The notes under the pieces: generated by a model
The model's database searches: none
Told to the model about the DNA's origin: nothing
What the model saw: only the letters and a program-made list of their open reading frames with translations
From: Photobacterium sanguinicancri
GTDB taxonomy: Bacteria > Pseudomonadota > Gammaproteobacteria > Enterobacterales > Vibrionaceae
Direction of reading: 5' to 3'
Assembly (NCBI RefSeq): GCF_024346675.1
Contig: NZ_AP024851.1
Span: 434,001-498,000, forward strand
Length of the DNA stretch: 64,000 nt
Program-made: the position numbers and the translations under genes
Part shown: in pieces, positions 1-64,000 of the stretch
How positions within the stretch are numbered: the first letter of the stretch is position 1
Layout: each line of letters starts with the position of its first letter

Positions 1-53
1 TAGGCGATAGGTGTAAAGAAGGTACGTAGCGGAATACGTGTATTAATAAACAT
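1..53 (-). CDS. N-terminal fragment of an unidentified protein, cut by the window edge
   Basis: Seventeen codons are open on the minus strand from an ATG at 53 to the window edge. A very strong ribosome binding site (AGGAGG, around 62-67) lies eight bases upstream of that ATG, which is why I call a gene here despite its length. The peptide begins MFINTRIPLRTFF. It lies downstream of the agmatine deiminase terminator in the same direction, so it is probably a separate transcription unit. The visible part is too short to assign a family. Confidence 0.55.
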   Translation of the reverse strand, partial: MFINTRIPLRTFFTPIA

Positions 54-189
54 ATTATGTACCTCCTATAACGAAAACGGATTAATTGTCGTTATGATAA
101 GTTTTACAAGCGTGAAGTCAAGGTTGTAACAGTAAGGTGAGTGCGTTTTTATTTCTGCAGCAAATATAAATTGTGAAATGAAGAGAATG

Positions 190-220
190 AAAAGCCCCTT
201 TAGCAAATACTAAAGAGGCG
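190..220 (-). terminator. Rho-independent terminator of the aguD-aguA unit
   Basis: Read on the minus strand, GCCTCTTTAG pairs with CTAAAGGGGC across a short A/T loop and is followed by TTTT. It lies about 30 bases past the aguA stop codon and separates aguA from the next minus-strand gene. Confidence 0.8.
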
Positions 221-248
221 AATTACTCTATGGTTTTGACCTTTTTGA

Positions 249-1340
249 TTACACGCGAGGGATTTGTTGGGTAATACAGTGAATATTACCGCCACCCAGT
301 AGGATCTCTCGTGCATTTACGCCTGAGACTTGGTACCCCGGATAGATAGTGCCCAACATGTCTGCGACTTCGGCATCGTGATTTTTATCTAGCAGCGGAT
401 ATACTATGTGTTTGTTAGAGATCAGGTAGTTAGCGTAAGAGCCTGCTAACCGTTCACCCGCAACACGCTCCATACCGTCTGATGCATCAATGCCGCCTGC
501 CTCATCTTCCGTTATGAATAGAGGGCCTGGCATAGGCAATTTGTGCACTTTAATCCGACGGCCTTTTGCATCGGTTTCTGTCTCTAGTATATCTAATGCC
601 ATGCGTGAGATTGGGTATTGCGGGTCATTTTCGTCATCACACCATGTTAATGCTATTTCGCCGGGACGAACCACATGGATGAGGTTATCAACATGCCCGT
701 TGGTTTCATCGTTAAACAAACCTTGCGGGATCCAAATGATTTTGTCTATCGCAAGGTGCTCTTTTAATACTGCCTCTATTTGCTCGCGGCTTAAATCAGG
801 GTTACGGCTTGGGTGTAATAAGCACTCTTCAGTCGTGTAAAGAGTCCCTTCGCCATCAACATGAATTGATCCACCTTCAAGTACGATAGGGGCACGATAG
901 CTATTGTCGCCGAGGGTTTCACACACTTTTCGCGCGACAGCATCGTCTTTATCCCATGGGAAGTACAAACCATCTAATAATCCTCCCCAAGCGTTGAAGT
1001 GCCAATCAACCCCACGACGTTCACCGTTGTCATTTACCACGTACGAAGGGCCAATATCACGCATCCAAGAATCATCGGTACTCATTTCCAGTAGCTGAAT
1101 GTCACTCGGCAGCATAGCGCGTGCGTTCTCGAATTGATGCGCACTCACCACCATAGTCACTGGCGTTGTTTTTGCTATTGCTGTTGCGACTGCAACAAAG
1201 GTTGCCTGAGCGGGTTTGCCACCATAACGCCAATTGTCGGTACGCTCTGGCCATGCCATCCAAATCCCAGCTTGAGGTTCGTGCTCCGCTGGCATTCTGA
1301 ATCCATCTTGTTTTGGTGTGGTATCTAATTGCTTAGTCAT
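249..1340 (-). CDS. aguA: Agmatine deiminase
   Basis: Hydrolyses agmatine to N-carbamoylputrescine and ammonia in the cytoplasm, the first step of the agmatine deiminase route to putrescine. At 363 residues it has the usual family length. The C-terminus carries the family motif LGGGNIHCITQQ with the nucleophilic Cys; NGHVDNL supplies the catalytic His region, and the N-terminal MPAEHEPQAGIWMAWPER is characteristic. The ATG at 1340 follows a GGAC Shine-Dalgarno. It lies 52 bases downstream of the APC transporter gene and probably shares its transcript, pairing uptake of agmatine with its breakdown. The carbamoyltransferase that would use the product is at 4240 on the other strand. Confidence 0.95.
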   Translation of the reverse strand: MTKQLDTTPKQDGFRMPAEHEPQAGIWMAWPERTDNWRYGGKPAQATFVAVATAIAKTTPVTMVVSAHQFENARAMLPSDIQLLEMSTDDSWMRDIGPSYVVNDNGERRGVDWHFNAWGGLLDGLYFPWDKDDAVARKVCETLGDNSYRAPIVLEGGSIHVDGEGTLYTTEECLLHPSRNPDLSREQIEAVLKEHLAIDKIIWIPQGLFNDETNGHVDNLIHVVRPGEIALTWCDDENDPQYPISRMALDILETETDAKGRRIKVHKLPMPGPLFITEDEAGGIDASDGMERVAGERLAGSYANYLISNKHIVYPLLDKNHDAEVADMLGTIYPGYQVSGVNAREILLGGGNIHCITQQIPRV

Positions 1341-1392
1341 GATTATGTCCTTATTTATTTTTGTTTGAATTCGCAGTTAAAGCAGGGGGGCA

Positions 1393-2811
1393 CTAAGCGG
1401 TGTGCTCTTCATAAGTCACCGTTTTTTCCGATTGTGCTTTTTTCTTCACGGCCAATGTAAGCAGGTACTCACCAATCCCGACGGTGAGTATTACGCCAAA
1501 CAGCACTGGGGCGCTGTAAACCCAATCAACAGAGAGAGTGAACAGGTCAGGGAAGATAAATAGCACCACGGCTTGCGCAATAGTGAGGAAGCAAACAATG
1601 CTGAGTAGCCATTGCACACCCATGCCACCAGGTACACGGAACGGACGTTCACGATCACCATCAGCAATACGCAGTTTTAGGTATGACGGGAACATGAATA
1701 GGTATGGGAGTAAGAAGATGCAGCTAGAGAAGGCAAATACAGACCAGAATAGTTCGTCACTACTTTGCGCAAAAATGGCATACGCAATGATGACAACAGT
1801 AGATAAGATCCCTGTGATGTTATTTGCGCCGACAGGTGTATCGTGTTTTTCTGACATCTTAGCCACAACGTCAGGCAGTTCACCTTCACCAGCAGCTTCT
1901 GCTGCGGCACGGCTTGCACCCATTGTCCACGTCACCATGTTACCGATGAAGGTTAATAGCGCCATTGTACCGATCACGTAGACCATGCTTTGCCCAAATA
2001 AACCAGTGCCAAACAACTTACGTAATGTGTCGATAATACCTGCGACTAGGCCTATATCTTGAACTGGCAGCGCCATCAAGATGCCCACTGTGCCAAAGAC
2101 GTAAAGGAAAGCGGTAATTGCAGCGGCAAGGAAAATAGACTTAGGCATATCGCGGACGTCTTTCATTTCTTTGGTCATTGTGGCGACAAGTTCAAAGCCC
2201 ATAAGGTTGAAAACTAAAGCAGGTAAAAAGGCAACGCCGGTATCTAAACTTGGCATCATGGCTTCAATCGAGAATTCATTCGCAACGCCATGCTTAGCGG
2301 CATAAATAAACCCACCAAAACCTAATATAGATATAACCGTTATCTTTAATATGGCGCCAATATTAGTTACCCAAACACCCACATCGACTGAGACATTACA
2401 AATCCAAATTGTTAACCACGTGAGAGCGATACAAATAATGATTTGCCAGAATAAAGAAAGGCCAGGTGCAAATAGTTCTGAGAACATACCTGCAAACATA
2501 ATATAAACCGCAGGCATCCATAACCCGACATTTATCCAGTAGAACCATGTAGTTCTTACCGCCCATTTATATCCAAATGCTTTTTTAACCCAATCGTAAA
2601 TACCGCCATCACCAGGGTAAGTTGTACCAAGTTCTGAGGTAATTAAACCGTAAGGAATAACAAATATAACCAGTGTTACTAGCCACCAGCCGATGGAACT
2701 AACACCAATGGATGCTGAAGCGGTTAATGTATCAACGACGATAACGGCACATAAGCTAAATAATGCTAGGCTCGTTACCCCCATTTTCCCTTTGGATACT
2801 TGCGCGTCCAT
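1393..2811 (-). CDS. APC-family agmatine/putrescine-type transporter (AguD-like)
   Basis: A 472-residue inner-membrane amino acid/polyamine permease with about twelve hydrophobic helices. The first two thirds follow the APC pattern (GWWLVTLVIFVIPYGLITSELG, then a PGDGGIYDWVKKAFG loop typical of the glutamate/GABA and agmatine exchanger branch). Its position directly upstream of agmatine deiminase suggests exchange of external agmatine for internal putrescine, as for AguD in other bacteria. The family also includes amino acid antiporters, so the substrate rests on context. The start at 2811 is supported by GGAG upstream. Confidence 0.8.
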   Translation of the reverse strand: MDAQVSKGKMGVTSLALFSLCAVIVVDTLTASASIGVSSIGWWLVTLVIFVIPYGLITSELGTTYPGDGGIYDWVKKAFGYKWAVRTTWFYWINVGLWMPAVYIMFAGMFSELFAPGLSLFWQIIICIALTWLTIWICNVSVDVGVWVTNIGAILKITVISILGFGGFIYAAKHGVANEFSIEAMMPSLDTGVAFLPALVFNLMGFELVATMTKEMKDVRDMPKSIFLAAAITAFLYVFGTVGILMALPVQDIGLVAGIIDTLRKLFGTGLFGQSMVYVIGTMALLTFIGNMVTWTMGASRAAAEAAGEGELPDVVAKMSEKHDTPVGANNITGILSTVVIIAYAIFAQSSDELFWSVFAFSSCIFLLPYLFMFPSYLKLRIADGDRERPFRVPGGMGVQWLLSIVCFLTIAQAVVLFIFPDLFTLSVDWVYSAPVLFGVILTVGIGEYLLTLAVKKKAQSEKTVTYEEHTA

Positions 2812-3278
2812 AATGATTCTCCGTACTGTGTTATTTCATTTATTGGATGTTGCGAATTGTTGTTCTGTTGTTTATTTAATCAGGGTGAGCCACTTATTTT
2901 CGTTATGAGAATCACTTATCGGTTTAATGCTGATATGTAACAACTAGGTCGTGATGGAATGACCATATTTCAGGGCGAAAGTAGGTGAGATGGCGAAAAT
3001 TGATTCTGATCAAGTTAGCAAAGGGGGAACAAGAGGTAAATTTTAATGAGAGAAGAGAAACAGAGTAGTAAGTGTGATGTGCTAGGTTGAGTAAATAATT
3101 AACCGTGAAGTATTTTTAGAGATTACAGCAAAAGATGGTGAGCCTGATGGGTTTCGCACATTATTGACTACATCATATACGGTAATATGTCGCATTAATT
3201 GATAGTTTTAACAAGAAGCGAAAAATAGTAACTACATCCATTCATAACAATAAGCATAATGTAAAGTAGGAAGCACGC
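2812..3278. promoter_or_regulatory. Divergent control region between the agmatine transporter and the TetR gene
   Basis: About 470 A/T-rich bases without a credible gene. It must hold the promoters for the minus-strand aguD-aguA pair and the plus-strand TetR gene. A weak dyad around 3167-3190 (ATAT, six bases, ATAT inside CATC...GTCG) could be an operator, but I do not see a second copy upstream of 4240, so it is only a possibility. Confidence 0.4.
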
Positions 3279-3902
3279 ATGAAGCGAGAATCAACCGAGA
3301 AGCGCCTAGAACGGATTCATACTGCCATAACGAGTTTGGTTGCTCACCGTGATGTGAATGCGATTTCAATTTATGATGTTGCTAAAGAAGCCTCAATAGC
3401 AGCTTCTACGGTTTATCACCATTATCCAAATATTGAAGCGCTCATTTATGGGCTAATGGAAGGCATATTCGCAGATTTCACCCACGTCTTAGATGAAGCG
3501 ATAAAACCTGAAGAAATTCGCCATTGGAGTGACATTAATAGGATGATAGAGCAAGGCTTTGTTAACTATTATCGAGGCAATCCGCTCGTGCAACGTATAT
3601 TGCTTGGCCAACATACTTATACTTCTATACGACATGCAGATGCACAAAATGATCTTTTGTTAGCGGAACATGTTGAAGTCATCTATCGACGTTATTTTGT
3701 ATTACCCGAATTGCCGAATGATGTGAATATTTTTGCTATTGCGCTACAGGTTGCAGATAAGGTTTATTCAATGAACTATCGCGAAAATGGCGATATACCA
3801 CCTGAAATGGCGCGTGAAGCAAAAATATTAACCGAAGCCTATTTAGGCACTTATTTACCGCGCAATCTTCCTCGAATAAAGGCAGACCCTACATTAAATT
3901 AA
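3279..3902 (+). CDS. TetR/AcrR-family transcriptional regulator
   Basis: A 207-residue one-component repressor. Residues about 10-55 form the TetR DNA-binding domain, with the recognition helix in IAASTVYHHYPNIEALI. The rest is the variable all-helical ligand-binding and dimer domain. It lies between the agmatine transporter/deiminase pair and the carbamoyltransferase, so it is the probable regulator of agmatine use. The ligand (agmatine or carbamoylputrescine) is inference. It is followed by its own terminator. Confidence 0.85.
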   Translation: MKRESTEKRLERIHTAITSLVAHRDVNAISIYDVAKEASIAASTVYHHYPNIEALIYGLMEGIFADFTHVLDEAIKPEEIRHWSDINRMIEQGFVNYYRGNPLVQRILLGQHTYTSIRHADAQNDLLLAEHVEVIYRRYFVLPELPNDVNIFAIALQVADKVYSMNYRENGDIPPEMAREAKILTEAYLGTYLPRNLPRIKADPTLN

Positions 3903-3960
3903 TTATTACACCTTACTTATGACGTTTATCACATTACTTTTGTGATTGTATAGTTATTTA

Positions 3961-3989
3961 AGTCAGTACTAATGTACTGGCTTTTTTTT
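3961..3989 (+). terminator. Terminator after the TetR gene
   Basis: CAGTAC, loop TAAT, GTACTG, extended by flanking A/G-T/C pairs, then eight T residues. Confidence 0.85.
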
Positions 3990-4239
3990 GCTTGTTATAA
4001 TTCAAGAGTATCAGAATCAAATATCGATAAAGACAAATGGCACTGACTTATATTTGTGACGTTAATCAGGAAGTAAATTGGCTTTTAGTGTCACTGACCG
4101 ATTAGTGATTCTAGTTTAAGATTTAATTTTTTATTCTGGCAATAATGATTCCAACAAAGCGGGGAACATCAGTTTCTACTTTCAGTTAATACTTATTAAA
4201 ATTGCAACTGAATATCATAAAGAATAAAAGGAATATATT

Positions 4240-5286
4240 ATGAAAATGCCATCTTCAAGTGCAACTAACCTAAAAAAAGAAGGTTTACGTCATTTCCTTA
4301 AAACTCAGGATTACACTAAAAAAGAATTGAACGATATTCTTGAGTTAATGGCAATGCTAAAAGAAGCACGTAAAGAAAATGCATTACCCCAGTTGTTTAA
4401 AGGCAAATCGGTTGCAATGATTTTTGAACAACCATCAACTCGTACTCGTGTCTCTTTTGAAACTGCGGCAACAATGCTAGGTGGTCATGCTTTATTCTTG
4501 TCACCAAAAGACATCCATCTTGGTAGCAAAGAATCATTGGAAGATACTGGTCGAGTTTTATCGCGAATGGTTGATGTGATTATGGCGCGTGTTGATGAGC
4601 ACAGCACGGTAGCTGGGCTAGCTGAGCAAGCAAGTGTGCCGGTGATCAATGGTTTGTGTGATTGGTTGCACCCAACCCAAATAATGGCTGATTTATTTAC
4701 GATGGCAGAGCACCTACCTGAAGGTAAATCCTTGAGCGATTTAACAGTTGCCTTTGTGGGTGATGCGACCAACGTTACTTCTTCATTAATGTTTGCGTGT
4801 ACTAAGTTTGGCATGACTTTCAAACACATTTGCCCTGAACGCTTTAAAGCACCACAAAAATGGGTAGAGATTGCGCTAGATAACTGTGAAGCATCAGGCG
4901 GTAAGTTGGTGATTACCGACAACACAGATGAAGTGGCAGGGTGTGACATTATCGTTGCTGATAGCTTCTACTGGTTTGGTCAGGAAGATGAAAAAGAGCT
5001 CCGTTTATCAACGTTTATTCCTAATTATGTTGTAACGCAAGAATTAATGGATAAAGCGGGTCCTGACGCTATGTTCATGCACTGTCTACCTGCAAATGAT
5101 ACGCGTGAATGTACACGTGAAGTGATGGAGTCACCACGTTCGGTTATCTTTGATGAGGCAGAAAACCGCTTAACAGCACAAATGGCACTGTTGGTGTACT
5201 TCACACATCATCATATCCAAGCGCCAACTGAAGCGACATTAACCATGCATAAAGACAAAATTGAAGGTTTCTTAAAAACGCTATAA
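4240..5286 (+). CDS. ptcA: Putrescine (or ornithine-type) carbamoyltransferase
   Basis: A 348-residue transcarbamylase. The carbamoyl-phosphate site PSTRTRVSFE (around residues 67-76), HPTQ and HCLP are all present. The ornithine-binding SMG loop of OTCases is replaced by DSFYWFGQEDE, and the C-terminal extension with a basic tail resembles putrescine carbamoyltransferases. The likely reaction is phosphorolysis of N-carbamoylputrescine, made by AguA, to putrescine plus carbamoyl phosphate. No carbamate kinase gene is in view to recover the ATP. Assignment as ptcA rather than argF rests on the altered loop and on context. It has its own 5' region and terminator. Confidence 0.75.
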   Translation: MKMPSSSATNLKKEGLRHFLKTQDYTKKELNDILELMAMLKEARKENALPQLFKGKSVAMIFEQPSTRTRVSFETAATMLGGHALFLSPKDIHLGSKESLEDTGRVLSRMVDVIMARVDEHSTVAGLAEQASVPVINGLCDWLHPTQIMADLFTMAEHLPEGKSLSDLTVAFVGDATNVTSSLMFACTKFGMTFKHICPERFKAPQKWVEIALDNCEASGGKLVITDNTDEVAGCDIIVADSFYWFGQEDEKELRLSTFIPNYVVTQELMDKAGPDAMFMHCLPANDTRECTREVMESPRSVIFDEAENRLTAQMALLVYFTHHHIQAPTEATLTMHKDKIEGFLKTL

Positions 5287-5321
5287 AAAGTAAATTACCT
5301 GAAATATACATCCCTGTTTAT

Positions 5322-5353
5322 AGAGGCTCGTTATTATAATGAGCCTCTTTTTA
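5322..5353 (+). terminator. Terminator after the carbamoyltransferase gene
   Basis: AGAGGCTC and GAGCCTCT form the stem around an A/T-rich loop, followed by TTTTTATT. Confidence 0.85.
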
Positions 5354-5521
5354 TTTGGGCGTAACGGCTACTGAATTGAAAAAATGCGATGTCATGTGGC
5401 AAGGTCATAAAGAAAAGAAAGCGTTATCTTGCTCACTATGCTAAAAAAACAGCGAATTATAAGGAATTTATTTGCTAGGCTTATGTCGTACTAGCCTAGA
5501 TAGTCATAATAAGGGACGAGA

Positions 5522-7369
5522 ATGACCGCAACAGCCTACCTCAATACATTAAACCAAGCCTATTTAACCGTTCATCGTGAGAAAGAAGATTTCTTCTGGG
5601 AAACCTACATGGGGACCAGTGATGATCACGAAGGATCGGCAAAATCACAAACGGCATGGACAAATTTCATCAGTGATGCAGGAAAGATTGCTGAAGTAAA
5701 AGCACAGCTAGCATCTGCAGATTCGATTACAGATGCGCAAGAGCGCGAACAAACAATCATAGGTTTGAAAGGGTGGTTAGCAACCTTTGAGTCGCATGCA
5801 CTTGAGTCACAGCAAGCTCAAGCCTTAAAAGCTGACATCATCAAGTTTGAAGCTGACCTGTTTGAGAAAAAACAGAATCACGCAATGTGCTATACCGATG
5901 AGAATGGCCAGCAGGCAGAAGGCTCTTTACCTGTACTAGGTGCCAATATCCGCAACAGCGGTGATGAAGGTGTTCGTCAATCATCGCATCAAGCATTGCT
6001 GGATCTTGAACAATGGCTATTAACGAATGGTTTCTTAGATTTGGTCAAGCTGCGTAACAAGTTTGCACGCTCACTTGGCTATGACAACTTCTTTGATTTC
6101 TCGGTAGTAAAAACTGAGCAGATGACGGCAGAAGAGCTGTTTGTCATCCTTGATGATTTCGAAGCGCGAACACGTGAAAGTAACCAATCAAGTTTAGATG
6201 AATTAGCGAAAAAGCTAGGTGAATCTTCGTTACAGGGTCACAACTTTGTGTATTCATTCTCGGGTGATGCAATGCGTGATTTGGATGCTTATGTACCGTT
6301 TTCACAATCACTGCGTCGCTGGGTGGAATCTTTTGGTCGCTTGAATATTGATTATTCAGGGGCTGAGCTTACGTTAGATTTACTGGATCGTAAGGGTAAG
6401 TATCAAAATGGTTTCTGCCATGGTCCTGTACCTTCATTTTATGATCAGGAAAGCTGGATCCCAGCAAAAGTAAACTTCACCAGTAACGCAAAGCCTGATC
6501 AAGTGGGTAGCGGTTACGATGGCATCAATACTTTATTCCATGAAGGGGGCCATGCTGCGCATTTTGCCAACGTGAAAATGAACTCACCGTGTTTTTCGCA
6601 AGAGTTTGCTCCTACATCGATGGCGTATGCTGAAACACAGTCTATGTTCTGTGATAGTTTGCTTGAAGATGCTGATTGGCTTAAGCAGTACGCACTGAGT
6701 GCCGAAGGTCAGTCAGTACCCGATGAGGTGATTAAAGCCTTAGTGGATAGCCGTCAGCCGTTCCGATCTTATATTGAGCGCAGCATTTTAGTTGTGCCGT
6801 ATTTTGAGCGCGCGCTGTATCAGTTGCCTGAAGACCAATTAACGCCGGAAAATGTTACTCAGCTTGCACGCGACATGGAGCAGAAAATATTAGGACTGGC
6901 GTGCAGCCCACGTCCGTTACTGGCTATTCCGCATTTACTCTCAGATGAAGCGGCATGTTCATACCAAGGCTATTTGTTGGCACATATGGCAGTCTTTCAA
7001 ACTCGCGCTTACTTCACAGAGAAATTCGGTTACCTAACGGATAATCCAGAAATCGGCCCATTACTTGCTGAGCACTACTGGCATGCTGGTAATAGTGTTA
7101 ACCATAATGGCACCATTATGCGCTTAACGGGCGAAGGCTTTAATGCGAAGTACCTGGCTGATGAGTGTAATTTATCGAAAGAACAAGCATGGGAAGCGGA
7201 GCTTCATAAAATTGAAGCATTAGCTAACCGTGATCGAGCCGGTATATCACCACTAAATGCAACAATCAGTATTGTTGATGGGGCGACTAAACTCGCAGAT
7301 AACACTCAATCTGATGGCGTGATGTGTCATGACTTTGAAACTTACATAGTGTCGACTTACGGCCGCTAA
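5522..7369 (+). CDS. M3-family zinc oligopeptidase
   Basis: A 615-residue thimet/oligoendopeptidase-type metalloprotease. The zinc motif is His340-Glu-Gly-Gly-His344 (FHEGGHAAHF), followed 25-30 residues later by the third-ligand segment SMAYAETQSMF. The long helical N-terminal half fits the channel-forming fold of these peptidases. There is no signal peptide, so it should degrade peptides in the cytoplasm. The HEGGH form (rather than HEFGH) and some helical features overlap with M2 peptidases; M3 is my preferred assignment. It is a single gene with its own terminator. Confidence 0.8.
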   Translation: MTATAYLNTLNQAYLTVHREKEDFFWETYMGTSDDHEGSAKSQTAWTNFISDAGKIAEVKAQLASADSITDAQEREQTIIGLKGWLATFESHALESQQAQALKADIIKFEADLFEKKQNHAMCYTDENGQQAEGSLPVLGANIRNSGDEGVRQSSHQALLDLEQWLLTNGFLDLVKLRNKFARSLGYDNFFDFSVVKTEQMTAEELFVILDDFEARTRESNQSSLDELAKKLGESSLQGHNFVYSFSGDAMRDLDAYVPFSQSLRRWVESFGRLNIDYSGAELTLDLLDRKGKYQNGFCHGPVPSFYDQESWIPAKVNFTSNAKPDQVGSGYDGINTLFHEGGHAAHFANVKMNSPCFSQEFAPTSMAYAETQSMFCDSLLEDADWLKQYALSAEGQSVPDEVIKALVDSRQPFRSYIERSILVVPYFERALYQLPEDQLTPENVTQLARDMEQKILGLACSPRPLLAIPHLLSDEAACSYQGYLLAHMAVFQTRAYFTEKFGYLTDNPEIGPLLAEHYWHAGNSVNHNGTIMRLTGEGFNAKYLADECNLSKEQAWEAELHKIEALANRDRAGISPLNATISIVDGATKLADNTQSDGVMCHDFETYIVSTYGR

Positions 7370-7395
7370 TACGAACACCATAAGCGATATAAGGG

Positions 7396-7425
7396 CCTGC
7401 TTCACAATGTGTAGCAGGTCTTTTT
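7396..7425 (+). terminator. Terminator after the M3 peptidase gene
   Basis: CCTGCT pairs with AGCAGG, with an inner CACA/TGTG stem, then TTTTT. Confidence 0.85.
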
Positions 7426-7454
7426 GATTTTAACTTGGAATAAGGAACGTATTA

Positions 7455-8309
7455 ATGCCCATACATGACGGTTATAAGTCGCTATCGTTAAAGGCATCAT
7501 GTTTGATGAGCTTGATGTTTGGCACATTAACAGTAAGCGGATGGGCAACGGCGGGTGAGTTTGACCCTAAAAGTAATGCTGTTGTTGGATGTCCTGGCGC
7601 GATGTTTACCCAACAAGCCCGTATTTTCGATGCAGTGACTATCTGTGCAACGGAAAAGGTTGCCGTTGATAAACTTCATTATGCCGCCAATGTGACGGCT
7701 AAATGGCTCGATAACAATGATGATGGCATTGTAGATGAACCCGCTTTGTTACCAGCACTACGTCAACAAGGTGCGATGTTACTAATGAGCGAAGAAGGCT
7801 TTTCTGATAAGGCCTTTGATATTTTAATGCCACAACTTGAAACTCGTATCGGGCAGGATCTCGCCGCGAATGAAACGGCACCAATGATAGGTCGAGATGC
7901 TTCGCAAGAAGAAATCCATCACCTGATCGTGAATGCTGGGTGGCAATTTGTTTACCCCGAAATTTTTAGTAGCCAACAAGATCAAGCAAGTCTGTTGTAT
8001 AAGCAGTGGGAAAAAGCGGAGGCAGCAGGGTATTACGATTATGGCGATCCAACCTGTGATGATGAATGTAAAACCGTTGAGTTCTTTTATTTAGCAACAG
8101 CGGCATACTTAGGTTCTGATGCGGACTTAGAGTCAGATGAAATGCGAGTTAAAGATAGACGATCATTGCGCCAACGTCTGCCGGGCATTGTTGCTTTGAT
8201 GGAATCACCTGATTATCACTATCCAACCCATATTTGGCCCGATGGCAAATACCAACACAGCAGCCATATTCGCTATTATGGCATTGATGATTTTAATGTC
8301 AGTAAGTAA
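7455..8309 (+). CDS. Secreted protein of unknown function with a calcium-loop-like segment
   Basis: A 284-residue protein with an N-terminal signal sequence (hydrophobic LMSLMFGTLTVSGWATAG, cleavage around residue 35). Residues about 87-97 read LDNNDDGIVDE, which resembles the first part of an EF-hand or dockerin calcium loop but lacks the usual Glu at position 12. Two Cys pairs in the mature part could form disulfides. I do not recognise the family. The start is supported by AAGGAA eight bases upstream. Monocistronic by its flanking hairpins. Confidence 0.75.
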   Translation: MPIHDGYKSLSLKASCLMSLMFGTLTVSGWATAGEFDPKSNAVVGCPGAMFTQQARIFDAVTICATEKVAVDKLHYAANVTAKWLDNNDDGIVDEPALLPALRQQGAMLLMSEEGFSDKAFDILMPQLETRIGQDLAANETAPMIGRDASQEEIHHLIVNAGWQFVYPEIFSSQQDQASLLYKQWEKAEAAGYYDYGDPTCDDECKTVEFFYLATAAYLGSDADLESDEMRVKDRRSLRQRLPGIVALMESPDYHYPTHIWPDGKYQHSSHIRYYGIDDFNVSK

Positions 8310-8353
8310 TGTCAGTTACTTTGTTAGCTAGTAGGGGTGTGATGCTTAGGCAA

Positions 8354-8393
8354 AAATAAAGCGAAGCCTGTTAGACAGTACTTCGCTTTATTT
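8354..8393. terminator. Bidirectional terminator between convergent genes
   Basis: A 13-bp perfect stem (AAATAAAGCGAAG with CTTCGCTTTATTT) with A and T runs at either side. It serves the secreted protein gene on the plus strand and the DUF3010 gene on the minus strand. Confidence 0.85.
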
Positions 8394-8461
8394 GTCTCTC
8401 ACTCACCGAGTTACTTTCTGAAATGGTAAAGTGACTCCGTTTGTTTGATAGTTGTCAGTAA

Positions 8462-8881
8462 TTAGCTCAATTGTGCAAAAGCTGTTGTGAATGCAGCTTC
8501 TTGGAATTGACGTAGGCCAGTGCTACGGAAATCAATCGCAAGTGGGTTACGCTTTAGCGATTGTTTAATTTCAGCAGTGCTAATGAACTGAACATCAAGG
8601 CCATCAATAAGTTGGATTGCAGATTCAAGCTTAAAGCCAATTGCACTTCCAGCAAATTTACCACGTGTTTCACGGGTACGGATAACAACTTGATCAACTT
8701 GGTAGTCGTCTAGTAGTTTTTTGAATGCGAATTGGAAGTCGCGCATTTCTTGGTTGTCCAATGAATCCTTGATCATGAACTTTTGAGTTCGGCAATCAGG
8801 GATATCAATCATGCCACTATTTTTGTTTAACATGCAGATAATAGCTTCATTGCTACGTAACTCAACAGCACAAATTTTCAT
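8462..8881 (-). CDS. DUF3010 family protein
   Basis: A 139-residue cytoplasmic protein matching the DUF3010 family I know from Vibrionaceae and Shewanella. It opens with MKICAVELRSNEAIICML, which looks like the first strand of an RNase H/actin-like fold, and contains the conserved VVIRTRETRGKFAGSA segment. No function is established. I chose the ATG at 8881 over the upstream one at 8896 because AGGTGA sits just before it and the family begins MKI. Confidence 0.8.
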   Translation of the reverse strand: MKICAVELRSNEAIICMLNKNSGMIDIPDCRTQKFMIKDSLDNQEMRDFQFAFKKLLDDYQVDQVVIRTRETRGKFAGSAIGFKLESAIQLIDGLDVQFISTAEIKQSLKRNPLAIDFRSTGLRQFQEAAFTTAFAQLS

Positions 8882-8980
8882 GTATTCACCTATCATTTGA
8901 TTAGTGGGCGATTTTAAGCATTTTTGTGAAGTTTGTCAGTTGTGTTTTTCAGTTAAATCCGTTTTGGGTAGAAAAAGAGT

Positions 8981-9433
8981 ATGTATTTAAAGTTACCGCC
9001 ACCGTTATTGATGATTATCACCCTTGGTTGTATGTACCTGCTTTCACAATATTGGCCGTTATGGGGATTTTCTTTTTTTGGGCAGCAAGCTTTAGTCTTA
9101 GCGCTGAGCTTGAGCGGAGCCTTACTGGGCTTATCGGGTGTTGTCTCATTTGCACGGGCGCGTACCACGGTTAATCCACACAAGCCTAAAAATACGTCAC
9201 ATCTAGTGACAGGGGGGATCTATCAGTTTTCACGAAACCCAATGTATTTAGGGTTAGTCCTGTTTTTGATTGCTGCATGGTTGTATTTAGGCGCAGTGTC
9301 ACCTTGTGTGATGATTTTTGTGTTTGTTGGCTATATGAATCATTTTCAAATAGAGCCAGAAGAAGATGCGCTTAAATTAAAATTTGGTGATGAATTTACG
9401 ACCTATTGTCAACGCGTAAGGCGATGGTGTTAG
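8981..9433 (+). CDS. Isoprenylcysteine carboxyl methyltransferase-family membrane protein
   Basis: A 150-residue integral membrane protein with about four helices. The C-terminal half carries the family signature: GGIYQFSRNPMYLG, then a hydrophobic helix, then EPEEDALKLKFGDEFTTYCQRVRRW, which together form the S-adenosylmethionine pocket in ICMT/PEMT-like enzymes. Bacterial members methylate small lipophilic substrates that are mostly unknown. It is divergent from DUF3010 with about 100 bases between them. Confidence 0.85.
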   Translation: MYLKLPPPLLMIITLGCMYLLSQYWPLWGFSFFGQQALVLALSLSGALLGLSGVVSFARARTTVNPHKPKNTSHLVTGGIYQFSRNPMYLGLVLFLIAAWLYLGAVSPCVMIFVFVGYMNHFQIEPEEDALKLKFGDEFTTYCQRVRRWC

Positions 9434-9730
9434 TGGCTAACATTTTCGTGATGTTTTCATCTTAAATTGGCAACCAAGTTGTATCTTTTATATCTATATT
9501 AGAGGTCGATAAATGTGTGATGTTGGTCATATTTGGAATTGATTGCCACTATTATCGCTATTGGTAGTAATTTTTTCTATTTGGGGGTGTTTTTTATATT
9601 AATAAGGAAAACCTTTTTCATTCTATTAGCGTTATATTAATCCGCATAATAAGTAGGGGCATGAATCCCTTTTTGAATAAGCACTTAGGTAGCCTTGTCT
9701 ACTTTTCTGCATACTTTAGTGGTGAATAAC

Positions 9731-11035
9731 GTGAAAAAGCATCTGTGGAATGGTTTTACCAATATTGTTAAGAAAGAAGTTGTCCCTGCGCTTGGCTGTA
9801 CCGAGCCTGTTTCTGTTGCATTAGGTGCGGCAATTGCGATGCGTCGTATAGCAAAAGGTGAAGCACTAAACGAGCAACTGCGTATTGAAGTGCTGGTATC
9901 TCCTAACTTAATGAAAAATGGCATGGGCGTAGGTGTACCAGGTACGGGTATGGTGGGCTTACCTATTGCGGCTGCCATTGGCGCATTAGCTGGTGACCCA
10001 GATGCTGGACTCGAAGTGCTTAAATCAATTACGGACGAAGATGTTACTAAGGCTAGAGTATTACTGGATGATAAGCGTGTTACCGTTGGTGTAGCTGCTG
10101 TTTCTCAGATCCTTTATGCGCAAGTTACGTTATTTGCTAACGAGCAATCGGTATCCGTTACGATTGCGGATTCTCACACCAAAGTGATCGAAATTCGTGA
10201 AAATGACACTGTTATTTTTGCTGAAAATCAGGTGAAATTGGATAATAAAGCCCCGAAAGACAGCTCGTCTTTCTGCGGTGCTACTGCACATGATGTTTAT
10301 GAGTTTGCTATTTCAGCCCCATTAGCCGATATCGACTTTATTGAACAAGCTTACCAACTAAATGAAGCTCTATCTCTAGAAGGGTTAACTGGCCAATACG
10401 GCCTACAAATTGGTGCAACTTTTCAACGAAATATCGATCGTGGTTTATTAAGCCAAGATCTATTAACAGATATTATGCGTCGAACTGCAGCGGCATCAGA
10501 TGCGCGTATGGATGGAGCAATGAAGCCAGCCATGAGTAACTCAGGTTCAGGTAATCAGGGTATTGCAGCGACTATGCCTGTTGTTGTTGTTGCTGAGCAT
10601 TTAAAAGTCGACCGTGAGACCATGATCCGTGCATTAATGCTGTCGCACTTAATGGCGATTTATATTAAAAGCCATCAAAACAAATTGTCAGCACTCTGTG
10701 GAGCAACAACTGCATCTATGGGCGCAGTGGCGGGTATGACATGGCTATTAGGTGGCCAGTTTACTCAGGTTAGTGCGGCTATCTGTAACATGATTGGTGA
10801 CATTACAGGCATTATTTGTGACGGCGCGAAAACCAGTTGTGCAATGAAGGTATCTTCTTCAGCAAGTGCTGCAATTAAAGCGGCAATGATGGCATTAGAT
10901 GGTATTCGTGTAACAGGTGATGAAGGTATTGTCGATAATGACGTTGATGCTACCATCCGTAATTTATCCGCTCTAGCAAATGGCGCGATGACCCAAACAG
11001 ATGTTCAGATTTTAGAAATCATGGTGCAGAAATAG
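9731..11035 (+). CDS. cyuA: L-cysteine desulfidase / UPF0597 family (CyuA, YhaM-like)
   Basis: Breaks L-cysteine to pyruvate, ammonia and sulfide through a [4Fe-4S] cluster in characterised members. It carries the family landmarks EVVPALGCTEPVSVALG, PNLMKNGMGVGVPGTG, MSNSGSGNQGIAATMPV and GDITGIICDGAKTSCAMK, whose cysteines are the likely cluster ligands. The frame is open from a TTG at 9695, but KHLWNGF aligns with the N-terminus of E. coli YhaM, so I prefer the GTG at 9731 (or 9722). About 434 residues, the usual length. No cyuP transporter lies beside it. Confidence 0.85.
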   Translation: MKKHLWNGFTNIVKKEVVPALGCTEPVSVALGAAIAMRRIAKGEALNEQLRIEVLVSPNLMKNGMGVGVPGTGMVGLPIAAAIGALAGDPDAGLEVLKSITDEDVTKARVLLDDKRVTVGVAAVSQILYAQVTLFANEQSVSVTIADSHTKVIEIRENDTVIFAENQVKLDNKAPKDSSSFCGATAHDVYEFAISAPLADIDFIEQAYQLNEALSLEGLTGQYGLQIGATFQRNIDRGLLSQDLLTDIMRRTAAASDARMDGAMKPAMSNSGSGNQGIAATMPVVVVAEHLKVDRETMIRALMLSHLMAIYIKSHQNKLSALCGATTASMGAVAGMTWLLGGQFTQVSAAICNMIGDITGIICDGAKTSCAMKVSSSASAAIKAAMMALDGIRVTGDEGIVDNDVDATIRNLSALANGAMTQTDVQILEIMVQK

Positions 11036-11076
11036 GGTTCAAAATAAGCGCGCACATTAAATAAATATTCTATTTA

Positions 11077-11117
11077 GAAGGCCTTTCTACCTTTACGCTT
11101 GGTAGGAAGGCTTTTTT
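11077..11117 (+). terminator. Terminator after cyuA
   Basis: AGGCCTTTCTACC pairs imperfectly with GGTAGGAAGGC, followed by TTTTTT. Confidence 0.8.
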
Positions 11118-11300
11118 GATCTTACTTTGATCTTTCCATTGTTATATCAAGCCTAGCTGTGCTTGAACACGATTTACTCACATCGGTATTCAACGCTTTT
11201 TGTCTGCGCCTTTATCTATAGATACGAATGATTTCAGCGAAAAATTTGCGTAACATACAGTTCTGACAATAAGAACGAAAGTAATAAAGACGTTTAAAAA

Positions 11301-11801
11301 ATGACTTTTACTATAAGAAACGTATGTTTAGATGATGCTGAAGGTATCACCCAGGTGCTCAACCCGATTGTTGAAGAGGGCTTGTATACAGTATTAGATA
11401 CCACGTTTACTGCCGAAGAAGAAAAATCCTTTATTAATAGCTTCCCCGAACGAGGCATCTTCACGGTTGCTGAACATGAAGAAAGTGGTGTGATTGCAGG
11501 CTTCCAGCCAGTTGAGCCGTTTGCTGATTATACGCGTGCATTTGATCATGTTGGGATTATTGGCACTTTCGTAAGTAGTGATTTTCATCGCCAAGGCATT
11601 GCAAAATCAATGTTTCAAGCAACATTTGAAGCGGCAAGAGAGAAGGGATATAGAAAGCTTTTTGCTTACGTTCGTAGTGATAATGAGCGTGCTTTGGCTG
11701 CCTACCTTAGCCAAGGGTTTGAAGTGATAGGCACGGCGAAACAGCATGCCAAAGTTCGAGGTGAGTATGTTGACGAAGTGCTTATCGAGAAGTTCTTATA
11801 A
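11301..11801 (+). CDS. GNAT N-acetyltransferase
   Basis: A 166-residue single-domain GNAT protein. The acetyl-CoA binding motif A is in GTFVSSDFHRQGIAKSMFQATFEAAREKG, and the C-terminal SDNERALAAYLSQGFEVIGT is the usual motif B. It resembles the phosphinothricin/amino-acid acetyltransferase branch; the substrate is not predictable. Stands alone between terminators. Confidence 0.85.
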   Translation: MTFTIRNVCLDDAEGITQVLNPIVEEGLYTVLDTTFTAEEEKSFINSFPERGIFTVAEHEESGVIAGFQPVEPFADYTRAFDHVGIIGTFVSSDFHRQGIAKSMFQATFEAAREKGYRKLFAYVRSDNERALAAYLSQGFEVIGTAKQHAKVRGEYVDEVLIEKFL

Positions 11802-11887
11802 TATTTTTCCGACGAGCTATTTAGCCTTATTGGTATCATCCTGACAAAGGTGAACATCAAGCTGATATAAAAAAGCATGTATAAAAT

Positions 11888-11918
11888 AAGGAGAGGTAAA
11901 TGCCTCTCCTTGTTTTTT
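11888..11918 (+). terminator. Terminator between the GNAT and chemoreceptor genes
   Basis: AAGGAGAGG and CCTCTCCTT form the stem, loop TAAATG, then GTTTTTT. The direction fits the GNAT gene; the chemoreceptor gene ends just beyond on the other strand. Confidence 0.8.
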
Positions 11919-11953
11919 CTTTGGCGTTTACTTTGTGCTAAAGTACGCTGATG

Positions 11954-13990
11954 CTAGTGGAAGTAGTCAACTTGCTGTTGAAGCTCTTCTGATAGCCCTT
12001 GTAGATTATTAGCACTTTGTGATGTTTGAGCCGCGTTATTACGTCCTTGACGGTTCAGGTTACTGATCTCCGTAGCATTGGTGGCAATCTCTTGCGATAC
12101 CTGTGCTTGCTCTTCTGAGGTAGCAGCAATGACTTCCGATTGGGCTGCAATAGAGGTTACCTGAGTGGTAATGCCTTCCAGCGCTAAACCCGCTTGGGTT
12201 GCCTGTTCTGTGACTAATTTCCCTTTCTTCTGGCTTTCAGACATCATGGCAACGGCACTACTAGTACAGCCGCGCAGTTGTTCAATAATCCCCACCACTT
12301 CTTTAACTGATTCCTGTGTGCGATGCGCGAGTGTTCGAACTTCATCTGCGACCACGGCAAAGCCTCGACCTTGTTCACCTGCGCGTGCTGCTTCAATAGC
12401 TGCATTCAATGCTAATAAGTTTGTTTGTTCGGCAATTTCATCGATCATGCGAGTAACCGACTGAATGTTATCGCTCTCACGGCTGACCATATCAATGGCT
12501 TCAGCCGACTGTCGTAGCTGGTCATTCAGCTCTGCAACTTCGACGCTAACTTGTGAAACCAAGTCTGAACCCGATGTACTATCTTCATTAGCCGCTCGAA
12601 CACTTTCGGCGATGGATTCAACTTGCTCAGCCACTGATTTCGCTGATGATGCCATCTCTTCGATAGCGGTAACCACTTGTTCCACTTGCTCTTGCTGAAT
12701 ATCAGATTGAGCTAGACTGTGTTGCGCATCGTCAGAAACACTGGTTGCTTGATCGTGAACTGATTCACTAGTATTGCGAATAGAACCTACCAGCTCATTC
12801 AGTTTCGCAGCCATATTATGGACACCACCAGTAAGGCGCTCAATTTCATTGCCCGAATGGATATTACCTTGCTCCATAGAAAGGGTGACTTCCCCCTTGC
12901 CTAAGCGGTCCATGTAACCCGCGAGTGTGGTTAAAGGTGTCGTTAGCCTGTTTAGGTAAAGGCCTAAAATAAAGAAGGTAATTACGCCAGCCACAAGAGC
13001 GACAATAACAATAATGGTCAATAATTGCTGGCTACCTTTGGTGACTTCTTTAATGAATGTGCCACCGAGTAACTTCCAGTTCCAACCAGGAACTTCGGTA
13101 TAAACTAGGTATTTTTCACCGACGACGCCATTATATTCAAATGGGTATTTGATTAAGCCACTGGTGGATTCGAAGAGTTGACCAAAGGGTTTGTTTCCGT
13201 TGTAGTCGGCAACATTCAGAATCGACGCACCTTTCTGCTTCTGATCTGGGTGGTGCAGATAAACACCTAGGTTACTTTTGTCATTATCAACCACAATAGT
13301 GTAGCCAGAGTTACCCCAGCGGACATTACTCACGCTTGAAAATACAGCTTTAGAAGCTTCTTCAATAGACAGTCCAATAAAGGAAATAGCAACAACGTGT
13401 CCATTTACATCTTTGATGGGTGAATAGTAGGTGAGGTAATCATGACCAAATAACACGACCTTGGCATAGTAAGGCTGACCGTTCATCAATTTGTTATAGC
13501 CTGGGTGGTTCAGCCCTAACTTACTACCGAGAGCACGTTGCCCGCTATTGTTTTTTAGTGATGTCGCTACGCGTACAAAATCGTTTCCTGATGCTACAAA
13601 GAGGGTTGCGATAGCGGTTGTATTTTGAGTAAAGCGGTCAACGACTTCAGTATCGTTGATCATTGATTTGCCATTTAAGGTGACGTTTTGTACTGATTGA
13701 CCTGCGAAGTTAATGGTATTGTCTTCAACTTTAAGGCCATACATATAGCCGAGACGGAATGCACTCTCCAGTTCTTTGGCACTTTCTAAATAAATATTAA
13801 ATTGTCCCGCAATGCTTTCAGCCATTGCTGTCAATTTTGATTGCTGTTCTTGTAATGTTTCTTCTAGCAATATATCTGCTGAATTACGATAAACAATCGT
13901 CGCGACTGAAGAAAAAGCGATAATAAGCAATACGCTTATCACCAGCTTTAATTGGAAACCGATACTTTTATTATTAATTGTTTTCCACAT
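11954..13990 (-). CDS. Methyl-accepting chemotaxis protein with periplasmic Cache sensor
   Basis: A 678-residue transmembrane chemoreceptor. One helix at about residues 13-33, a long periplasmic region to about 325 with double-Cache features ([23 protein letters not shown], then a [12 protein letters not shown] end), a second helix about 325-350, a HAMP domain, then the coiled-coil signalling domain. The hairpin tip [37 protein letters not shown] contacts CheA and CheW. The periplasmic ligand is unknown. No chemotaxis genes adjoin it. No C-terminal CheR-tethering pentapeptide is seen (ends QQQVDYFH). Confidence 0.95.
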
Positions 13991-14503
13991 TTGCTGTATT
14001 AAGGACAGGTGTCCTTTTACTCTCTGTATACATAAAAAACCAATGATGTATTCGCAGGGCGTATGTGTAAATGGTTGGTTATTAATAAAAGTGACAATAC
14101 TGTCTTTTATTGATCTGTATTGTGTAAAGTTATTAAAAAATGGAAAGTAAAATTACACACCTGATATGCGATTGAGTTTATATTTTATGGCTGGGGATCT
14201 CGTGATTTTATATAAACGGGTGATTATTGAACGATTTTAATACGTATAGGTGTTGTTCTTATTTAGAGCTTATCGTTTTTTATCTGATTTTAATTTGATG
14301 TCTATCACTTATTTTTATACTCAAATAGAAAGAACAGAGTCAGTGCTTTATTAAACTAGTCAAATGTTGATGGCTACTTGGTAGAAGGCTATTTGGTAAA
14401 AGACTATTTGGCAGGTGACTATGTGCTAGAAGGTTGTGTTGTAGATGATTGAGCTTAGTATAAGTGCATGAACTTTTAAGAGGGCTGCTGTTGGTATCAT
14501 ATT
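13991..14503. other. Gene-free region upstream of the chemoreceptor
   Basis: About 510 A/T-rich bases. The right-hand end of the chemoreceptor lies here, so its promoter should be in the first 150 bases. The only structure I see is the degenerate 15-bp repeat at 14372-14446. Confidence 0.5.
14372..14446 (+). repeat. Five degenerate 15-bp direct repeats
   Basis: Units begin GGCTACTTGGTAGAA, GGCTATTTGGTAAAA, GACTATTTGGCAGGT, GACTATGTGCTAGAA and GGTTGTGTTGTAGAT. The period is a multiple of three and one frame stays open across all five, giving a [G/D]-Y-[L/V]-x-x pentapeptide pattern up to a TGA, but there is no start codon or ribosome binding site. Confidence 0.6.
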
Positions 14504-14534
14504 AGAAAAAGGCGCTGATTGCTCAGCGCCTTTG
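14504..14534 (-). terminator. Terminator of the PTS IIA-IIBC operon
   Basis: AAAGGCGCTG and CAGCGCCTTT form a 10-bp stem; on the minus strand it is followed by a run of T. It is about 105 bases past the stop codon of the IIBC gene. Confidence 0.8.
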
Positions 14535-14639
14535 GTTTATAGAGAATATGGGGGAAACTTATTCTCTACACTCAGAGCATTGTATGAATAGGCTTTGTTC
14601 GTTATAGGCTATTAGAGTCACAACTAGCACCAATTAACA

Positions 14640-16040
14640 TTAGCCTTGAATAAGCGTAGCCGCTTTTTTCATTGCTTCTTTGGTTGAGCATTCGAAGACG
14701 TTAGCATTCGCAAAGCGGTGTGCGTCTTTAACTTGAATGTCGTGCGCCAAGATAACCAGTTTCGCATTGGCTACATCTAGGTCGCTGATGCGGTTTTGGA
14801 TACCATTCTGACCTTGAGTTTCAACTTTGATCTTGATGCCTGCTGCTGCACCTGCTTTTTCCAGTGCTTTCGCTGCCATGAAGGTGTGTGCCACACCTGA
14901 AGGACAACAAGTTACCGCAACAACATCGTATTCGCCTTCACCAGCAACTGGTGCTGCTTGGACAGGTGTTGGGTTTTGAGCAAGTTCATCTTCTGCTTCT
15001 TCTTGTGCAACGGGTTTCCAGAAGCCAACGATAAGAGCTGTTGTTAATGAACCCAGCGCGATACCCACAACATACATTGGAATGTTGCTAGAAACGGGTG
15101 CTGTAATTAGGCCACCCCAAGGTGCATGTAGCAGAACATCTGTTAGGAAACCAAACACACAGCCTACGATACCACCAGCGACAATAGATGGCAGCACACG
15201 CATTGGGTCGTTCGCTGCGAATGGGATTGCACCTTCAGAGATACCGATAGAGCCCATGATTGCTGCAGCTTTACCTGCTTCTTGTTCTTGTTTAGTAAAT
15301 TTCTTTTTGAACATGAAGGTAGCAAGTGCCATACCCAGTGGTGGAGTACAGATTGCGATACCGACGCCGCCCATTAGCCAAGGTTGAGTATCAACTTGTG
15401 TCTGAGCAAATAGTGTTGCTACTTTATTGATTGGGCCGCCCATATCAAACGCTGTCATACCACCTAAAATAGTACCTAGTACAATTTTTGATGCGCCAGC
15501 CATTGAAGCGAGGAATTCGTTCATTGATGCCATGAAGAATTTGATTGGCTCGCCGATACCCCAAAGTACAATCCCTGCAGAGACTAACGTACCGATTAGC
15601 GGGTAGATAAAGTATGCGCCCAGCGCCGTCATGTTAGACGACAGTGGGATTTTCTTCAGTTGGTACACAACCCCACCAGCAATGAAGCCCGCAACGATAC
15701 AGCCAAGGAAACCACCGCCCATATCCGCCATGATGCCAGATGAAATCATAGCCGGCGCAAGCGCAGGTTTATCAGCAATAGAATAACCAATGAAGCCACC
15801 AAGGATGATAGGGAATAAAACTAAACCCTTAATACCAATATTTGAAATGTCAGCTAAAAAACCATCGGCTGGAACCGCACCTTTACCTGAGGCCATTACT
15901 GCTAGCGCAAGTAATACACCACCAGCAACAATAAACGGTAACATGTGGGAAGTGCCAAATAAAAGGTGACCTTTTAGGACACTTAGTGTTTTTTTAAAGT
16001 CGCTATTATTACTAGGTGCTTGAGCTGCTATTGTACTCAT
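14640..16040 (-). CDS. PTS fructose-family permease, domains IIC-IIB
   Basis: A 466-residue inner-membrane phosphotransferase component. Residues about 15-345 form the IIC channel with the family segments GGMTAFDMGGPINKVATLFA and GISEGAIPFAANDP. Residues about 370-466 form the IIB domain, whose phosphocysteine is in VAVTCCPSGVAHTF. The IIA partner is the separate gene immediately upstream, 12 bases away. The sequence of IIC and IIB is strikingly close to the IIC and IIB parts of the protein encoded at 22801, suggesting duplication followed by gene fission or fusion. The sugar is unknown; fructose, mannose and mannosylglycerate types share these domains. Confidence 0.9.
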   Translation of the reverse strand: MSTIAAQAPSNNSDFKKTLSVLKGHLLFGTSHMLPFIVAGGVLLALAVMASGKGAVPADGFLADISNIGIKGLVLFPIILGGFIGYSIADKPALAPAMISSGIMADMGGGFLGCIVAGFIAGGVVYQLKKIPLSSNMTALGAYFIYPLIGTLVSAGIVLWGIGEPIKFFMASMNEFLASMAGASKIVLGTILGGMTAFDMGGPINKVATLFAQTQVDTQPWLMGGVGIAICTPPLGMALATFMFKKKFTKQEQEAGKAAAIMGSIGISEGAIPFAANDPMRVLPSIVAGGIVGCVFGFLTDVLLHAPWGGLITAPVSSNIPMYVVGIALGSLTTALIVGFWKPVAQEEAEDELAQNPTPVQAAPVAGEGEYDVVAVTCCPSGVAHTFMAAKALEKAGAAAGIKIKVETQGQNGIQNRISDLDVANAKLVILAHDIQVKDAHRFANANVFECSTKEAMKKAATLIQG

Positions 16041-16052
16041 GATTATTGCGCC

Positions 16053-16493
16053 TTATGAATTAATTAAAATAGTTAGAATTTGATGTTCATCTTTTGCGTT
16101 ATGGATATCTTCAATAAATTCTTCACTGAATTTGCCAAATAATTCCTGAAGAACGTAAATATGGTGGTCAGCACCGTTATCAGGCGATGCAATCATAAAG
16201 AACACACTTGGTTTGATGCCATCTTCATCATCGTACTCAATGCCGCCAGCCTTGATGCCAACTGCGATTGCTGGCTCAATAACCGCCTTGCTTTTTGAGT
16301 GCGGATAGGCGATACCATCAGTTGATGTCACGCTGACGGCTTCGCGAGTTTCAACGTCATCTAAAAAGCTTTCTTTGCTGCTAATACGGTTATTGTCAAA
16401 TAACATTTGTGCAAGCTCAGAAAATACTTCTTTTTTTGTATTCGCCGACAGTTCTTTTTTAATTAAATTAACGTTGGTTAGTTGTGTGATCAT
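16053..16493 (-). CDS. PTS fructose-family IIA protein
   Basis: A 146-residue soluble phosphocarrier of the IIA-Fru/Ntr fold. The phosphorylated His is in GIAYPHSKSKAVIEPAIAVG. First gene of the pair with the IIBC gene, so it should pass phosphate from HPr (or a fused HPr-like carrier) to that IIB. The start at 16493 was chosen as the only ATG before the conserved LTNVNLIKKELSA region. Confidence 0.9.
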   Translation of the reverse strand: MITQLTNVNLIKKELSANTKKEVFSELAQMLFDNNRISSKESFLDDVETREAVSVTSTDGIAYPHSKSKAVIEPAIAVGIKAGGIEYDDEDGIKPSVFFMIASPDNGADHHIYVLQELFGKFSEEFIEDIHNAKDEHQILTILINS

Positions 16494-16604
16494 GTTTTAA
16501 CTCGAGAGGTATTTAAGTAATACGTTTAAATTAAGCCATGATGAGAAAATCAGAAATAGTAAAAAAGGACCATCAACTATACTTTTGTATCACCCTATTT
16601 TAAG

Positions 16605-16620
16605 TGTGACTAACGTCATT
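16605..16620. promoter_or_regulatory. Candidate CRP-binding site upstream of the IIA-IIBC operon
   Basis: TGTGA, six bases, TCATT matches 8 of the 10 conserved positions of the CRP consensus. It lies about 110 bases upstream of the IIA start. The rest of the 16494-16716 intergenic stretch shows no gene. Confidence 0.35.
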
Positions 16621-16716
16621 AACCTTATATCGACTAGATCACATTAATTAGTGAACTCCCTCGGGTTAAGTCGTAAACCTAGTTGGTTGTCTGGTTATTT
16701 ATATTGGTCGCAGAAA

Positions 16717-16741
16717 TAAAAAAGCCCCGCATGAGCGAGGC
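16717..16741 (-). terminator. Terminator after manA
   Basis: On the minus strand GCCTCGC, loop TCAT, GCGGGGC, then TTTTTT. Confidence 0.85.
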
Positions 16742-16792
16742 AGGATTAATGTGGTTAAATATCAAACACGAGTCAGTGTGTGTCTGATTTTA

Positions 16793-18139
16793 CTAGCTAT
16801 AAGCGCGAGCGACGCGGCCAGTACATTCTATTTGATAGCTTTGGGCATAAGCTGGGATGAATACCGACTGACCTTTTTCAATCACACTTGACTCGCCATC
16901 TTGGTGGGTGAGTGTCATGCTATGGTCAAGAGGCAGTAAAATCTCAGCACTATTGGTATGCATTACTCGCTGGTGTGAACGTTGAATAATGGCGAATTTA
17001 AAGTCATCGACAGGGGTAGGGTAGTCCAATATATCATCCGCTTCATTTGGCTGTAGCAATAAGCTGTCGAATGGCTTTTCATCAAAGCGGGTACAGGCTA
17101 TCAGCTCTTCAACATCTATGTATTTCGGGGTTAGCCCTGCACGCAACACATTATCGGAGTTCGCCATAATTTCGAGCCCGGTCCCTTTGATATAAGCGTG
17201 AGGGGTTTCGGCATCTAAGAACATGGCTTGCCCTGGCTGAAGGGTGATCACATTAAGAAGTAGTGGCGCAAATAATCCTACATCACCAGGGTATTGCTGC
17301 TCTAGCTCTGCAATTAAAGCGAAAAGTGGAGCGTCTGACTGACTGGCTGAATGTTTAACATGGTGCGTGGAATAGCGCCTAGAATAGTCACTTAACTTGG
17401 CGAGTGCTTGCTCTTTTGTTTGACCTGTCATCGACAGCAATGCAGAAAAGAAAGTTGCTAGCCCTTGCGGCGTTGGGTTGGCTCGCAATGCATCTAACCA
17501 TGTTTTGAATTCGGTAACCGCAAGCTGATTAAAGTTGGCAATAATCTGCTCTATTGATCTAAATCCATTCATTGCTTGATATTGGGTTAATGCGTAAACC
17601 AATTCGGGTTTGTGGTTTGGATCTTTGTAATTTCGATTTCCCGCATCAAGAGGAATGCCTTGCTGCTGTTCTAAAGCAAAACCTTGTTCGGCTTGTGCTT
17701 TATTAGGGTGAACTTGGATAGAAAGGGCTTTTTCTGCAGCTAAAATTTTAAATAAATAGGGTAATTCACCAAAACGATTAGCGACCCTGTCACTTAAAAA
17801 GAGCCTTGGGTTACAATCGATTAAGGTTGAAAGCTTGGTCGCGTAATCACCATAACCGACGGTTGAGCAGCCATTAGAATGTGCCCCCATCCACACTTCA
17901 GCCTGTGGTTCACCGCTTGGGTTTTTAATATCAAAAAGTTGATTTATTGACGATGTACTGCCCCACGCGTAGTGTTGAATGACGTTGGTCATTGGGAAGA
18001 ATTTACGCATTAATGTGGGAATAAGCGCGAGCTGCATCATCATTTGATGTTGTTTAGCTAGTTGCGCTGTTGCAGCTGGAATCGCTGCTGGGTTTATAGC
18101 TTGTGTTGAAGCAGTCGCAGTGGCGAGAAGATCAGACAT
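16793..18139 (-). CDS. manA: Mannose-6-phosphate isomerase, class I
   Basis: Zinc enzyme interconverting mannose 6-phosphate and fructose 6-phosphate. The family core begins FFPMTNVIQHYAWGS. The zinc-binding EVWMGAHSNG, LSIQVHPNKAQAEQGFA and LDAETPHAYIKGTGLEIMANSDNVLRAGLTPKYID segments are all present. The ORF carries about 45 extra Ala/Met/Gln-rich residues before the usual start. I use the ATG at 18139, preceded by GGTGAT. ATGs at 18151 and 18010 are alternatives, but the latter has no ribosome binding site. It follows the IIABC permease gene in the same direction, so the imported sugar is probably mannose. Confidence 0.92.
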   Translation of the reverse strand: MSDLLATATASTQAINPAAIPAATAQLAKQHQMMMQLALIPTLMRKFFPMTNVIQHYAWGSTSSINQLFDIKNPSGEPQAEVWMGAHSNGCSTVGYGDYATKLSTLIDCNPRLFLSDRVANRFGELPYLFKILAAEKALSIQVHPNKAQAEQGFALEQQQGIPLDAGNRNYKDPNHKPELVYALTQYQAMNGFRSIEQIIANFNQLAVTEFKTWLDALRANPTPQGLATFFSALLSMTGQTKEQALAKLSDYSRRYSTHHVKHSASQSDAPLFALIAELEQQYPGDVGLFAPLLLNVITLQPGQAMFLDAETPHAYIKGTGLEIMANSDNVLRAGLTPKYIDVEELIACTRFDEKPFDSLLLQPNEADDILDYPTPVDDFKFAIIQRSHQRVMHTNSAEILLPLDHSMTLTHQDGESSVIEKGQSVFIPAYAQSYQIECTGRVARAYS

Positions 18140-18175
18140 CAGGATCACCATGAGAATTCAGATAAATATGAAATA

Positions 18176-18199
18176 GGCTTGAGCACATCAGCTCAAGCC
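18176..18199. other. Intercistronic hairpin between the IIABC permease gene and manA
   Basis: A perfect 9-bp stem (GGCTTGAGC, loop ACATCA, GCTCAAGCC) in the 85-base gap between the two minus-strand genes. The following stretch is not a clear T run, so it is more likely a partial terminator or mRNA-stabilising element setting the expression ratio. Confidence 0.6.
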
Positions 18200-18225
18200 A
18201 TTGATGAGTTACTCGGAGTAAGGTT

Positions 18226-20139
18226 CTAGGCGGTAACAGCGATGAGCTTTGCCTTGCGCATTTTCTTCAGCGCGACACAGGTTAGTGCTGTCACAATTGC
18301 GCCTGAAGCCATGCAGATCAGTGCCAGTAGCGGATGGTTCATCGCACCAAGCAAGGCAACCACAGGACCACCGTGAGCCACGCTATTTGTGATACCGAAA
18401 GAGAACGCCATCACAGCTGCGGTCATAGAGCCAAGGACGTTTGCAGGAATGACAGAAAGTGGATCTTGTGCGGCGAATGGAATCGCACCTTCAGAGATAC
18501 CCACCAAGCCCATCGCACCAGCGGCCTTACCAGCTTCAATCTCTGATGATTCAAACAGTTCAAACTTACGACCTAGCGCAGTGGCTAATGCCATGCCTAA
18601 AGGTGCGACAGGAATGGCGCACGCCATTGCCCCCATGAACTGGGTTTGACCACTAGCAATCATGCCGACTGAAAATAAGAAGGCGACTTTGTTGAATGGA
18701 CCACCCATATCGAAGCCAGCCATACCGCCGAGTACAATGCCTAGTAGCACCACGTTGCCTGTGCTCATGCTTGTTAATAGCGCGGTAAGACCAGTCATCA
18801 AATCAGCGATAGGGGCGCCAATAACAAAGATAAATAGACCAGCAATGAAGAGTGAGCCTGTAATCGGCGCAATCATGATAGGAACAAGGGGCTGGATAAA
18901 CTTGTGGTAGTTAATGGAAACAATAAACTTCACGAAGTAGCCGACTAACAGACCCGCGACAATAGCGCCGATAAAACCCGTGCCTGCTTCTGCACCGTAG
19001 AAAGAACCATTGTTAGCAATCCAACCGCCAATTAAACCAGGAGCAAGTGCAGGGCGATCGGCAATCGCATAGGCAATGTAACCTGCAAGGATTGGGATCA
19101 TTAGAGTGAATGCCACAACACCGACATCTAAGATCTGATTCCACATACTGCCAGCTGGAATCGCCATACCTGCTTCAGATGGTTCACCACCAATCGCCAA
19201 CGCCAGTGCGATCAACAAACCACCCGTTACAACAAATGGGATCATGTGCGAGACACCATTCATTAAGTAACGGTAAAGATCGGATCGTGCTTCTGAGGCT
19301 TTGCTGGATATTGATGTTTTATCGGAAACAGATGTTGTTGATTCGGCTTCATAAGCGGGTGCTGTAAGCGCTTGGGTAATTAAACCTTGGGCGTCACGAA
19401 TAGGGGCTTTTACATTGGTTTTGATTAATCGCTTACCTGCAAATCGGGTTAAATCAACTTGCTTGTCACAAGCCACTATAATGGCGTCGGCGCGTTCAAT
19501 TTCTTCTAATGTGGGGCTGTTCTTAACCCCAATCGATCCGTTGGTTTCAACTTTAATGTCGTAACCAAGTGCTATCGCACCTTTTTCTAATGCTTCTGCT
19601 GCTAGGTAGGTATGAGCAACACCAGCAGGGCAACCTGTTACACCTATGACAAAGCCTTGCTTTTGAATTGAGCTTGTCGTTTCGACGGGCTGTGGTTTTT
19701 CAAGAAGTAGTTGTAAAGCCTCTTGGTTAGAAGTGGCATTGATGAAGCGGTCGATGAAACCGTCTTCAATCAGTTTTGATGACAACTCAGCCAAGACTTC
19801 AATGTGGTGATTGTCACCGCCATCTGGCGACGCAATCATAAAAAACAGTTTTGATGGCAGTCCATCTTCTGCGCCGTATTCAATTCCTGTTTTGCTCACT
19901 CCGATCACAACAGCGGGGGCAATAACGGCAGCGCTTTTGGCATGGGGAAGGGCGACACCTTCTTCAAATCCGGTATTACCTTGTGCTTCACGCGCTTTAA
20001 TATCAGCTAAAAATTGTGCTTTGTCGGAAATGCGACCCTGTGAAAAAAGAACCTCAATGAGTTCTTTAAATACCGCTTCTTTTGAAGTGGCTTGAAGATC
20101 CAGTGTAATCAATTCTTGGTTGATTAAATTGGTGATCAT
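18226..20139 (-). CDS. PTS fructose-family permease, domains IIA-IIB-IIC (probable mannose transporter)
   Basis: A 637-residue complete permease. IIA occupies about residues 1-145 (phospho-His in EEGVALPHAKSAAV), IIB about 160-260 (phospho-Cys in GVTGCPAGVAHTYLAAEAL), and IIC about 290-630 (GGMAGFDMGGPFNKVAF and GISEGAIPFAAQDP). Its position just upstream of manA implies transport and phosphorylation of mannose to mannose 6-phosphate. As I recall, a fructose-family IIABC beside manA in Vibrio cholerae is a mannose transporter. It is divergent from the AraC regulator, which is the likely activator. GGGG ribosome binding site before the ATG. Confidence 0.9.
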   Translation of the reverse strand: MITNLINQELITLDLQATSKEAVFKELIEVLFSQGRISDKAQFLADIKAREAQGNTGFEEGVALPHAKSAAVIAPAVVIGVSKTGIEYGAEDGLPSKLFFMIASPDGGDNHHIEVLAELSSKLIEDGFIDRFINATSNQEALQLLLEKPQPVETTSSIQKQGFVIGVTGCPAGVAHTYLAAEALEKGAIALGYDIKVETNGSIGVKNSPTLEEIERADAIIVACDKQVDLTRFAGKRLIKTNVKAPIRDAQGLITQALTAPAYEAESTTSVSDKTSISSKASEARSDLYRYLMNGVSHMIPFVVTGGLLIALALAIGGEPSEAGMAIPAGSMWNQILDVGVVAFTLMIPILAGYIAYAIADRPALAPGLIGGWIANNGSFYGAEAGTGFIGAIVAGLLVGYFVKFIVSINYHKFIQPLVPIMIAPITGSLFIAGLFIFVIGAPIADLMTGLTALLTSMSTGNVVLLGIVLGGMAGFDMGGPFNKVAFLFSVGMIASGQTQFMGAMACAIPVAPLGMALATALGRKFELFESSEIEAGKAAGAMGLVGISEGAIPFAAQDPLSVIPANVLGSMTAAVMAFSFGITNSVAHGGPVVALLGAMNHPLLALICMASGAIVTALTCVALKKMRKAKLIAVTA

Positions 20140-20507
20140 GTTTAACCCCTAATACTTTTATTGTTGTGCTAGGGGTATTTTGGGATTTACAGGTCAGAGT
20201 CTGTAGTGAAGAAAAAAACCATTTACTAGAGGATTGTGGCTTCCTGATAGGAGTGTGATTTTGATCGTGATGAACCTTGTTGTCACCCAATTTAAGGGGG
20301 GTGTTGAAATGCTGTAGGCCAGTGGTGGCAAGGTTTGACAGATGAAGTGAGGTGGTTTTAGTGTGAGTAGATGACTAGAATTTTACGTCTTTAGCTGGAT
20401 TTTTGTAACCTTGATTCGAAATTGTGATTTTGCTCAATAGCTAATAATCCATTCTGGAGGTATATATACCAAAGCTGCATCAAAGGTGCGTATTGAGAGT
20501 TCAACTA
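20140..20507. promoter_or_regulatory. Divergent control region between the mannose-type PTS operon and the AraC gene
   Basis: About 370 bases with no gene. The two divergent promoters must be here. A CRP-like site is annotated inside it; AraC half-sites cannot be defined from one sequence. Confidence 0.45.
20423..20438. promoter_or_regulatory. Candidate CRP-binding site
   Basis: TGTGA, TTTTGC, TCAAT matches 8 of 10 conserved CRP positions, about 70 bases upstream of the AraC-family gene. Catabolite control of a sugar PTS regulator would be expected. Confidence 0.35.
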
Positions 20508-21347
20508 ATGATATTCCATGATTTAATTTCATCTGTACTTAACGAGCGAGAGCCATTTCACAATATCTGGTTTGCCGGTGATTTTCATACGCCACCGCAG
20601 TTTAGCTATCAGGTGAATTTTCCTCGCTTAGAGTTAGTATTAGACGGCGAATATATAAATGAAATGGAAAGTCATGAGCGTGCTATAACCAAGATCACGG
20701 CTAAGGCGGGCGATGCAATATTTGTCCCACCAAACTGTTGGAATAAGCCTGACTGGGATACCAACTGCTCGGTATTAAGTATGCTTTTTGGACGTCGCCA
20801 GCTTGGGTTGAGCTTGGTGAGTAAGCGCAAAGGTGAAGCGAGCTTTTATGACATTCAAAAGCACAGCATTCAAACTCGTTCGGGCTTCGCTATCGATAAC
20901 ATTCTCGAAGCATTAAGTTCATTAGCACGTGAAAGCACTAAAAAGCCAATGGATGAACTCTTGTTACAAGCCTTGCTGCAATATAGCAAAACAATGTTAG
21001 ATGCACCTGTCGAGAAATCGCACAGCCGAGTACAAGATCTTTATCAAGGGATCTGTATCTATATCCAGGAAAACTTTCATCGCCCTATAACGCGTGACAG
21101 TATTGCGTCTCGCTTTAGTATTTCAGCTAATCACTTATCACGTTTATTTCGTCAACAGGGCCATATGACTTTGGCTGATTATATTACTTGGGTACGGATT
21201 GATCGGGCGAAATTCATGCTTAAAAAGTACAGTTTTAAGCTTAATGAAGTGTCACTTCGCTGTGGTTTTAAAGATGTTAATTACTTTTGTCGAGTCTTTA
21301 AAAATAAGACGGGACGCACGCCAACAGACTACCGTGGATCTATTTGA
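20508..21347 (+). CDS. AraC-family transcriptional regulator
   Basis: A 279-residue regulator with an N-terminal cupin-like sensor (about residues 20-110) and a C-terminal double helix-turn-helix (about 185-279; SRFSISANHLSRLFRQQGHMTLADYITWVRIDRA and NEVSLRCGFKDVNYFCRVFKNKTGRTPTDYR). I prefer the ATG at 20508, which has GAGAG eight bases upstream, over the TTG at 20493. It sits in the middle of the PTS island between oppositely oriented PTS genes, so it probably activates the flanking operons in response to the sugar or its phosphate. Confidence 0.9.
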   Translation: MIFHDLISSVLNEREPFHNIWFAGDFHTPPQFSYQVNFPRLELVLDGEYINEMESHERAITKITAKAGDAIFVPPNCWNKPDWDTNCSVLSMLFGRRQLGLSLVSKRKGEASFYDIQKHSIQTRSGFAIDNILEALSSLARESTKKPMDELLLQALLQYSKTMLDAPVEKSHSRVQDLYQGICIYIQENFHRPITRDSIASRFSISANHLSRLFRQQGHMTLADYITWVRIDRAKFMLKKYSFKLNEVSLRCGFKDVNYFCRVFKNKTGRTPTDYRGSI

Positions 21348-21435
21348 ATGATGGTTTGAGTAAGGCTTAAATGACGTTTTTCATCAGTGCTACGGAGTGG
21401 AAACGAAGTAGCTCTGTAGCAAAAGGGGGACTGTA

Positions 21436-22212
21436 TTATGGCAGCAAGCGTGACATGGAATACATTAGCAAGGCTTGTAGATCGATACAGTTTTTTGTCC
21501 GTAGTAAGCGTTCAGGCAGCTGATCACATAAGAGATTTCGCGTTAGGTTCGTTGCAGATATGATTTGTTCGCGGCTTGGTTTAGCTGGCATCACCAGTGC
21601 TATAGCAAGGTGTACCTCTCCCATTCTAGATTCCCAAGGAATAGGGCTTTCACTCGCAATAACGGCGACAGAAATATGATCAATATCTGCAAACATGACA
21701 TGGGGAAGGCCTATTCCTGGTGCCACACACGTCGAAGATCGTTCCTCGCGCTTGATAAAGGCTAAGATAAGCTCGTCAGGTTCTTGAGGGTAAATAAGCT
21801 GTGCCAGTCCTTTTAAGCATTCAAACTTAGTTAATTCCGTCTGGGCTTTGGCATAGTGCCACTTGATCTCGCTAGGTGGACAAATCTGCGGTAATCGCTT
21901 GGTTAGCTGGCTGGAAAACTCATAGTTAATGTGGGCGCCTATCAAGGTAAAACGCTCTGCAATAATGTCTTTTATTACAAAACAGGCCAGTTCGGCATCA
22001 ATACCGACGGCGGTGATTTGACATAAATCACCGTTGACTAAACCCGCTTGGAGCATGGCGACAGATTGGGACAATTTAGCGGTACGGTTACGAGTAATGT
22101 TGACGATGCGAATAGTGCTTTTAAATTTCTTAGCAAGAAGCCTCAGCGGCTGAGCAACATAAGCGCTGGCATTAGCATCATCAACAAAAAAAGTAATTTG
22201 GTATTCGTTCAT
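21436..22212 (-). CDS. HPr-like/IIA-like fusion protein of the fructose PTS, HPr histidine absent
   Basis: A 258-residue cytoplasmic protein. Residues about 1-90 resemble HPr: ASAYVAQPLRLLAKKFKSTIRIVN fits HPr helix 1, and SQSVAMLQAGLVNGDLCQITAVGIDAELA fits the rest. The phosphorylated His of the HARP motif is replaced, because the segment reads YVAQP. Residues about 110-258 resemble a IIA-Fru domain and keep the His (APGIGLPHVMF). This recalls FruB-type diphosphoryl proteins with a dead HPr module. The neighbouring IIB gene is 16 bases upstream in the same direction. Possible roles are a IIA donor for that IIB, or a phosphorylation-state sensor. Confidence 0.7.
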   Translation of the reverse strand: MNEYQITFFVDDANASAYVAQPLRLLAKKFKSTIRIVNITRNRTAKLSQSVAMLQAGLVNGDLCQITAVGIDAELACFVIKDIIAERFTLIGAHINYEFSSQLTKRLPQICPPSEIKWHYAKAQTELTKFECLKGLAQLIYPQEPDELILAFIKREERSSTCVAPGIGLPHVMFADIDHISVAVIASESPIPWESRMGEVHLAIALVMPAKPSREQIISATNLTRNLLCDQLPERLLRTKNCIDLQALLMYSMSRLLP

Positions 22213-22228
22213 TGGCTATATCGAATGC

Positions 22229-22531
22229 TTAATCGCGGCAGTGAACGAGGAATACTTTATCAACGTTGAGTAGCACATCTTCAATGGGAATTCGGATAGT
22301 ATTCATGGCATCAAAGCGACCAGATTGTTCAACTTCGATGTCAGATACAATCAGTACCTTTTGAGCGTGTGCGATGTCATGCGGCGTTAGTTGGTTTTCA
22401 ACTCCCATAGCACCTTGGGTTTCAACTTTGATCTGAACATTGTATTTGGGTGCAGCTTTCATTAGTGCATCTGCTGCCATGTAAGTATGGGCAATACCTG
22501 TAGGGCAGGCTGTGACAGCAACAATTTTCAT
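22229..22531 (-). CDS. PTS fructose-family IIB protein
   Basis: A stand-alone 100-residue IIB domain. The phosphocysteine is in VTACPTGIAHTYMAADALM. The open frame extends upstream to 22615, but MKIVAVTACPTG is the family start and is preceded by GAGA, so I place the start at 22531. It probably forms a phosphorelay with the IIA-like module of the next gene. No separate IIC gene follows, so it must work with the permease encoded divergently at 22801 or one of the others. Confidence 0.85.
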   Translation of the reverse strand: MKIVAVTACPTGIAHTYMAADALMKAAPKYNVQIKVETQGAMGVENQLTPHDIAHAQKVLIVSDIEVEQSGRFDAMNTIRIPIEDVLLNVDKVFLVHCRD

Positions 22532-22800
22532 AGGTATTCTCACGTCCATTTTTGCGGATATTAGCACAGGGAATCTGGAATACCTTATTTTGAATGAGGT
22601 AAATGAAAGACCCATATCACAGTTTGATTACTAGGTTACATTTATCCAGTAAATGGTGTTTTAGTCCTATATAACACACAAGATCACCTCGCTAACCTAA
22701 GCCCGAGTGGAACTCTGCTTAGACGTGAAGCGAGACGTAAGCATGCGCTAAGTAACAGCATAAATTTTGATTGAGCATATAAGGGTAATTGGGGCATAAA

Positions 22801-24657
22801 ATGGATATAACAGACCTGATAGAACCAGAGATTATTTGCTTAGATCTAAAGGCGCGAACGAAAGAAGGTGTGCTTAAAGAGCTGGTGGATTTATTAGATG
22901 TGGCAGGTAAGCTTGCTGATAAAGATCAGTTTTTGACGGATGTATGGAAGCGTGAAGAAATAGGCAATACGGGCTTTGAAGAAGGGATTGCTATTCCTCA
23001 TGCGAAAAGTTACGCGGTTGCCAAGCCTGCCGTAGCGGTTGGGATTAGTCGTGCTGGGATCGATTATGGGGCTGAAGACGGTGAGTTATCGGATGTCTTT
23101 TTTATGCTGGCATCGCCAGATGGGCATGATCATCATCACATTGAAGTTTTAGCTCAGCTTTCTAGTAAATTGATTGAAGATAATTTTGTCACCAAGTTAA
23201 AGGCAGCTGTGTCAATTGATGAGGTGCTCGATCTCTTAATCGATATTGATCCCGTTTCTTTAGCTCCGCCAGCATTTGTTGCCGCAGAGCCACTAAGCCC
23301 ACTCAAACAACATTTAGCCCATATAAAAGAACACCTGCTGTTTGGTACCTCTCATATGATCCCTTTTATCGTTGCAGGTGGCGTCTTGTTATCGCTGTCG
23401 GTGATGATGTCGGGCCATGGCGGATTACCAGAGACAGGTATTCTTGCAGATATCGCCCAAATGGGTATTGCGGGGCTTACCTTATTTACCGCTGTCCTAG
23501 GTGGTTATATTGCATACTCCATTGCCGATAAACCAGGCTTGGCGCCAGGGATGATAGGCTCTTGGATTGCCGTTAATCACTATCATACTGGATTTTTAGG
23601 GGCGATAGTGGTGGGTTTTTTCGCTGGATTTGTGGTGCGGATGCTTAAGAAAATTACACTCCCCGATAGCATGAGCTCGCTTGGTAGTATTTTTATTTGC
23701 CCGTTAGTTGGTACCTTTGCGACCTGTGGTGCCGTCATGTGGCTAATTGGCGCTCCAATTGCGAGCGCGATGATTACCTTGAATGAGTGGCTAACAGGAA
23801 TGGCGGGTTCTGGTAAAGTCTTACTGGGGACTATCTTAGGTGGGATGACAGCGTTTGATATGGGTGGCCCTATCAATAAAGTCGCGACCTTATTTGCCCA
23901 AACTCAAGTGAATACCCAGCCTTGGTTGATGGGCGGCGTGGGCATTGCCATTTGTACCCCACCGCTTGGGTTGGCACTGGCGACTTTTTTATCTCCCAAG
24001 AAGTTTAAGCGTGATGAACGCGAAGCAGGCAAAGCGGCTGGTATCATGGGTATGATAGGTATTAGCGAAGGTGCTATACCCTTTGCTGCGGCTGATCCTG
24101 CTCGGGTGTTACCCGCCATTGTCGCTGGCGGTATTGTAGGAAACGTCACGGGTTTCTTGTTCCATGTGCTTAACCATGCACCGTGGGGTGGATGGATTGT
24201 GTTACCTGTCGTCGATGGCAAACTTGGTTATATTATTGGCACGTTACTTGGTGCACTAACAACGGCTTGTATTGTGATAGCGTTGAAAAAAAATGTGGTT
24301 GAAGATGATGATCAAGGAATAGGTGTTGCTAACCATGGCTCAGTAGAGGGAGAGGGCGAAGCTGATATTCTTGCAGTGACATCGTGCCCATCAGGTGTGG
24401 CTCATACTTTTTTAGCGGCAAAATCACTTGAAAAAGCGGCTTACTCAATGGGCGTAAAAATCAAAGTGGAAACGCAGGGAGCCAATGGGATCAACAATCG
24501 GATCACTGAAAAAGATATTGCGAGCGCGAAGTTAGTAATATTCGCCCATGATGTTGCGATAAAAGAACCTGAGCGTTTTAAAAATATCGCTATCATTGAT
24601 GTTTGCACCAAGGATGCAATGCTTAATGCCAGTGCTTTAATTCAATCTAAACGTTAG
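22801..24657 (+). CDS. PTS fructose-family permease, domains IIA-IIC-IIB
   Basis: A 618-residue complete permease with a domain order different from that of the protein at 18226. IIA occupies about residues 1-150 (phospho-His in EEGIAIPHAKSYAV), IIC about 165-500 (GGMTAFDMGGPINKVATLFAQTQV), and IIB the C-terminal 100 residues (VTSCPSGVAHTFLAAKSLEKAA). Its IIC-IIB half is very close to the whole protein encoded at 14640. The ATG at 22801 has GGGG upstream and is preferred to the TTG at 22789. Divergent from the IIB/HPr-like pair. Sugar unknown, probably a ketose or mannose-type hexose. Confidence 0.9.
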   Translation: MDITDLIEPEIICLDLKARTKEGVLKELVDLLDVAGKLADKDQFLTDVWKREEIGNTGFEEGIAIPHAKSYAVAKPAVAVGISRAGIDYGAEDGELSDVFFMLASPDGHDHHHIEVLAQLSSKLIEDNFVTKLKAAVSIDEVLDLLIDIDPVSLAPPAFVAAEPLSPLKQHLAHIKEHLLFGTSHMIPFIVAGGVLLSLSVMMSGHGGLPETGILADIAQMGIAGLTLFTAVLGGYIAYSIADKPGLAPGMIGSWIAVNHYHTGFLGAIVVGFFAGFVVRMLKKITLPDSMSSLGSIFICPLVGTFATCGAVMWLIGAPIASAMITLNEWLTGMAGSGKVLLGTILGGMTAFDMGGPINKVATLFAQTQVNTQPWLMGGVGIAICTPPLGLALATFLSPKKFKRDEREAGKAAGIMGMIGISEGAIPFAAADPARVLPAIVAGGIVGNVTGFLFHVLNHAPWGGWIVLPVVDGKLGYIIGTLLGALTTACIVIALKKNVVEDDDQGIGVANHGSVEGEGEADILAVTSCPSGVAHTFLAAKSLEKAAYSMGVKIKVETQGANGINNRITEKDIASAKLVIFAHDVAIKEPERFKNIAIIDVCTKDAMLNASALIQSKR

Positions 24658-24871
24658 CTAATAACTCAGTAACCTCTTTGAGCTGAATCACTTATTACTG
24701 TGACCAATGCATGTGATTTTACGTTAAAGATTGAGATAGATGGTCGTCAACGTGGTAGTGATACGTTTCGAAAGGTGAAAGTACGACTTCGTTAGTTTGT
24801 GTTATTAACCGCATTTATTTCAATAAATTACTTCTATACTGATGGGGAATCTAACTGAAGAGGGAACGCCG

Positions 24872-25129
24872 ATGCTAAATGAAAACCATGCTTTTATCTT
24901 AGATTTTCCGGACCTTAAATTAGATATTGTTCAGCTTAACCATGATGATCCAACATTCAAAGCCGATCTTCAGCTGTATCATGAACTGGATTATGATATT
25001 CGCCAGTTGGAGGTATCTGGTAGCCCTGTTGACGATCAGAGTATGCATAATTTAAAACTAAAGCGTGTTGAACTAAAAGACTTGTTGCATAAGCAACTCA
25101 TCAAACACCATGACAAGGCAAATAGCTAA
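24872..25129 (+). CDS. DUF465 (YdcH-like) small protein
   Basis: An 85-residue cytoplasmic protein rich in charged helix-forming residues. It ends in the pattern DYDIRQLEVSGSPVDDQSMHNLKLKRVELKDLLHKQL, typical of the DUF465/YdcH family (short, helical, function unknown). The ATG at 24872 is preceded by GAGGG, a better start than the upstream one at 24842. Confidence 0.8.
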   Translation: MLNENHAFILDFPDLKLDIVQLNHDDPTFKADLQLYHELDYDIRQLEVSGSPVDDQSMHNLKLKRVELKDLLHKQLIKHHDKANS

Positions 25130-25153
25130 CTTGCTATGGTGATTAGATAAAAC

Positions 25154-25190
25154 AAAAAAGACGTCTAAGTATTAGCAAGCATTAGGCGTC
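25154..25190 (-). terminator. Orphan minus-strand terminator
   Basis: On the minus strand GACGCCTAA pairs with TTAGACGTC (one G-U pair) and is followed by TTTTTT. It is the 3' end of the candidate small RNA. It could instead catch antisense transcription into the DUF465 gene. Confidence 0.65.
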
Positions 25191-25276
25191 TCTAAGCCCA
25201 GTCTCATGGGTTATGCCCACAGTATTTCCTTACAAATACATAGTAAGGGTTCCAATATTCACAATACACGCTCTCA
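25154..25276 (-). ncRNA. Candidate small RNA
   Basis: A minus-strand terminator at 25154-25190 has no minus-strand gene to serve: nothing is coded on that strand until beyond 27.8 kb, and that gene has its own terminator. Upstream on the minus strand is a perfect TATAAT at 25283-25288, placing a start near 25276 and giving a transcript of about 120 bases. It would contain a CTTAC/GTAAG hairpin (about 25239-25257), paired GGGC/GCCC segments and the terminator hairpin. No clear -35 box is seen and the RNA family is not recognised. Confidence 0.35.
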
Positions 25277-25591
25277 ATATTAATTATACAAAATAATCAC
25301 ATTGTTTTTCTTCAAGTAGAATTGATATCACTTATTGTTGAATGCTGAATGGATTCTTATTTAGTTACTGATGCTATTAGATTTTTAGAATATAAACAGT
25401 ATCGAAGAGGCTTTGAATGTTAATTATCTATTTAAACGTTATTAATCAATAAGTATAAAGAAATGAGCTTGGTTGCGTATGTGTAGTAGCCCTCCCGCTA
25501 TCGAAGTATTGATAAATATAATTCACAGCGTAAAATAGCTGCGAGTCAGTAAGCAGTTATTAGCTAATCGGTAAATAGTTGTTTCTTATAA
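25277..25591. other. Gene-free A/T-rich stretch
   Basis: About 315 bases with no supported reading frame on either strand. It lies between the orphan minus-strand terminator and a plus-strand terminator, and could carry promoters for both. Confidence 0.4.
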
Positions 25592-25613
25592 GAAGGCGTT
25601 TATACGCCTTTTT
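25592..25613 (+). terminator. Terminator-like hairpin just upstream of the lipoprotein gene
   Basis: AAGGCGT, loop TTAT, ACGCCTT, then TTTT, ending about 33 bases before the lipoprotein start. No plus-strand gene precedes it within 450 bases, so it ends either an unannotated RNA or a leader transcript. Confidence 0.65.
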
Positions 25614-25646
25614 GCTGTTAGGAATATGGAAATAAAAGTAAATTAT

Positions 25647-27647
25647 ATGTATAGACACATTGTTACTCTGCTATTAACTGTCTTTATTTCAGCTTGTGGT
25701 GGCGGAGGAGATGAGAGTTCAGATGTTATTACAGTCTCGAAACCACCCAAAGCGACCAATGTAGCGCTGAAAGGTTCAGAGATCGATAATGGAATCCAAT
25801 CAGGACAAGAGGTTATTGGCCAGTACACGTTTAATTCTGCAAGTATTCCCCCAGGGCTGGATGCCTCTATTGGTTTTTGGGAAACAGAATCAGGGACGAG
25901 TATTCATCGCGGGTTAAAATACCGTATTCCTCGTGATAATAGTCTTGCTGGTACTCGAATTCGCTTTTGCGTTAAGCCCTTCAATCGTATTGATAGAAAA
26001 GCAGGCAAGAAAGCTTGCTCCAAATTTGTATTAATAACACCTGTCTTTTTTGATCCATCTAGCCCTATGGTAAAAATATTATCTAATGCTTACACCCCTG
26101 AAGTGGTAGGTGGCGAGTTATTAACTTTTATCATAAATAAAAATGGCGATAGCGTTGATGGTGAGCATGGGTTTCGTTGGAAGCGAAATGGCCAAATTAT
26201 ATCTAATGAAAATAGTGATTCTTATTTATTGACGGTTGCTGATGAAGGTAAATACATATCTGTATGTATTATTAACCAAGTGACGAATACATTAATATCA
26301 TGTTCAGAAGAAACGAATGCGATACAAGCTGCTGCTGGTATTATGCCATCTGTGTATCTTGAGCCTTTATCAGCAAAAGTTGAAGTCGGGCAAAATGTGT
26401 TGCTAGATTATCATTTTATTGATCTTGATAACGATAAGGAAGATATCGATACAACGTCATTTTCGTGGTTTGTCGATGATAACCTTATTGCAACAGATCA
26501 GTCATTGCTTGTTGATACATCTATGGTCCATAAAAAACTGAAAGGTTGTGTGACGCCTTATTCGTTAACTGGGTGGCCTAAATCGGGTGAGATGACGTGC
26601 ACAGAAGAAGTCATTATCACATCTATCGCGGGTGATCTGCCTAGGGCGAATAATGTGGCAATAATGGGTCATCGTTTTGAAGGTAAAACGGTTGAGGGGA
26701 GTTATGATTATTTTGACCCGAACAATAATCAAGAAACCGCTAGCTTGTTTACATGGTCTATTATCAAAAACGGTCAAGAGACTGTCGTGGGCCAGGAACA
26801 AGGTTATACATTACAATCTGGTGATGAAGGTAAGGGCAATAAAATCCGTTTTTGTGTTGTAGCGCTAAATAACCAAGCACAAGGTATACCTGCGTGTGTG
26901 ACTAAAAATATTGCTTGGGTAGATGGCGAAGGGGATTTTAGAGAGGGGGGCGCTGTTACCGCTAATCTTAAAGGTTTTCCTGAGTTCAGTCAGTCATATT
27001 GGTTGTCAGAGGGGCATCAAACTCCAGAACTCCCATTAGCACTAAATACAACACCTAATACCGTTTCAACATTAATAGTTGATGACGTACTGCCCGATTT
27101 CATTAACTTAAAGCCGATGAAGCTATGTTTATCATTTGATACCTCGCTACTCAATAGCGATGATATATGCCGCGAAATTCCGATTGGCAAAAAGTTGTCA
27201 CGTTTCATTGCAATAGATGGCGATAAAGGCTCATCGGCTGCAATAAATATAAATCAGTCAATTATTACTCTTGATGGTTTTTATCGGTTATACCGCCCAT
27301 ATACTTGGTCTGAATTTAAAATTTTACCATCAGAGATCCGATCTCAATTCAGCAGCGCTGAAGCATCGCAGCTGACCAATAGTCAGGTTGAGGGGGTGAA
27401 AATGACCCCAGAAGATGCCAATAAATTTTGTTTGCTTAACTTCGGTGCTCCAGGTGTTGCAAGTCGTTATATTCATAAATACAACGGTGTTGGTGTTGGG
27501 CTAATGCATGGTTGGCCAGAAGACCTGCTTTCTCAAGACTTTATGGTTAAAGAGCCTGACGGTTTCTTTGTGGATAGTGAGGAGAAGTTTAGTGCTGTAG
27601 AATCGAATGAAAAATATGCTTTTTCTTGTATGTCGATTGTACAATAG
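25647..27647 (+). CDS. Large surface or periplasmic lipoprotein with repeated Ig-like modules
   Basis: About 666 residues from the ATG at 25647 (an ATG at 25626 is also in frame). The signal peptide ends in a lipobox, TVFISAC, with Cys17 followed by GGGGDESS, a Gly/Asp linker expected after lipidation. The body holds about four copies of a beta-rich module. Each has a W in mid-module and a late D-E-G-[K]-x-I-[R/S]-x-C-V/I pattern (for example SGDEGKGNKIRFCV), similar to Ig-like repeats in Vibrionaceae exported proteins. The C-terminal 120 residues form a separate Cys-containing domain I do not recognise. Probably monocistronic. Confidence 0.75.
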   Translation: MYRHIVTLLLTVFISACGGGGDESSDVITVSKPPKATNVALKGSEIDNGIQSGQEVIGQYTFNSASIPPGLDASIGFWETESGTSIHRGLKYRIPRDNSLAGTRIRFCVKPFNRIDRKAGKKACSKFVLITPVFFDPSSPMVKILSNAYTPEVVGGELLTFIINKNGDSVDGEHGFRWKRNGQIISNENSDSYLLTVADEGKYISVCIINQVTNTLISCSEETNAIQAAAGIMPSVYLEPLSAKVEVGQNVLLDYHFIDLDNDKEDIDTTSFSWFVDDNLIATDQSLLVDTSMVHKKLKGCVTPYSLTGWPKSGEMTCTEEVIITSIAGDLPRANNVAIMGHRFEGKTVEGSYDYFDPNNNQETASLFTWSIIKNGQETVVGQEQGYTLQSGDEGKGNKIRFCVVALNNQAQGIPACVTKNIAWVDGEGDFREGGAVTANLKGFPEFSQSYWLSEGHQTPELPLALNTTPNTVSTLIVDDVLPDFINLKPMKLCLSFDTSLLNSDDICREIPIGKKLSRFIAIDGDKGSSAAININQSIITLDGFYRLYRPYTWSEFKILPSEIRSQFSSAEASQLTNSQVEGVKMTPEDANKFCLLNFGAPGVASRYIHKYNGVGVGLMHGWPEDLLSQDFMVKEPDGFFVDSEEKFSAVESNEKYAFSCMSIVQ

Positions 27648-27785
27648 CTGAATTTAAGGTATGGAATTAGTTGTTGGTTAAGTATTCAGGTGGTGGTTTT
27701 CTGGTGTGGAGAGCGCTCGCCTCTAATATTAACAGGATGAGTGTGAGTGCATATAATCACCAATAACGACCATACATTATTACGT

Positions 27786-27817
27786 AAAAAAACGGCCCTT
27801 TATTGGGCCGTTTTTTT
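27786..27817. terminator. Bidirectional terminator
   Basis: AAAAAACGGCCC, loop TTTATT, GGGCCGTTTTTT. It separates the convergent lipoprotein and 27854 genes. Confidence 0.9.
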
Positions 27818-27853
27818 ATCTGTATTTAAGTTGTTTGTAAAACGACTTAATGA

Positions 27854-28291
27854 TTACTCAGCTACAGTAATTACGTTTTTATAGTGTTTCGCACGTGCAC
27901 GAAGAAAATCGACATCTGGCGGGAAGTCTTTATTTGATTTTGCATGGCGCATAACATCAAATACTTTAAATTCAGTCAGAATAGCATAGCGGTAAGGTTT
28001 AAAATCACCTTTGATTTGTAACGTAGGATCAAAGTACTCATCACCTCGCTTAATAATCGCGTGATCAACAACGTCACCTTCGTTTTCGCAGCGGTAACCT
28101 AATACATAACGATCGCCTTTCGTGAAGATTACATTCATATAGCTGTTATAAAAACTTTCGTCTTCTGTAGTCGTACAGCTTTCTAGTAGTTCTTCATCCA
28201 TCGCGTTTACAGTTACAAAACGCATATTTTCAGGCTTTAGGTTTAAAGCCGCTAGTTCTTTATGAGCAGCTTCGAGAGTCAGTTGGGTCAC
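27854..28291 (-). CDS. Conserved-looking cytoplasmic protein of unknown function
   Basis: A 145-residue protein without signal peptide or membrane segment. It has a mixed alpha/beta character, with the segments MRFVTVNAMDEELLESC and FTKGDRYVLGYRCENEGDVVDHAIIKRGDEYFDPT. I do not recognise the family. It stands alone between the convergent terminator and the Fur-controlled receptor promoter. Codon use looks like its neighbours. Confidence 0.7.
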   Translation of the reverse strand: MTQLTLEAAHKELAALNLKPENMRFVTVNAMDEELLESCTTTEDESFYNSYMNVIFTKGDRYVLGYRCENEGDVVDHAIIKRGDEYFDPTLQIKGDFKPYRYAILTEFKVFDVMRHAKSNKDFPPDVDFLRARAKHYKNVITVAE

Positions 28292-28452
28292 TTTTTATAC
28301 CGAATTATCAATAGAATCCCCTACATTATACATCTAAATTCAGCAAGTTCACCTTAAGAGTGTAGATGTGATAAAAGCATAAAAATGCCTTCTTGGCGTA
28401 TTTAGGGTTTACAAAACTTTACGAATGCAAAGAATGTAAATTTAACTGCAAA

Positions 28453-28467
28453 TAATAATGGTTATCA
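28453..28467. promoter_or_regulatory. Candidate Fur box of the siderophore receptor
   Basis: TAATAATGGTTATCA matches the 7-1-7 Fur core (TGATAAT-N-ATTATCA) at 12 of the 14 defined positions, about 105 bases upstream of the receptor start. It implies iron repression. Confidence 0.6.
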
Positions 28468-28571
28468 CTAATATTTCGCTAAATTTTGCAGTGGCCGAAA
28501 GGCTGCGATGAGCCATCTAAACCCAAAAACAAAAATTAGCTCATTACATACTTATTTGGAGATAACGGATT

Positions 28572-30668
28572 ATGTTTTCTAAAACTCAGCTGGCTTTACT
28601 TATTGGTGCAGTACTCACTGTTCCTGCTGCTTATGCAGAAACAACGCAAGTGGATGAGCACATGGTTGTTACTGGCCGTGATCACGGCTACAAAGCAGAT
28701 ACCAATACGACCGCAATGAAAATTGAGGCGACTCAGCTTGAAACCCCAGGACAAGTTACCGTTATTGATGAGCAAATCATCGATGAGCAACGTGCAAGTA
28801 CGCTAGGTGACGTTCTAGCAAATGATGCAAGTATTGCAGCTGGTGGTGATAGTCGTAACCGTGAGCGCTTTTCGCTACGTGGTTTTGACTTGGAAGTATT
28901 GCGTGATGGTCGTAAGCACTGGTCTCACTATAAGCAGCCAATTGAACTTTTAGAGCGTGTAGAAATCCTAAAAGGCCCATCAGGTTTGCTATATGGCACT
29001 TCGGCACCAGGCGGCATGGTGAATATGGTTTCTAAGAAACCAACTTACGAAACACAAGTTAACGTAAGCCAAGATATTGGCTCAAATAATCATTCTCGTA
29101 CAGTTGCGGATATTAGCGGTGCATTGAATGAAGATAAGACATTACGTGCGCGTGCTGTATTGTCGAAAATGACCGAAGATTCATGGCGTAAATATGGTGA
29201 TGGCAGCACTCACTCAACAGAACGTTTTGTTGGTGGGCTATTTGTTGATTATGACTTTAACGATGATGTCACTTTGTCTGTTCATTATGATAATACGCAC
29301 GACAAAGGCAGTGTAGATTCTGGTGCATTCGTTGTTGATGGTAAAGTTGTAAATGGCCGCGAACATATTTGGGATGCACAATGGTCAACTATAGAGAACC
29401 GTTCTGAAAACATTGGATTTGATGTTAATGCTCAGATTACTGATGCTTGGGCGGTTACAACAGGCTTTAATTATCAAGATTTCAATCGTCAAGATATCGA
29501 GAGTTTCCCTAGCCTATCTGCAGTTAACCCAGACGGAACGGGTTCAGTCACTCATGGTGGTTCAGACCGTAAAGATCATTGGGTACATCAAACAGGTTAT
29601 GTTGATTTTGTTGGTAACTTTGACGCTCTAGGTGTATCTCACCAAATGTTGGTTGGTGCAAACTGGTTAGGCTATAGCTACGATAGAGATCAAATGAGCT
29701 TTAATAAGGTTTCGACAGATCCAAGCGAACCAGTTCCAACACCAACACCAAAACCATCGACAGGGAAGAAACCAAATCCAAGTCAGTCACATAGTCATTC
29801 CGATTCATACGGTGTCTATGTACAAGATATGATCACGTTTAATGATCAATGGCAAGCACTTGCTGGTGCTCGTTTTGACGAAACGCGTAGTAGTGGTCGT
29901 AAAGATAACGCTCTATCGCCTAAGCTAGCTGTGATTTACCATCCTGCAGAAAATGGCTCACTGTACCTGACTTATTCTGAAAGCTTTGAGCATCAAGGCG
30001 AGGTATCAGGCAGTGAATACGTGAATGATGGTCAACAGCTAGATCCTCGTCGTGGTAAGCTTTACGAATTTGGTACGAAGTGGAATCTACTAGACGATTC
30101 ACTGTACTTAACAGGTGCGCTTTTTGATATTACAGAAGAAGGCCGAACGTTTGTAGAAGAACTTAGCAATGGCATGAAAGATATGACACAAGCTGGTGAA
30201 CAAAATCACCGTGGTGTTGAAGTTTCTGCGCAAGGCTTTATTACTGAAAAGTTATCATTAAGTGCTTCGGCGATGTACCTAAATGCAGAGTACGTGAAAT
30301 ATCAATCACGAGGTACAGACTATTCTGGAAACCGTCCAGCAGACGTACCTGAATACTCAGCTAGTGTATGGTCTCGTTACAGCTTCGTGACTGGCACTGA
30401 CATGAACTTAGGTGTGATTTACGTAGGTGAGCGTTTTGGTGATGCAGCAAATACCTTCCAAAAAGACAGCTACACGCGCGTAGATTTAGGTGTGGCACAC
30501 ACTTATAAATACGATGAAAAGCTAGACATCATTGGCCGACTAAACGTGGAAAATGTATTTGATACTGAATACTTTGGCGGTGGCGGCAGTAAAGATGGTG
30601 AAGGTTACAAAAACGTTGTTGTTGGCGAAGGTCGTAACTTCATGGCTTCAATTCAATTCCGTTACTAA
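28572..30668 (+). CDS. TonB-dependent ferric-siderophore receptor
   Basis: A 698-residue outer-membrane receptor. It has a signal peptide ending AAYA (about residue 22), a plug domain (about 50-165 with QRASTLGDVLANDASIAAGG, RVEILKGPSGLLYGTSAPGGMVNMVSKKP), then a 22-strand barrel ending in the aromatic terminus SIQFRY. The layout is that of hydroxamate-type receptors (FhuE, FoxA and relatives). A Pro/Lys/Ser/His-rich external loop occurs at about residues 393-415. The TonB2 operon follows after a terminator, so it is the presumed energiser. The ligand is not predictable from sequence. Confidence 0.92.
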   Translation: MFSKTQLALLIGAVLTVPAAYAETTQVDEHMVVTGRDHGYKADTNTTAMKIEATQLETPGQVTVIDEQIIDEQRASTLGDVLANDASIAAGGDSRNRERFSLRGFDLEVLRDGRKHWSHYKQPIELLERVEILKGPSGLLYGTSAPGGMVNMVSKKPTYETQVNVSQDIGSNNHSRTVADISGALNEDKTLRARAVLSKMTEDSWRKYGDGSTHSTERFVGGLFVDYDFNDDVTLSVHYDNTHDKGSVDSGAFVVDGKVVNGREHIWDAQWSTIENRSENIGFDVNAQITDAWAVTTGFNYQDFNRQDIESFPSLSAVNPDGTGSVTHGGSDRKDHWVHQTGYVDFVGNFDALGVSHQMLVGANWLGYSYDRDQMSFNKVSTDPSEPVPTPTPKPSTGKKPNPSQSHSHSDSYGVYVQDMITFNDQWQALAGARFDETRSSGRKDNALSPKLAVIYHPAENGSLYLTYSESFEHQGEVSGSEYVNDGQQLDPRRGKLYEFGTKWNLLDDSLYLTGALFDITEEGRTFVEELSNGMKDMTQAGEQNHRGVEVSAQGFITEKLSLSASAMYLNAEYVKYQSRGTDYSGNRPADVPEYSASVWSRYSFVTGTDMNLGVIYVGERFGDAANTFQKDSYTRVDLGVAHTYKYDEKLDIIGRLNVENVFDTEYFGGGGSKDGEGYKNVVVGEGRNFMASIQFRY

Positions 30669-30676
30669 TCGAATTT

Positions 30677-30704
30677 AAGGGGAAAGCAGATGCTTTCCCC
30701 TTTA
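30677..30704 (+). terminator. Terminator after the receptor gene
   Basis: GGGGAAAGC, loop AGAT, GCTTTCCCC, then TTTATTT. Confidence 0.85.
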
Positions 30705-30831
30705 TTTGTTTAAATGAGATTTGTTTTCAATTAGAATCGATATTGTTTTAAGCCCGGCTTGGTTCGGGATTCTTTATTTTTAGTTTTTATTATTTTTTCT
30801 ATTACGTCATTTTATGTTTAAGAGTAAGAAA

Positions 30832-31611
30832 ATGAAGGGATTTAAGCCTTCGCTAGTATGTCTAGCGCTGAGTATTGCCATGGGTGCACAAGCGAACAGC
30901 TTGGACAGTGCCCGTGCTGTCGAAAACAAGATCAACAAAGCTTCTGCTGTTAGTCAGACCAAAATTGATAAAAGTGCAGAAGCAGCTTTGACGATGCAGG
31001 CTGAAATTGAACAGCTTCAGGAAGAAGTGAAAAACCTGACAGTTTACCGTGATCACATGGCACGCTTAGTGGCGAACCAAGAGCAAGAGAGTGCGAGCCT
31101 AACCGATCAAATTCAGGGCATTAAAGATACGCGTCAAGGCGTGGTCCCTCTAATGTACAAAATGATCGATGGCCTAAAGGTTATCATTGCACAAGATAAA
31201 CCGATTAAGCGTGACCAACGATTAGCACGTATTGCCAAGCTAGAGCTGATGATGTCACAAGCTGATATCAGTGATGCAGAAAAATACCGCCGTATTTTAG
31301 AAAGCTACCAAATTGAAATGGATTACGGCACTAAGCTGGGTGTTTATCAAGGTGAGCTTGCACTTACCTCCAGCGATACTATTGAAGCTGAACTGCTTTA
31401 TCTAGGTCGTATCTCGCTAGTGGCTCGTAGCTTAGACGGCAAGCGATACTGGACGTGGAACGATCAAAATGCAGGCTGGCAAGCCCTTGATTCACAGTTC
31501 TCATCAGGGGTTGATAAAGCCTTCGCGATTGCAAACAAACAAGTCGCGCCAAGCTTGATAAACCTTCCTGTATCTTTGCAAGCAACAACAAATAACGTGG
31601 AGACGAAGTAA
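30832..31611 (+). CDS. DUF3450 family periplasmic protein of the TonB2 operon
   Basis: About 259 residues with a signal peptide (cleavage after ANA/QA, around residue 21) followed by a long coiled coil (AALTMQAEIEQLQEEVKNLTVYRDHMARLVANQEQESASL) and a conserved C-terminal domain with RISLVARSLDGKRYWTWNDQNAGWQAL. This is the DUF3450 protein that begins the TonB2 operons of vibrios. I chose the ATG at 30832, preceded by TAAGAG, over that at 30814. The next gene starts two bases after the stop. Its exact role is unknown; it probably supports assembly or function of the TtpC-ExbB2-ExbD2-TonB2 complex. Confidence 0.85.
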   Translation: MKGFKPSLVCLALSIAMGAQANSLDSARAVENKINKASAVSQTKIDKSAEAALTMQAEIEQLQEEVKNLTVYRDHMARLVANQEQESASLTDQIQGIKDTRQGVVPLMYKMIDGLKVIIAQDKPIKRDQRLARIAKLELMMSQADISDAEKYRRILESYQIEMDYGTKLGVYQGELALTSSDTIEAELLYLGRISLVARSLDGKRYWTWNDQNAGWQALDSQFSSGVDKAFAIANKQVAPSLINLPVSLQATTNNVETK

Positions 31612-31612
31612 C

Positions 31613-32941
31613 ATGAAAATCAAAGCGTTAGTTGCAGCACTGTGCCTATTTAGCTTACCGCTTACGGCAACAGCGAATACCGAATTATTACAAAGCACTC
31701 AACAAGAGCAAAAAGTACAACGCGCACACGATCAAGCGCGTGAATCTGGCTTTAAGCACACAGAACAAAACATCAAGGCACAACGAAACGCCTTGATTGC
31801 ACAGCGTAACCAGCTACAGCAAGAAACAGAACAGCTGAGCGATACCTTTAGTGATAATGAAAATAAACTCGCTATTCTTGAAGAGCATTTACGTTTAGAA
31901 ACGGGCAGTTTAGGCGAGTTATTTGGTGTGGTTCGTCAAACCGCGAAAGATTTGAAAAGCGAGCTAGGTGCTTCTGTTACCGCCGCTGATCGTCACCAAT
32001 ACAACCATGTTATTGGCGATATTGTGGATGCGAAAGCCTTGCCATCATTACCTCAGCTAACAGGCTTGTGGTTAAGTATGGAAGAGCAGATTAAGGCAAG
32101 TGGTGAACTTGCTGATGTTAACGTGCCATACATTAACGGTGAGGGTCACAAATCGAGTGTTCATGCGTACCGTTTAGGTAGCTTAGGCATGATTGCCGAT
32201 CACGGTTACATCGAATGGGATGGTGCTAAAAACACGGCAAAACCTTACTTAAAACAACCAGACAATGGCCCGGTATTTTCTGACTTTACTCAAGCAAACC
32301 AAGTCCAGTCGGTTGTGGTCGATCCATCGCGTGGCATGATGTTGGCGCAGCTTGCCAATGAACCCGATTTGAAAGATCGTCTCGCACACGGCGGTGTCGT
32401 CGGTAAGATTATTTTGGGCTTATTAGCTATCGGTGCTGTGATTGCGCTGTTCCGTGGCGGTAAATTGATGATGACTCGTCAACAGATCCGTACGCAGTTG
32501 AAAAATCCAGAACAGCCGGGCAATAACCCATTGGGCCGTGTTCTTTCTGTTTACAATAAAGAACAAAACCGCAGTGTTGAAGCGCTTGAATTGCGTTTGC
32601 TTGAAACTATCGTCGATGAGCAGCAAAGCCTAGAAAAAGGCCTATCCATGCTGAAATTATTAGCGGCATTAGCACCGATGTTAGGCTTGCTGGGTACAGT
32701 AACCGGCATGATCGAAACCTTCCAAGTGATTACTCAATTTGGTAACGGCGACCCTAAAGTGATGGCTGGCGGTATCTCGACGGCCTTGGTAACGACGGTA
32801 CTGGGTTTGATCTCTGCGATGCCACTACTGTTAGCGCATAACGTATTAAGCACACAAGCTGAGAACATCCGTAATATCTTGGAAAAACAGGGCATCAGCC
32901 TCGTTGCTGAACAAGCCGAGAAAGTAGGAAAAGCAGCCTAA
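31613..32941 (+). CDS. ttpC: TtpC, MotA/TolQ/ExbB-like component of the TonB2 system
   Basis: A 442-residue inner-membrane protein with a cleavable signal (ends TATA), a periplasmic coiled-coil and globular region (about 25-250), then three membrane helices with the MotA/TolQ/ExbB proton-channel domain (about 265-430; LAALAPMLGLLGTVTGMIETFQ and GGISTALVTTVLGLISAMPLLL). In vibrios TtpC is needed in addition to ExbB2, ExbD2 and TonB2 for siderophore uptake. It overlaps the next gene at TAATG. Confidence 0.9.
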   Translation: MKIKALVAALCLFSLPLTATANTELLQSTQQEQKVQRAHDQARESGFKHTEQNIKAQRNALIAQRNQLQQETEQLSDTFSDNENKLAILEEHLRLETGSLGELFGVVRQTAKDLKSELGASVTAADRHQYNHVIGDIVDAKALPSLPQLTGLWLSMEEQIKASGELADVNVPYINGEGHKSSVHAYRLGSLGMIADHGYIEWDGAKNTAKPYLKQPDNGPVFSDFTQANQVQSVVVDPSRGMMLAQLANEPDLKDRLAHGGVVGKIILGLLAIGAVIALFRGGKLMMTRQQIRTQLKNPEQPGNNPLGRVLSVYNKEQNRSVEALELRLLETIVDEQQSLEKGLSMLKLLAALAPMLGLLGTVTGMIETFQVITQFGNGDPKVMAGGISTALVTTVLGLISAMPLLLAHNVLSTQAENIRNILEKQGISLVAEQAEKVGKAA

Positions 32942-33495
32942 TGGGATTCAGTCTTTCAGAAGCCTTGCATTCAACGGTTTTCGAAGCCTGGTGGTTGTCA
33001 CTATCACATTTCATGGACCAAGGCGGCCTTATTTTATGGTGGTTGGCCGCCGTGGTTGTACTGTGCTGGTTGTTGGTGATTGAACGCGTCTTGTATTTAT
33101 TTGTGACTTATCCTGCTCAGAAAAAGCAGTGGTTAGCGCAATGGCATCAACGTGACGATCAAACATCTTGGTATGCGCATGCTATCCGCGATGGTTGGTT
33201 AAGCGAAGCGCGTATCGCCCTTAATCAGAATCTGAATTTGATTAAAGTGTTAGTGGCTATTTGCCCTATGTTGGGCTTACTTGGCACGGTAACCGGTATG
33301 ATCTCGGTATTTGATGTGATGGCAACGCAAGGTAGTAGCCAACCACGATTAATGGCATCAGGTATTTCTTTAGCGACTTTACCGACGATGGCGGGCATGG
33401 TTGCTGCGTTAGCGGGAATGTTTGTTCACGCACGTTTATCAAAAGCGTGTTTATGGCGTGAACAAAAACTAGAAAAATTATTAAGGAGCCGATGA
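32941..33495 (+). CDS. exbB2: ExbB2 proton-channel protein
   Basis: A 184-residue inner-membrane protein of the MotA/TolQ/ExbB family with three helices. The channel motif is LVAICPMLGLLGTVTGMISVFDVMA, followed by ASGISLATLPTMAGMVAALAGMF. It forms the energy-harvesting complex with ExbD2 and drives TonB2. It is translationally coupled at both ends: TAATG with ttpC and ATGA with exbD2. Confidence 0.92.
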   Translation: MGFSLSEALHSTVFEAWWLSLSHFMDQGGLILWWLAAVVVLCWLLVIERVLYLFVTYPAQKKQWLAQWHQRDDQTSWYAHAIRDGWLSEARIALNQNLNLIKVLVAICPMLGLLGTVTGMISVFDVMATQGSSQPRLMASGISLATLPTMAGMVAALAGMFVHARLSKACLWREQKLEKLLRSR

Positions 33496-33899
33496 TGAGA
33501 CTTAGTCGTCCATCTTCCGCACGTGAAGAAGCACAAATCGATATGACTTCCATGTTGGATATTGTATTCATCATGTTGATTTTCTTTATTGTTACTAGCT
33601 CTTTTGTGCGCGAATCAGGTGTCGAAGTGAATCGCCCACAGGCAAGTAATGTTGTGAGCAAAAAAGATGCGGGCATTTTTGTTGCTATCACTTCAGCTAA
33701 CGATATTTACATTGATAAGCGTGTTATCGATGTAGAGCGTGTGCAAGCCACGTTAGAGCACTTGCTGCTCGAACAACCAGAAGCCTCATTAGTGATTCAA
33801 GCGGACGAACATGCTTATAACGGCACAGTCGTTAAAGTGATGGATGCGGCAAAAGGTGCGGGTGTTAAGAGTATTGCATTGGCTGCGGAGAAGAGCTAA
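33492..33899 (+). CDS. exbD2: ExbD2 biopolymer transport protein
   Basis: A 135-residue protein with one membrane helix near the N-terminus. It has the functional Asp in IDMTSMLDIVFIMLIFFIV, the proton-responsive residue in ExbD/TolR proteins, and a periplasmic C-terminal domain. AAGGAG precedes the ATG. It overlaps exbB2 by four bases and tonB2 by one. Confidence 0.92.
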   Translation: MMRLSRPSSAREEAQIDMTSMLDIVFIMLIFFIVTSSFVRESGVEVNRPQASNVVSKKDAGIFVAITSANDIYIDKRVIDVERVQATLEHLLLEQPEASLVIQADEHAYNGTVVKVMDAAKGAGVKSIALAAEKS

Positions 33900-34513
33900 T
33901 GCGTCGATTATTGATCGCTTTACCTTTAGCGGTTGTGGTGACTTTGGGCTTGTTCACGTTTATGGCATGGATGGTCGATAACGGCCATCGAGGTAAACCT
34001 GAGTCAGGTGAAGTCTTAGCTTTTGATATGGTGATGGTCGAGCAAGAACGCGATGCGCAGCGTCGTCAACGTGCCGTACCTGAAAAGCCTGATACACCAG
34101 AACCACCGCCAGAAGCAAAACCGATGGCGAAAGCACAAGCTGTTGCGACCTCGATGCCGAACACACCGACCTTAGCACTAGATATGGCAGCGACAGGTGT
34201 AGCGATTAGCATGCCTGAGTTTTCTGATTTTGGCGCTAATCAACAAGCGATGCCGCTCTATCGTGTCGAGCCCCGTTATCCTGCTCGCGCCTTGAAACAA
34301 GGTGCTGAGGGTTTTGTGGTGATGTCGTTCACCATAGATCCGCAGGGTAGGCCAACGGATGTCGCTATATTAGATGCAAAACCACGTCGCTTATTTGAAA
34401 AAGAAGCGATTCGAGCACTGCGTAAATGGAAGTACCAGCCTAAAGTTGTTGATGGTAAGGCGATTGCGCAAGTTGGACAAACGGTAAGACTGGAGTTCAA
34501 ATTAAGCAAATGA
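33899..34513 (+). CDS. tonB2: TonB2 energy-transducing protein
   Basis: A 204-residue short TonB: an N-terminal membrane anchor (LLIALPLAVVVTLGLFTFMAWMV), a brief Pro-rich spacer (PEKPDTPEPPPEAKP) and the C-terminal TonB domain (YPARALKQGAEGFVVMSFTID through FEKEAIRALRKWKYQP). It transmits proton-motive energy to outer-membrane receptors such as the one at 28572. The short spacer is typical of the TonB2 class. It overlaps the TPR gene at ATGA. Confidence 0.92.
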   Translation: MRRLLIALPLAVVVTLGLFTFMAWMVDNGHRGKPESGEVLAFDMVMVEQERDAQRRQRAVPEKPDTPEPPPEAKPMAKAQAVATSMPNTPTLALDMAATGVAISMPEFSDFGANQQAMPLYRVEPRYPARALKQGAEGFVVMSFTIDPQGRPTDVAILDAKPRRLFEKEAIRALRKWKYQPKVVDGKAIAQVGQTVRLEFKLSK

Positions 34514-35730
34514 TCAAGACATTAACTAAAACCTTAGTGCTACCTTTAGGCGTCGCACTTGGCCTTGCTTTTAGTAGCAATATCGCCACCGCAGGTGAAC
34601 AACTGTCGCAATATACGGCGGGCAAAGTTCAGCGTGCACATCAATTGCAGCAGGACGAAAAAACAGCAGAAGCGATTGCGTTATTAGCGGGTTTAACGCC
34701 GTCAAAAGCTTACGATAAAGCTTTTGTTCAACGTATGCTCGGGGTTTTTTATTGGCAACAGGGTAATACTAAACTAGCGATTAGCAATTTAACTCGAGCG
34801 GTTGATAGTGGTTTGTTGCTCGATGAACAAGCGTGGATCACTCAACGTATGCTGGCTGATATCTTGTTATCGAATGAAGAATTTAAACAGGCGCTACCGC
34901 ATTACTACGCGTTAACCAAGTCTATCCCTGAGAATCAAAAAGCCGATGAACTGTGGCTACGTATAGCGCAGTCTCACTATCAGCTTGAAGATTGGAAGCC
35001 GGTATTATCTGCGATCAAGCGCTATGAAAGCCTACATCGTAAAGATGAAGTTCAGCCGTTAACAATCAAGTTGGGGGCACAGCTTCAGTTGCAACAATGG
35101 AAGTCATCATTACCAACTTTACAGCGCTTGATTATCTTAGAGCCGAATAAGTTGGTTTGGTGGCAACAAACGGCTGGGATTCAATTACGTCTGAGCCGTT
35201 CAAAAGATGCATTAGCTACTTTAGCGTTGGCTAAACGCCAGGGTGTCGAGTTGAGTCAGCAAGATCTTCGCACTTTAGCACAGCTTTATGCTCAGCAAGG
35301 TATTCCTGAACGAGCAGCTAAGTTATTAGCTGAACTTGATAATGCGCAAGCGGATGCTCAGCTGTTAGCCGATCAAGCCTCTTATTGGCAAATGGCGAAA
35401 GAGTGGGATCAATCTATTCGGTATTGGCGTTTAGCGGCGGCCAAAAACAATAAGCACCGTTGGGCGCTGGCACAGTTGCTATTGCAAGAAGGTAGGCATA
35501 AAACGGCATTGAAAGAGCTCGATAAAGTGTCAGGACGAAAATCAGATGTCGAGTTAGCGCGGGTACGTGCTTACTACAAACTGGAATCGTTTGAACAAGC
35601 ACTCATTCATGCTAAACGTGCCAACAATATTAAAGCGAGTCCTGCGTCAAAAAGCTGGATTAAGTATTTAACGCAGATGCGTAAAATGCAGCAATCACAA
35701 GTGAATGAGCCACAACTGACAGCAATTTAA
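34510..35730 (+). CDS. Periplasmic TPR protein of the TonB2 operon
   Basis: A 406-residue protein with a signal peptide (cleavage near ATAG, residue 29) and about eight to nine tetratricopeptide repeats across its length (for example VQRMLGVFYWQQGNTKLAISNLTRAVDSG). A TPR gene ends TonB2 operons in Vibrio. It probably provides a protein-binding platform in the periplasm for the energising complex or for receptors. It is translationally coupled to tonB2 and followed by a strong hairpin. Confidence 0.85.
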   Translation: MIKTLTKTLVLPLGVALGLAFSSNIATAGEQLSQYTAGKVQRAHQLQQDEKTAEAIALLAGLTPSKAYDKAFVQRMLGVFYWQQGNTKLAISNLTRAVDSGLLLDEQAWITQRMLADILLSNEEFKQALPHYYALTKSIPENQKADELWLRIAQSHYQLEDWKPVLSAIKRYESLHRKDEVQPLTIKLGAQLQLQQWKSSLPTLQRLIILEPNKLVWWQQTAGIQLRLSRSKDALATLALAKRQGVELSQQDLRTLAQLYAQQGIPERAAKLLAELDNAQADAQLLADQASYWQMAKEWDQSIRYWRLAAAKNNKHRWALAQLLLQEGRHKTALKELDKVSGRKSDVELARVRAYYKLESFEQALIHAKRANNIKASPASKSWIKYLTQMRKMQQSQVNEPQLTAI

Positions 35731-35804
35731 TAGCAAGCGTCCTTTCTATCTTGTGCTTATGTAATAAAAGCACAGTTAACATCATCTCTGTTTGTATAAC
35801 TTCT

Positions 35805-35836
35805 GAAGCTCCCTCGACACTTGTCGGGGGAGCTTC
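35805..35836 (+). terminator. Terminator of the TonB2 operon
   Basis: A near-perfect 15-bp stem, GAAGCTCCCTCGACA with TTGTCGGGGGAGCTTC; the downstream T run is weak (ACGTTTATTT). Confidence 0.7.
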
Positions 35837-36203
35837 ACGTTTATTTGAGATAAAATGTAACACCAATGGAAAAATCAGACCTAAATCATAATTGAGAACT
35901 TTATTATTAACGGCAAGCTAGAGACTAAACGTCTTAAATGTTTTCGCTTAATATTAAATCGCCAAATGTTAGCGTTATGTATACAGAGTGATCTGTTTTC
36001 GTTTCATTTCTCTTGTTTTAGTTTGTTTAAATTACGTCAGACTTTCATTTTAACATCTTGTTAACGCCGCGATATCCGTGTCATTACCTTAATGTGCCCC
36101 TGTCACACATTGTAAGTATCTTCCAGTTTGTCCTTGTCTAATCCCCTATATTCCCTTCATCGAATCTCCAATGCTCTACACACATAATAAAGGATTGATA
36201 ACG
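35837..36203. promoter_or_regulatory. Control region of the sugar ABC operon
   Basis: About 365 A/T-rich bases with no gene. The promoter of the binding-protein gene must be here. A TGTG/TCACA pair near 36092-36110 has the wrong spacing for a good CRP site. AAAGGA provides the ribosome binding site. Confidence 0.4.
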
Positions 36204-37178
36204 ATGAAAAAGGTTTTGTTCAATGTTGCTGCCCTTACACTTGCTTTAGCTACGGCAGGCGTTCAGGCAAAAGACTATGAAATTGTGAACGTCGTGAAGG
36301 TGTCTGGTATCCCATGGTTCAACCAAATGAACAAAGGTATCGATCAAGCAGCTGTTGATTTTGGCGTGAATGCGCGTCAACTTGGCCCATCAACCCCAGA
36401 TCCTGCTCAGCAAGTTAAGATCATTGAAGATCTGATTGCGAAAGGGGTAGATGCAATCACAGTTGTACCTAACGATGTGACGGTTTTAGAGCCTGTATTT
36501 AAGAAAGCTCGTGAGAAAGGCATTATTGTCCTAACTCACGAATCACCAGATGGCCACAGTGCAGACTGGGATATTGAAACCATTGATAATCAAGCTTATG
36601 CCAAAGCAACCATGGATGAGCTTGCTAAAAATATGGGCAAGAAAGGCGGATATGCGGTGTACGTTGGCTCGTTAACTGTACCATTACATAACAACTGGGC
36701 AAACTTAGCGATTGATTACCAAAAAATGGCTTACCCAGATATGTATGAAGTGACCAGCCGTATGCCGGTTGCAGAGAGCATTGATGCATCATATGCAGCG
36801 ACCAATGACTTAATGAAAGCGCACCCAGATATGGCGGGTATCGTTTCTTATGGTTCACTAGGCGCTATTGGTGCGGGTGAAGCGATTAAGAAGAAACGTG
36901 CTAAGAACAAAATGACCACAGTCGGCATCATGATGCCAAGTCAGGCTGCACCATATTTGATGCGCGGTGAAATTGATAAAGGTTTCTTATGGAACCCAGC
37001 GGATGCGGGCTATGCCATGGTTGCTGTTGCTAAGCAAATGCTGGATGGCAAGAAAGTGGCTGACGGTGTGACTATCGACAACCTTGGTGTGGCAGAAATC
37101 GATAAAGAAAAACGCGTGATCAAGTTTAACAAAATCCTTGAAGTGGATAAGTCAAACGCACGTGAATTAGGTTTCTAA
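36204..37178 (+). CDS. Periplasmic sugar-binding protein (RhaS/LsrB-like) of an ABC importer
   Basis: About 324 residues with a signal peptide ending GVQA (residue 22). The mature protein is a cluster-B type I periplasmic binding protein: two Rossmann-like lobes, with VKVSGIPWFNQMNKGIDQAAVDFG, then VDAITVVPNDVTVLEPVFKKAREKGIIVLTHESPD and GIMMPSQAAPYLMRGEIDKGFLWNPADAGYA. It resembles the rhamnose/autoinducer-2/pentitol group. The ATG at 36204 gives a normal signal peptide; the frame opens earlier at 36171. First gene of the five-gene sugar operon. Confidence 0.88.
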   Translation: MKKVLFNVAALTLALATAGVQAKDYEIVNVVKVSGIPWFNQMNKGIDQAAVDFGVNARQLGPSTPDPAQQVKIIEDLIAKGVDAITVVPNDVTVLEPVFKKAREKGIIVLTHESPDGHSADWDIETIDNQAYAKATMDELAKNMGKKGGYAVYVGSLTVPLHNNWANLAIDYQKMAYPDMYEVTSRMPVAESIDASYAATNDLMKAHPDMAGIVSYGSLGAIGAGEAIKKKRAKNKMTTVGIMMPSQAAPYLMRGEIDKGFLWNPADAGYAMVAVAKQMLDGKKVADGVTIDNLGVAEIDKEKRVIKFNKILEVDKSNARELGF

Positions 37179-37202
37179 CCGATATTTCTGTAAACCTTAT
37201 AC

Positions 37203-37225
37203 AGGGCAGTGCAATGCTGCCCTTT
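37203..37225 (+). other. Intercistronic hairpin after the binding-protein gene
   Basis: GGGCAG, loop, CTGCCC then TTT, between binding-protein and ATPase genes. Such hairpins protect the upstream mRNA and cause partial termination, giving excess binding protein over membrane parts. Confidence 0.65.
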
Positions 37226-37240
37226 AGCTGGAAATCCATC

Positions 37241-38734
37241 ATGTCAAACGAAGCATTCATTACCTTAAAACGTGTATCCAAACACTTTGGTTCCGTTAAG
37301 GCCCTTGATGGCATCAACTTAACCTTTAATAAAGGGGAAGTGCATTGTCTTGCAGGAAAAAACGGTTGCGGAAAAAGCACGCTATTTAAAGTTATCTCTG
37401 GGGTTCATGCACCTGAAAAAGGGGCAGAGATTATCCTGGATGGTAAAAGCTATTCTCAGCTAAATCCGCAACAATCCATTGAGCACGGTATCCAAGTTAT
37501 TTACCAAGACTTATCTTTGTTTCCCAACCTGACTGTCGCTGAAAATATTGCAGTACAAGACCACATGGCTTGGACCAAAGGCCTTGTTAAGCAATCTCGT
37601 TTGAATACTATTGCGCAAACAGCGATGGATAAAGTGGGTGTCTCGCTACCGTTAACCAAACGTGTAGAGCAACTGTCGATTGCAGAATGTCAGTTGGTTG
37701 CTATTTGTCGTGCCATGGCTTCAGACGCCAAGCTGGTGATCATGGATGAACCGACAGCTTCGTTAACCCGTACTGAAGTGAATAATTTAATAAGCGTTGT
37801 TGCTGATCTTAAGTCTAAAGGCATCACAGTGGTGTTTGTTAGCCACAAGCTTGATGAGGTAATGGAAATCTCTGACCGTATAACGGTTATTCGCGACGGT
37901 AAAACCATAGGTACCTACCCAGCAGAAGAGATGAACAGTGATGAACTGGCTTTCTTGATGACAGGACAGCGTTTTGAATTTTCGCCATTGGGAGAGTACA
38001 AGCAACAAGGCGAAGTGAAGCTTGAGGTCAATAATCTAACCAAAAAAGGCCAGTTTGATGATATTAACCTGCAAGTACGTGCTGGTGAGATCGTGTCGAT
38101 AACGGGTTTACTTGGCTCTGGTCGTACAGAATTATGTTTAGCGCTATTTGGTATGACGAAGCCCGATAGTGGTCAAATAAAAGTGAATGGTAAACCGGTG
38201 GCGTTTAGCTCAAATAGAGATGCGATTGAGCACGGTATTGGTTACGTGTCAGAAGACCGAATGAGCACAGGGTTAGTCATGGAGCAATCGATCCAAGACA
38301 ACACAACCGCGACGGTTTTACCTCGATTAAGAAAACAAAATGGTTTCCTCGACCACGTTAAGGCGACCCATTTAGTTAAAAAGCTTATTTCTTCGTTATC
38401 AATCAAAGTTGCCGATCCTATGTTACCTGTGACGAGTTTATCGGGTGGTAATGCGCAGCGTATTTCTATCGCAAAATGGATTGCCGCAGAGCCTGAGGTA
38501 TTAATCCTCGACTCCCCAACGGTTGGCGTTGATATTGCGAATAAAGAAAGTATTTACCAGATAGCAAAAGATCTCGCGTTGAAGGGGATGGCAATCATTA
38601 TGGTCAGTGATGAAATTCCTGAAGTGTTTTATAACAGTCACCGTGTGATCGTGATGAAAGATGGACGTTTTTCTCATGATTTTCATCCAGTAACATCGTC
38701 AGAAAAAGAGATCATGGAGGCCGTCAATGCGTGA
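37241..38734 (+). CDS. Sugar ABC transporter ATPase (RbsA/XylG type, two ATPase domains)
   Basis: About 497 residues with two tandem nucleotide-binding domains. Domain 1 has Walker A GKNGCGKSTL (around residue 45), a variant signature EQLSIAECQLVAICRA and Walker B LVIMDEPTA. Domain 2 has the reduced Walker A TGLLGSGRTEL, signature SLSGGNAQRISIAKW and VLILDSPTVGVD, as in ribose-type transporters. The ATG at 37241 (MSNEAF) lies after the hairpin and is preferred to 37214. It overlaps the next gene by eight bases. Confidence 0.92.
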   Translation: MSNEAFITLKRVSKHFGSVKALDGINLTFNKGEVHCLAGKNGCGKSTLFKVISGVHAPEKGAEIILDGKSYSQLNPQQSIEHGIQVIYQDLSLFPNLTVAENIAVQDHMAWTKGLVKQSRLNTIAQTAMDKVGVSLPLTKRVEQLSIAECQLVAICRAMASDAKLVIMDEPTASLTRTEVNNLISVVADLKSKGITVVFVSHKLDEVMEISDRITVIRDGKTIGTYPAEEMNSDELAFLMTGQRFEFSPLGEYKQQGEVKLEVNNLTKKGQFDDINLQVRAGEIVSITGLLGSGRTELCLALFGMTKPDSGQIKVNGKPVAFSSNRDAIEHGIGYVSEDRMSTGLVMEQSIQDNTTATVLPRLRKQNGFLDHVKATHLVKKLISSLSIKVADPMLPVTSLSGGNAQRISIAKWIAAEPEVLILDSPTVGVDIANKESIYQIAKDLALKGMAIIMVSDEIPEVFYNSHRVIVMKDGRFSHDFHPVTSSEKEIMEAVNA

Positions 38735-39725
38735 TCGTATTTGTTTAAATTGGGCTGCTTTAATCAAGCGCCACGAGTTTTATCTCGCTGCTCTAATTGG
38801 TTTAATGGTTGTTGGTTTAGGTGTGAGTTCAGAGGACTTTCTAACCTTAGGCAATATCTTCGATATGTCAGTAAGTTCGGCCATTTTGGGCATCATGGCT
38901 TGTGGACTGTTTGTTGTTTTGATTGCGGGCGGGATTGATATTTCATTTCCAGCAACCGCCGCAATTGCGCAGTATGTGATGGCGACGTATGTACTGTCGA
39001 TTGGTGGCAACTTCTTTATCGCATTTTTGATTGCAGCAGCCGTGGGCATGTTACTTGGTCTTATTAATGCCGCATTGGTGTATAAGCTCAAAGTGCCAGC
39101 CATTATCATCACGATTTCAACACTGAATTTGTTCTTTGGCTTACTGATTTACTTTAGCAATGGCGCTTGGCTATACGGTTTCCCTGATTGGTTTATGGAT
39201 GGCGTTGAGTTGTTCAGCTTTGTGGGTAGCGATGGCTACGATTATGGGCTTTCACTGCCAATCATAACCTTGGTTGCTGTTGTTTTATTTACGTCTTTCT
39301 TAATGTCTAAAACCCGTCTTGGACGCCAGATTTATGCGATGGGCGGTAATGCCGATGCTGCAAGTCGAATTGGTATTAATTTATTCGGCATTCATTTGTT
39401 TGTATACGGCTACATGGGCGCACTTGCTGGTATTGCTTCTGTTGTCCAAACCCAAATCACTCAATCAGTGGCGCCAAACTCGTTAATGGGTTTTGAGCTT
39501 ACCGTACTTGCAGCCGTGGTATTAGGCGGAACAAGCATGACAGGTGGTAAAGGAACACTAATGGGGGTGGTTCTTGGGGTGGCATTATTAGCCATTATGA
39601 AGAACGGATTAACATTGCTCGGTGTTCCATCTTATTGGCATGCGGTTGTTACTGGTCTCATCATTGTATTCAGTATCAGTATGACGGCACTGAATGAAAA
39701 GAAACAAGCATTGCAGGGGGCATAA
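38727..39725 (+). CDS. Sugar ABC transporter permease 1
   Basis: A 332-residue inner-membrane permease of the ribose/xylose (BPD_transp_2) family with eight to ten helices. The coupling region and C-terminal hallmark GFELTVLAAVVLGGTSMTGGKGTLMGVVLGVALLAIMKNGL are intact. It pairs with the next gene, since this transporter class uses a heterodimer here. Overlaps flanking genes at both ends. Confidence 0.92.
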   Translation: MRDRICLNWAALIKRHEFYLAALIGLMVVGLGVSSEDFLTLGNIFDMSVSSAILGIMACGLFVVLIAGGIDISFPATAAIAQYVMATYVLSIGGNFFIAFLIAAAVGMLLGLINAALVYKLKVPAIIITISTLNLFFGLLIYFSNGAWLYGFPDWFMDGVELFSFVGSDGYDYGLSLPIITLVAVVLFTSFLMSKTRLGRQIYAMGGNADAASRIGINLFGIHLFVYGYMGALAGIASVVQTQITQSVAPNSLMGFELTVLAAVVLGGTSMTGGKGTLMGVVLGVALLAIMKNGLTLLGVPSYWHAVVTGLIIVFSISMTALNEKKQALQGA

Positions 39726-40684
39726 TGGATCAGGTATTGAACGCATTAAAACTACCGACTGATAGAAATATCCGTTATTTATTAGTTATTTTAGCCAGTA
39801 TTATTGCCATCATGGCTATCGCGAGTGGGGACACTTTTTTCTCGATAGCAAATTTACAATCGATGTCATCGCAAATGCCATTACTGGGAATGTTAGCGCT
39901 CGCGATGGCGGTATGCATGCTAACTGGTGGTATTAACCTTTCTATCATTGCAACAACCAACGCGTGTAGCCTAGTGATGGCAAGTATTATCACCATGGCG
40001 CCCGATAATGTCATGGTACTGCTATTAGCCTTAGTAGCTGGTTTAATTACTGCGATTGTTATTGGCTTACTCAATGGTGCTTTGATTGCTTATGTCGGGG
40101 TTTCGCCAATATTAGCAACACTTGGGATGATGACATTAATCAATGGTCTCAATGTGCTAATTTCTGGCGGCAGTGTGATGTCTGGATTCCCAGAGGCATT
40201 ACTGGTGATCGGCAATGGCTCGATATTGGGCATTCCTATGCCGTTGTTCCTCTTTGTCTTTTTCGCAATTGGTTTATGGGGTTTACTTGAGCATACCAGC
40301 CTTGGACGCACTATTTACTTGATGGGCTCGAACGAGAAAGCAACGCGTTTCTCTGGTATTAACACCCAAAAGGCAGTGCTGTATGTCTATGCTATTTCAT
40401 CGATTCTTTGTTGGGTTGCTGCCCTTGTCATGATGGCGAAATTCAATTCAGCAAAAGCTGGTTACGGCGAGTCTTACTTACTGATTGCTATCTTAGCATC
40501 GGTACTTGGGGGGATTAACCCTGATGGTGGTTTTGGCCGAATCATAGGTATTGGCTTGGCATTGGTTGTATTACAAACGTTAGAAAGTGGCTTGAACTTA
40601 CTTGGTGTCAGCAGTTATCTGACAATGGCTCTTTGGGGGGGCATTTTAATTCTATTCATTACCCTGCAAAAACGTAAAGCTTAG
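39725..40684 (+). CDS. Sugar ABC transporter permease 2
   Basis: A 319-residue permease of the same family as its neighbour. It has [46 protein letters not shown] near the C-terminus and [17 protein letters not shown] in the middle. The presence of two different permeases is typical of LsrCD, RhaPQ and pentitol systems rather than homodimeric RbsC. TAATG overlap with permease 1. Confidence 0.92.
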
Positions 40685-40697
40685 TGGAGAGAGCAAG

Positions 40698-42332
40698 ATG
40701 AGTATTTATTTTATTGGCGTTGATGTTGGTAGTGGCAGTGCAAGGGCGGGAGTTTTCGACGCCTCTGGTCGAAAACTCGGGGAAGCAAAACGCGACACAG
40801 AAATGTTTAAACCTCGTGCAGATTTTGTTGAACAATCGTCAGAGAACATCTGGCAAAGTGTGTGTATGGCAGTAAAAGATGCTGTCTCTAAAGCGAATAT
40901 TGATCCAGTCCAAGTCAAAGGTATTGGCTTTGATGCAACCTGCTCACTGGTTGTGCTTGATAAAAAAGGGTTACCACTCACGGTGAGCCCAACAGGTCGC
41001 AGTGAACAAAATATTATTATGTGGATGGATCACCGTGCAATTGCGCAGGCTGAGCGGATTAATGCAACTGAACATCCAGTATTGGCTTATGTTGGCAACC
41101 GTATTTCACCTGAAATGCAAACGCCTAAGTTACTTTGGCTAAAGCAAAATATGCCAAATACATGGTCTCAAGCTAAGTACTTTTTTGATTTACCTGATTT
41201 TCTAACATGGAAAGCAACGTTTGATGATAGTCGTTCGCTTTGCTCTACCGTGTGCAAATGGACGTACCTTGGCCATGAAAATAAATGGGATACGCACTTT
41301 TTCGAGCGTATTGGGTTAGAAGATTTATTGGCTGATGATGCAAAAGCCATCGGTAATGTGATTAAACCAATGGGTGCCCCGGTAGGTGAAGGTTTAACGG
41401 CTCATGCAGCCAATGATTTAGGTTTGATGCGTGGTACGCCTGTTGGCACATCAATTATCGATGCTCATGCTGGTGGTATTGGTGTGTTAGGCGCTGCGGG
41501 TATGACGGGTGAAACGGCAGACTTTAATAAACGCTTAGCATTAATTGGTGGTACATCATCGTGTCATATGGCCGCGTCAAAAACAGCGCGTTTTATTGAT
41601 GGCGTGTGGGGAGCTTATTACGGTGCGATGATCCCCGATCATTGGCTAAATGAAGGTGGTCAGTCTGCCACTGGGGCATTAATTGATCATGTGATTACGT
41701 CGCATCCACTTCATGACCAATTGAAATCGCAAGCAACAGAAGAGGGAACGACGGTTTATCAACTACTCAATGATCACTTATTGAAGCTAGCAGGTACCAA
41801 AGAAGACATTGCGTTTTTAACAAAAGATATTCATGTGTTGCCTTATTTCCATGGTAACAGGTCGCCACGCGCAAACCCTAACCTAACAGGTACAATGACA
41901 GGGTTAAAAATGTCGAAAACAATCGATGATATGGCGCTGGCATACCTAGCGACAATTCAGGCGATAGCATTGGGTACTCGACACATCATTGAGGTGATGA
42001 ACCAAGCAGGGTATGAGATTGATACCATCATGGGTTGCGGTGGTGGTACTAAGAACACGATTTTCATTCAAGAGCATGCTAATGCGACAGGGTGTGTGAT
42101 GGTACTCCCTGAAGAGAGTGAGGCCGTGTTATTGGGCTCTGCAATGCTTGGCTCGGTGGCGTCTGGTTTTTATTCGGATATTCCTAATGCCATGAATGCG
42201 ATGAGTCGTATTGGACGTGCTGTCACACCACAAACCGATAGAATTAAGCGTTTCTACGATATGAAATATCAAATATTCCATCAAATGTATGAAGACGATA
42301 TGAAGTACAAACAGCTAATGTCTGAATTCTAG
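40698..42332 (+). CDS. FGGY-family pentulose kinase (D-ribulokinase-like)
   Basis: A 544-residue sugar kinase. N-terminal FGGY domain: [18 protein letters not shown] binds ATP phosphate, and [11 protein letters not shown] and WMDHRA are typical of the D-ribulokinase/FGGY subgroup. C-terminal domain: [29 protein letters not shown]. It should phosphorylate the sugar brought in by the adjacent importer, feeding pentose phosphate metabolism; D-ribulose is the best guess and other pentuloses are possible. Last gene of the operon, 13 bases after permease 2. No isomerase, epimerase or regulator is linked. Confidence 0.85.
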
Positions 42333-42364
42333 CGTTACCCTTCATTCTCTGCCTTCCTTGTTAT

Positions 42365-42390
42365 AAGCCGCTGCTCAGCGGCTTTTTTTT
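42365..42390 (+). terminator. Terminator of the sugar ABC operon
   Basis: AAGCCGCTG, CT loop, CAGCGGCTT, then a T run of eight. Confidence 0.9.
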
Positions 42391-42412
42391 ATCCAATGTA
42401 AACATTGTAAAT

Positions 42413-42453
42413 TGAATCACAATGAAAATTATTATCACTTAAAATGTGATTCA
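42413..42453. repeat. Inverted repeat embracing the Fur box
   Basis: TGAATCACA (42413-42421) and TGTGATTCA (42445-42453) are perfect 9-bp complements with 23 bases between, and the Fur core lies exactly between them. A second dyad, CAATGT-AA-ACATTG, lies just upstream (42394-42407). Confidence 0.8.
42423..42437. promoter_or_regulatory. Fur box of the PepSY/DUF2271/metal ABC cluster
   Basis: TGAAAATTATTATCA matches the 7-1-7 Fur core at 13 of 14 defined positions, 43 bases upstream of the first gene. It predicts repression by iron. A Zur or Mur site would look related, so the metal is not certain. Confidence 0.7.
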
Positions 42454-42480
42454 TTCTGATTTACCACTGAAACGTAATTG

Positions 42481-43107
42481 ATGCTAAAGAATAAAACAGT
42501 GCAGCTATGGTCTCGTCGACTGCATATCTACATTTCCATGGCCTTACTGCTTGTCGTGCTGTTTTTTGCCATTACGGGCATCACGCTAAATCGCCCACAC
42601 TTATTTGTGAAAAGTCAGCCTGATATTACAGAAATAACGTTAGCTATCCCCGAATCATTACTGCATTCAGAAAAAGGGCAGTTCAGCCCCGATGAAGCGC
42701 GTTTACTGACTTATTTAACAAAAGAAGCGCAGGTATCCGGTCAACCTTCTGGCTTTAATGTTTACCGTGATATTGAAGACGGTGAGCTGATTGAAGGCGA
42801 AGTCGCAGTGGATTTTAAAGGCCCTGGTTTTAATTCGGCAGTTTTCATCGATATGACAACCCAAGAAGCTGTGATTGAAAAAACACATTATGGCTTAGTA
42901 GCGGTGCTGAATGATTTACACAAAGGCCGTAATAGTGGGGAAGTCTGGCGCTGGTTTATTGATATTACCGCCTTATTAATGGTGTTTTTCGTTCTTACTG
43001 GCGTGTGTCTACTTATTCCTAAAAAGAAAACGTTAAAAACGTCGTTGAAATGGATGACGCTAGGTACAGCAGTCACTTTATTTATCTTTTTTGTTGCAGT
43101 GCCTTAA
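42481..43107 (+). CDS. PepSY-type membrane protein
   Basis: A 208-residue protein of the PepSY-associated transmembrane group. Helix 1 (about 15-38; LHIYISMALLLVVLFFAITGITLN) carries the early His typical of these proteins. A periplasmic PepSY-like domain follows (about 40-150), ending in the conserved YGLVAVLNDLHKGRNSG with further His. Then come two helices. Relatives act beside periplasmic flavin or haem redox proteins and in ferric reduction. It opens the nine-gene cluster behind the Fur box. Start at the ATG 42481, after an in-frame TTG. Confidence 0.85.
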   Translation: MLKNKTVQLWSRRLHIYISMALLLVVLFFAITGITLNRPHLFVKSQPDITEITLAIPESLLHSEKGQFSPDEARLLTYLTKEAQVSGQPSGFNVYRDIEDGELIEGEVAVDFKGPGFNSAVFIDMTTQEAVIEKTHYGLVAVLNDLHKGRNSGEVWRWFIDITALLMVFFVLTGVCLLIPKKKTLKTSLKWMTLGTAVTLFIFFVAVP

Positions 43108-43198
43108 TGGGCGTTTATTCGGTCAATACCGCTCTGCAATCGTAATGCTTCACCTTAACTCTATAGAGTTAATTGCTTCATATATCAAGGATTATCTG

Positions 43199-43729
43199 AT
43201 GAATTTGGCATTAAAAACCGTGTTGAAATCTAGCGCACTTGTTGCTGCATTATCAGCACCATTAATGGCACAAGCAGCACCAATACCAACAAACGCCCAA
43301 ATGGATGTGGAGTTTGAAATACCTTACATCAAGGCGTCGCCATATGCGCGCCCTTACGTCGCAATTTGGATTGAAGATGCTAACCGTAAACCTGTTCGCA
43401 CCATTGAGCTGTGGGTTGGTAAAGATGAGTGGCTAAAGGATTTACGCAGTTGGTGGCGCAAAGTAGGGCGTTACGATCGCGAACTGGTTGATGCAGTGAC
43501 GTCTGCAACCCGTACTGTCGGTGAATACCGTTTCACGTGGGATGGATTAGATGATTCAGGTCAGCGTGTCGAGCAGGGCGAATACACATTTTATGCTGAA
43601 TCTGTGCGTGAGCACGGTGGCCGTAGTGTTATTCGTCAAAAACTGAATCTAGCAGATAAAGCTTTCAAAATAGACATTAAGCCAGCAGTGGAAATTGGCA
43701 ACGTCGTGCTGACATACAAAATTAAATAG
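43199..43729 (+). CDS. DUF2271 periplasmic protein
   Basis: A 176-residue exported protein with signal peptide ending AQAA (about residue 23). The body matches DUF2271: PYVAIWIEDANRKPVRTIELWVG, WWRKVGRYD, VDAVTSATRTVGEYRFTWDGLDDSGQRVEQGEYTFYAES. The VTSATRT segment resembles the D-x(2)-S/T-G-A-T/S type motif used for covalent FMN attachment, though the match is loose. DUF2271 proteins occur with PepSY proteins. The ATG at 43199, preceded by AAGG, is the real start; the frame opens at 43091. Confidence 0.85.
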   Translation: MNLALKTVLKSSALVAALSAPLMAQAAPIPTNAQMDVEFEIPYIKASPYARPYVAIWIEDANRKPVRTIELWVGKDEWLKDLRSWWRKVGRYDRELVDAVTSATRTVGEYRFTWDGLDDSGQRVEQGEYTFYAESVREHGGRSVIRQKLNLADKAFKIDIKPAVEIGNVVLTYKIK

Positions 43730-43746
43730 GACTTAAGAGAACAATC

Positions 43747-44583
43747 ATGATCAAAAATAACAAAATGAAAGCGGCAGCACTTGCTTGCACTGTATTCGCT
43801 GGTTTAGCGGTTTCTGCTGTTGCAAATGCACACCCTCGTTGGATTCTGCCATCTCATTTCACCGTATCAAAAGAGGGTGGTGATTGGTTGACATTTGATG
43901 TAACGGCTTCGCACGGCACCTTTGTTTTTGATAAGCCTGCAGGCAGTGAGTCAGCGCAAGTATTGATGCCAGATGGTCGTTTTGAGCGTCCAAACTTTGT
44001 GATTCGTGGCAAGCGCCGTTCTATTTTTGATTTCCACTTTTCAGAAGAAGGTACGCACAAAGTTGCGGTAAATAACGAACCATCATACTGGACAGAATAT
44101 AAAGCGGGTCGCCGTGACACAGTTAAGTGGGCAAAAGCATCAAAAGCTGAGCGCGAAATGCTGCTTCCTGAAAAGGCGCGTGACGTTGTCACTAAAATCA
44201 GTTTTACCCGTGCTGAATCTTACATCACTGTGGGTAAGCCAACGCAAAAAGCATTGGAAATTGAAGGTAAGCTGCTTGAGCTAAAACCCATTACACACCC
44301 AGCAGATATTGTTGAAGGCGAAGAAGTGACATTCCAAATGTTCTTCAATGGTGAGCCTCAGAAAGGTGTAACTGCCGACATTACGCGTGAAGGTAGCCTT
44401 TACCGTAACCACCAAGAGCAAATCGAAGTGGAAAGTGACAAAGACGGTTACATCCGTTTTGTTCCTGAACATGCTGGACGATACCTAATGCGTGCACATT
44501 ACAGTGGTGACCTTAAAAACCACCCACTAGCAGACAAAGCTGGCGTGAATGTTCACCTAACATTTGAAGCGGTTCTTCAGTAA
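43747..44583 (+). CDS. DUF4198 periplasmic protein
   Basis: A 278-residue exported protein with a signal peptide ending ANA (about residue 28) and a mature N-terminus HPRWILPSHFTVSKEG, a His-led start typical of DUF4198. Beta-rich, with a second Ig-like part near the C-terminus (EEVTFQMFFNGEPQKGVTADI). Family members are found beside nickel, cobalt, iron and zinc uptake genes and are thought to bind metal in the periplasm. It lies 17 bases after DUF2271. Confidence 0.85.
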   Translation: MIKNNKMKAAALACTVFAGLAVSAVANAHPRWILPSHFTVSKEGGDWLTFDVTASHGTFVFDKPAGSESAQVLMPDGRFERPNFVIRGKRRSIFDFHFSEEGTHKVAVNNEPSYWTEYKAGRRDTVKWAKASKAEREMLLPEKARDVVTKISFTRAESYITVGKPTQKALEIEGKLLELKPITHPADIVEGEEVTFQMFFNGEPQKGVTADITREGSLYRNHQEQIEVESDKDGYIRFVPEHAGRYLMRAHYSGDLKNHPLADKAGVNVHLTFEAVLQ

Positions 44584-44638
44584 TTATACCCATTTGACCA
44601 ATTACTTAATTGAATTGGTATTACTTTTAGCTCTTATA

Positions 44639-44662
44639 GAAAGCCTGCATCGGCAGGCTTTT
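44639..44662 (+). terminator. Hairpin with T run inside the metal cluster (possible partial terminator)
   Basis: GCCTGC, ATCG, GCAGGC flanked by A and T runs, between the DUF4198 gene and the next. The later genes have no obvious separate promoter, so it probably attenuates. A second weak dyad CCAATT/AATTGG is at 44597-44617. Confidence 0.65.
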
Positions 44663-44681
44663 ACTCTTTTTCGAGGTTGTT

Positions 44682-44999
44682 ATGCAAAAGCAAATCGCGC
44701 TTTTCTTATTCTCATCAGTTGCTCTTTTCTCTACATCGGCTCAGGCACACTTTCCTCTTATGAGTTGTTGGTTTGCGGCTGATCAGGTTGTCTGCGAGGC
44801 GGGCTACAGCGACGGCAGTACTGCGGTTGATTACGATATTAACCTTTATGATTACGACGACAATTTAATTGCGAAAGAGAGCACGGATAAGGCATCAAAA
44901 GTGAGTTTTTCTAAACCTGATACTGACTTCTATATCGTGTTTGATGCAGGCCACGAAAATCCTGTGGAAGTTGACGTTGTAGAGATATCTGAAAAATGA
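44682..44999 (+). CDS. Small periplasmic protein of unknown function
   Basis: A 105-residue exported protein with a signal peptide ending AQA (about residue 22), then HFPLMSCWFAADQVVCEAGYSDGS. The mature protein begins with His and has two Cys placed for a disulfide, then a small beta domain (NLYDYDDNLIAKEST). The His-first start recalls the DUF4198 protein before it. GAGGTT precedes the ATG. Overlaps the next gene by four bases. I do not know a named family. Confidence 0.75.
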   Translation: MQKQIALFLFSSVALFSTSAQAHFPLMSCWFAADQVVCEAGYSDGSTAVDYDINLYDYDDNLIAKESTDKASKVSFSKPDTDFYIVFDAGHENPVEVDVVEISEK

Positions 45000-45607
45000 T
45001 CACCCAAAAAGTACACTCCGATAACGGGGGGCGAGAAGGGAAGTGGGTTGCTTTATCGATCATACTTATCTTGCTGGTTTCGGCTGTGTTACTCCCTTAT
45101 CACAAGCAACAATCAACTACTGCTGAGTTAGCTCAGCATCAAATTGCGGTTGCAGACATCGAGCAGAAATCACTGGGTTTAATCGCTGATTTACGTCTGG
45201 CACATGAAGAAGTAAGAAATCTATACTTTGATGCACTTGAGCAACAAGTGAATGTGACTGATGTAGACCTTACCGATAGCACTGTAAGTCAATGGGTTAA
45301 TATTGCTGAGTTACGCGATATGTGGCTGCCTCCTTTTATTGAAGATAAAAGTTGGGAATTTCAAGGTAAACATCAGTGGACATTGATTGCGCCAGCGACT
45401 TACCAGGGCATCGCTCAGACGCATGATGGAGCTAAATCTCTAGTCTTGATTGCCGCGCATGAAGAACCTGAAATTTGGTTAGACCTGAATAATAACGCGG
45501 CGCCAATGATGGCATCAGATACGGTTATTTCTGATCAAATGCTAATTGATGCTAGCTGGATCCAAATTGCATTTGAACAATCAGGCTCTGCTCCTCACGG
45601 GCATTAA
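44996..45607 (+). CDS. DUF6162 membrane-anchored protein
   Basis: A 203-residue protein with one N-terminal membrane helix (about 20-38; VALSIILILLVSAVLLPY) and a periplasmic domain that begins as a helix (AELAQHQIAVADIEQKSLGLIADLRLAHEEVRNLYFD). It ends in a His-containing tail (SAPHGH). It fits DUF6162, a family I know only from clusters with zinc/manganese-type ABC importers. ATGA overlap with the preceding gene shows translational coupling. Confidence 0.75.
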   Translation: MITQKVHSDNGGREGKWVALSIILILLVSAVLLPYHKQQSTTAELAQHQIAVADIEQKSLGLIADLRLAHEEVRNLYFDALEQQVNVTDVDLTDSTVSQWVNIAELRDMWLPPFIEDKSWEFQGKHQWTLIAPATYQGIAQTHDGAKSLVLIAAHEEPEIWLDLNNNAAPMMASDTVISDQMLIDASWIQIAFEQSGSAPHGH

Positions 45608-45657
45608 TACGTCTTTTTGCTTTAAACATCGATACCCTTACTATCAGTGGTAACACA

Positions 45658-46614
45658 ATGATAAAAACTAAATCATCAGTAATTTCTTTCAAAGCGCTTT
45701 CATTCAAACAATTTTCACTGAAAGCAGCCTCTCTCTTTATTCTTTCCTTATTTAGTTCATTTTCTTATGCAGCCGATAAGATCAATATCGGGATCACTCT
45801 TCAACCTTATTACAGCTACGTAAAAGCAGTTGTCGGTGATAAAGCGGAAATTTTGCCTTTGGTTGATGCAGGTTTTAACCCACATAATTATCAGCCACAG
45901 CCGAATGACTTACGTCGTTTACGTGAAATGGATGTGATTGTGGTGAATGGTATTGGTCACGATGATTTTGCAATGAAAGTGATTCAAGCAGCTAATCGCA
46001 GTGATCTTGTTGTGATTGAAGCGAATAAAGATGTGCCTTTGCTTCCGGCAATGGGGCAGTCAGTGGGTGATGGTGCGGTAAATCCGCATACGTTTGTTGG
46101 TCTTTCAACCACCATTCAAAAGGTTTACACCATCGCTAATGAGATGGCGAAAATCGATCCAGAGAATGCCCGTTACTACCGTGCTAATGCGCGTAAATAC
46201 GCTACAACTTTTCGCAAAATGAAACACAACGCCATGATGACATTGGGCGACCTTGATACTGCTGGCATGACAGTGGCAACCACGCATAACGCGTACGGCT
46301 ACTTGCTTCAAGAGTTTGGTGTGGATGTGGCGACTGTGATTGAACCTGCACACGGCGTAGAACCTAGTGCTAGTCAGTTGCAAGAAACAATCGAGAAAAT
46401 CCGCAAATCAGGCATTGATGTTCTGTTTTACGAGCTAAACATGCCTAACCGTTATGTTGATACTATTGAGAAAGCAACTGGCGTTCAGCTGTACCGTTTT
46501 TCTCATATGACCCACGGCCCGTATGAGGCGAAAAAAGTTGAAATTGAAACGCGTGAGAACCTAAATACCTTGGTTGAAGCGATGAAATTTGCCGCTGAAA
46601 AGAAAGGTAGCTAA
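45658..46614 (+). CDS. Metal-binding periplasmic protein of a ZnuA/Mn-type ABC importer
   Basis: A 318-residue cluster A-I binding protein with signal peptide ending SYA (about residue 38). Candidate ligands are His76 (NPHNYQPQ), His144 (NPHTFVG) and His210 (THNAYGY), with an acidic residue (Glu259 in FYELNMPNR) late in the chain, as in Zn, Mn and Fe(II) binding members. There is no His-rich loop as in many ZnuA proteins, so Mn or Fe(II) is at least as likely as Zn. First gene of the ABC part of the cluster. Confidence 0.85.
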   Translation: MIKTKSSVISFKALSFKQFSLKAASLFILSLFSSFSYAADKINIGITLQPYYSYVKAVVGDKAEILPLVDAGFNPHNYQPQPNDLRRLREMDVIVVNGIGHDDFAMKVIQAANRSDLVVIEANKDVPLLPAMGQSVGDGAVNPHTFVGLSTTIQKVYTIANEMAKIDPENARYYRANARKYATTFRKMKHNAMMTLGDLDTAGMTVATTHNAYGYLLQEFGVDVATVIEPAHGVEPSASQLQETIEKIRKSGIDVLFYELNMPNRYVDTIEKATGVQLYRFSHMTHGPYEAKKVEIETRENLNTLVEAMKFAAEKKGS

Positions 46615-46616
46615 CT

Positions 46617-47360
46617 GTGGGACCTTCAATTGAATTAAGAAATGTTGGACTGACGTACGGTGAAAACGTCATCTTACAAGATATAAACCACAGCTTCACT
46701 GCTGGCGAATGCCATATTGTTATGGGGCCAAACGGTGGCGGTAAAACCTCGCTATTACGCTCTATTTTAGGGCTAACCCCTTTCACTGGTGAAATCGATA
46801 TTCAGTGGCCTGAAAGCAAAGGCAAGCTTGGTTATGTACCGCAAAAAGCCATGTTTGAAGGCAGCCTACCTCTGACTGTGATGGATTTCATTCTATTAAA
46901 CCAAAGTAGCAGCCCACTATTTTGGCGTCAAAGTGCGAAGAATAAAGCGCGAGCTCTGACTCAACTTGAACGTGTTGGCATGGCAAGTCGTGCCGATCGC
47001 CGTATGGGGCAATTATCCGGTGGTGAACAGCAGCGCGTGTTGTTTGCTCAAGCATTACTTGATGATCCTCAGTTATTGGTTTTAGACGAACCAACAACAG
47101 GTATGGATGAGCAGGGTGTACGTTATTTAGAATCTTTGATTCATGAATTAGTGGCTGATAACCGAACTATCTTAGCCGTTCACCATGATGTAACTGCGGT
47201 TCGCCGTTTAGATGGTCATGTTCATGTTGTTAACCGCAGTGTTATTGATAACGGCAGTGTCGCGGAAGTATTAGTGCCTGAAAAAATTGAACGCTTGTTT
47301 AATCATTACACCGCAGCGTCATCGACTACAGAATCAAACAATAAGAAGGAGGTCGCATGA
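46617..47360 (+). CDS. Metal ABC transporter ATPase (ZnuC-like)
   Basis: A 247-residue ATPase starting at GTG 46617, with AAAGG upstream. Walker A GPNGGGKTSLLRS, signature QLSGGEQQRVLFAQAL, Walker B LLVLDEPTTG and the H-loop AVHHD are complete. It lies two bases after the binding-protein gene and overlaps the permease gene by four. Confidence 0.9.
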   Translation: MGPSIELRNVGLTYGENVILQDINHSFTAGECHIVMGPNGGGKTSLLRSILGLTPFTGEIDIQWPESKGKLGYVPQKAMFEGSLPLTVMDFILLNQSSSPLFWRQSAKNKARALTQLERVGMASRADRRMGQLSGGEQQRVLFAQALLDDPQLLVLDEPTTGMDEQGVRYLESLIHELVADNRTILAVHHDVTAVRRLDGHVHVVNRSVIDNGSVAEVLVPEKIERLFNHYTAASSTTESNNKKEVA

Positions 47361-48235
47361 TGGATATTGTTCGTCAATGGGCACTCTTGGGTGTGGATGC
47401 GGGTTGGTTAAGCGAAAGCTTTTCCTACGCATTTGTTGTTAATGCTGTCGTTGCCGCCTTGATGGTGGGTCCTTTGCTCGGTGGACTAGGCACCTTGGTT
47501 ATTGCTAAGCGTCTGGCCTTCTTTTCGGAAGCCGTAGGTCACGCAGCATTAACCGGTATTGCATTAGGCGTATTACTTGGCGAGCCGCCAGATAATCCAA
47601 TTATCGGCCTGTTTAGTTTCTGTATGATCTTTGCACTACTACTGCATTTCGTACGTAACCGAACCAATGTGCCTTATGACACTTTAGTGGGTGTATTCCT
47701 TGCGTTAGCATTAGCTGTTGGTGCGGCATTACTGATGTATGTTGCGCGTAAAATTAACGTTCACTTACTTGAAAACGTGCTATTTGGCTCGATCCTGACA
47801 GTAACAGACAGTGATTTATTGTTATTGGCAGGCAGTTGCTTGTTGATTGTATTGGTGTTGATCCCCACGTTTAATCGGATTTTATTAACCTGTATTAGCC
47901 CTGATATCGCCCGTGTACGTGGTTATGCGACCAATTTTTACGATTACCTGTTTGTCATGATGATCACCTTAGTGACTATCGCTTCAGTCAAAATCATTGG
48001 TGCTGTACTTGTGGGGGCATTATTGCTTATTCCTGGTGCGACGGCGCGATTACTTACCAAAAACATGGGTAGTTTTGTAGTGTTATCGGCGGTGTTAGCA
48101 ACCATTAGCTGCTTAGTCGGAACGATTCTCCCGATGGAGCTTAAACTACCGATCCCATCTGGTGCGGCGATTATTATTGTTTCTGCTATTTTCTTTTTGA
48201 CTGCGACTTTCTATCGCATCGTACGTAAAGGGTAA
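47357..48235 (+). CDS. Metal ABC transporter permease (ZnuB-like)
   Basis: A 292-residue ABC-3 family permease with eight to nine helices. Signature segments are GTLVIAKRLAFFSEAVGHAALTGIALG (coupling helix region), NVLFGSILTVTDSD and VKIIGAVLVGALLLIPGATARLL. GGAGG precedes two in-frame ATGs at 47357 and 47360. Forms the homodimeric pore of the importer. Confidence 0.92.
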   Translation: MMDIVRQWALLGVDAGWLSESFSYAFVVNAVVAALMVGPLLGGLGTLVIAKRLAFFSEAVGHAALTGIALGVLLGEPPDNPIIGLFSFCMIFALLLHFVRNRTNVPYDTLVGVFLALALAVGAALLMYVARKINVHLLENVLFGSILTVTDSDLLLLAGSCLLIVLVLIPTFNRILLTCISPDIARVRGYATNFYDYLFVMMITLVTIASVKIIGAVLVGALLLIPGATARLLTKNMGSFVVLSAVLATISCLVGTILPMELKLPIPSGAAIIIVSAIFFLTATFYRIVRKG

Positions 48236-48239
48236 TTCT

Positions 48240-49127
48240 GTGCTTCGATCATTATCGACTAAAAGTGTTCTATCAATCACTGCGTTAGCTATGGCGTTAT
48301 CAAGTACGACGGCGCTTGCTAAAGATATACTGACTGCGACACCAGTAACATACATGCTAGCGACGGAACTCACGAAAGGTACCGAGCTGACGACCGAGTA
48401 TTTGCCGCCTAAACGTTACGGTGTTTCACGTTTGCCGAATTGGTTTAGTAGTCAAGGTGCAGCAGCCACTGAAAAAGCAGCAAAAGAGGCAACAGTTGCG
48501 TTAACCCTAGGCGCTGTATGGGCCGATGATCCACTGTTTGTTTATGCTCGCCAAGGCAACATTAATATTATCGAAGTGGATGCATCCCAAGCGATATCAC
48601 CACGTGCAACAGGGGTTGCAGCACTACGTTTAGAGGATGGCTCGCTTTCTCCGTTTGCATGGCTTAATCCCTCAAACCTGAGCCGTATGGCTGCGATTGT
48701 GAGCGATGATTTACAGCGTGTATGGCCAGATAAAGCTGAAGTTATCCATAAAAATCAGCAGGCATTAATGGTGAATGTGCGCCAGCTAATCAACAAACAG
48801 CAGGCACAATTAATTGAAGCTAATATTGATTCCGTAATTCTCTTATCTACGGAACTCGAAGATTTTGCATCGGGTAATCAGCTCTTTGTGGTAGATCGTT
48901 TAACCTCACCAGAATTGGAGTGGACAGATGCTGATAAAGCAAATTTGAAAGCATCGTTAGAAGAAGATGAAACATTATGGATTCTAACCACTCGCAAAAT
49001 GAGCGCACAGCTAAAATCAATAGTACCGAATACAGATCGTGTTCTTGTGATTGATAGCTTAGATCGTTGGGGTAGGGTTGGCATTGACCAAAAAGCCCCG
49101 CTGAAACGTTGGCAGCTAGCTTTATAA
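48240..49127 (+). CDS. Second ZnuA-like binding-protein homologue with lost ligand histidine
   Basis: A 295-residue exported protein starting at GTG (AAAGGG upstream), signal peptide ending ALA (about residue 29). The fold and order follow cluster A-I metal-binding proteins: SPFAWLNPSNLSRMAAIVSDDLQRVWPD corresponds to the DPHxWLxP segment, but the ligand His is Phe139. The first and third ligand His are also not visible. It may bind no metal, or a different ligand, or act as a partner of the first binding protein. It ends the cluster and is followed by a terminator. Confidence 0.75.
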   Translation: MLRSLSTKSVLSITALAMALSSTTALAKDILTATPVTYMLATELTKGTELTTEYLPPKRYGVSRLPNWFSSQGAAATEKAAKEATVALTLGAVWADDPLFVYARQGNINIIEVDASQAISPRATGVAALRLEDGSLSPFAWLNPSNLSRMAAIVSDDLQRVWPDKAEVIHKNQQALMVNVRQLINKQQAQLIEANIDSVILLSTELEDFASGNQLFVVDRLTSPELEWTDADKANLKASLEEDETLWILTTRKMSAQLKSIVPNTDRVLVIDSLDRWGRVGIDQKAPLKRWQLAL

Positions 49128-49172
49128 AGCGCGTAGATTTGCAGTTTGTATTAGAACAAAACAGCTGATAAC

Positions 49173-49213
49173 ACAAAGCCCGATAGCTATCACATGCTAT
49201 ACGGGCTTTTGTT
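49173..49213 (+). terminator. Terminator of the metal cluster
   Basis: AAAGCCCG and CGGGCTTT with inner ATAGC/GCTAT pairing, then TTTTG. Confidence 0.8.
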
Positions 49214-49254
49214 GTTATGAAGCTAGTCATGGAAAGAGGGCTATTTTTAGTCGT

Positions 49255-49288
49255 GAAAAAGAAAGAGGCTTCCCGAAGGAAGCCTCTT
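49255..49288 (-). terminator. Terminator of the MarR gene
   Basis: AAGAGGCTTCC, loop CGAA, GGAAGCCTCTT; on the minus strand a T-rich stretch follows. Confidence 0.8.
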
Positions 49289-49329
49289 GAAAGTAAGGTT
49301 AAAGCCAGTGGAAACGTAAGCTTATTAGC

Positions 49330-49785
49330 TTAGTCTTTCCACTCTTCCTCGCTCCAGATAGGGTTCAGGCGTTTGATAGATGTGGTGAATGCTTTCTTCA
49401 TTTCATCTTGTAATTCAGCCGGAATATCTTTAACACTTTCTTCCAACATATCCGTTAGAACAACAGACAGTTCGTCATGAATAACCTTGCCTTTTTGAGT
49501 GATGAAAATGCGTTTTGCATTTTTATTTAGCTCATCAGGTGTCGTTGCCACTAAACCATGCTTGGTTGAGTGGCGAAGAATACTACTAATAGTACCCTTA
49601 GAACGACCCATACGGCGTGCAAGTACGCTTGGGCGAAGTCCGTCTTCGAAATCAAGTTCAATCAGTAACGCAAGACGCTCTACATTGAGTTCAGGGTGGC
49701 GACGTACCACTTCAGCTTGAACTTTATTTTGCAGAAAGTGCGTGAAAATCCAGGATAAACCTGCAAGTGACTCAAATGGTTTCAT
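49330..49785 (-). CDS. MarR-family transcriptional regulator
   Basis: A 151-residue winged-helix regulator. The DNA-binding part is about residues 35-105 (ALLIELDFEDGLRPSVLARRMGRSKGTISSILRHSTKHGLVATTPDELNKNAKRIFITQKGK, containing recognition helix and wing). GGAGA precedes the ATG. It is convergent with the metal cluster, so a link to it is not implied by transcription. Probably autoregulated through the dyad upstream. Confidence 0.88.
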   Translation of the reverse strand: MKPFESLAGLSWIFTHFLQNKVQAEVVRRHPELNVERLALLIELDFEDGLRPSVLARRMGRSKGTISSILRHSTKHGLVATTPDELNKNAKRIFITQKGKVIHDELSVVLTDMLEESVKDIPAELQDEMKKAFTTSIKRLNPIWSEEEWKD

Positions 49786-49814
49786 AATGCTCTCCTATAT
49801 GTTTAACATCTTAT

Positions 49815-49836
49815 ATTGTTTATTGATAAATACAAT
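49815..49836. promoter_or_regulatory. Candidate operator of the MarR gene
   Basis: An imperfect 22-bp dyad running ATTG...CAAT (7 of 11 paired positions) 30-51 bases upstream of the MarR start, in the expected promoter position. Confidence 0.35.
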
Positions 49837-50202
49837 CAGAGAGCGTTGTTTTTTTTATATGTTATCAAATGTATTTAACGAAATCTCTTTTTGACTGACT
49901 TGAAAGGTACTTAATCGTAACTATTTAAATTGTTTTTAAAGTTATGATTTATAGTTATATTGTTTGTGGTGATGAATATAATTCATAGAAAGGTAAATAA
50001 TCTAACAAAAGTTCTGCGTGTTAACATTCGCAACGAGATTTAAAATTAAACGATATGTTTTTCACATGCTTTAGTGCGTCTTTTTTGCATGGAACGACGT
50101 AATAATATGCTGTCTAGTGCGTACTAAGGTTCGGTGTGCCTCTGGCATCGTTGTCAAAAATCATTACAATGGCGCCTTCGTTTTTTATTGAGTGCCATCA
50201 CC
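49837..50202. other. Gene-free A/T-rich region between the MarR and Nudix genes
   Basis: About 365 bases; I see no supported gene. It must hold the divergent promoters. The plus-strand frame that opens at 50134 before the Nudix start lacks a ribosome binding site. Confidence 0.4.
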
Positions 50203-50742
50203 ATGCGATTATTAAAATCCTCTACACATCCTGATTTAACTGAATTGGCAGGATCGGTGTTTCATCGCCGTGCTGCGAGAGGAATCATTTTAGATGGCGA
50301 CAATATTCTCATGCTTTACACTGCGCGTTATCACGATTACACCTTACCTGGTGGTGGTGTTGATGATGGTGAAGATTTGGTTGAAGGTTTGATCCGTGAA
50401 CTTGAAGAAGAAACGGGTGCACAAAATATTCGAGATATTCACGAGTTCGGCATGTATGAAGAATACCGCCCTTGGTACAAACCAGAGCATGATATTGTTC
50501 ATATGGAATCTTACTGCTACGTGTGTACGATCGATGCAGAGCTGGGTGAAACCAAGTTTGAAGATTACGAAATCAAAAATGGTATGAAGCCTGTGTGGAT
50601 GAATATCTTCGACGCCATTGTCCACAATGAAGACACCATGGCCAATAGCGATAAGAAAGGCATGTCGATAGAGCGTGAGACCTTCTTATTGAAGAGAATT
50701 GTCGAAGAGCTGATTGAACAGCCCTTGCAGAAAGCATCGTAA
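50203..50742 (+). CDS. Nudix hydrolase
   Basis: A 179-residue hydrolase of nucleoside diphosphate-linked compounds. The Nudix box is complete: GGGVDDGEDLVEGLIRELEEETGA, with the metal-binding REx2EE core. The start at ATG 50203 gives the usual N-terminal strand AARGIILDGDNILMLYTARYHDYTLPGGG. The substrate is not predictable. Monocistronic, with a terminator. Confidence 0.9.
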   Translation: MRLLKSSTHPDLTELAGSVFHRRAARGIILDGDNILMLYTARYHDYTLPGGGVDDGEDLVEGLIRELEEETGAQNIRDIHEFGMYEEYRPWYKPEHDIVHMESYCYVCTIDAELGETKFEDYEIKNGMKPVWMNIFDAIVHNEDTMANSDKKGMSIERETFLLKRIVEELIEQPLQKAS

Positions 50743-50768
50743 GCCTTATAGCAAACGTATTGTTAAAT

Positions 50769-50793
50769 GAAACCACCTTCGGGTGGTTTTTTG
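50769..50793 (+). terminator. Terminator of the Nudix gene
   Basis: AACCACC, TTCG, GGTGGTT, then TTTT. The mirror stem also works for the minus-strand DUF6765 gene. Confidence 0.85.
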
Positions 50794-50797
50794 TTAG

Positions 50798-50831
50798 CTA
50801 TCGAATCAGTCAAATTAAGCTGATTCGATAG
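50798..50831. repeat. Perfect 12-bp inverted repeat
   Basis: CTATCGAATCAG, ten bases, CTGATTCGATAG. It sits between the Nudix terminator and the 3' end of the DUF6765 gene. No T run follows on either strand. Confidence 0.75.
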
Positions 50832-50851
50832 AGATTAATGAAACTAGCTTG

Positions 50852-51921
50852 TTAGGCGACACAAATACCATACTTAGGAAGCACATCTCTTATAATGTCT
50901 AGCCTATATGTTTTGAGTGCATCGTGAAAATATTTCCAGTCAGAAGTTATAAAGCTTTCATCGTAGTGATAAGTAATTAGATCACTAGACATTGGAGAAG
51001 CAACAGCTTTTCCTCGTGCAATTTCTTTCCAACTACCTTTTCCGTGAGCTAAAAATTTCAGCTCAACAGGATCAAAATTAAACTTTCCTTGCGATATCCA
51101 CTTTAACCATTGTTTGTGTCGCTCTTCTCCATTCTCATCTTTGAACTGTTTCAATGCGTTTTCAATAAGTTTTAATTTTTCTGGAGGCATATCATCTTGA
51201 CTATCAATATTCATTGATTCATCTTCTTCAAGGTAACATTTAATGACTTTGTACATTTGGTTGGCTGCTTTTAAGAAGTCTTGAGTGTTATCTCTCTTGA
51301 TAGTGTTACCTTCTCCATCTTCGTAAGTCCAAGTAATGTATGGACGGTCTGGAAAAGAAAGTGCAGGCCCATGGCTGATGACACGCTCCAGTTCAGAATG
51401 CTATCCCTAACTCTATCTAGTAAGCTTTCATCTTCGTCAGATTCAATATTTTTCACATCATTAATTTTATGGCTAACACCAGCGAAGCCTTGGTGAGAAA
51501 ATGTATCGGCATACACATGTAGAGCAATTCCCATAATATATAGACTAAGTGGGGTTTGACGATATTTACTGACTGAACGGAGCATATCTCGAGCAACAGG
51601 GCTATCTGGTTTACAGACTAAACGCTCAATAAAACCACCATTCGGTATCGAGCCGCTCTTCAGACCATCGTTTCCAGGCAAAAAATGAAATGGGATCCAT
51701 GCTAAGTGGTTAGCGAGTTCATTTCCATTTCTATAGTCCAGCATTTTATGAGCGGATGATATTCGATTGAACATTGCACCATTTTTGAATCTTATAGGCT
51801 CCGAGTTTGTTGCTTCATCTACATATTGTGCGCAGTATGCTAGTTTTTCTGCATTGGTATGTTCCATACCTGCCATTCTAGCAACAACATAAGTTAAAGT
51901 GTGATGTCCATCAATTTGCAT
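50852..51921 (-). pseudogene. DUF6765 family gene split by a frameshift
   Basis: Two minus-strand frames form one gene. The first (from ATG 51921, GGAG upstream) gives the DUF6765 N-terminus MQIDGHHTLTYVVARMAGM, with GIALHVYADTFSHQGFAG carrying the His/Asp cluster. After about RDSILNWS it drifts into unlike sequence. The continuation ISHGPALSFPDRPYITWTYEDGEG, then a long tail, is in another frame that stays open to 50852. The shift lies between about 51372 and 51407. The joined product would be about 356 residues. It may be a true mutation, a sequencing error, or rarely programmed frameshifting. The function of intact members is unknown. Confidence 0.75.
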
Positions 51922-52109
51922 TTTAAATACTCCAGTGTGATTGTTTTTTATACAGTACTGGATGTTTGGCTAGTATTCTTTTGTTGTAGTCACAAATAGA
52001 AATGTGCAGCTAGATGCTTAAAGCGAAAGAGTGCTCTGCGGTGTTACGCTGCTCACCCAATAAATCATCTATAGTTTTAATCATCACAACTCATTGTAAG
52101 GGAAAATGA

Positions 52110-52715
52110 ATGTTTAAAGCTAAAGCGCTATTGGTTGCACTCGCGATGGTTAATGCACCTGCGGCACTCGCGGATTGGATGTTAGAGAATGACAGTTCAT
52201 CGATAAATTTTTTATCGGTTAAAAACGCAAGTGTTATCGAAAACCATTCCTTTTCTGCACTCGAAGGCACACTGTCAGATTCGGGAAAAGCGCATGTTGT
52301 GATTAGTTTAGCGAGTGTCGATACTAATATTGATATTCGTGATGAGCGTATGCGCACCATGTTGTTTAATACCGATTTGTTTCCTAGCGCAATTTTGGAT
52401 GCTCAGCTTGATAGTAAACAACTAGAAGCGATGCAGGTTGGTCAAACTCTTATGCTCCCAGTGTTGTTTACCCTAGAGCTTCACGGTCAGCAGCAAACGC
52501 TAGAAACAAACTTGCAGATCACCAAGCTTGAAAATGGTGATCTTCTTGCTAATTCTCTTCAGCCTGTGGTAGTTGATGCGGCTAAGTTTAAGTTAGATGC
52601 CGGGGTAGAAGCACTACGAGAAATCGCCAAGTTGAATACCATAGTGCCGAGTGTGCCTGTTTATGTTTCGCTTCATTTTAAAAATACCCAAGTGCCATTA
52701 GATAGCGACAAATAA
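52110..52715 (+). CDS. YceI-family periplasmic protein
   Basis: A 201-residue exported lipocalin-like protein with a signal peptide ending ALA (about residue 21). The family pattern is clear: SSINFLSVKNASVIENHSFSALEGTLSDSGKAHVVISLASVDTNIDIRDERMRTMLFN. Members bind isoprenoid chains such as quinones. AAGGGA precedes the ATG. Confidence 0.9.
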   Translation: MFKAKALLVALAMVNAPAALADWMLENDSSSINFLSVKNASVIENHSFSALEGTLSDSGKAHVVISLASVDTNIDIRDERMRTMLFNTDLFPSAILDAQLDSKQLEAMQVGQTLMLPVLFTLELHGQQQTLETNLQITKLENGDLLANSLQPVVVDAAKFKLDAGVEALREIAKLNTIVPSVPVYVSLHFKNTQVPLDSDK

Positions 52716-52755
52716 CCTTGGTATTATCTATGCAAAGTTAATACAGGTTTGAACT

Positions 52756-52971
52756 ATGTTTCAGAAAGAACACTTGGTAAAGCTCGCGAACATGAAAATG
52801 CCATTTGGTAAATACAGTGGTCGCGTGCTTATTGATTTACCAGAAGAATACTTACTCTGGTTTAGAAAGCAGGGCTTCCCAGAGGGTGAGCTGGGTACAT
52901 TAATGGCCTTGGCTTTAGAGTTTCAAATTGAAGGGCTTGATAGAGTGGTTAAGCCCTTAAAGCGCATGTAA
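52756..52971 (+). CDS. DUF3820 family protein
   Basis: A 71-residue cytoplasmic protein. MPFGKYSGRVLIDLPEEYLLWFRKQGFPEGELGTLMALALE is the DUF3820 signature; the family function is not established. This copy is complete. Its C-terminal half recurs, diverged, at 57222 and 58470, and accessory genes fill the space between. Followed by a strong terminator. Confidence 0.9.
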   Translation: MFQKEHLVKLANMKMPFGKYSGRVLIDLPEEYLLWFRKQGFPEGELGTLMALALEFQIEGLDRVVKPLKRM

Positions 52972-53018
52972 CCTGCCACAATATCCATAACCTCTTAAGA
53001 AACAAACCTCTCTCATTT

Positions 53019-53051
53019 AAAAGAGTCAGACCGTCAGGCTGACTCTTTTTT
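53019..53051 (+). terminator. Terminator after the DUF3820 gene
   Basis: AGAGTCAG and CTGACTCT with a nine-base loop, then a T run. Confidence 0.85.
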
Positions 53052-53250
53052 GCCCCATTGTTTGTTAGGTTGCTTTTCTGCATAACATTCAGTTTGGTCT
53101 TTGGCTTACTTTTTTATAACAAATGTTCTAGCTATATGGCCAAATTTTTAATCCGCTACACGAATTCATCAGTGTGATGTGCTGACATGGCATAAGATAC
53201 GGTTTGTCTGTACTATAAACTTTATTGAATGATGAGTCGAAAATGCACAG

Positions 53251-55191
53251 ATGCGATTACCGAAAAGAACCAGAGCCCACATATTAGAAGAATTATCTGT
53301 AGACAAATTTAAATCTCTACTTCCTCACGAGTGGGTGTACCGCATACCGACACACGACTACGGGATAGATGGAGAAGTTGAAGTTTTTGATAACGATGGC
53401 CTTAGTACAGGGATTAAGTTTCTCGTACAACTCAAGGCGACCGATGAGAAAAATAGTATCAAAGCGCTGAAGCTTCGCATGAACATAGAAAAGTTAAACT
53501 ACTTTAAACAACTCGATTGCCCTGTATTGGTTGTGCGCTACTTGGCTCATTCGGATACAATTTATAGTCGCTGGTTCCACTCGCTAAATCCAACCACCGA
53601 TACCCTAGCTGAAAAAAGTTTCTGCATGCAGTTCTCTTCTTCGGACGAATGGAACGAACATTCAACAGAGCTACTTTACGAAGGGCTGAAAGCCTATAAC
53701 AACTTCAAAAGTAAAACCCTTCAAAAGCCTATAAAAATAAATGCATCAATAAAATCATACAAGGGATTATCCACGCACTCTGCGCTAGTAGCTTCCAACC
53801 TAATCAATTCAACAAAAGAGAATGAAAACACGTTTACATTCGAATTTAAACCGACCAAATCCTCCCCCTCCATCTTGGAAATTGATGAAAATGACTACTA
53901 CATAAATCTTGGAGGAGTCGGAAGCAGTCGAGGTTCATTTGACAATTTGAGTAATGTTACTGACGCTTTAACGTTAGTTGCCGACATAAACGTAACTATC
54001 GGATTGTTACTACAGCACTTGGGGCATACTAAGGAAGCTGAGGTTCATTTCGATAATTACATACAGGCGTCAAAAATAAAAAGCCATGGATTAACTCTCA
54101 TCAGCTATACGCAGTGCAAAATAGCTACAAGAGCACCCTCCGATGCATTACTCCTTATCGAAAGCATTGCCAATACAACTAATATACTTGAACACGACTT
54201 GATAAATGAAATCCAAGTTTGTTTAAGTTTTATCACTAGCTTATCTAATAAAGTCGATGTAGAAAGCGTAATAAAAACATACAAGTGTATCGACCGATCA
54301 ATCCCGTCAGATCACAAAGACTTGAAGGCAACTTTACACTACAACCTCGGTAACTTTTTATCTGCAAGAAGTGAACTAAGCAAAGCGATACATCAATACA
54401 ATAAAGCTGCAAAGATGAACCCAGATTACAAAAAAAGGGCTTACTGGCTGAAAGAAGTCGCTGGGTTATTATTCAGCACAAGCAAGTACACAACTGCCTC
54501 CAAGTTCTATACAGCCGCAATTGACATCGAAGATACAGCAGAGAATGCGGTGTTACTGGCAGATAGCCTAATCTTTTGTGGACGTTTTGAGGAGGCATTT
54601 GATTTGCTCGAAACCTCCATTCCGAAACTTAAAGTAAGAAGCTCTATCTGGTGCCTAAAAAAATGGACTCTTGATCTATTAGTGAATGACTTAGGCATAA
54701 AGAAACAACTTATAGGTAAAGTTGCCACTGCTAAGTTTATCGAAAATGCTAACGAAGACGAAATAATAGAATACTTAGTCAAGACAAATGCTACATGTCC
54801 AGAGTGCTGGTACTCATTGGCTCAAAAGTTTGTTACTGCTCAAGACTACAATAGAGCATGTATTAGCTATTTACTTTCAGCATTTTCAGATGAACGCTAC
54901 AGAAATACATGGATGAACGCATTGCAGTGTGCCTACAACATAGAAGACCTAACTGCATTTTCTCATTTAATAGAAGTCATTGGTAATAAGTTTGGAAGTG
55001 AAGTCATTGGTGAGTTCTTCTCTAACTTCCCTGTAGATACAAATGATGATTTCCATGAAAAATTAAGTGACGCTGCATTACAAGCAATACAGCACTGTGA
55101 AGACTATAACAATGAACAAAAAAACAACACTTATGAAATTAGGTTTGGAGATAGCAACTCAATCAATACAGTTGCTCTAAAACGCCATTGA
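53251..55191 (+). CDS. DUF4365 nuclease-like domain fused to TPR repeats
   Basis: A 646-residue cytoplasmic protein. Residues about 10-160 match DUF4365: THDYGIDGEVEVFDNDG, then GIKFLVQLKAT. Asp40, Glu42/Glu44 and Gln60-x-Lys62 fit a PD-(D/E)xK nuclease active site. From about 240 to the end it is helical with tetratricopeptide-like repeats (KATLHYNLGNFLSARSELSKAIHQYNKAAKMNPDYKKRAYW is the clearest). DUF4365 proteins are often in defence islands, so a role against phage or plasmids is plausible but unproven. Codon use is A/T-rich relative to the core genes here. No partner overlaps it. Confidence 0.75.
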   Translation: MRLPKRTRAHILEELSVDKFKSLLPHEWVYRIPTHDYGIDGEVEVFDNDGLSTGIKFLVQLKATDEKNSIKALKLRMNIEKLNYFKQLDCPVLVVRYLAHSDTIYSRWFHSLNPTTDTLAEKSFCMQFSSSDEWNEHSTELLYEGLKAYNNFKSKTLQKPIKINASIKSYKGLSTHSALVASNLINSTKENENTFTFEFKPTKSSPSILEIDENDYYINLGGVGSSRGSFDNLSNVTDALTLVADINVTIGLLLQHLGHTKEAEVHFDNYIQASKIKSHGLTLISYTQCKIATRAPSDALLLIESIANTTNILEHDLINEIQVCLSFITSLSNKVDVESVIKTYKCIDRSIPSDHKDLKATLHYNLGNFLSARSELSKAIHQYNKAAKMNPDYKKRAYWLKEVAGLLFSTSKYTTASKFYTAAIDIEDTAENAVLLADSLIFCGRFEEAFDLLETSIPKLKVRSSIWCLKKWTLDLLVNDLGIKKQLIGKVATAKFIENANEDEIIEYLVKTNATCPECWYSLAQKFVTAQDYNRACISYLLSAFSDERYRNTWMNALQCAYNIEDLTAFSHLIEVIGNKFGSEVIGEFFSNFPVDTNDDFHEKLSDAALQAIQHCEDYNNEQKNNTYEIRFGDSNSINTVALKRH

Positions 55192-55572
55192 TATAATGGA
55201 TTAGTATAGTTGGTCTAAGCTAGAAGCTCTGCTTTAACTCTAGTAATTCGCGAAATACTAATTTAGCAATATCACTGACTCACTTATGTCCAGAGGTGTG
55301 CTGACGTGAATGTGTAACACACCTTTGCCCCTTTATGCGTTAGAGTAGAAGCGCTCTAATCCCTCAAAGCTGTAGTTTTGCCCAACCAAAACTTATCCGA
55401 AACGCGAACTTTTATCTGAATAGTGACATTAGATTAACCTTAGCAATCTAACTCACACCTTTTATCGATAAGCTACTGATTTTAAATTGATATGATTTTT
55501 TAAAAAAGGCATTATGGTGGAATTAAAAAACGGCTTTTAGTCGTCTGAATAGCGTTACATTTTTTGGTAAGT
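55192..55572. other. Intergenic region with an attC-like right half
   Basis: About 380 bases with no gene. At 55294-55346 an AGGTGTG/CACACCT dyad is followed by GCCCCTTTATGCGTTAGAG, which resembles the right end of Vibrio integron attC sites (GCCCCTTAGGCGGGCGTTA as I recall the V. cholerae repeat). A TTAGAG/CTCTAA dyad follows. Confidence 0.35.
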
Positions 55573-56280
55573 ATGATGGAAGTAACAAGCTTTATAGTAA
55601 AACATATAGCGGTAGTTTTGCCTGCTGCTGTTGGTGTATCAACATTGATTGGTAAGTATTGGTTTGATAAATCTTTACAAAAGCATAAACAAGCATTTGA
55701 AAAAGATATCAAAGAAAGCGACGCAAACAATGCGAAGAAAATTAAAGAACTAGATAATAAACATGCAGCAAGCATGAAAGCTCTAGATGAAAAACATGCG
55801 CTGGAAATGAAAAGAAATGAGCGTTTTTTTTCTATATCTCAATCGACCTTTGAAAAACTCTTTGATAAGAAAGTAAATGTATATAATAGGTTGTTAATGG
55901 TGAGTCTTGAATTTAAAAAGTTCAATTCTGAAAACGGATTTAATGAGGTCTTCGACTATCAGTTTGATTCATGCCTAAACTACGTCAATATCCTAAAGAA
56001 AGAGATAGAAGATAATCGTTTGTACTTGTCCGACTCATTAGTTAATGACTTTAATTTTTGGTATGTAAAAGCGGCACCATTCTATCTTCGCTTGGATACG
56101 ATTGAGATCAATATTCGACGTGATAACAGTGATAATGAGCATATAGGAACGATAATTTCTGAAGCTCAAGAAGAGGTAATTAGAGAGATGCTAATTGAGA
56201 CTAATGACGCTCTAAATAATATCTTTAATCAAATTGAGGCTGATGCATCTGCTTTTCGAAAAAGCATGCATATCATTTAG
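55573..56280 (+). CDS. Membrane-anchored coiled-coil protein of unknown function
   Basis: A 235-residue protein with a single N-terminal membrane helix (about 7-27; IVKHIAVVLPAAVGVSTLIGKYW). A charged coiled coil of about 55 residues follows (QKHKQAFEKDIKESDANNAKKIKELDNKHAASMKALDEKHALEMKRN), then a helical C-terminal domain with an aromatic-rich core. No known catalytic motif. ATG at 55573, preceded by GGTAAG; the frame opens at a TTG 55564. Its 3' end runs into an attC-like element, as a cassette gene would. Confidence 0.7.
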   Translation: MMEVTSFIVKHIAVVLPAAVGVSTLIGKYWFDKSLQKHKQAFEKDIKESDANNAKKIKELDNKHAASMKALDEKHALEMKRNERFFSISQSTFEKLFDKKVNVYNRLLMVSLEFKKFNSENGFNEVFDYQFDSCLNYVNILKKEIEDNRLYLSDSLVNDFNFWYVKAAPFYLRLDTIEINIRRDNSDNEHIGTIISEAQEEVIREMLIETNDALNNIFNQIEADASAFRKSMHII

Positions 56281-56305
56281 TGCCTGCAAAAAACTTTACA
56301 AACTG

Positions 56306-56336
56306 TTTAAGAGTGATTCGCAATGCGTGGCATTTT
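56306..56336. repeat. 31-bp attC-like direct repeat, copy 1
   Basis: TTTAAGAGTGATTCGCAATG and following GCGTGGCATTTT. It differs from copy 2 at 3 of 31 positions. Preceding TTACAAAC and following GCTGAGTTTAGTTTT also fit the left half and centre of Vibrio integron attC sites. It starts 26 bases after the stop codon of the coiled-coil gene. Confidence 0.65.
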
Positions 56337-56371
56337 TACTATTCGCTGAGTTTAGTTTTTAAGAGAGAATT

Positions 56372-56971
56372 GTGGAAAAATTACTAAATATATTTGGCTA
56401 TTACAAAAGAAAGCCCAAGAGCACTAGCCCTTCAATTATTACGTATAGGGAGCCTCAATCCCCCGAAGAAAACACTCGAAAATTGAAAGAAATCGTAGCA
56501 GAGGGAAATAAGTGGTTTAGGGCTAGAACGCAGGAGTCCAACGCTAAAACTGGTATGTTTTTTAGTATTGTTCTTCTCATTGAATTCAAGCTAAGTCATC
56601 TACTAGTGTGCATTGAGCCTGATATCAAAGGTGCGATGTTAGGTAAGAAAATTGATACTTTTAAGTCCTTTATTAATATTTATGACTTTGAGGATGCTAG
56701 TGAGAAGAAAGAGGTTAGGGAGTTGTTACCTGCCCTGCATGAAATAAAGAATATTCGAAATAAGCTCGCTCACGACCTTATGAAATCAAATATTGAGTTC
56801 AAAGAACTTCCTAGGACTATGGCTTATGTCCGAAAACGAGATAAAGACTTTGTTAAGGATGTTCTCGGTAAAATCGAAGATGATGGTGAAAAATCCTGTG
56901 TGTTGTTGGCTAAGTTCGGCTTCATGTTTTCAGTAGAACTGGCACATTTAGCTATAACAGTAGATCTGTAG
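56372..56971 (+). CDS. HEPN-like protein flanked by attC-like repeats
   Basis: A 199-residue cytoplasmic protein starting at GTG 56372 (GAGAG upstream). Mostly helical. Residues 122-136 read LHEIKNIRNKLAHDL; Arg129 and His134 form the R-x4-H motif of HEPN domains, several of which are RNases in toxin or defence systems. There is no neighbouring MNT nucleotidyltransferase antitoxin. Its flanks, with one attC-like element before and one after, and its small size fit an integron gene cassette. Confidence 0.65.
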   Translation: MEKLLNIFGYYKRKPKSTSPSIITYREPQSPEENTRKLKEIVAEGNKWFRARTQESNAKTGMFFSIVLLIEFKLSHLLVCIEPDIKGAMLGKKIDTFKSFINIYDFEDASEKKEVRELLPALHEIKNIRNKLAHDLMKSNIEFKELPRTMAYVRKRDKDFVKDVLGKIEDDGEKSCVLLAKFGFMFSVELAHLAITVDL

Positions 56972-57034
56972 CCCAACATATACAGAATTTAAGAGAGATT
57001 CTCAATGCTTGGCATTTTCAGTCTAAGGTTGGGT
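56971..57034. repeat. attC-like site, with direct repeat copy 2
   Basis: Begins GCCCAAC (fits RYYYAAC) overlapping the stop codon of the HEPN-like gene, contains the 31-bp repeat at 56988-57018, and ends GTTGGGT (fits GTTRRRY), 64 bases overall. The end boxes are complementary except one G-T pair. The inner stem is poor, so this may be a truncated or decayed site. Confidence 0.5.
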
Positions 57035-57221
57035 TTTGTGTGAAAAGTACCATCAAAACTGGACTCTAAGTTGAGCGATTTTCAGTTTTGCCATACCTGA
57101 ATTAATTCATGTAATGCTAATGTTCGATTTTCTGAAACTGATTTATGTCCATAAATGAGTTATGAGAGTGAGACGCATGCTGCGAACCAAGTTTCGTTTC
57201 CCGAAGGTAACTGTTTTGTTT

Positions 57222-57356
57222 TTGGTTTGATAAAAAGGGCTGGCCGAAAGGGGGAGTTGGGGGGATTTAATGCAGATCTGTTTGGCTCTCAAGATTGAGG
57301 GCTTAGATTCTGTTGTGAAGCCACTGAAAAATATTGATTACCCCAGAAATCTATAA
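57222..57356 (+). pseudogene. Decayed DUF3820 gene, 3' part
   Basis: With one extra G (near 57243) and one extra T (near 57271) ignored, this reads FDKKGWPKGELGGLMQIC and then LALKIEGLDSVVKPLKN, ending at TAA 57354-57356. That is the C-terminal half of DUF3820. It is not a copy of the intact gene at 52756 (different residues), so it came from another lineage or decayed long ago. Confidence 0.65.
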
Positions 57357-57501
57357 CTATGTCCGCGTTAGCACTACCAAGCAGTTGCAAGGCGTTGGTT
57401 TAGAAACGCGGCAGCAGGAAAGCGTGCTTGAAATTGCTGGCTTGGCATTTGTCATGGCGATCTGGTATCGCTACCCACCTTCTAATACTTTTGCTTTATA
57501 G
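57352..57501 (+). pseudogene. Remnant of a serine recombinase N-terminus
   Basis: An open frame without start gives YNYVRVSTTKQLQGVGLETR, then QQESVLEIAGLAFVMAIWYR. YVRVST is the catalytic-serine motif of resolvase/invertase and large serine recombinases, and Q-x3-G-x2-LE continues the family pattern. The frame stops at TAG 57499-57501, so only about 45 residues remain. It abuts the DUF3820 remnant directly. Confidence 0.6.
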
Positions 57502-57660
57502 CAACGAAGGCAACTTCATCGTCCCAAATGCTACGGGCATCGCTTGTGTCATTGTAAAAGCCAGTACCGCACTCGCTACACGTTACACTGTCTGACTCTG
57601 GTTCTGCGTTGTAATAGCCATATGCATTGAACGTTTTTTCTTCTCTTCAAATAACACCAT
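57482..57660 (-). pseudogene. Small zinc-ribbon-like gene with a frameshift
   Basis: From ATG 57660 the minus strand reads MVLFEEKK. After a run of six A (57634-57639) the frame continues as TFNAYGYYNAEPESDSVTCS, then ECGTGFYNDTSDARSIWDDE, and ends at TAG 57482-57484. CSECG is half of a zinc ribbon. About 57 residues if the homopolymer length is corrected. It overlaps the tail of the recombinase remnant. Confidence 0.45.
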
Positions 57661-57673
57661 TACTTTTTCTACG

Positions 57674-58060
57674 CTAGTCGGTATCACGTTCTTTGCTGCA
57701 CATGCCGAGCAAAATATTCATAGCGAAAATCATGTAGGCGGTTCCTAATCCCGCTCCAATACTACCAGCGAGTGCGCCGAACACACAACCGCCAATCGTA
57801 AAGACCGAAGCGCCAATTAGAAGTCGCTTAATCGATAGGTTGAAAAAGCCGATCTTATCGAGAAAGAGAATAACGAATGATGCGCAACCAAGCAGGACGA
57901 ATCCGTTCATTAGTAGATTGTAGAAATCATCAGAATCGGCTGTTGCAATCACTCGAATGAAGTCTTCTATATATTCCATTTTTTCGTATTCTGGCTGTTC
58001 ATTGTGCTTTGGTAGAAACTCAGCGTATTCTGGTTTTAGGTGATCCACTTCCACTGTCAT
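57674..58060 (-). CDS. Small membrane protein of unknown function
   Basis: A 128-residue protein with an acidic cytoplasmic N-terminal 45 residues and two or three membrane helices (FYNLLMNGFVLLGCASFVILFLDKIGFF and LLIGASVFTIGGCVFGALAGSIGAGLGTAYMIFAMNILLG), Gly-rich in the last. No family recognised. It lies just upstream of the frameshifted zinc-ribbon gene on the same strand and may have formed an operon with it. Confidence 0.65.
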   Translation of the reverse strand: MTVEVDHLKPEYAEFLPKHNEQPEYEKMEYIEDFIRVIATADSDDFYNLLMNGFVLLGCASFVILFLDKIGFFNLSIKRLLIGASVFTIGGCVFGALAGSIGAGLGTAYMIFAMNILLGMCSKERDTD

Positions 58061-58418
58061 TTTTACCTCGATATAAATTGAGGCGAAGTATACCCATAAG
58101 AATTATTCACTAGATTGTTTTTTATCAAATTAAAATTGCATCTTAATTTGAAATATTTATCTTAACGATAAATGAAACGTATCAATTAATAACGAAGCGG
58201 AACTCTTCTCAAACCATTGTTTTTTCTTTATGTCTTTTTGTTTTCTCTACGTTGACGTTCGACAAGTTTTGCCAAATTTTAAAAGCGAAGAAGCGAAGAA
58301 GCGAAGAAGCGAAGGAGGTTTCTGTTAGTTACTAACACGTACAACGGTGAACGGCAGATGCAGCGACTTCAGGTCGATTACAGTCTAATGCTTGGGCGCT
58401 CGAAACTTCGCATAAATT
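58061..58418. other. Gene-free region with a short tandem repeat
   Basis: About 360 bases without a gene. It should contain the promoter for the minus-strand membrane protein. The 8-bp repeat at 58285 and a TTAGT-TACTAA dyad near 58325 are the only visible structures. Confidence 0.4.
58285..58316 (+). repeat. Four tandem copies of an 8-bp unit
   Basis: GCGAAGAA three times, then GCGAAGGA. A short simple-sequence repeat in noncoding DNA. Confidence 0.9.
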
Positions 58419-58583
58419 ATGAATTGCATAAAGAAAGAGACTAAAAACCTAAAGAAAGTTGTTTTCTTTTGGTTTCGCAAGCAGGGCTTCCCTGAGGGTG
58501 AGCTAGGTACACTGCTGGCGCTGGCATTAGAGTTTAAAATTGAAGGCTTAGAATCTGTGATTCGGCCTTTAAAGCAGGTGTAA
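58419..58583 (+). CDS. Chimeric 54-residue ORF ending in a DUF3820 C-terminus
   Basis: The frame from ATG 58419 begins with 17 unrelated Lys-rich residues (MNCIKKETKNLKKVVFF). At 58470 it becomes the DUF3820 C-terminal half: WFRKQGFPEGELGTLLALAL, then EFKIEGLESVIRPLKQV, with a proper stop. The join is abrupt, so a recombination event replaced the 5' half of a DUF3820 gene. There is no good ribosome binding site, so it may be a silent fragment. Confidence 0.5.
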   Translation: MNCIKKETKNLKKVVFFWFRKQGFPEGELGTLLALALEFKIEGLESVIRPLKQV

Positions 58584-58625
58584 CTCCTCTGAAGGCCTTA
58601 AATATTTCACTGCAATCCCCTGCCA

Positions 58626-59159
58626 TTACTGATCAGTTTCGGGGTGGCTAATATTAGGGTCTGCATAAAATTGAGTGCTAACTTCAGGAAGTAGTAATAC
58701 CCGAGAGCCTGAATTAAAAATACGAAATGCATTATCAGCAAAATTTGTAGATTTCAGGCTTTGGCTATTGTAGCTGGGTTGATGCGCATAAATGAGGAGC
58801 GATTCGAGATTAGAAATTGTTATTCCTTTGGTTTCTTGAAATTTACCATACCTTTCTCGCTTGTCTTCTCCCCAGTTTTTCCAGTTCGAGAAAACCCCAC
58901 ATGTCGCGATGTAAATGCTACACATGTCCGCTTGGTTAGAAATCCAATTATGCTGCCGAATACGCTGATCAGCTGTTTGTGCTTCTGTTTTCCCAATGTA
59001 AAGCAGAGTGCTAGTACCATAGACTGGGTGAGGGCCATAAATTTGATATAAACAGTGAGCGCTGTCTTGTACGGTATCAATATTATCTATGGTGTAAGGG
59101 CCTTCCCAGTAGACATCAATGATTGGCGGGTTGTGTATAAAATCATCTCTAATTGTCAT
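58626..59159 (-). CDS. GIY-YIG-like nuclease-domain protein
   Basis: A 177-residue cytoplasmic protein. HCLYQIYG and, about 15 residues on, TLLYIGKTEAQTADQRIRQH fit the GIY and YIG strands and the catalytic Arg of GIY-YIG endonucleases. NLESLLIYAHQPSYNS supplies the later Glu and Asn. It starts two bases after the WYL regulator gene ends, with GAGGATT as ribosome binding site, so the two are one operon. Whether it cuts DNA is not shown; it may be a defence or repair accessory. Confidence 0.7.
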   Translation of the reverse strand: MTIRDDFIHNPPIIDVYWEGPYTIDNIDTVQDSAHCLYQIYGPHPVYGTSTLLYIGKTEAQTADQRIRQHNWISNQADMCSIYIATCGVFSNWKNWGEDKRERYGKFQETKGITISNLESLLIYAHQPSYNSQSLKSTNFADNAFRIFNSGSRVLLLPEVSTQFYADPNISHPETDQ

Positions 59160-59161
59160 GT

Positions 59162-60145
59162 CTAATCCTCATAGTATGAAATACTTGTAACTAATATATC
59201 TTTGATCTCTTTGCGTAGCGTTTCGGGAGATAGCACAGTAGCGTGATTACACATTGATAAAATCCAATGCCTTAATTCATCGGTATCATCTACCGATGCG
59301 GTCAAAATGAAATCATCCTCTTTGGGACTGAACACTTGATCTTTAGATAGTGGTGTTTCTGTTAAAATCTCCGCTAAGATAGGGGTAATCCATAGCTTTA
59401 TTGCTAACTTATGCTCACTTCTTATGACTCCCATATTTCCATTTTCAACATAATTTGAAAGGGAGAAGTCAGCGTCGATATCTGCCGCTCTTTTTGTTTG
59501 CTCTGCTTTAATTACGCGGCTTAACAGTAATGATCTGATATCCTCATAGCCATCATATTTTCCGACAAGGTATGAACGTTCGCTACGCACAACAATGCCA
59601 TAAGGGTGAAAAGTAAAGTCGTTTTCTTCGCTTGTTGTCAATGACTTATAGGTAAGTCGTAGGCACATTGCTGAGAATAAAGAAGCATAGATCGCCTCTA
59701 TGGTTTCAGCTGAAATATCACTTGTGTGTAGAGGCTGTCCTTTTGTGTGAACGATTATCTTTTGGGGCCATTGACTCTGAGGTTTTTTGTTTTCTGTGAC
59801 TAAAAATTGATTCGCCGTTCTGATATAAGGATCCAGTCGTTCACGCATGACGGGTGGAAGCAAGTTAGAGAGATATTTATCAGCCATCGTAAAGGTAATG
59901 GCTGTTGTTAAATCATAATCTGGCAAGGTTAATTCAGCATCTTTCGTTAGATGCCACCCAATAGGCTTACTTTCGTCACTACATACTGGAAACTTGCTCG
60001 CAAGTTCGACTAAATCCCTCTGCACAGTCCGAAGTGACACTTCTTCACCCTCATCCATTAATTGTTGTTGGATTTCTGGCGCTGATATTTTCCTGTGTCG
60101 AGATAACTTAGCCAATACAGATAGTTTTCTCATTCCACTGTCCAT
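59162..60145 (-). CDS. WYL-domain transcriptional regulator
   Basis: A 327-residue regulator. It has an N-terminal winged helix (about 5-60; KISAPEIQQQLMDEGEEVSLRTVQRDLVELA, DeoR-like), a WYL domain (about 150-230; MCLRLTYKSLTTSEENDFTFHPYGIVVRSERSYLVGKYDGYEDIRSLLLSRV) and a C-terminal WCX-like part. WYL proteins sense nucleic acids or nucleotides and often control defence genes. It is divergent from the sirtuin gene with about 115 bases between starts, and cotranscribed with the GIY-YIG-like gene. Confidence 0.88.
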   Translation of the reverse strand: MDSGMRKLSVLAKLSRHRKISAPEIQQQLMDEGEEVSLRTVQRDLVELASKFPVCSDESKPIGWHLTKDAELTLPDYDLTTAITFTMADKYLSNLLPPVMRERLDPYIRTANQFLVTENKKPQSQWPQKIIVHTKGQPLHTSDISAETIEAIYASLFSAMCLRLTYKSLTTSEENDFTFHPYGIVVRSERSYLVGKYDGYEDIRSLLLSRVIKAEQTKRAADIDADFSLSNYVENGNMGVIRSEHKLAIKLWITPILAEILTETPLSKDQVFSPKEDDFILTASVDDTDELRHWILSMCNHATVLSPETLRKEIKDILVTSISYYED

Positions 60146-60262
60146 TATATCCCTTTATATCAGTCGGTTATTGGTCTTATTCTTGAATGATACGCTATGC
60201 GTCAGTATATGTCGCATACCATATTATCATTAATTCCAAAGGTTTAAGCATGGGAGCAAATG

Positions 60263-60961
60263 ATGGTGAATGAGATAAAAAAGAGGAAGATTGTTGTTTT
60301 TACAGGGGCGGGCATAAGTGCCGAAAGTGGATTAAGCACTTTTCGAGACAGTGACGGTTTATGGGAAAATTATTCTGTTCATGAGATAGCAACGAAAGAC
60401 GCTTTTGAGCACAACCCTGAGTTGGTGCTGAGCTTTTACAACCAGCGTAAAATCGCGGCCGCAAAAGCATTGCCAAATAAAGCTCACATTGCATTAGCTG
60501 AACTAGAGGCCGTCTATGACGTAATTATTATTACGCAGAATGTTGATGACTTGCATGAAAAAGCTGGTAGTTCGAAAGTTATACACTTGCATGGGCAGTT
60601 AAGTCGCGCTCAAAGTAGTCTTGATTCTACGATTACTTATGACTGGGATAAGCCGATTTATATTGGTCAACATTGTGAATTAAATAGTCAATTAAGGCCT
60701 AATGTTGTGTGGTTTGGTGAACCTGTCATGCAATTGGAAGAAGCGCGAAATTATATAAAGTCTGCTGATAAAGTACTTGCCATTGGGAGCTCCCTAACTG
60801 TGCAGCCAGCCGCAGGGCTACTCAAAAAAGCCCCGTATAAGGCAGAGAAAAAGCTTGTTTCTCTTGATATTAAAGGGAGAGTGCCATTTGGTTACAAGTT
60901 CATCAGAGGTAAGGCCGCAAGTATCGTTCCTGTTATATGTAAGAATTGGCAAGCGTTATAA
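60263..60961 (+). CDS. Sirtuin (CobB-like NAD-dependent deacylase) lacking the zinc cysteines
   Basis: A 232-residue Sir2-family protein. NAD-binding GAGISAESGLSTFRDSDGLWE, TQNVDDLHEKAG and catalytic His in VIHLHGQLSRA are intact, as are VVWFGEP and AIGSSLTVQPAAG. FYNQR keeps the Tyr-x2-Arg pair of class III desuccinylase-type sirtuins. The module that normally holds two CxxC zinc pairs instead has a single Cys (IGQHCELNSQLRP). GGAG favours the ATG at 60263 over 60260. It is divergent from the WYL regulator and may be controlled by it. It is not the long ThsA-type defence Sir2. Confidence 0.88.
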   Translation: MVNEIKKRKIVVFTGAGISAESGLSTFRDSDGLWENYSVHEIATKDAFEHNPELVLSFYNQRKIAAAKALPNKAHIALAELEAVYDVIIITQNVDDLHEKAGSSKVIHLHGQLSRAQSSLDSTITYDWDKPIYIGQHCELNSQLRPNVVWFGEPVMQLEEARNYIKSADKVLAIGSSLTVQPAAGLLKKAPYKAEKKLVSLDIKGRVPFGYKFIRGKAASIVPVICKNWQAL

Positions 60962-61272
60962 ATCAACAGAGCCGTTTGCTTTCTTCATTATTACGTATTT
61001 AGCTGTGATTCACTCTATGTATGACTGAATAGGGATTGTTTCGTTTTATCTCATTGTTATTTAATGGTTTTATTGAAGGTTATTATCTGTATGGATAAAT
61101 TGTAGAAATCGTCAATTTTTAAATATCGCTAATTCTAAAATTGTGACAGAAGATCTCAATCTTATAAAAAACAGTACATTGAAGTAGAAGTTTCTATACC
61201 TAAACACAAAATTTGATGACTAAAATAAGTTTCATGGCTGTGACAACCACAGCGACTTTTGTGGAAATAGAA
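60962..61272. other. Control region of the chitinase gene
   Basis: About 310 A/T-rich bases with no gene. The reading frame in front of the chitinase ATG extends to 61213 but has no signal-peptide sense. I see no clear regulator site. Confidence 0.4.
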
Positions 61273-63459
61273 ATGTTAAAACGTAATGCACTCCAACTAG
61301 CAATATCTGTAAGCATCGCTGCTTTCTCTGGTGCAGCATATGCTGATAGCGCAAAAATGGTTAACCCGGAAGCGGGTGTAGTCGTTGGTTACTGGCACAA
61401 CTGGTGCGATGGCGCTGGTTACAAAGGTGGTAATGCGCCATGCGTGACATTGGAAGCGGTGAACCCAATGTACAACGTGGTGAATGTTTCCTTCATGAAA
61501 GTGTTCGATGTGGCTGAAGGTCGTATTCCGACATTTCGTTTAGACCCAACTATAGGTTTGTCTGAACAAGAATTTACTAATCAAATTGGTGAGTTGAATA
61601 AGCAAGGTCGTTCAGTGTTAATCGCGCTAGGTGGCGCAGACGCACACGTTGAATTGAAAAAGGGTGATGAGCAAGCATTTGCTGAAGAGATCATTCGCCT
61701 CACCGATGTTTACGGTTTTGATGGCTTAGATATCGATTTAGAACAAGCAGCTGTGACAGCCGCTGATAACCAAACCGTGATTCCTGCCGCGCTGCGTATC
61801 GTGAAAGATCACTATAAAGCGCAGGGTAAAAACTTCCTGATTACCATGGCACCTGAGTTTCCATACTTAACTTCGGGCGGTAAATACGTGCCATACATAG
61901 AGAGCCTTGAAGGTTACTACGACTGGATTAACCCGCAGTTTTATAACCAAGGTGGCGATGGGATTTGGGTTGAAGGCGTTGGCTGGATTGCTCAAAACAA
62001 CGATGCGTTAAAAGAAGAATTTATTTACTATATTTCAGATTCACTCGCCAATGGGACGCGTGGCTTCCATAAAATCCCTAGTAGTAAACTGGTATTTGGT
62101 ATTCCATCAAGCATTGATGCTGCCGCAACAGGCTATGTACAAGATCCACAAGATCTCTACGATGCATTTGAGCGCCTTAATAAGCAAGGTCAACCATTAC
62201 GCGGTGTGATGACATGGTCGGTGAACTGGGATATGGGCACCAATGCGTCAGGCCAAGCCTACAGTGAGACGTTCATTAACGACTATGGTCCATTCGTACA
62301 TGGTCAAACACCACCGCCACCAGCAGAAGGCGAACCTGTTTTTAAAGGGGTAGAGAATACTCGCGTATTGTATGGTGAGATGTTTAATGAATTAGCGAGT
62401 GTTACGGCGTTTGATAAAGAAGACGGTGACCTAACAGGTTCAATCATTGTTGAGGGCAGTGTCGATGTACGTCAGCTTGGGACATACGTCTTAACTTACC
62501 GAGTACAAGACAGCGATGACAACGAAACCGTCAAAGCGCGCAGTATTGAAGTTTATAGCCAAAAGCCGGTATTGAACGGCGTGAAAGATACTAATGTAAT
62601 GATTGGTGCAACGTTTGATCCTTTAGCCAATGTCACAGCAACGGATGCGGAAGACGGTGAATTGACCAATCAGATCCGCGTAACAGGGGCTGTTGATACA
62701 AACCGTGCAGGTAGCTACACCCTGCAATATTCGGTGACTGATAGCGCCAACCAAACGGTGCGTGCTGAGCGTAAAGTTGTTGTGAGTGACGGCAGTAGCT
62801 GTGCAAATGAATGGAATGCAGCCACAACCTACGTAGAAGGTGATCAAGTTTCGCATAATGGTGCGACTTGGGAAGCAGGCTGGTGGACGCGTGGTGATGA
62901 ACCAGGCACAACTGGTGAGTGGGGCGTGTGGAAAAAAGTGTCCGACACCACATGTGGCGGTGAAACACCTGACCCGGAGGCTGAACTTAACATTGCAGGT
63001 CTTGCCTCTGAGTATGTGGCTGTGAATGGGGAAGTGCGTTTGTCGCTAACGTTAACCTCGAATGAAGCACTTGATGTCACCGTGATGGCAGCTAATAGTG
63101 CAGGCGTTGTGATGAATCAAGCGAAAGTAAACCTTGTTGATTCCAAAGCGATCACGCTTGATATCTTTAACGCTGATGCAGGTCGCTACACATTAGACGT
63201 CGCGGGTACAACAGCGGACGGTGAAATGGTGGTATTTACCGCGCCATTTACCATTAAAGAAGAAGGCACAGTAACGCCACCTCCAGGTGATTACCCACCA
63301 TATCAAGCAGGTGTTAGTTACCAAGCGGGTGACAAAGTACTAGGTGCAGATAACGGGGTTTATGAATGTAAGCCGTGGCCATATACAGCGTGGTGCGCCA
63401 GTGCATCGTATGCCCCAGCTGATAGCCTGTACTGGCAAGATGCTTGGGCAAAATTGTAA
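61273..63459 (+). CDS. Secreted multidomain GH18 chitinase
   Basis: A 728-residue secreted enzyme cutting beta-1,4 N-acetylglucosamine chains. Signal peptide ends AAYA (residue 24). The GH18 barrel runs about 33-355; its active site is Asp150-Gly-Leu-Asp153-Ile-Asp155-Leu-Glu157, with Glu157 the acid. Two DUF5011-type Ig-like modules follow (about 365-505; each with FxxLAxVTAxDxEDGxLT), then a CBM5/12 chitin-binding domain (WNAATTYVEGDQVSHNGATWEAGWWTRGDEPG), a fibronectin-like module, and a terminal domain YQAGVSYQAGDKVLGADNGVYECKPWPYTAWC that looks like CBM73. I chose ATG 61273 because the signal peptide starts there. Confidence 0.92.
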   Translation: MLKRNALQLAISVSIAAFSGAAYADSAKMVNPEAGVVVGYWHNWCDGAGYKGGNAPCVTLEAVNPMYNVVNVSFMKVFDVAEGRIPTFRLDPTIGLSEQEFTNQIGELNKQGRSVLIALGGADAHVELKKGDEQAFAEEIIRLTDVYGFDGLDIDLEQAAVTAADNQTVIPAALRIVKDHYKAQGKNFLITMAPEFPYLTSGGKYVPYIESLEGYYDWINPQFYNQGGDGIWVEGVGWIAQNNDALKEEFIYYISDSLANGTRGFHKIPSSKLVFGIPSSIDAAATGYVQDPQDLYDAFERLNKQGQPLRGVMTWSVNWDMGTNASGQAYSETFINDYGPFVHGQTPPPPAEGEPVFKGVENTRVLYGEMFNELASVTAFDKEDGDLTGSIIVEGSVDVRQLGTYVLTYRVQDSDDNETVKARSIEVYSQKPVLNGVKDTNVMIGATFDPLANVTATDAEDGELTNQIRVTGAVDTNRAGSYTLQYSVTDSANQTVRAERKVVVSDGSSCANEWNAATTYVEGDQVSHNGATWEAGWWTRGDEPGTTGEWGVWKKVSDTTCGGETPDPEAELNIAGLASEYVAVNGEVRLSLTLTSNEALDVTVMAANSAGVVMNQAKVNLVDSKAITLDIFNADAGRYTLDVAGTTADGEMVVFTAPFTIKEEGTVTPPPGDYPPYQAGVSYQAGDKVLGADNGVYECKPWPYTAWCASASYAPADSLYWQDAWAKL

Positions 63460-63507
63460 TGATTTAGAGATAAAACACTTCGATTAGCAAGATGTTGATC
63501 GAGCTAT

Positions 63508-63540
63508 AAGTGCCTAAGCATAGGTTTAGGCACTTAATTT
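63508..63540. terminator. Terminator between the chitinase gene and the 63573 gene
   Basis: AAGTGCCTAA and TTAGGCACTT form a perfect 10-bp stem, followed by AATTTG. Serves the chitinase gene and possibly the convergent gene. Confidence 0.7.
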
Positions 63541-63572
63541 GTAATGCAAAAATCGCTTAATACGTAAACACC

Positions 63573-63917
63573 TTAGTGCTTAAATGTATTGCTTTCATTG
63601 TCACTGGTAGCCGTTAAATCGCCCGCAGGGTTGATCAGGTGCGGTAATATTTTAGCTAGGTTCAACTCTATATCTTGGTCTTGCACCGGATCGATCACCT
63701 CGTTATACCAGCCCAGTAAGCCTAGTACTGAATAGCCAATCGCATCATCGCTTTCGCGGTGCTCTAAAATGATCTGTAGAAAGCGTAGGATTGCTTTGTC
63801 ATTGGATTTCGCTTGCTCACGCGTTTCATGAAAGATCTGCGTGGCTTCAACAATCAAACCTTCGTATTCAGTCTCAATTGCGACCTTAAATGAACCACCA
63901 TCAACGGAAATTTTCAT
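63573..63917 (-). CDS. Small cytoplasmic protein of unknown function
   Basis: A 114-residue protein beginning MKISVDGGSFKVAIETEYEGLIVEATQIFHETREQAKSND. Short strands, then helices (AILRFLQIILEHRESDDAIGYSVLGLLGWYNEVIDP). No signal peptide and no motif I recognise. Convergent with the chitinase gene. The last 80 bases of the window upstream of it hold only its likely promoter. Confidence 0.65.
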   Translation of the reverse strand: MKISVDGGSFKVAIETEYEGLIVEATQIFHETREQAKSNDKAILRFLQIILEHRESDDAIGYSVLGLLGWYNEVIDPVQDQDIELNLAKILPHLINPAGDLTATSDNESNTFKH

Positions 63918-64000
63918 ATCAATACAGCCTGTTATTCTAATTGCTATGAATTTTAACGGATAATTAAAGACTTGTCGCTAAACGGCGAATGAATCGCGGC

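Follow-up and report, generated by a model that had tools for sequence, protein, structure and literature searches.

A cluster of nine genes occupies positions 42481–49127 on the plus strand of the window, the 64-kb stretch of DNA analyzed here, 3′ of the best Fur-box match in that stretch. It probably encodes a Fur-repressed inner-membrane machine that strips ferric siderophores of their iron in the periplasm and brings this iron into the cell as Fe(II). Periplasmic iron removal from siderophores is best known for pyoverdine in Pseudomonas.

The initial annotation placed nine plus-strand genes at this position and gave PepSY-type, DUF2271, DUF4198 and DUF6162 labels to genes 1, 2, 3 and 5; the open reading frames in the window and the Pfam matches confirm both. 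Gene 1 (42481–43107, ATG at 42481) encodes a PepSY_TM_like_2 membrane protein (Pfam, 1.7e-58), a proposed heme electron carrier, and no other PepSY_TM protein was found in the genome. Gene 2 (43199–43729, ATG at 43199) encodes a periplasmic DUF2271 protein (4.9e-45) with a candidate FMN site, T104, in the motif DAVTSAT, and gene 3 (43747–44583) a DUF4198 protein (4.8e-48) with a predicted mature N-terminal His29. Gene 4 (44682–44999) has no Pfam family above cut-off; by comparison it is a relative of FpvJ with weak NikL likeness and a predicted mature N-terminal His23. Gene 5 (44996–45607; DUF6162, 3.3e-13) is a relative of FpvK. The remaining genes, compared with their Fpv counterparts, encode an FpvC-like metal-binding protein (gene 6, 45658–46614; ZnuA, 3e-51), an FpvD-like ATPase (gene 7, 46617–47360; ABC_tran, 9e-26), an FpvE-like permease (gene 8, 47357–48235; ABC-3, 3.8e-53) and an FpvF-like second binding protein that lacks the metal histidines (gene 9, 48240–49127; a weak ZnuA match, 1.9e-8). 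Genes 1–9 likely form one transcript. A terminator-like hairpin, a possible attenuator, lies between genes 3 and 4 (44639–44662, plus strand), and the gap between these genes measures at least 25 nt in 65 of 79 relatives. The hairpin may split the transcription unit, which counts against the reading favored here.

All nine genes stand in this order in 78 of the 80 named loci, which are the best 80 of 575 relatives and thus biased towards close ones. The rows behind our conservation counts are related, so the counts are not independent, and the 80 named loci share some assemblies with the set of 80 genomes used below. Cluster loci occur in many Photobacterium, Vibrio, Aliivibrio, Moritella and Psychromonas. 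Conserved gene order beyond this strain, which had been proposed as a check in Vibrionaceae and Pseudomonas, is therefore found on the Vibrionaceae side, whereas in Pseudomonas it extends to genes 4–9 and not to genes 1–3.

Genes 4–9 are relatives of FpvJ, FpvK, FpvC, FpvD, FpvE and FpvF, in the same order, as judged against five Pseudomonas loci. These reference loci represent one genus, and Pseudomonas stands in all organism names among the 120 FpvJ matches listed. Identity to the Pseudomonas proteins is 33–38% for gene 4 (FpvJ of the five loci), 50–51% for gene 6 (FpvC), 40–43% for gene 7 (FpvD), 55–57% for gene 8 (FpvE) and 31% for gene 9 (FpvF). The small His-led protein and DUF6162, earlier assigned to the first part of the cluster, are both present, but as relatives of FpvJ and FpvK they belong with the importer half. 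A second binding-protein homologue had also been claimed after the importer, and gene 9 is indeed one. Gene 6 matches PDB 6r3z with 299.8 bits, against 86 bits for the next unrelated protein, and its six histidines are kept in 80/80 relatives; the same positions are glycine in PDB 6r6k. The single histidine of gene 9 is not conserved among 80 relatives. In P. aeruginosa, FpvGHJKCDEF frees pyoverdine iron by reduction and then imports it (PMC6954188). The J-K-C-D-E-F order and the six-His FpvC site are common to that system and to the cluster here. The present cluster differs in having PepSY_TM_like_2, DUF2271 and DUF4198 proteins in place of FpvG and FpvH, and in its link to a TonB2-type system. 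No open reading frame had FpvG, a four-helix PepSY_TM protein, or FpvH as its best match across 80 loci. Pseudomonas sp. ABC1 carries fpvCDEFJK, the importer half, likewise without fpvGH; the authors of that work propose that fpvGH could be substituted by other genes, which the passage leaves unnamed (PMC8085936).

The Fur box before gene 1 (TGAAAATTATTATCA, 42423–42437, plus strand) matches 13 of the 14 informative positions of the 7-1-7 consensus. This score is reached nowhere else in the 64 kb, and 12/14 is reached at one other place, a Fur-like site at 28453–28467 (plus strand) before the receptor gene described below. A Fur-like site (at least 11/14) lies 5′ of gene 1 in 69/78 relatives, compared with 5.4% of shuffles and 2/79 for each control. 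Its absence from the other nine (L105, L108, L136, L137, L139, L141, L146, L147 and L149) counts against Fur control. The near-perfect Fur box of the initial annotation is thus borne out. The 9-bp inverted repeat said to enclose it can be read in the window (arms 42413–42421 and 42445–42453), but among 78 relatives the same letters recur only at the same-species locus L070; at another, L081, there are 9-bp arms that differ in sequence. The box is therefore conserved and the repeat is not.

The candidate heme, flavin and metal residues of the cluster are nearly invariant. His15 and His147 of gene 1, which are of heme type, are kept in 78/78 relatives, and D98, A103 and T104 of gene 2 in 79/79. 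Position 102 of gene 2 is serine in 72 of 79 relatives, glycine in six and alanine in one (for flavin-motif and heme background, see PMC8238504, PMC11334425 and PMC13038864). The window's motif, TSAT, departs from the published [S/T]GA[S/T], which counts against the favored reading, as does the absence of apbE from the cluster. Pfam places PF16357, DUF2271 and DUF4198, the trio of flavinylation clusters, together as genes 1–3, and PF16357, PF10029 and PF10670 adjoin both there and here (PMC8238504). In contrast to those clusters, the one described here has TSAT in its DUF2271 protein, has no apbE within it and joins the trio to an Fpv-type ABC importer. BLAST found no apbE in any of the 80 loci. 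The earlier remark that no apbE is in view holds for the window, and the genome's two apbE genes both lie outside it. An ApbE whose gene lies elsewhere probably attaches FMN to the DUF2271 protein.

Upstream, on the same strand, lie a TonB-dependent receptor gene (28572–30668), whose product is a proposed outer-membrane partner, and a TonB2-type system of ttpB (DUF3450), ttpC, exbB, exbD, tonB and ttpD (TPR) (30814–35730), the gene order of TonB2 systems. The iron system probably extends to these genes, at 28572–35730. A sugar ABC importer and kinase block (36171–42332, plus strand) separates them from the cluster; it is not thought to be part of the iron system and also occurs in 2/78 named loci (L070 and L080). 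Among the TtpC matches listed, ttpC lies upstream on the same strand in at least 71 of 80 Vibrionaceae genomes, counting genomes over the DUF6162 cut-off (G104 and G112 fall below it) and leaving out further matches in G047 and G095. The nine unlinked genomes are all drafts, with TtpC on another contig in eight and no match listed in G144. The genome has one ttpC and one DUF3450 gene over cut-off. TtpC identity is 58–100% among the family matches listed, a range compared only with a published figure, the 37% reported between TtpC2 and TtpC3 (PMC6957404). The window receptor shares 61% identity with a V. rotiferianus protein named PeuA in one source. In the Fur-dependent peuA-tonB2 operon of V. 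parahaemolyticus, with ferric enterobactin as cargo, a receptor gene likewise precedes TtpC-TonB2; the passages of that source do not mention the nine genes (PMC4141801). Low iron raised receptor and TonB genes in A. salmonicida (PMC4324432). The text of that study had no match for PepSY or zinc, which counts against the cluster's involvement, and its strain may or may not carry the cluster.

Among the named loci, ttpD lies upstream of gene 1 in 45/78 and a receptor of at least 45% identity in 37/78. Neither was found within the flank examined in 26/78, which counts against a linked siderophore receptor and would suit an importer of free periplasmic Fe(III)/Fe(II) that works independently of siderophores. 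There, the reductase half would keep Fe(II) available to the FpvDE-like transporter, as reported for VciB in aiding Fe(II) transport. Gene 1 belongs to PF16357, the family of V. cholerae VciB, a reported iron reductase (PMC8238504, PMC12004947), and TonB2 is a general motor. We nevertheless consider this reading unlikely. Receptors do lie upstream in those 37 loci, and gene 9, as an FpvF relative without the metal histidine, points to a siderophore.

Genes 3 and 4 bear on the identity of the metal. His29 of gene 3 is kept in 79/79 relatives, as are H23, C29, C38 and H91 of gene 4. The fold of gene 3 matches metal-bound Zcp and Ni-bound DUF4198, and DUF4198 relatives take metal via an N-terminal histidine (PMC12537917). 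The metals reported for these relatives are Ni, Zn, Co and Cu, not Fe, and this counts against iron, as does the likeness of gene 4 to NikL (44.7 bits). These proteins could instead capture nickel or cobalt for the ABC part. The Ideonella DUF4198 protein binds Ni with a Kd of 18 nM, DUF4198 genes adjoin NikR and TonB receptors (PMC12537917), Zcp structures contain Zn, Cu and Co, and DUF1007 and NicO genes follow a second FpvJ-like/DUF4198 pair in the window genome. Such an importer is very unlikely, however. Gene 4 falls below the NikL cut-off of 100, and Pseudomonas FpvJ is equally weakly NikL-like (29.6 bits) yet belongs to an iron system. A Fur-like site precedes gene 1, gene 6 is kin of FpvC and genes 4–9 of the Fpv set, and the second FpvJ-like/DUF4198 pair adjoins FeoA-FeoB in two genomes, the window genome and G832. 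Pfam found no ECF genes among the nine.

That the cluster is a standard zinc or manganese importer beside unrelated genes is hardly credible, since the superfamily labels (ZnuA, ABC-3, AztABC) are set against genes 6–8 falling under every curated Zn and Mn cut-off among those listed (ZnuA 50.4 of 268, ZnuC 131 of 306 and ZnuB 98.3 of 284 bits), a separate ZnuA above cut-off in the genome (300.7 versus 268) and an order with genes 1–5 kept in 78/80. The ZnuABC-like importer of the initial annotation thus survives as a superfamily label only, its genes being kin of FpvCDE. The broader proposal, that under Fur control a periplasmic redox module serves a metal ABC importer, fits the gene order, the Fur-like site in 69/78 relatives and the Fpv kinship of genes 4–9; its ZnuABC part is not supported, and iron is much more likely than manganese as the metal.

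In the siderophore-iron machine that we favor, the TonB-dependent receptor, powered by the TonB2 system, would admit a ferric siderophore, which the FpvF-like and FpvC-like proteins would hold. For the electron path and its donor, we infer that gene 1, as a heme-carrying membrane protein, would pass electrons to the DUF2271 protein, which, probably FMN-modified by ApbE from elsewhere, would reduce the iron. The DUF4198 and FpvJ-like proteins, each with a predicted free N-terminal histidine, would deliver Fe(II) to the FpvC-like protein with its six histidines, and the FpvDE-like transporter would carry it inward. More tentatively, a heme-to-flavin relay from PepSY_TM_like_2 to flavinylated DUF2271 may have taken the place of FpvGH, the di-heme reductase of the Fpv importer. 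On this conjecture, DUF4198 and FpvJ would be Fe(II) carriers handing over to FpvC via their free N-terminal histidines, a relative of the same pair would feed FeoB, and TonB2, the general Vibrionaceae siderophore motor, would be physically tied to the exit route.

We found no description of an Fpv-type importer combined with a PepSY/DUF2271/DUF4198 module in the literature searched. If the proposal is true, pairing this importer half with a different reductase half, often next to a TonB2-type system, would be a common route among marine bacteria. It would give DUF2271, DUF4198, DUF6162 and FpvJ roles that are open to test, and the cluster would be a candidate for the step that follows outer-membrane passage by PeuA-type receptors.

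The nine plus-strand genes at 42481–49127 form a candidate Fpv-type system for releasing iron in the periplasm, the type being named for the Pseudomonas pyoverdine system. ORF reading and Pfam confirmed the genes and families of the initial annotation. Genes 1–3 encode PepSY_TM_like_2, DUF2271 and DUF4198 proteins; genes 4–9, in the present analysis, encode FpvJ-, FpvK (DUF6162)-, FpvC-, FpvD-, FpvE- and FpvF-like proteins. The proposed unit is real and conserved, and its kind was guessed well. The window corresponds to G000:C2:434001-498000; the surrounding genome is 5.5 Mb in two contigs, and the closest named relative is a Photobacterium sanguinicancri locus (L070) with a 100% identical gene 6. 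A scan of the named collection, from which the best 80 of 575 loci were kept, recovered the full nine-gene order in 78/80, the exceptions being L110, cut by a contig edge, and L148, without a gene 1 match. Genera among these best 80 are Photobacterium, Vibrio, Aliivibrio, Moritella, Psychromonas, Ferrimonas, Motilimonas, Neptunomonas, Neptuniibacter, Nitrincola and Amphritea. DUF6162 occurs in 82/197 Vibrionaceae genomes (80 above the cut-off) and in 12/398 genomes sampled from the phylum (11 above it).

Genes 4–9 are, as judged by sequence, the Fpv importer half. They match ORFs ordered J-K-C-D-E-F in five Pseudomonas genomes (G324, G429, G476, G500, G532), with identities of 33–38% for FpvJ (gene 4), 26–30% for FpvK (gene 5), 50–51% for FpvC (gene 6), 40–43% for the ATPase (gene 7), 55–57% for the permease (gene 8) and 31% for FpvF (gene 9). 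The genus of the five is assigned from FpvJ, since Pseudomonas was every organism name shown among 120 matches listed for FpvJ of one of them. In the two of these loci read upstream of J (L047 and L050), a gene for a PepSY_TM protein, 399 or 397 aa long, is accompanied by one in the FpvH position; of the two, L047 was analysed with Pfam. Gene 6 matches PDB chain 6r3z, labelled a probable adhesion protein, with 299.8 bits (next protein, 86), and this chain, which we take to be P. aeruginosa FpvC, scores 523 bits against FpvC of locus L051. Six histidines of gene 6, glycines at the same places in chain 6r6k, are present in 80/80 relatives (best 80 of 575). A comparison of 11 sequences shows that gene 9 lacks these six; its sole histidine is not kept in the 80 relatives (best 80 of 575). 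PMC6954188 describes FpvF as the siderophore-binding protein of the Pseudomonas system and FpvC as the one that binds iron.

Related arrangements were seen elsewhere. Pseudomonas G476 carries a second importer cluster (L048, 7405–12905) of DUF6162, C, D, E and F, then an FpvJ-like gene and, by eye, a DUF4198-looking gene. At L178 of G864 (7239–8697), DUF6162-looking and FpvC-like ORFs adjoin an apparent siderophore ABC importer and receptor, also by eye.

A TonB-dependent receptor and six TonB-system genes occupy 28572–35730, separated from the nine-gene cluster by a sugar ABC importer with kinase (36171–42332). This sugar block has that place in 2/78 named loci, one of them Photobacterium rosenbergii L080. 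In flanks that extend to 10 kb at most and are shorter in some loci, ttpD lies upstream of gene 1 in 45/78 named loci and a receptor of at least 45% identity in 37/78 (30 with ttpD, 7 without); 26/78 have neither. In 71/80 genomes, DUF6162 is preceded on its own strand by TtpC, at a distance of 5.6–29.4 kb. In V. parahaemolyticus, peuA-tonB2 is described in parts of PMC4141801 as a Fur-dependent operon, with ferric enterobactin the substrate served by PeuA. The receptor at 28572 onwards shares 61% identity with a protein named PeuA by one source; by sequence alone, the solved receptors closest to it belong to the pyochelin, pseudopaline and ferrioxamine types. Enterobactin is doubtful as a general cargo of the system, because reducing its ferric complex is beyond the reach of a heme or flavin protein.

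The Fur box placed before gene 1 by the initial annotation holds, matching 13/14 positions, the best match in the whole 64 kb. Fur-like sites (at least 11/14 positions, in the 250 bp before gene 1) occur in 69/78 relatives versus 5.4% of shuffles, 59/69 of them at −70 to −50; the other 9/78 (L105, L108, L136, L137, L139, L141, L146, L147 and L149) have no such site in those 250 bp. Control genes 3, 4 and 6 have one in 2/79 each, the receptor gene in 10/13 and ttpB in 14/31. Genes 3 and 4 are separated by a hairpin, which may reduce expression downstream.

The same genome has second FpvJ/NikL-like and DUF4198 genes, divergent from feoA-feoB and followed by DUF1007 and NicO genes (L177, 5503–9620; G000:C2:205000-218000). 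In G832, FpvJ-like, DUF4198, feoA and feoB genes form one row on one strand (L179, 7205–11120). We judge the metal of the nine-gene cluster very probably to be iron, because of the Fpv kinship, the Fur-like site, the link to receptor and TonB2 system, and the FpvJ-like/DUF4198 pair adjoining FeoA-FeoB. Another metal is less favoured; it is suggested by the Ni, Zn, Co and Cu studied with DUF4198 relatives, by the likeness of gene 4 to NikL, under the cut-off, and by the DUF1007 and NicO genes after the second pair.

About 34 kb before the window, apbE adjoins a gene resembling a fumarate-reductase flavoprotein (L002, 1423–3641; G000:C2:397875-401714). This apbE is one of two candidates for modifying gene 2. 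Relative to the Fpv kind, what appears new in the putative iron-release system is its other reductase half and its frequent link to a TonB2-type system.
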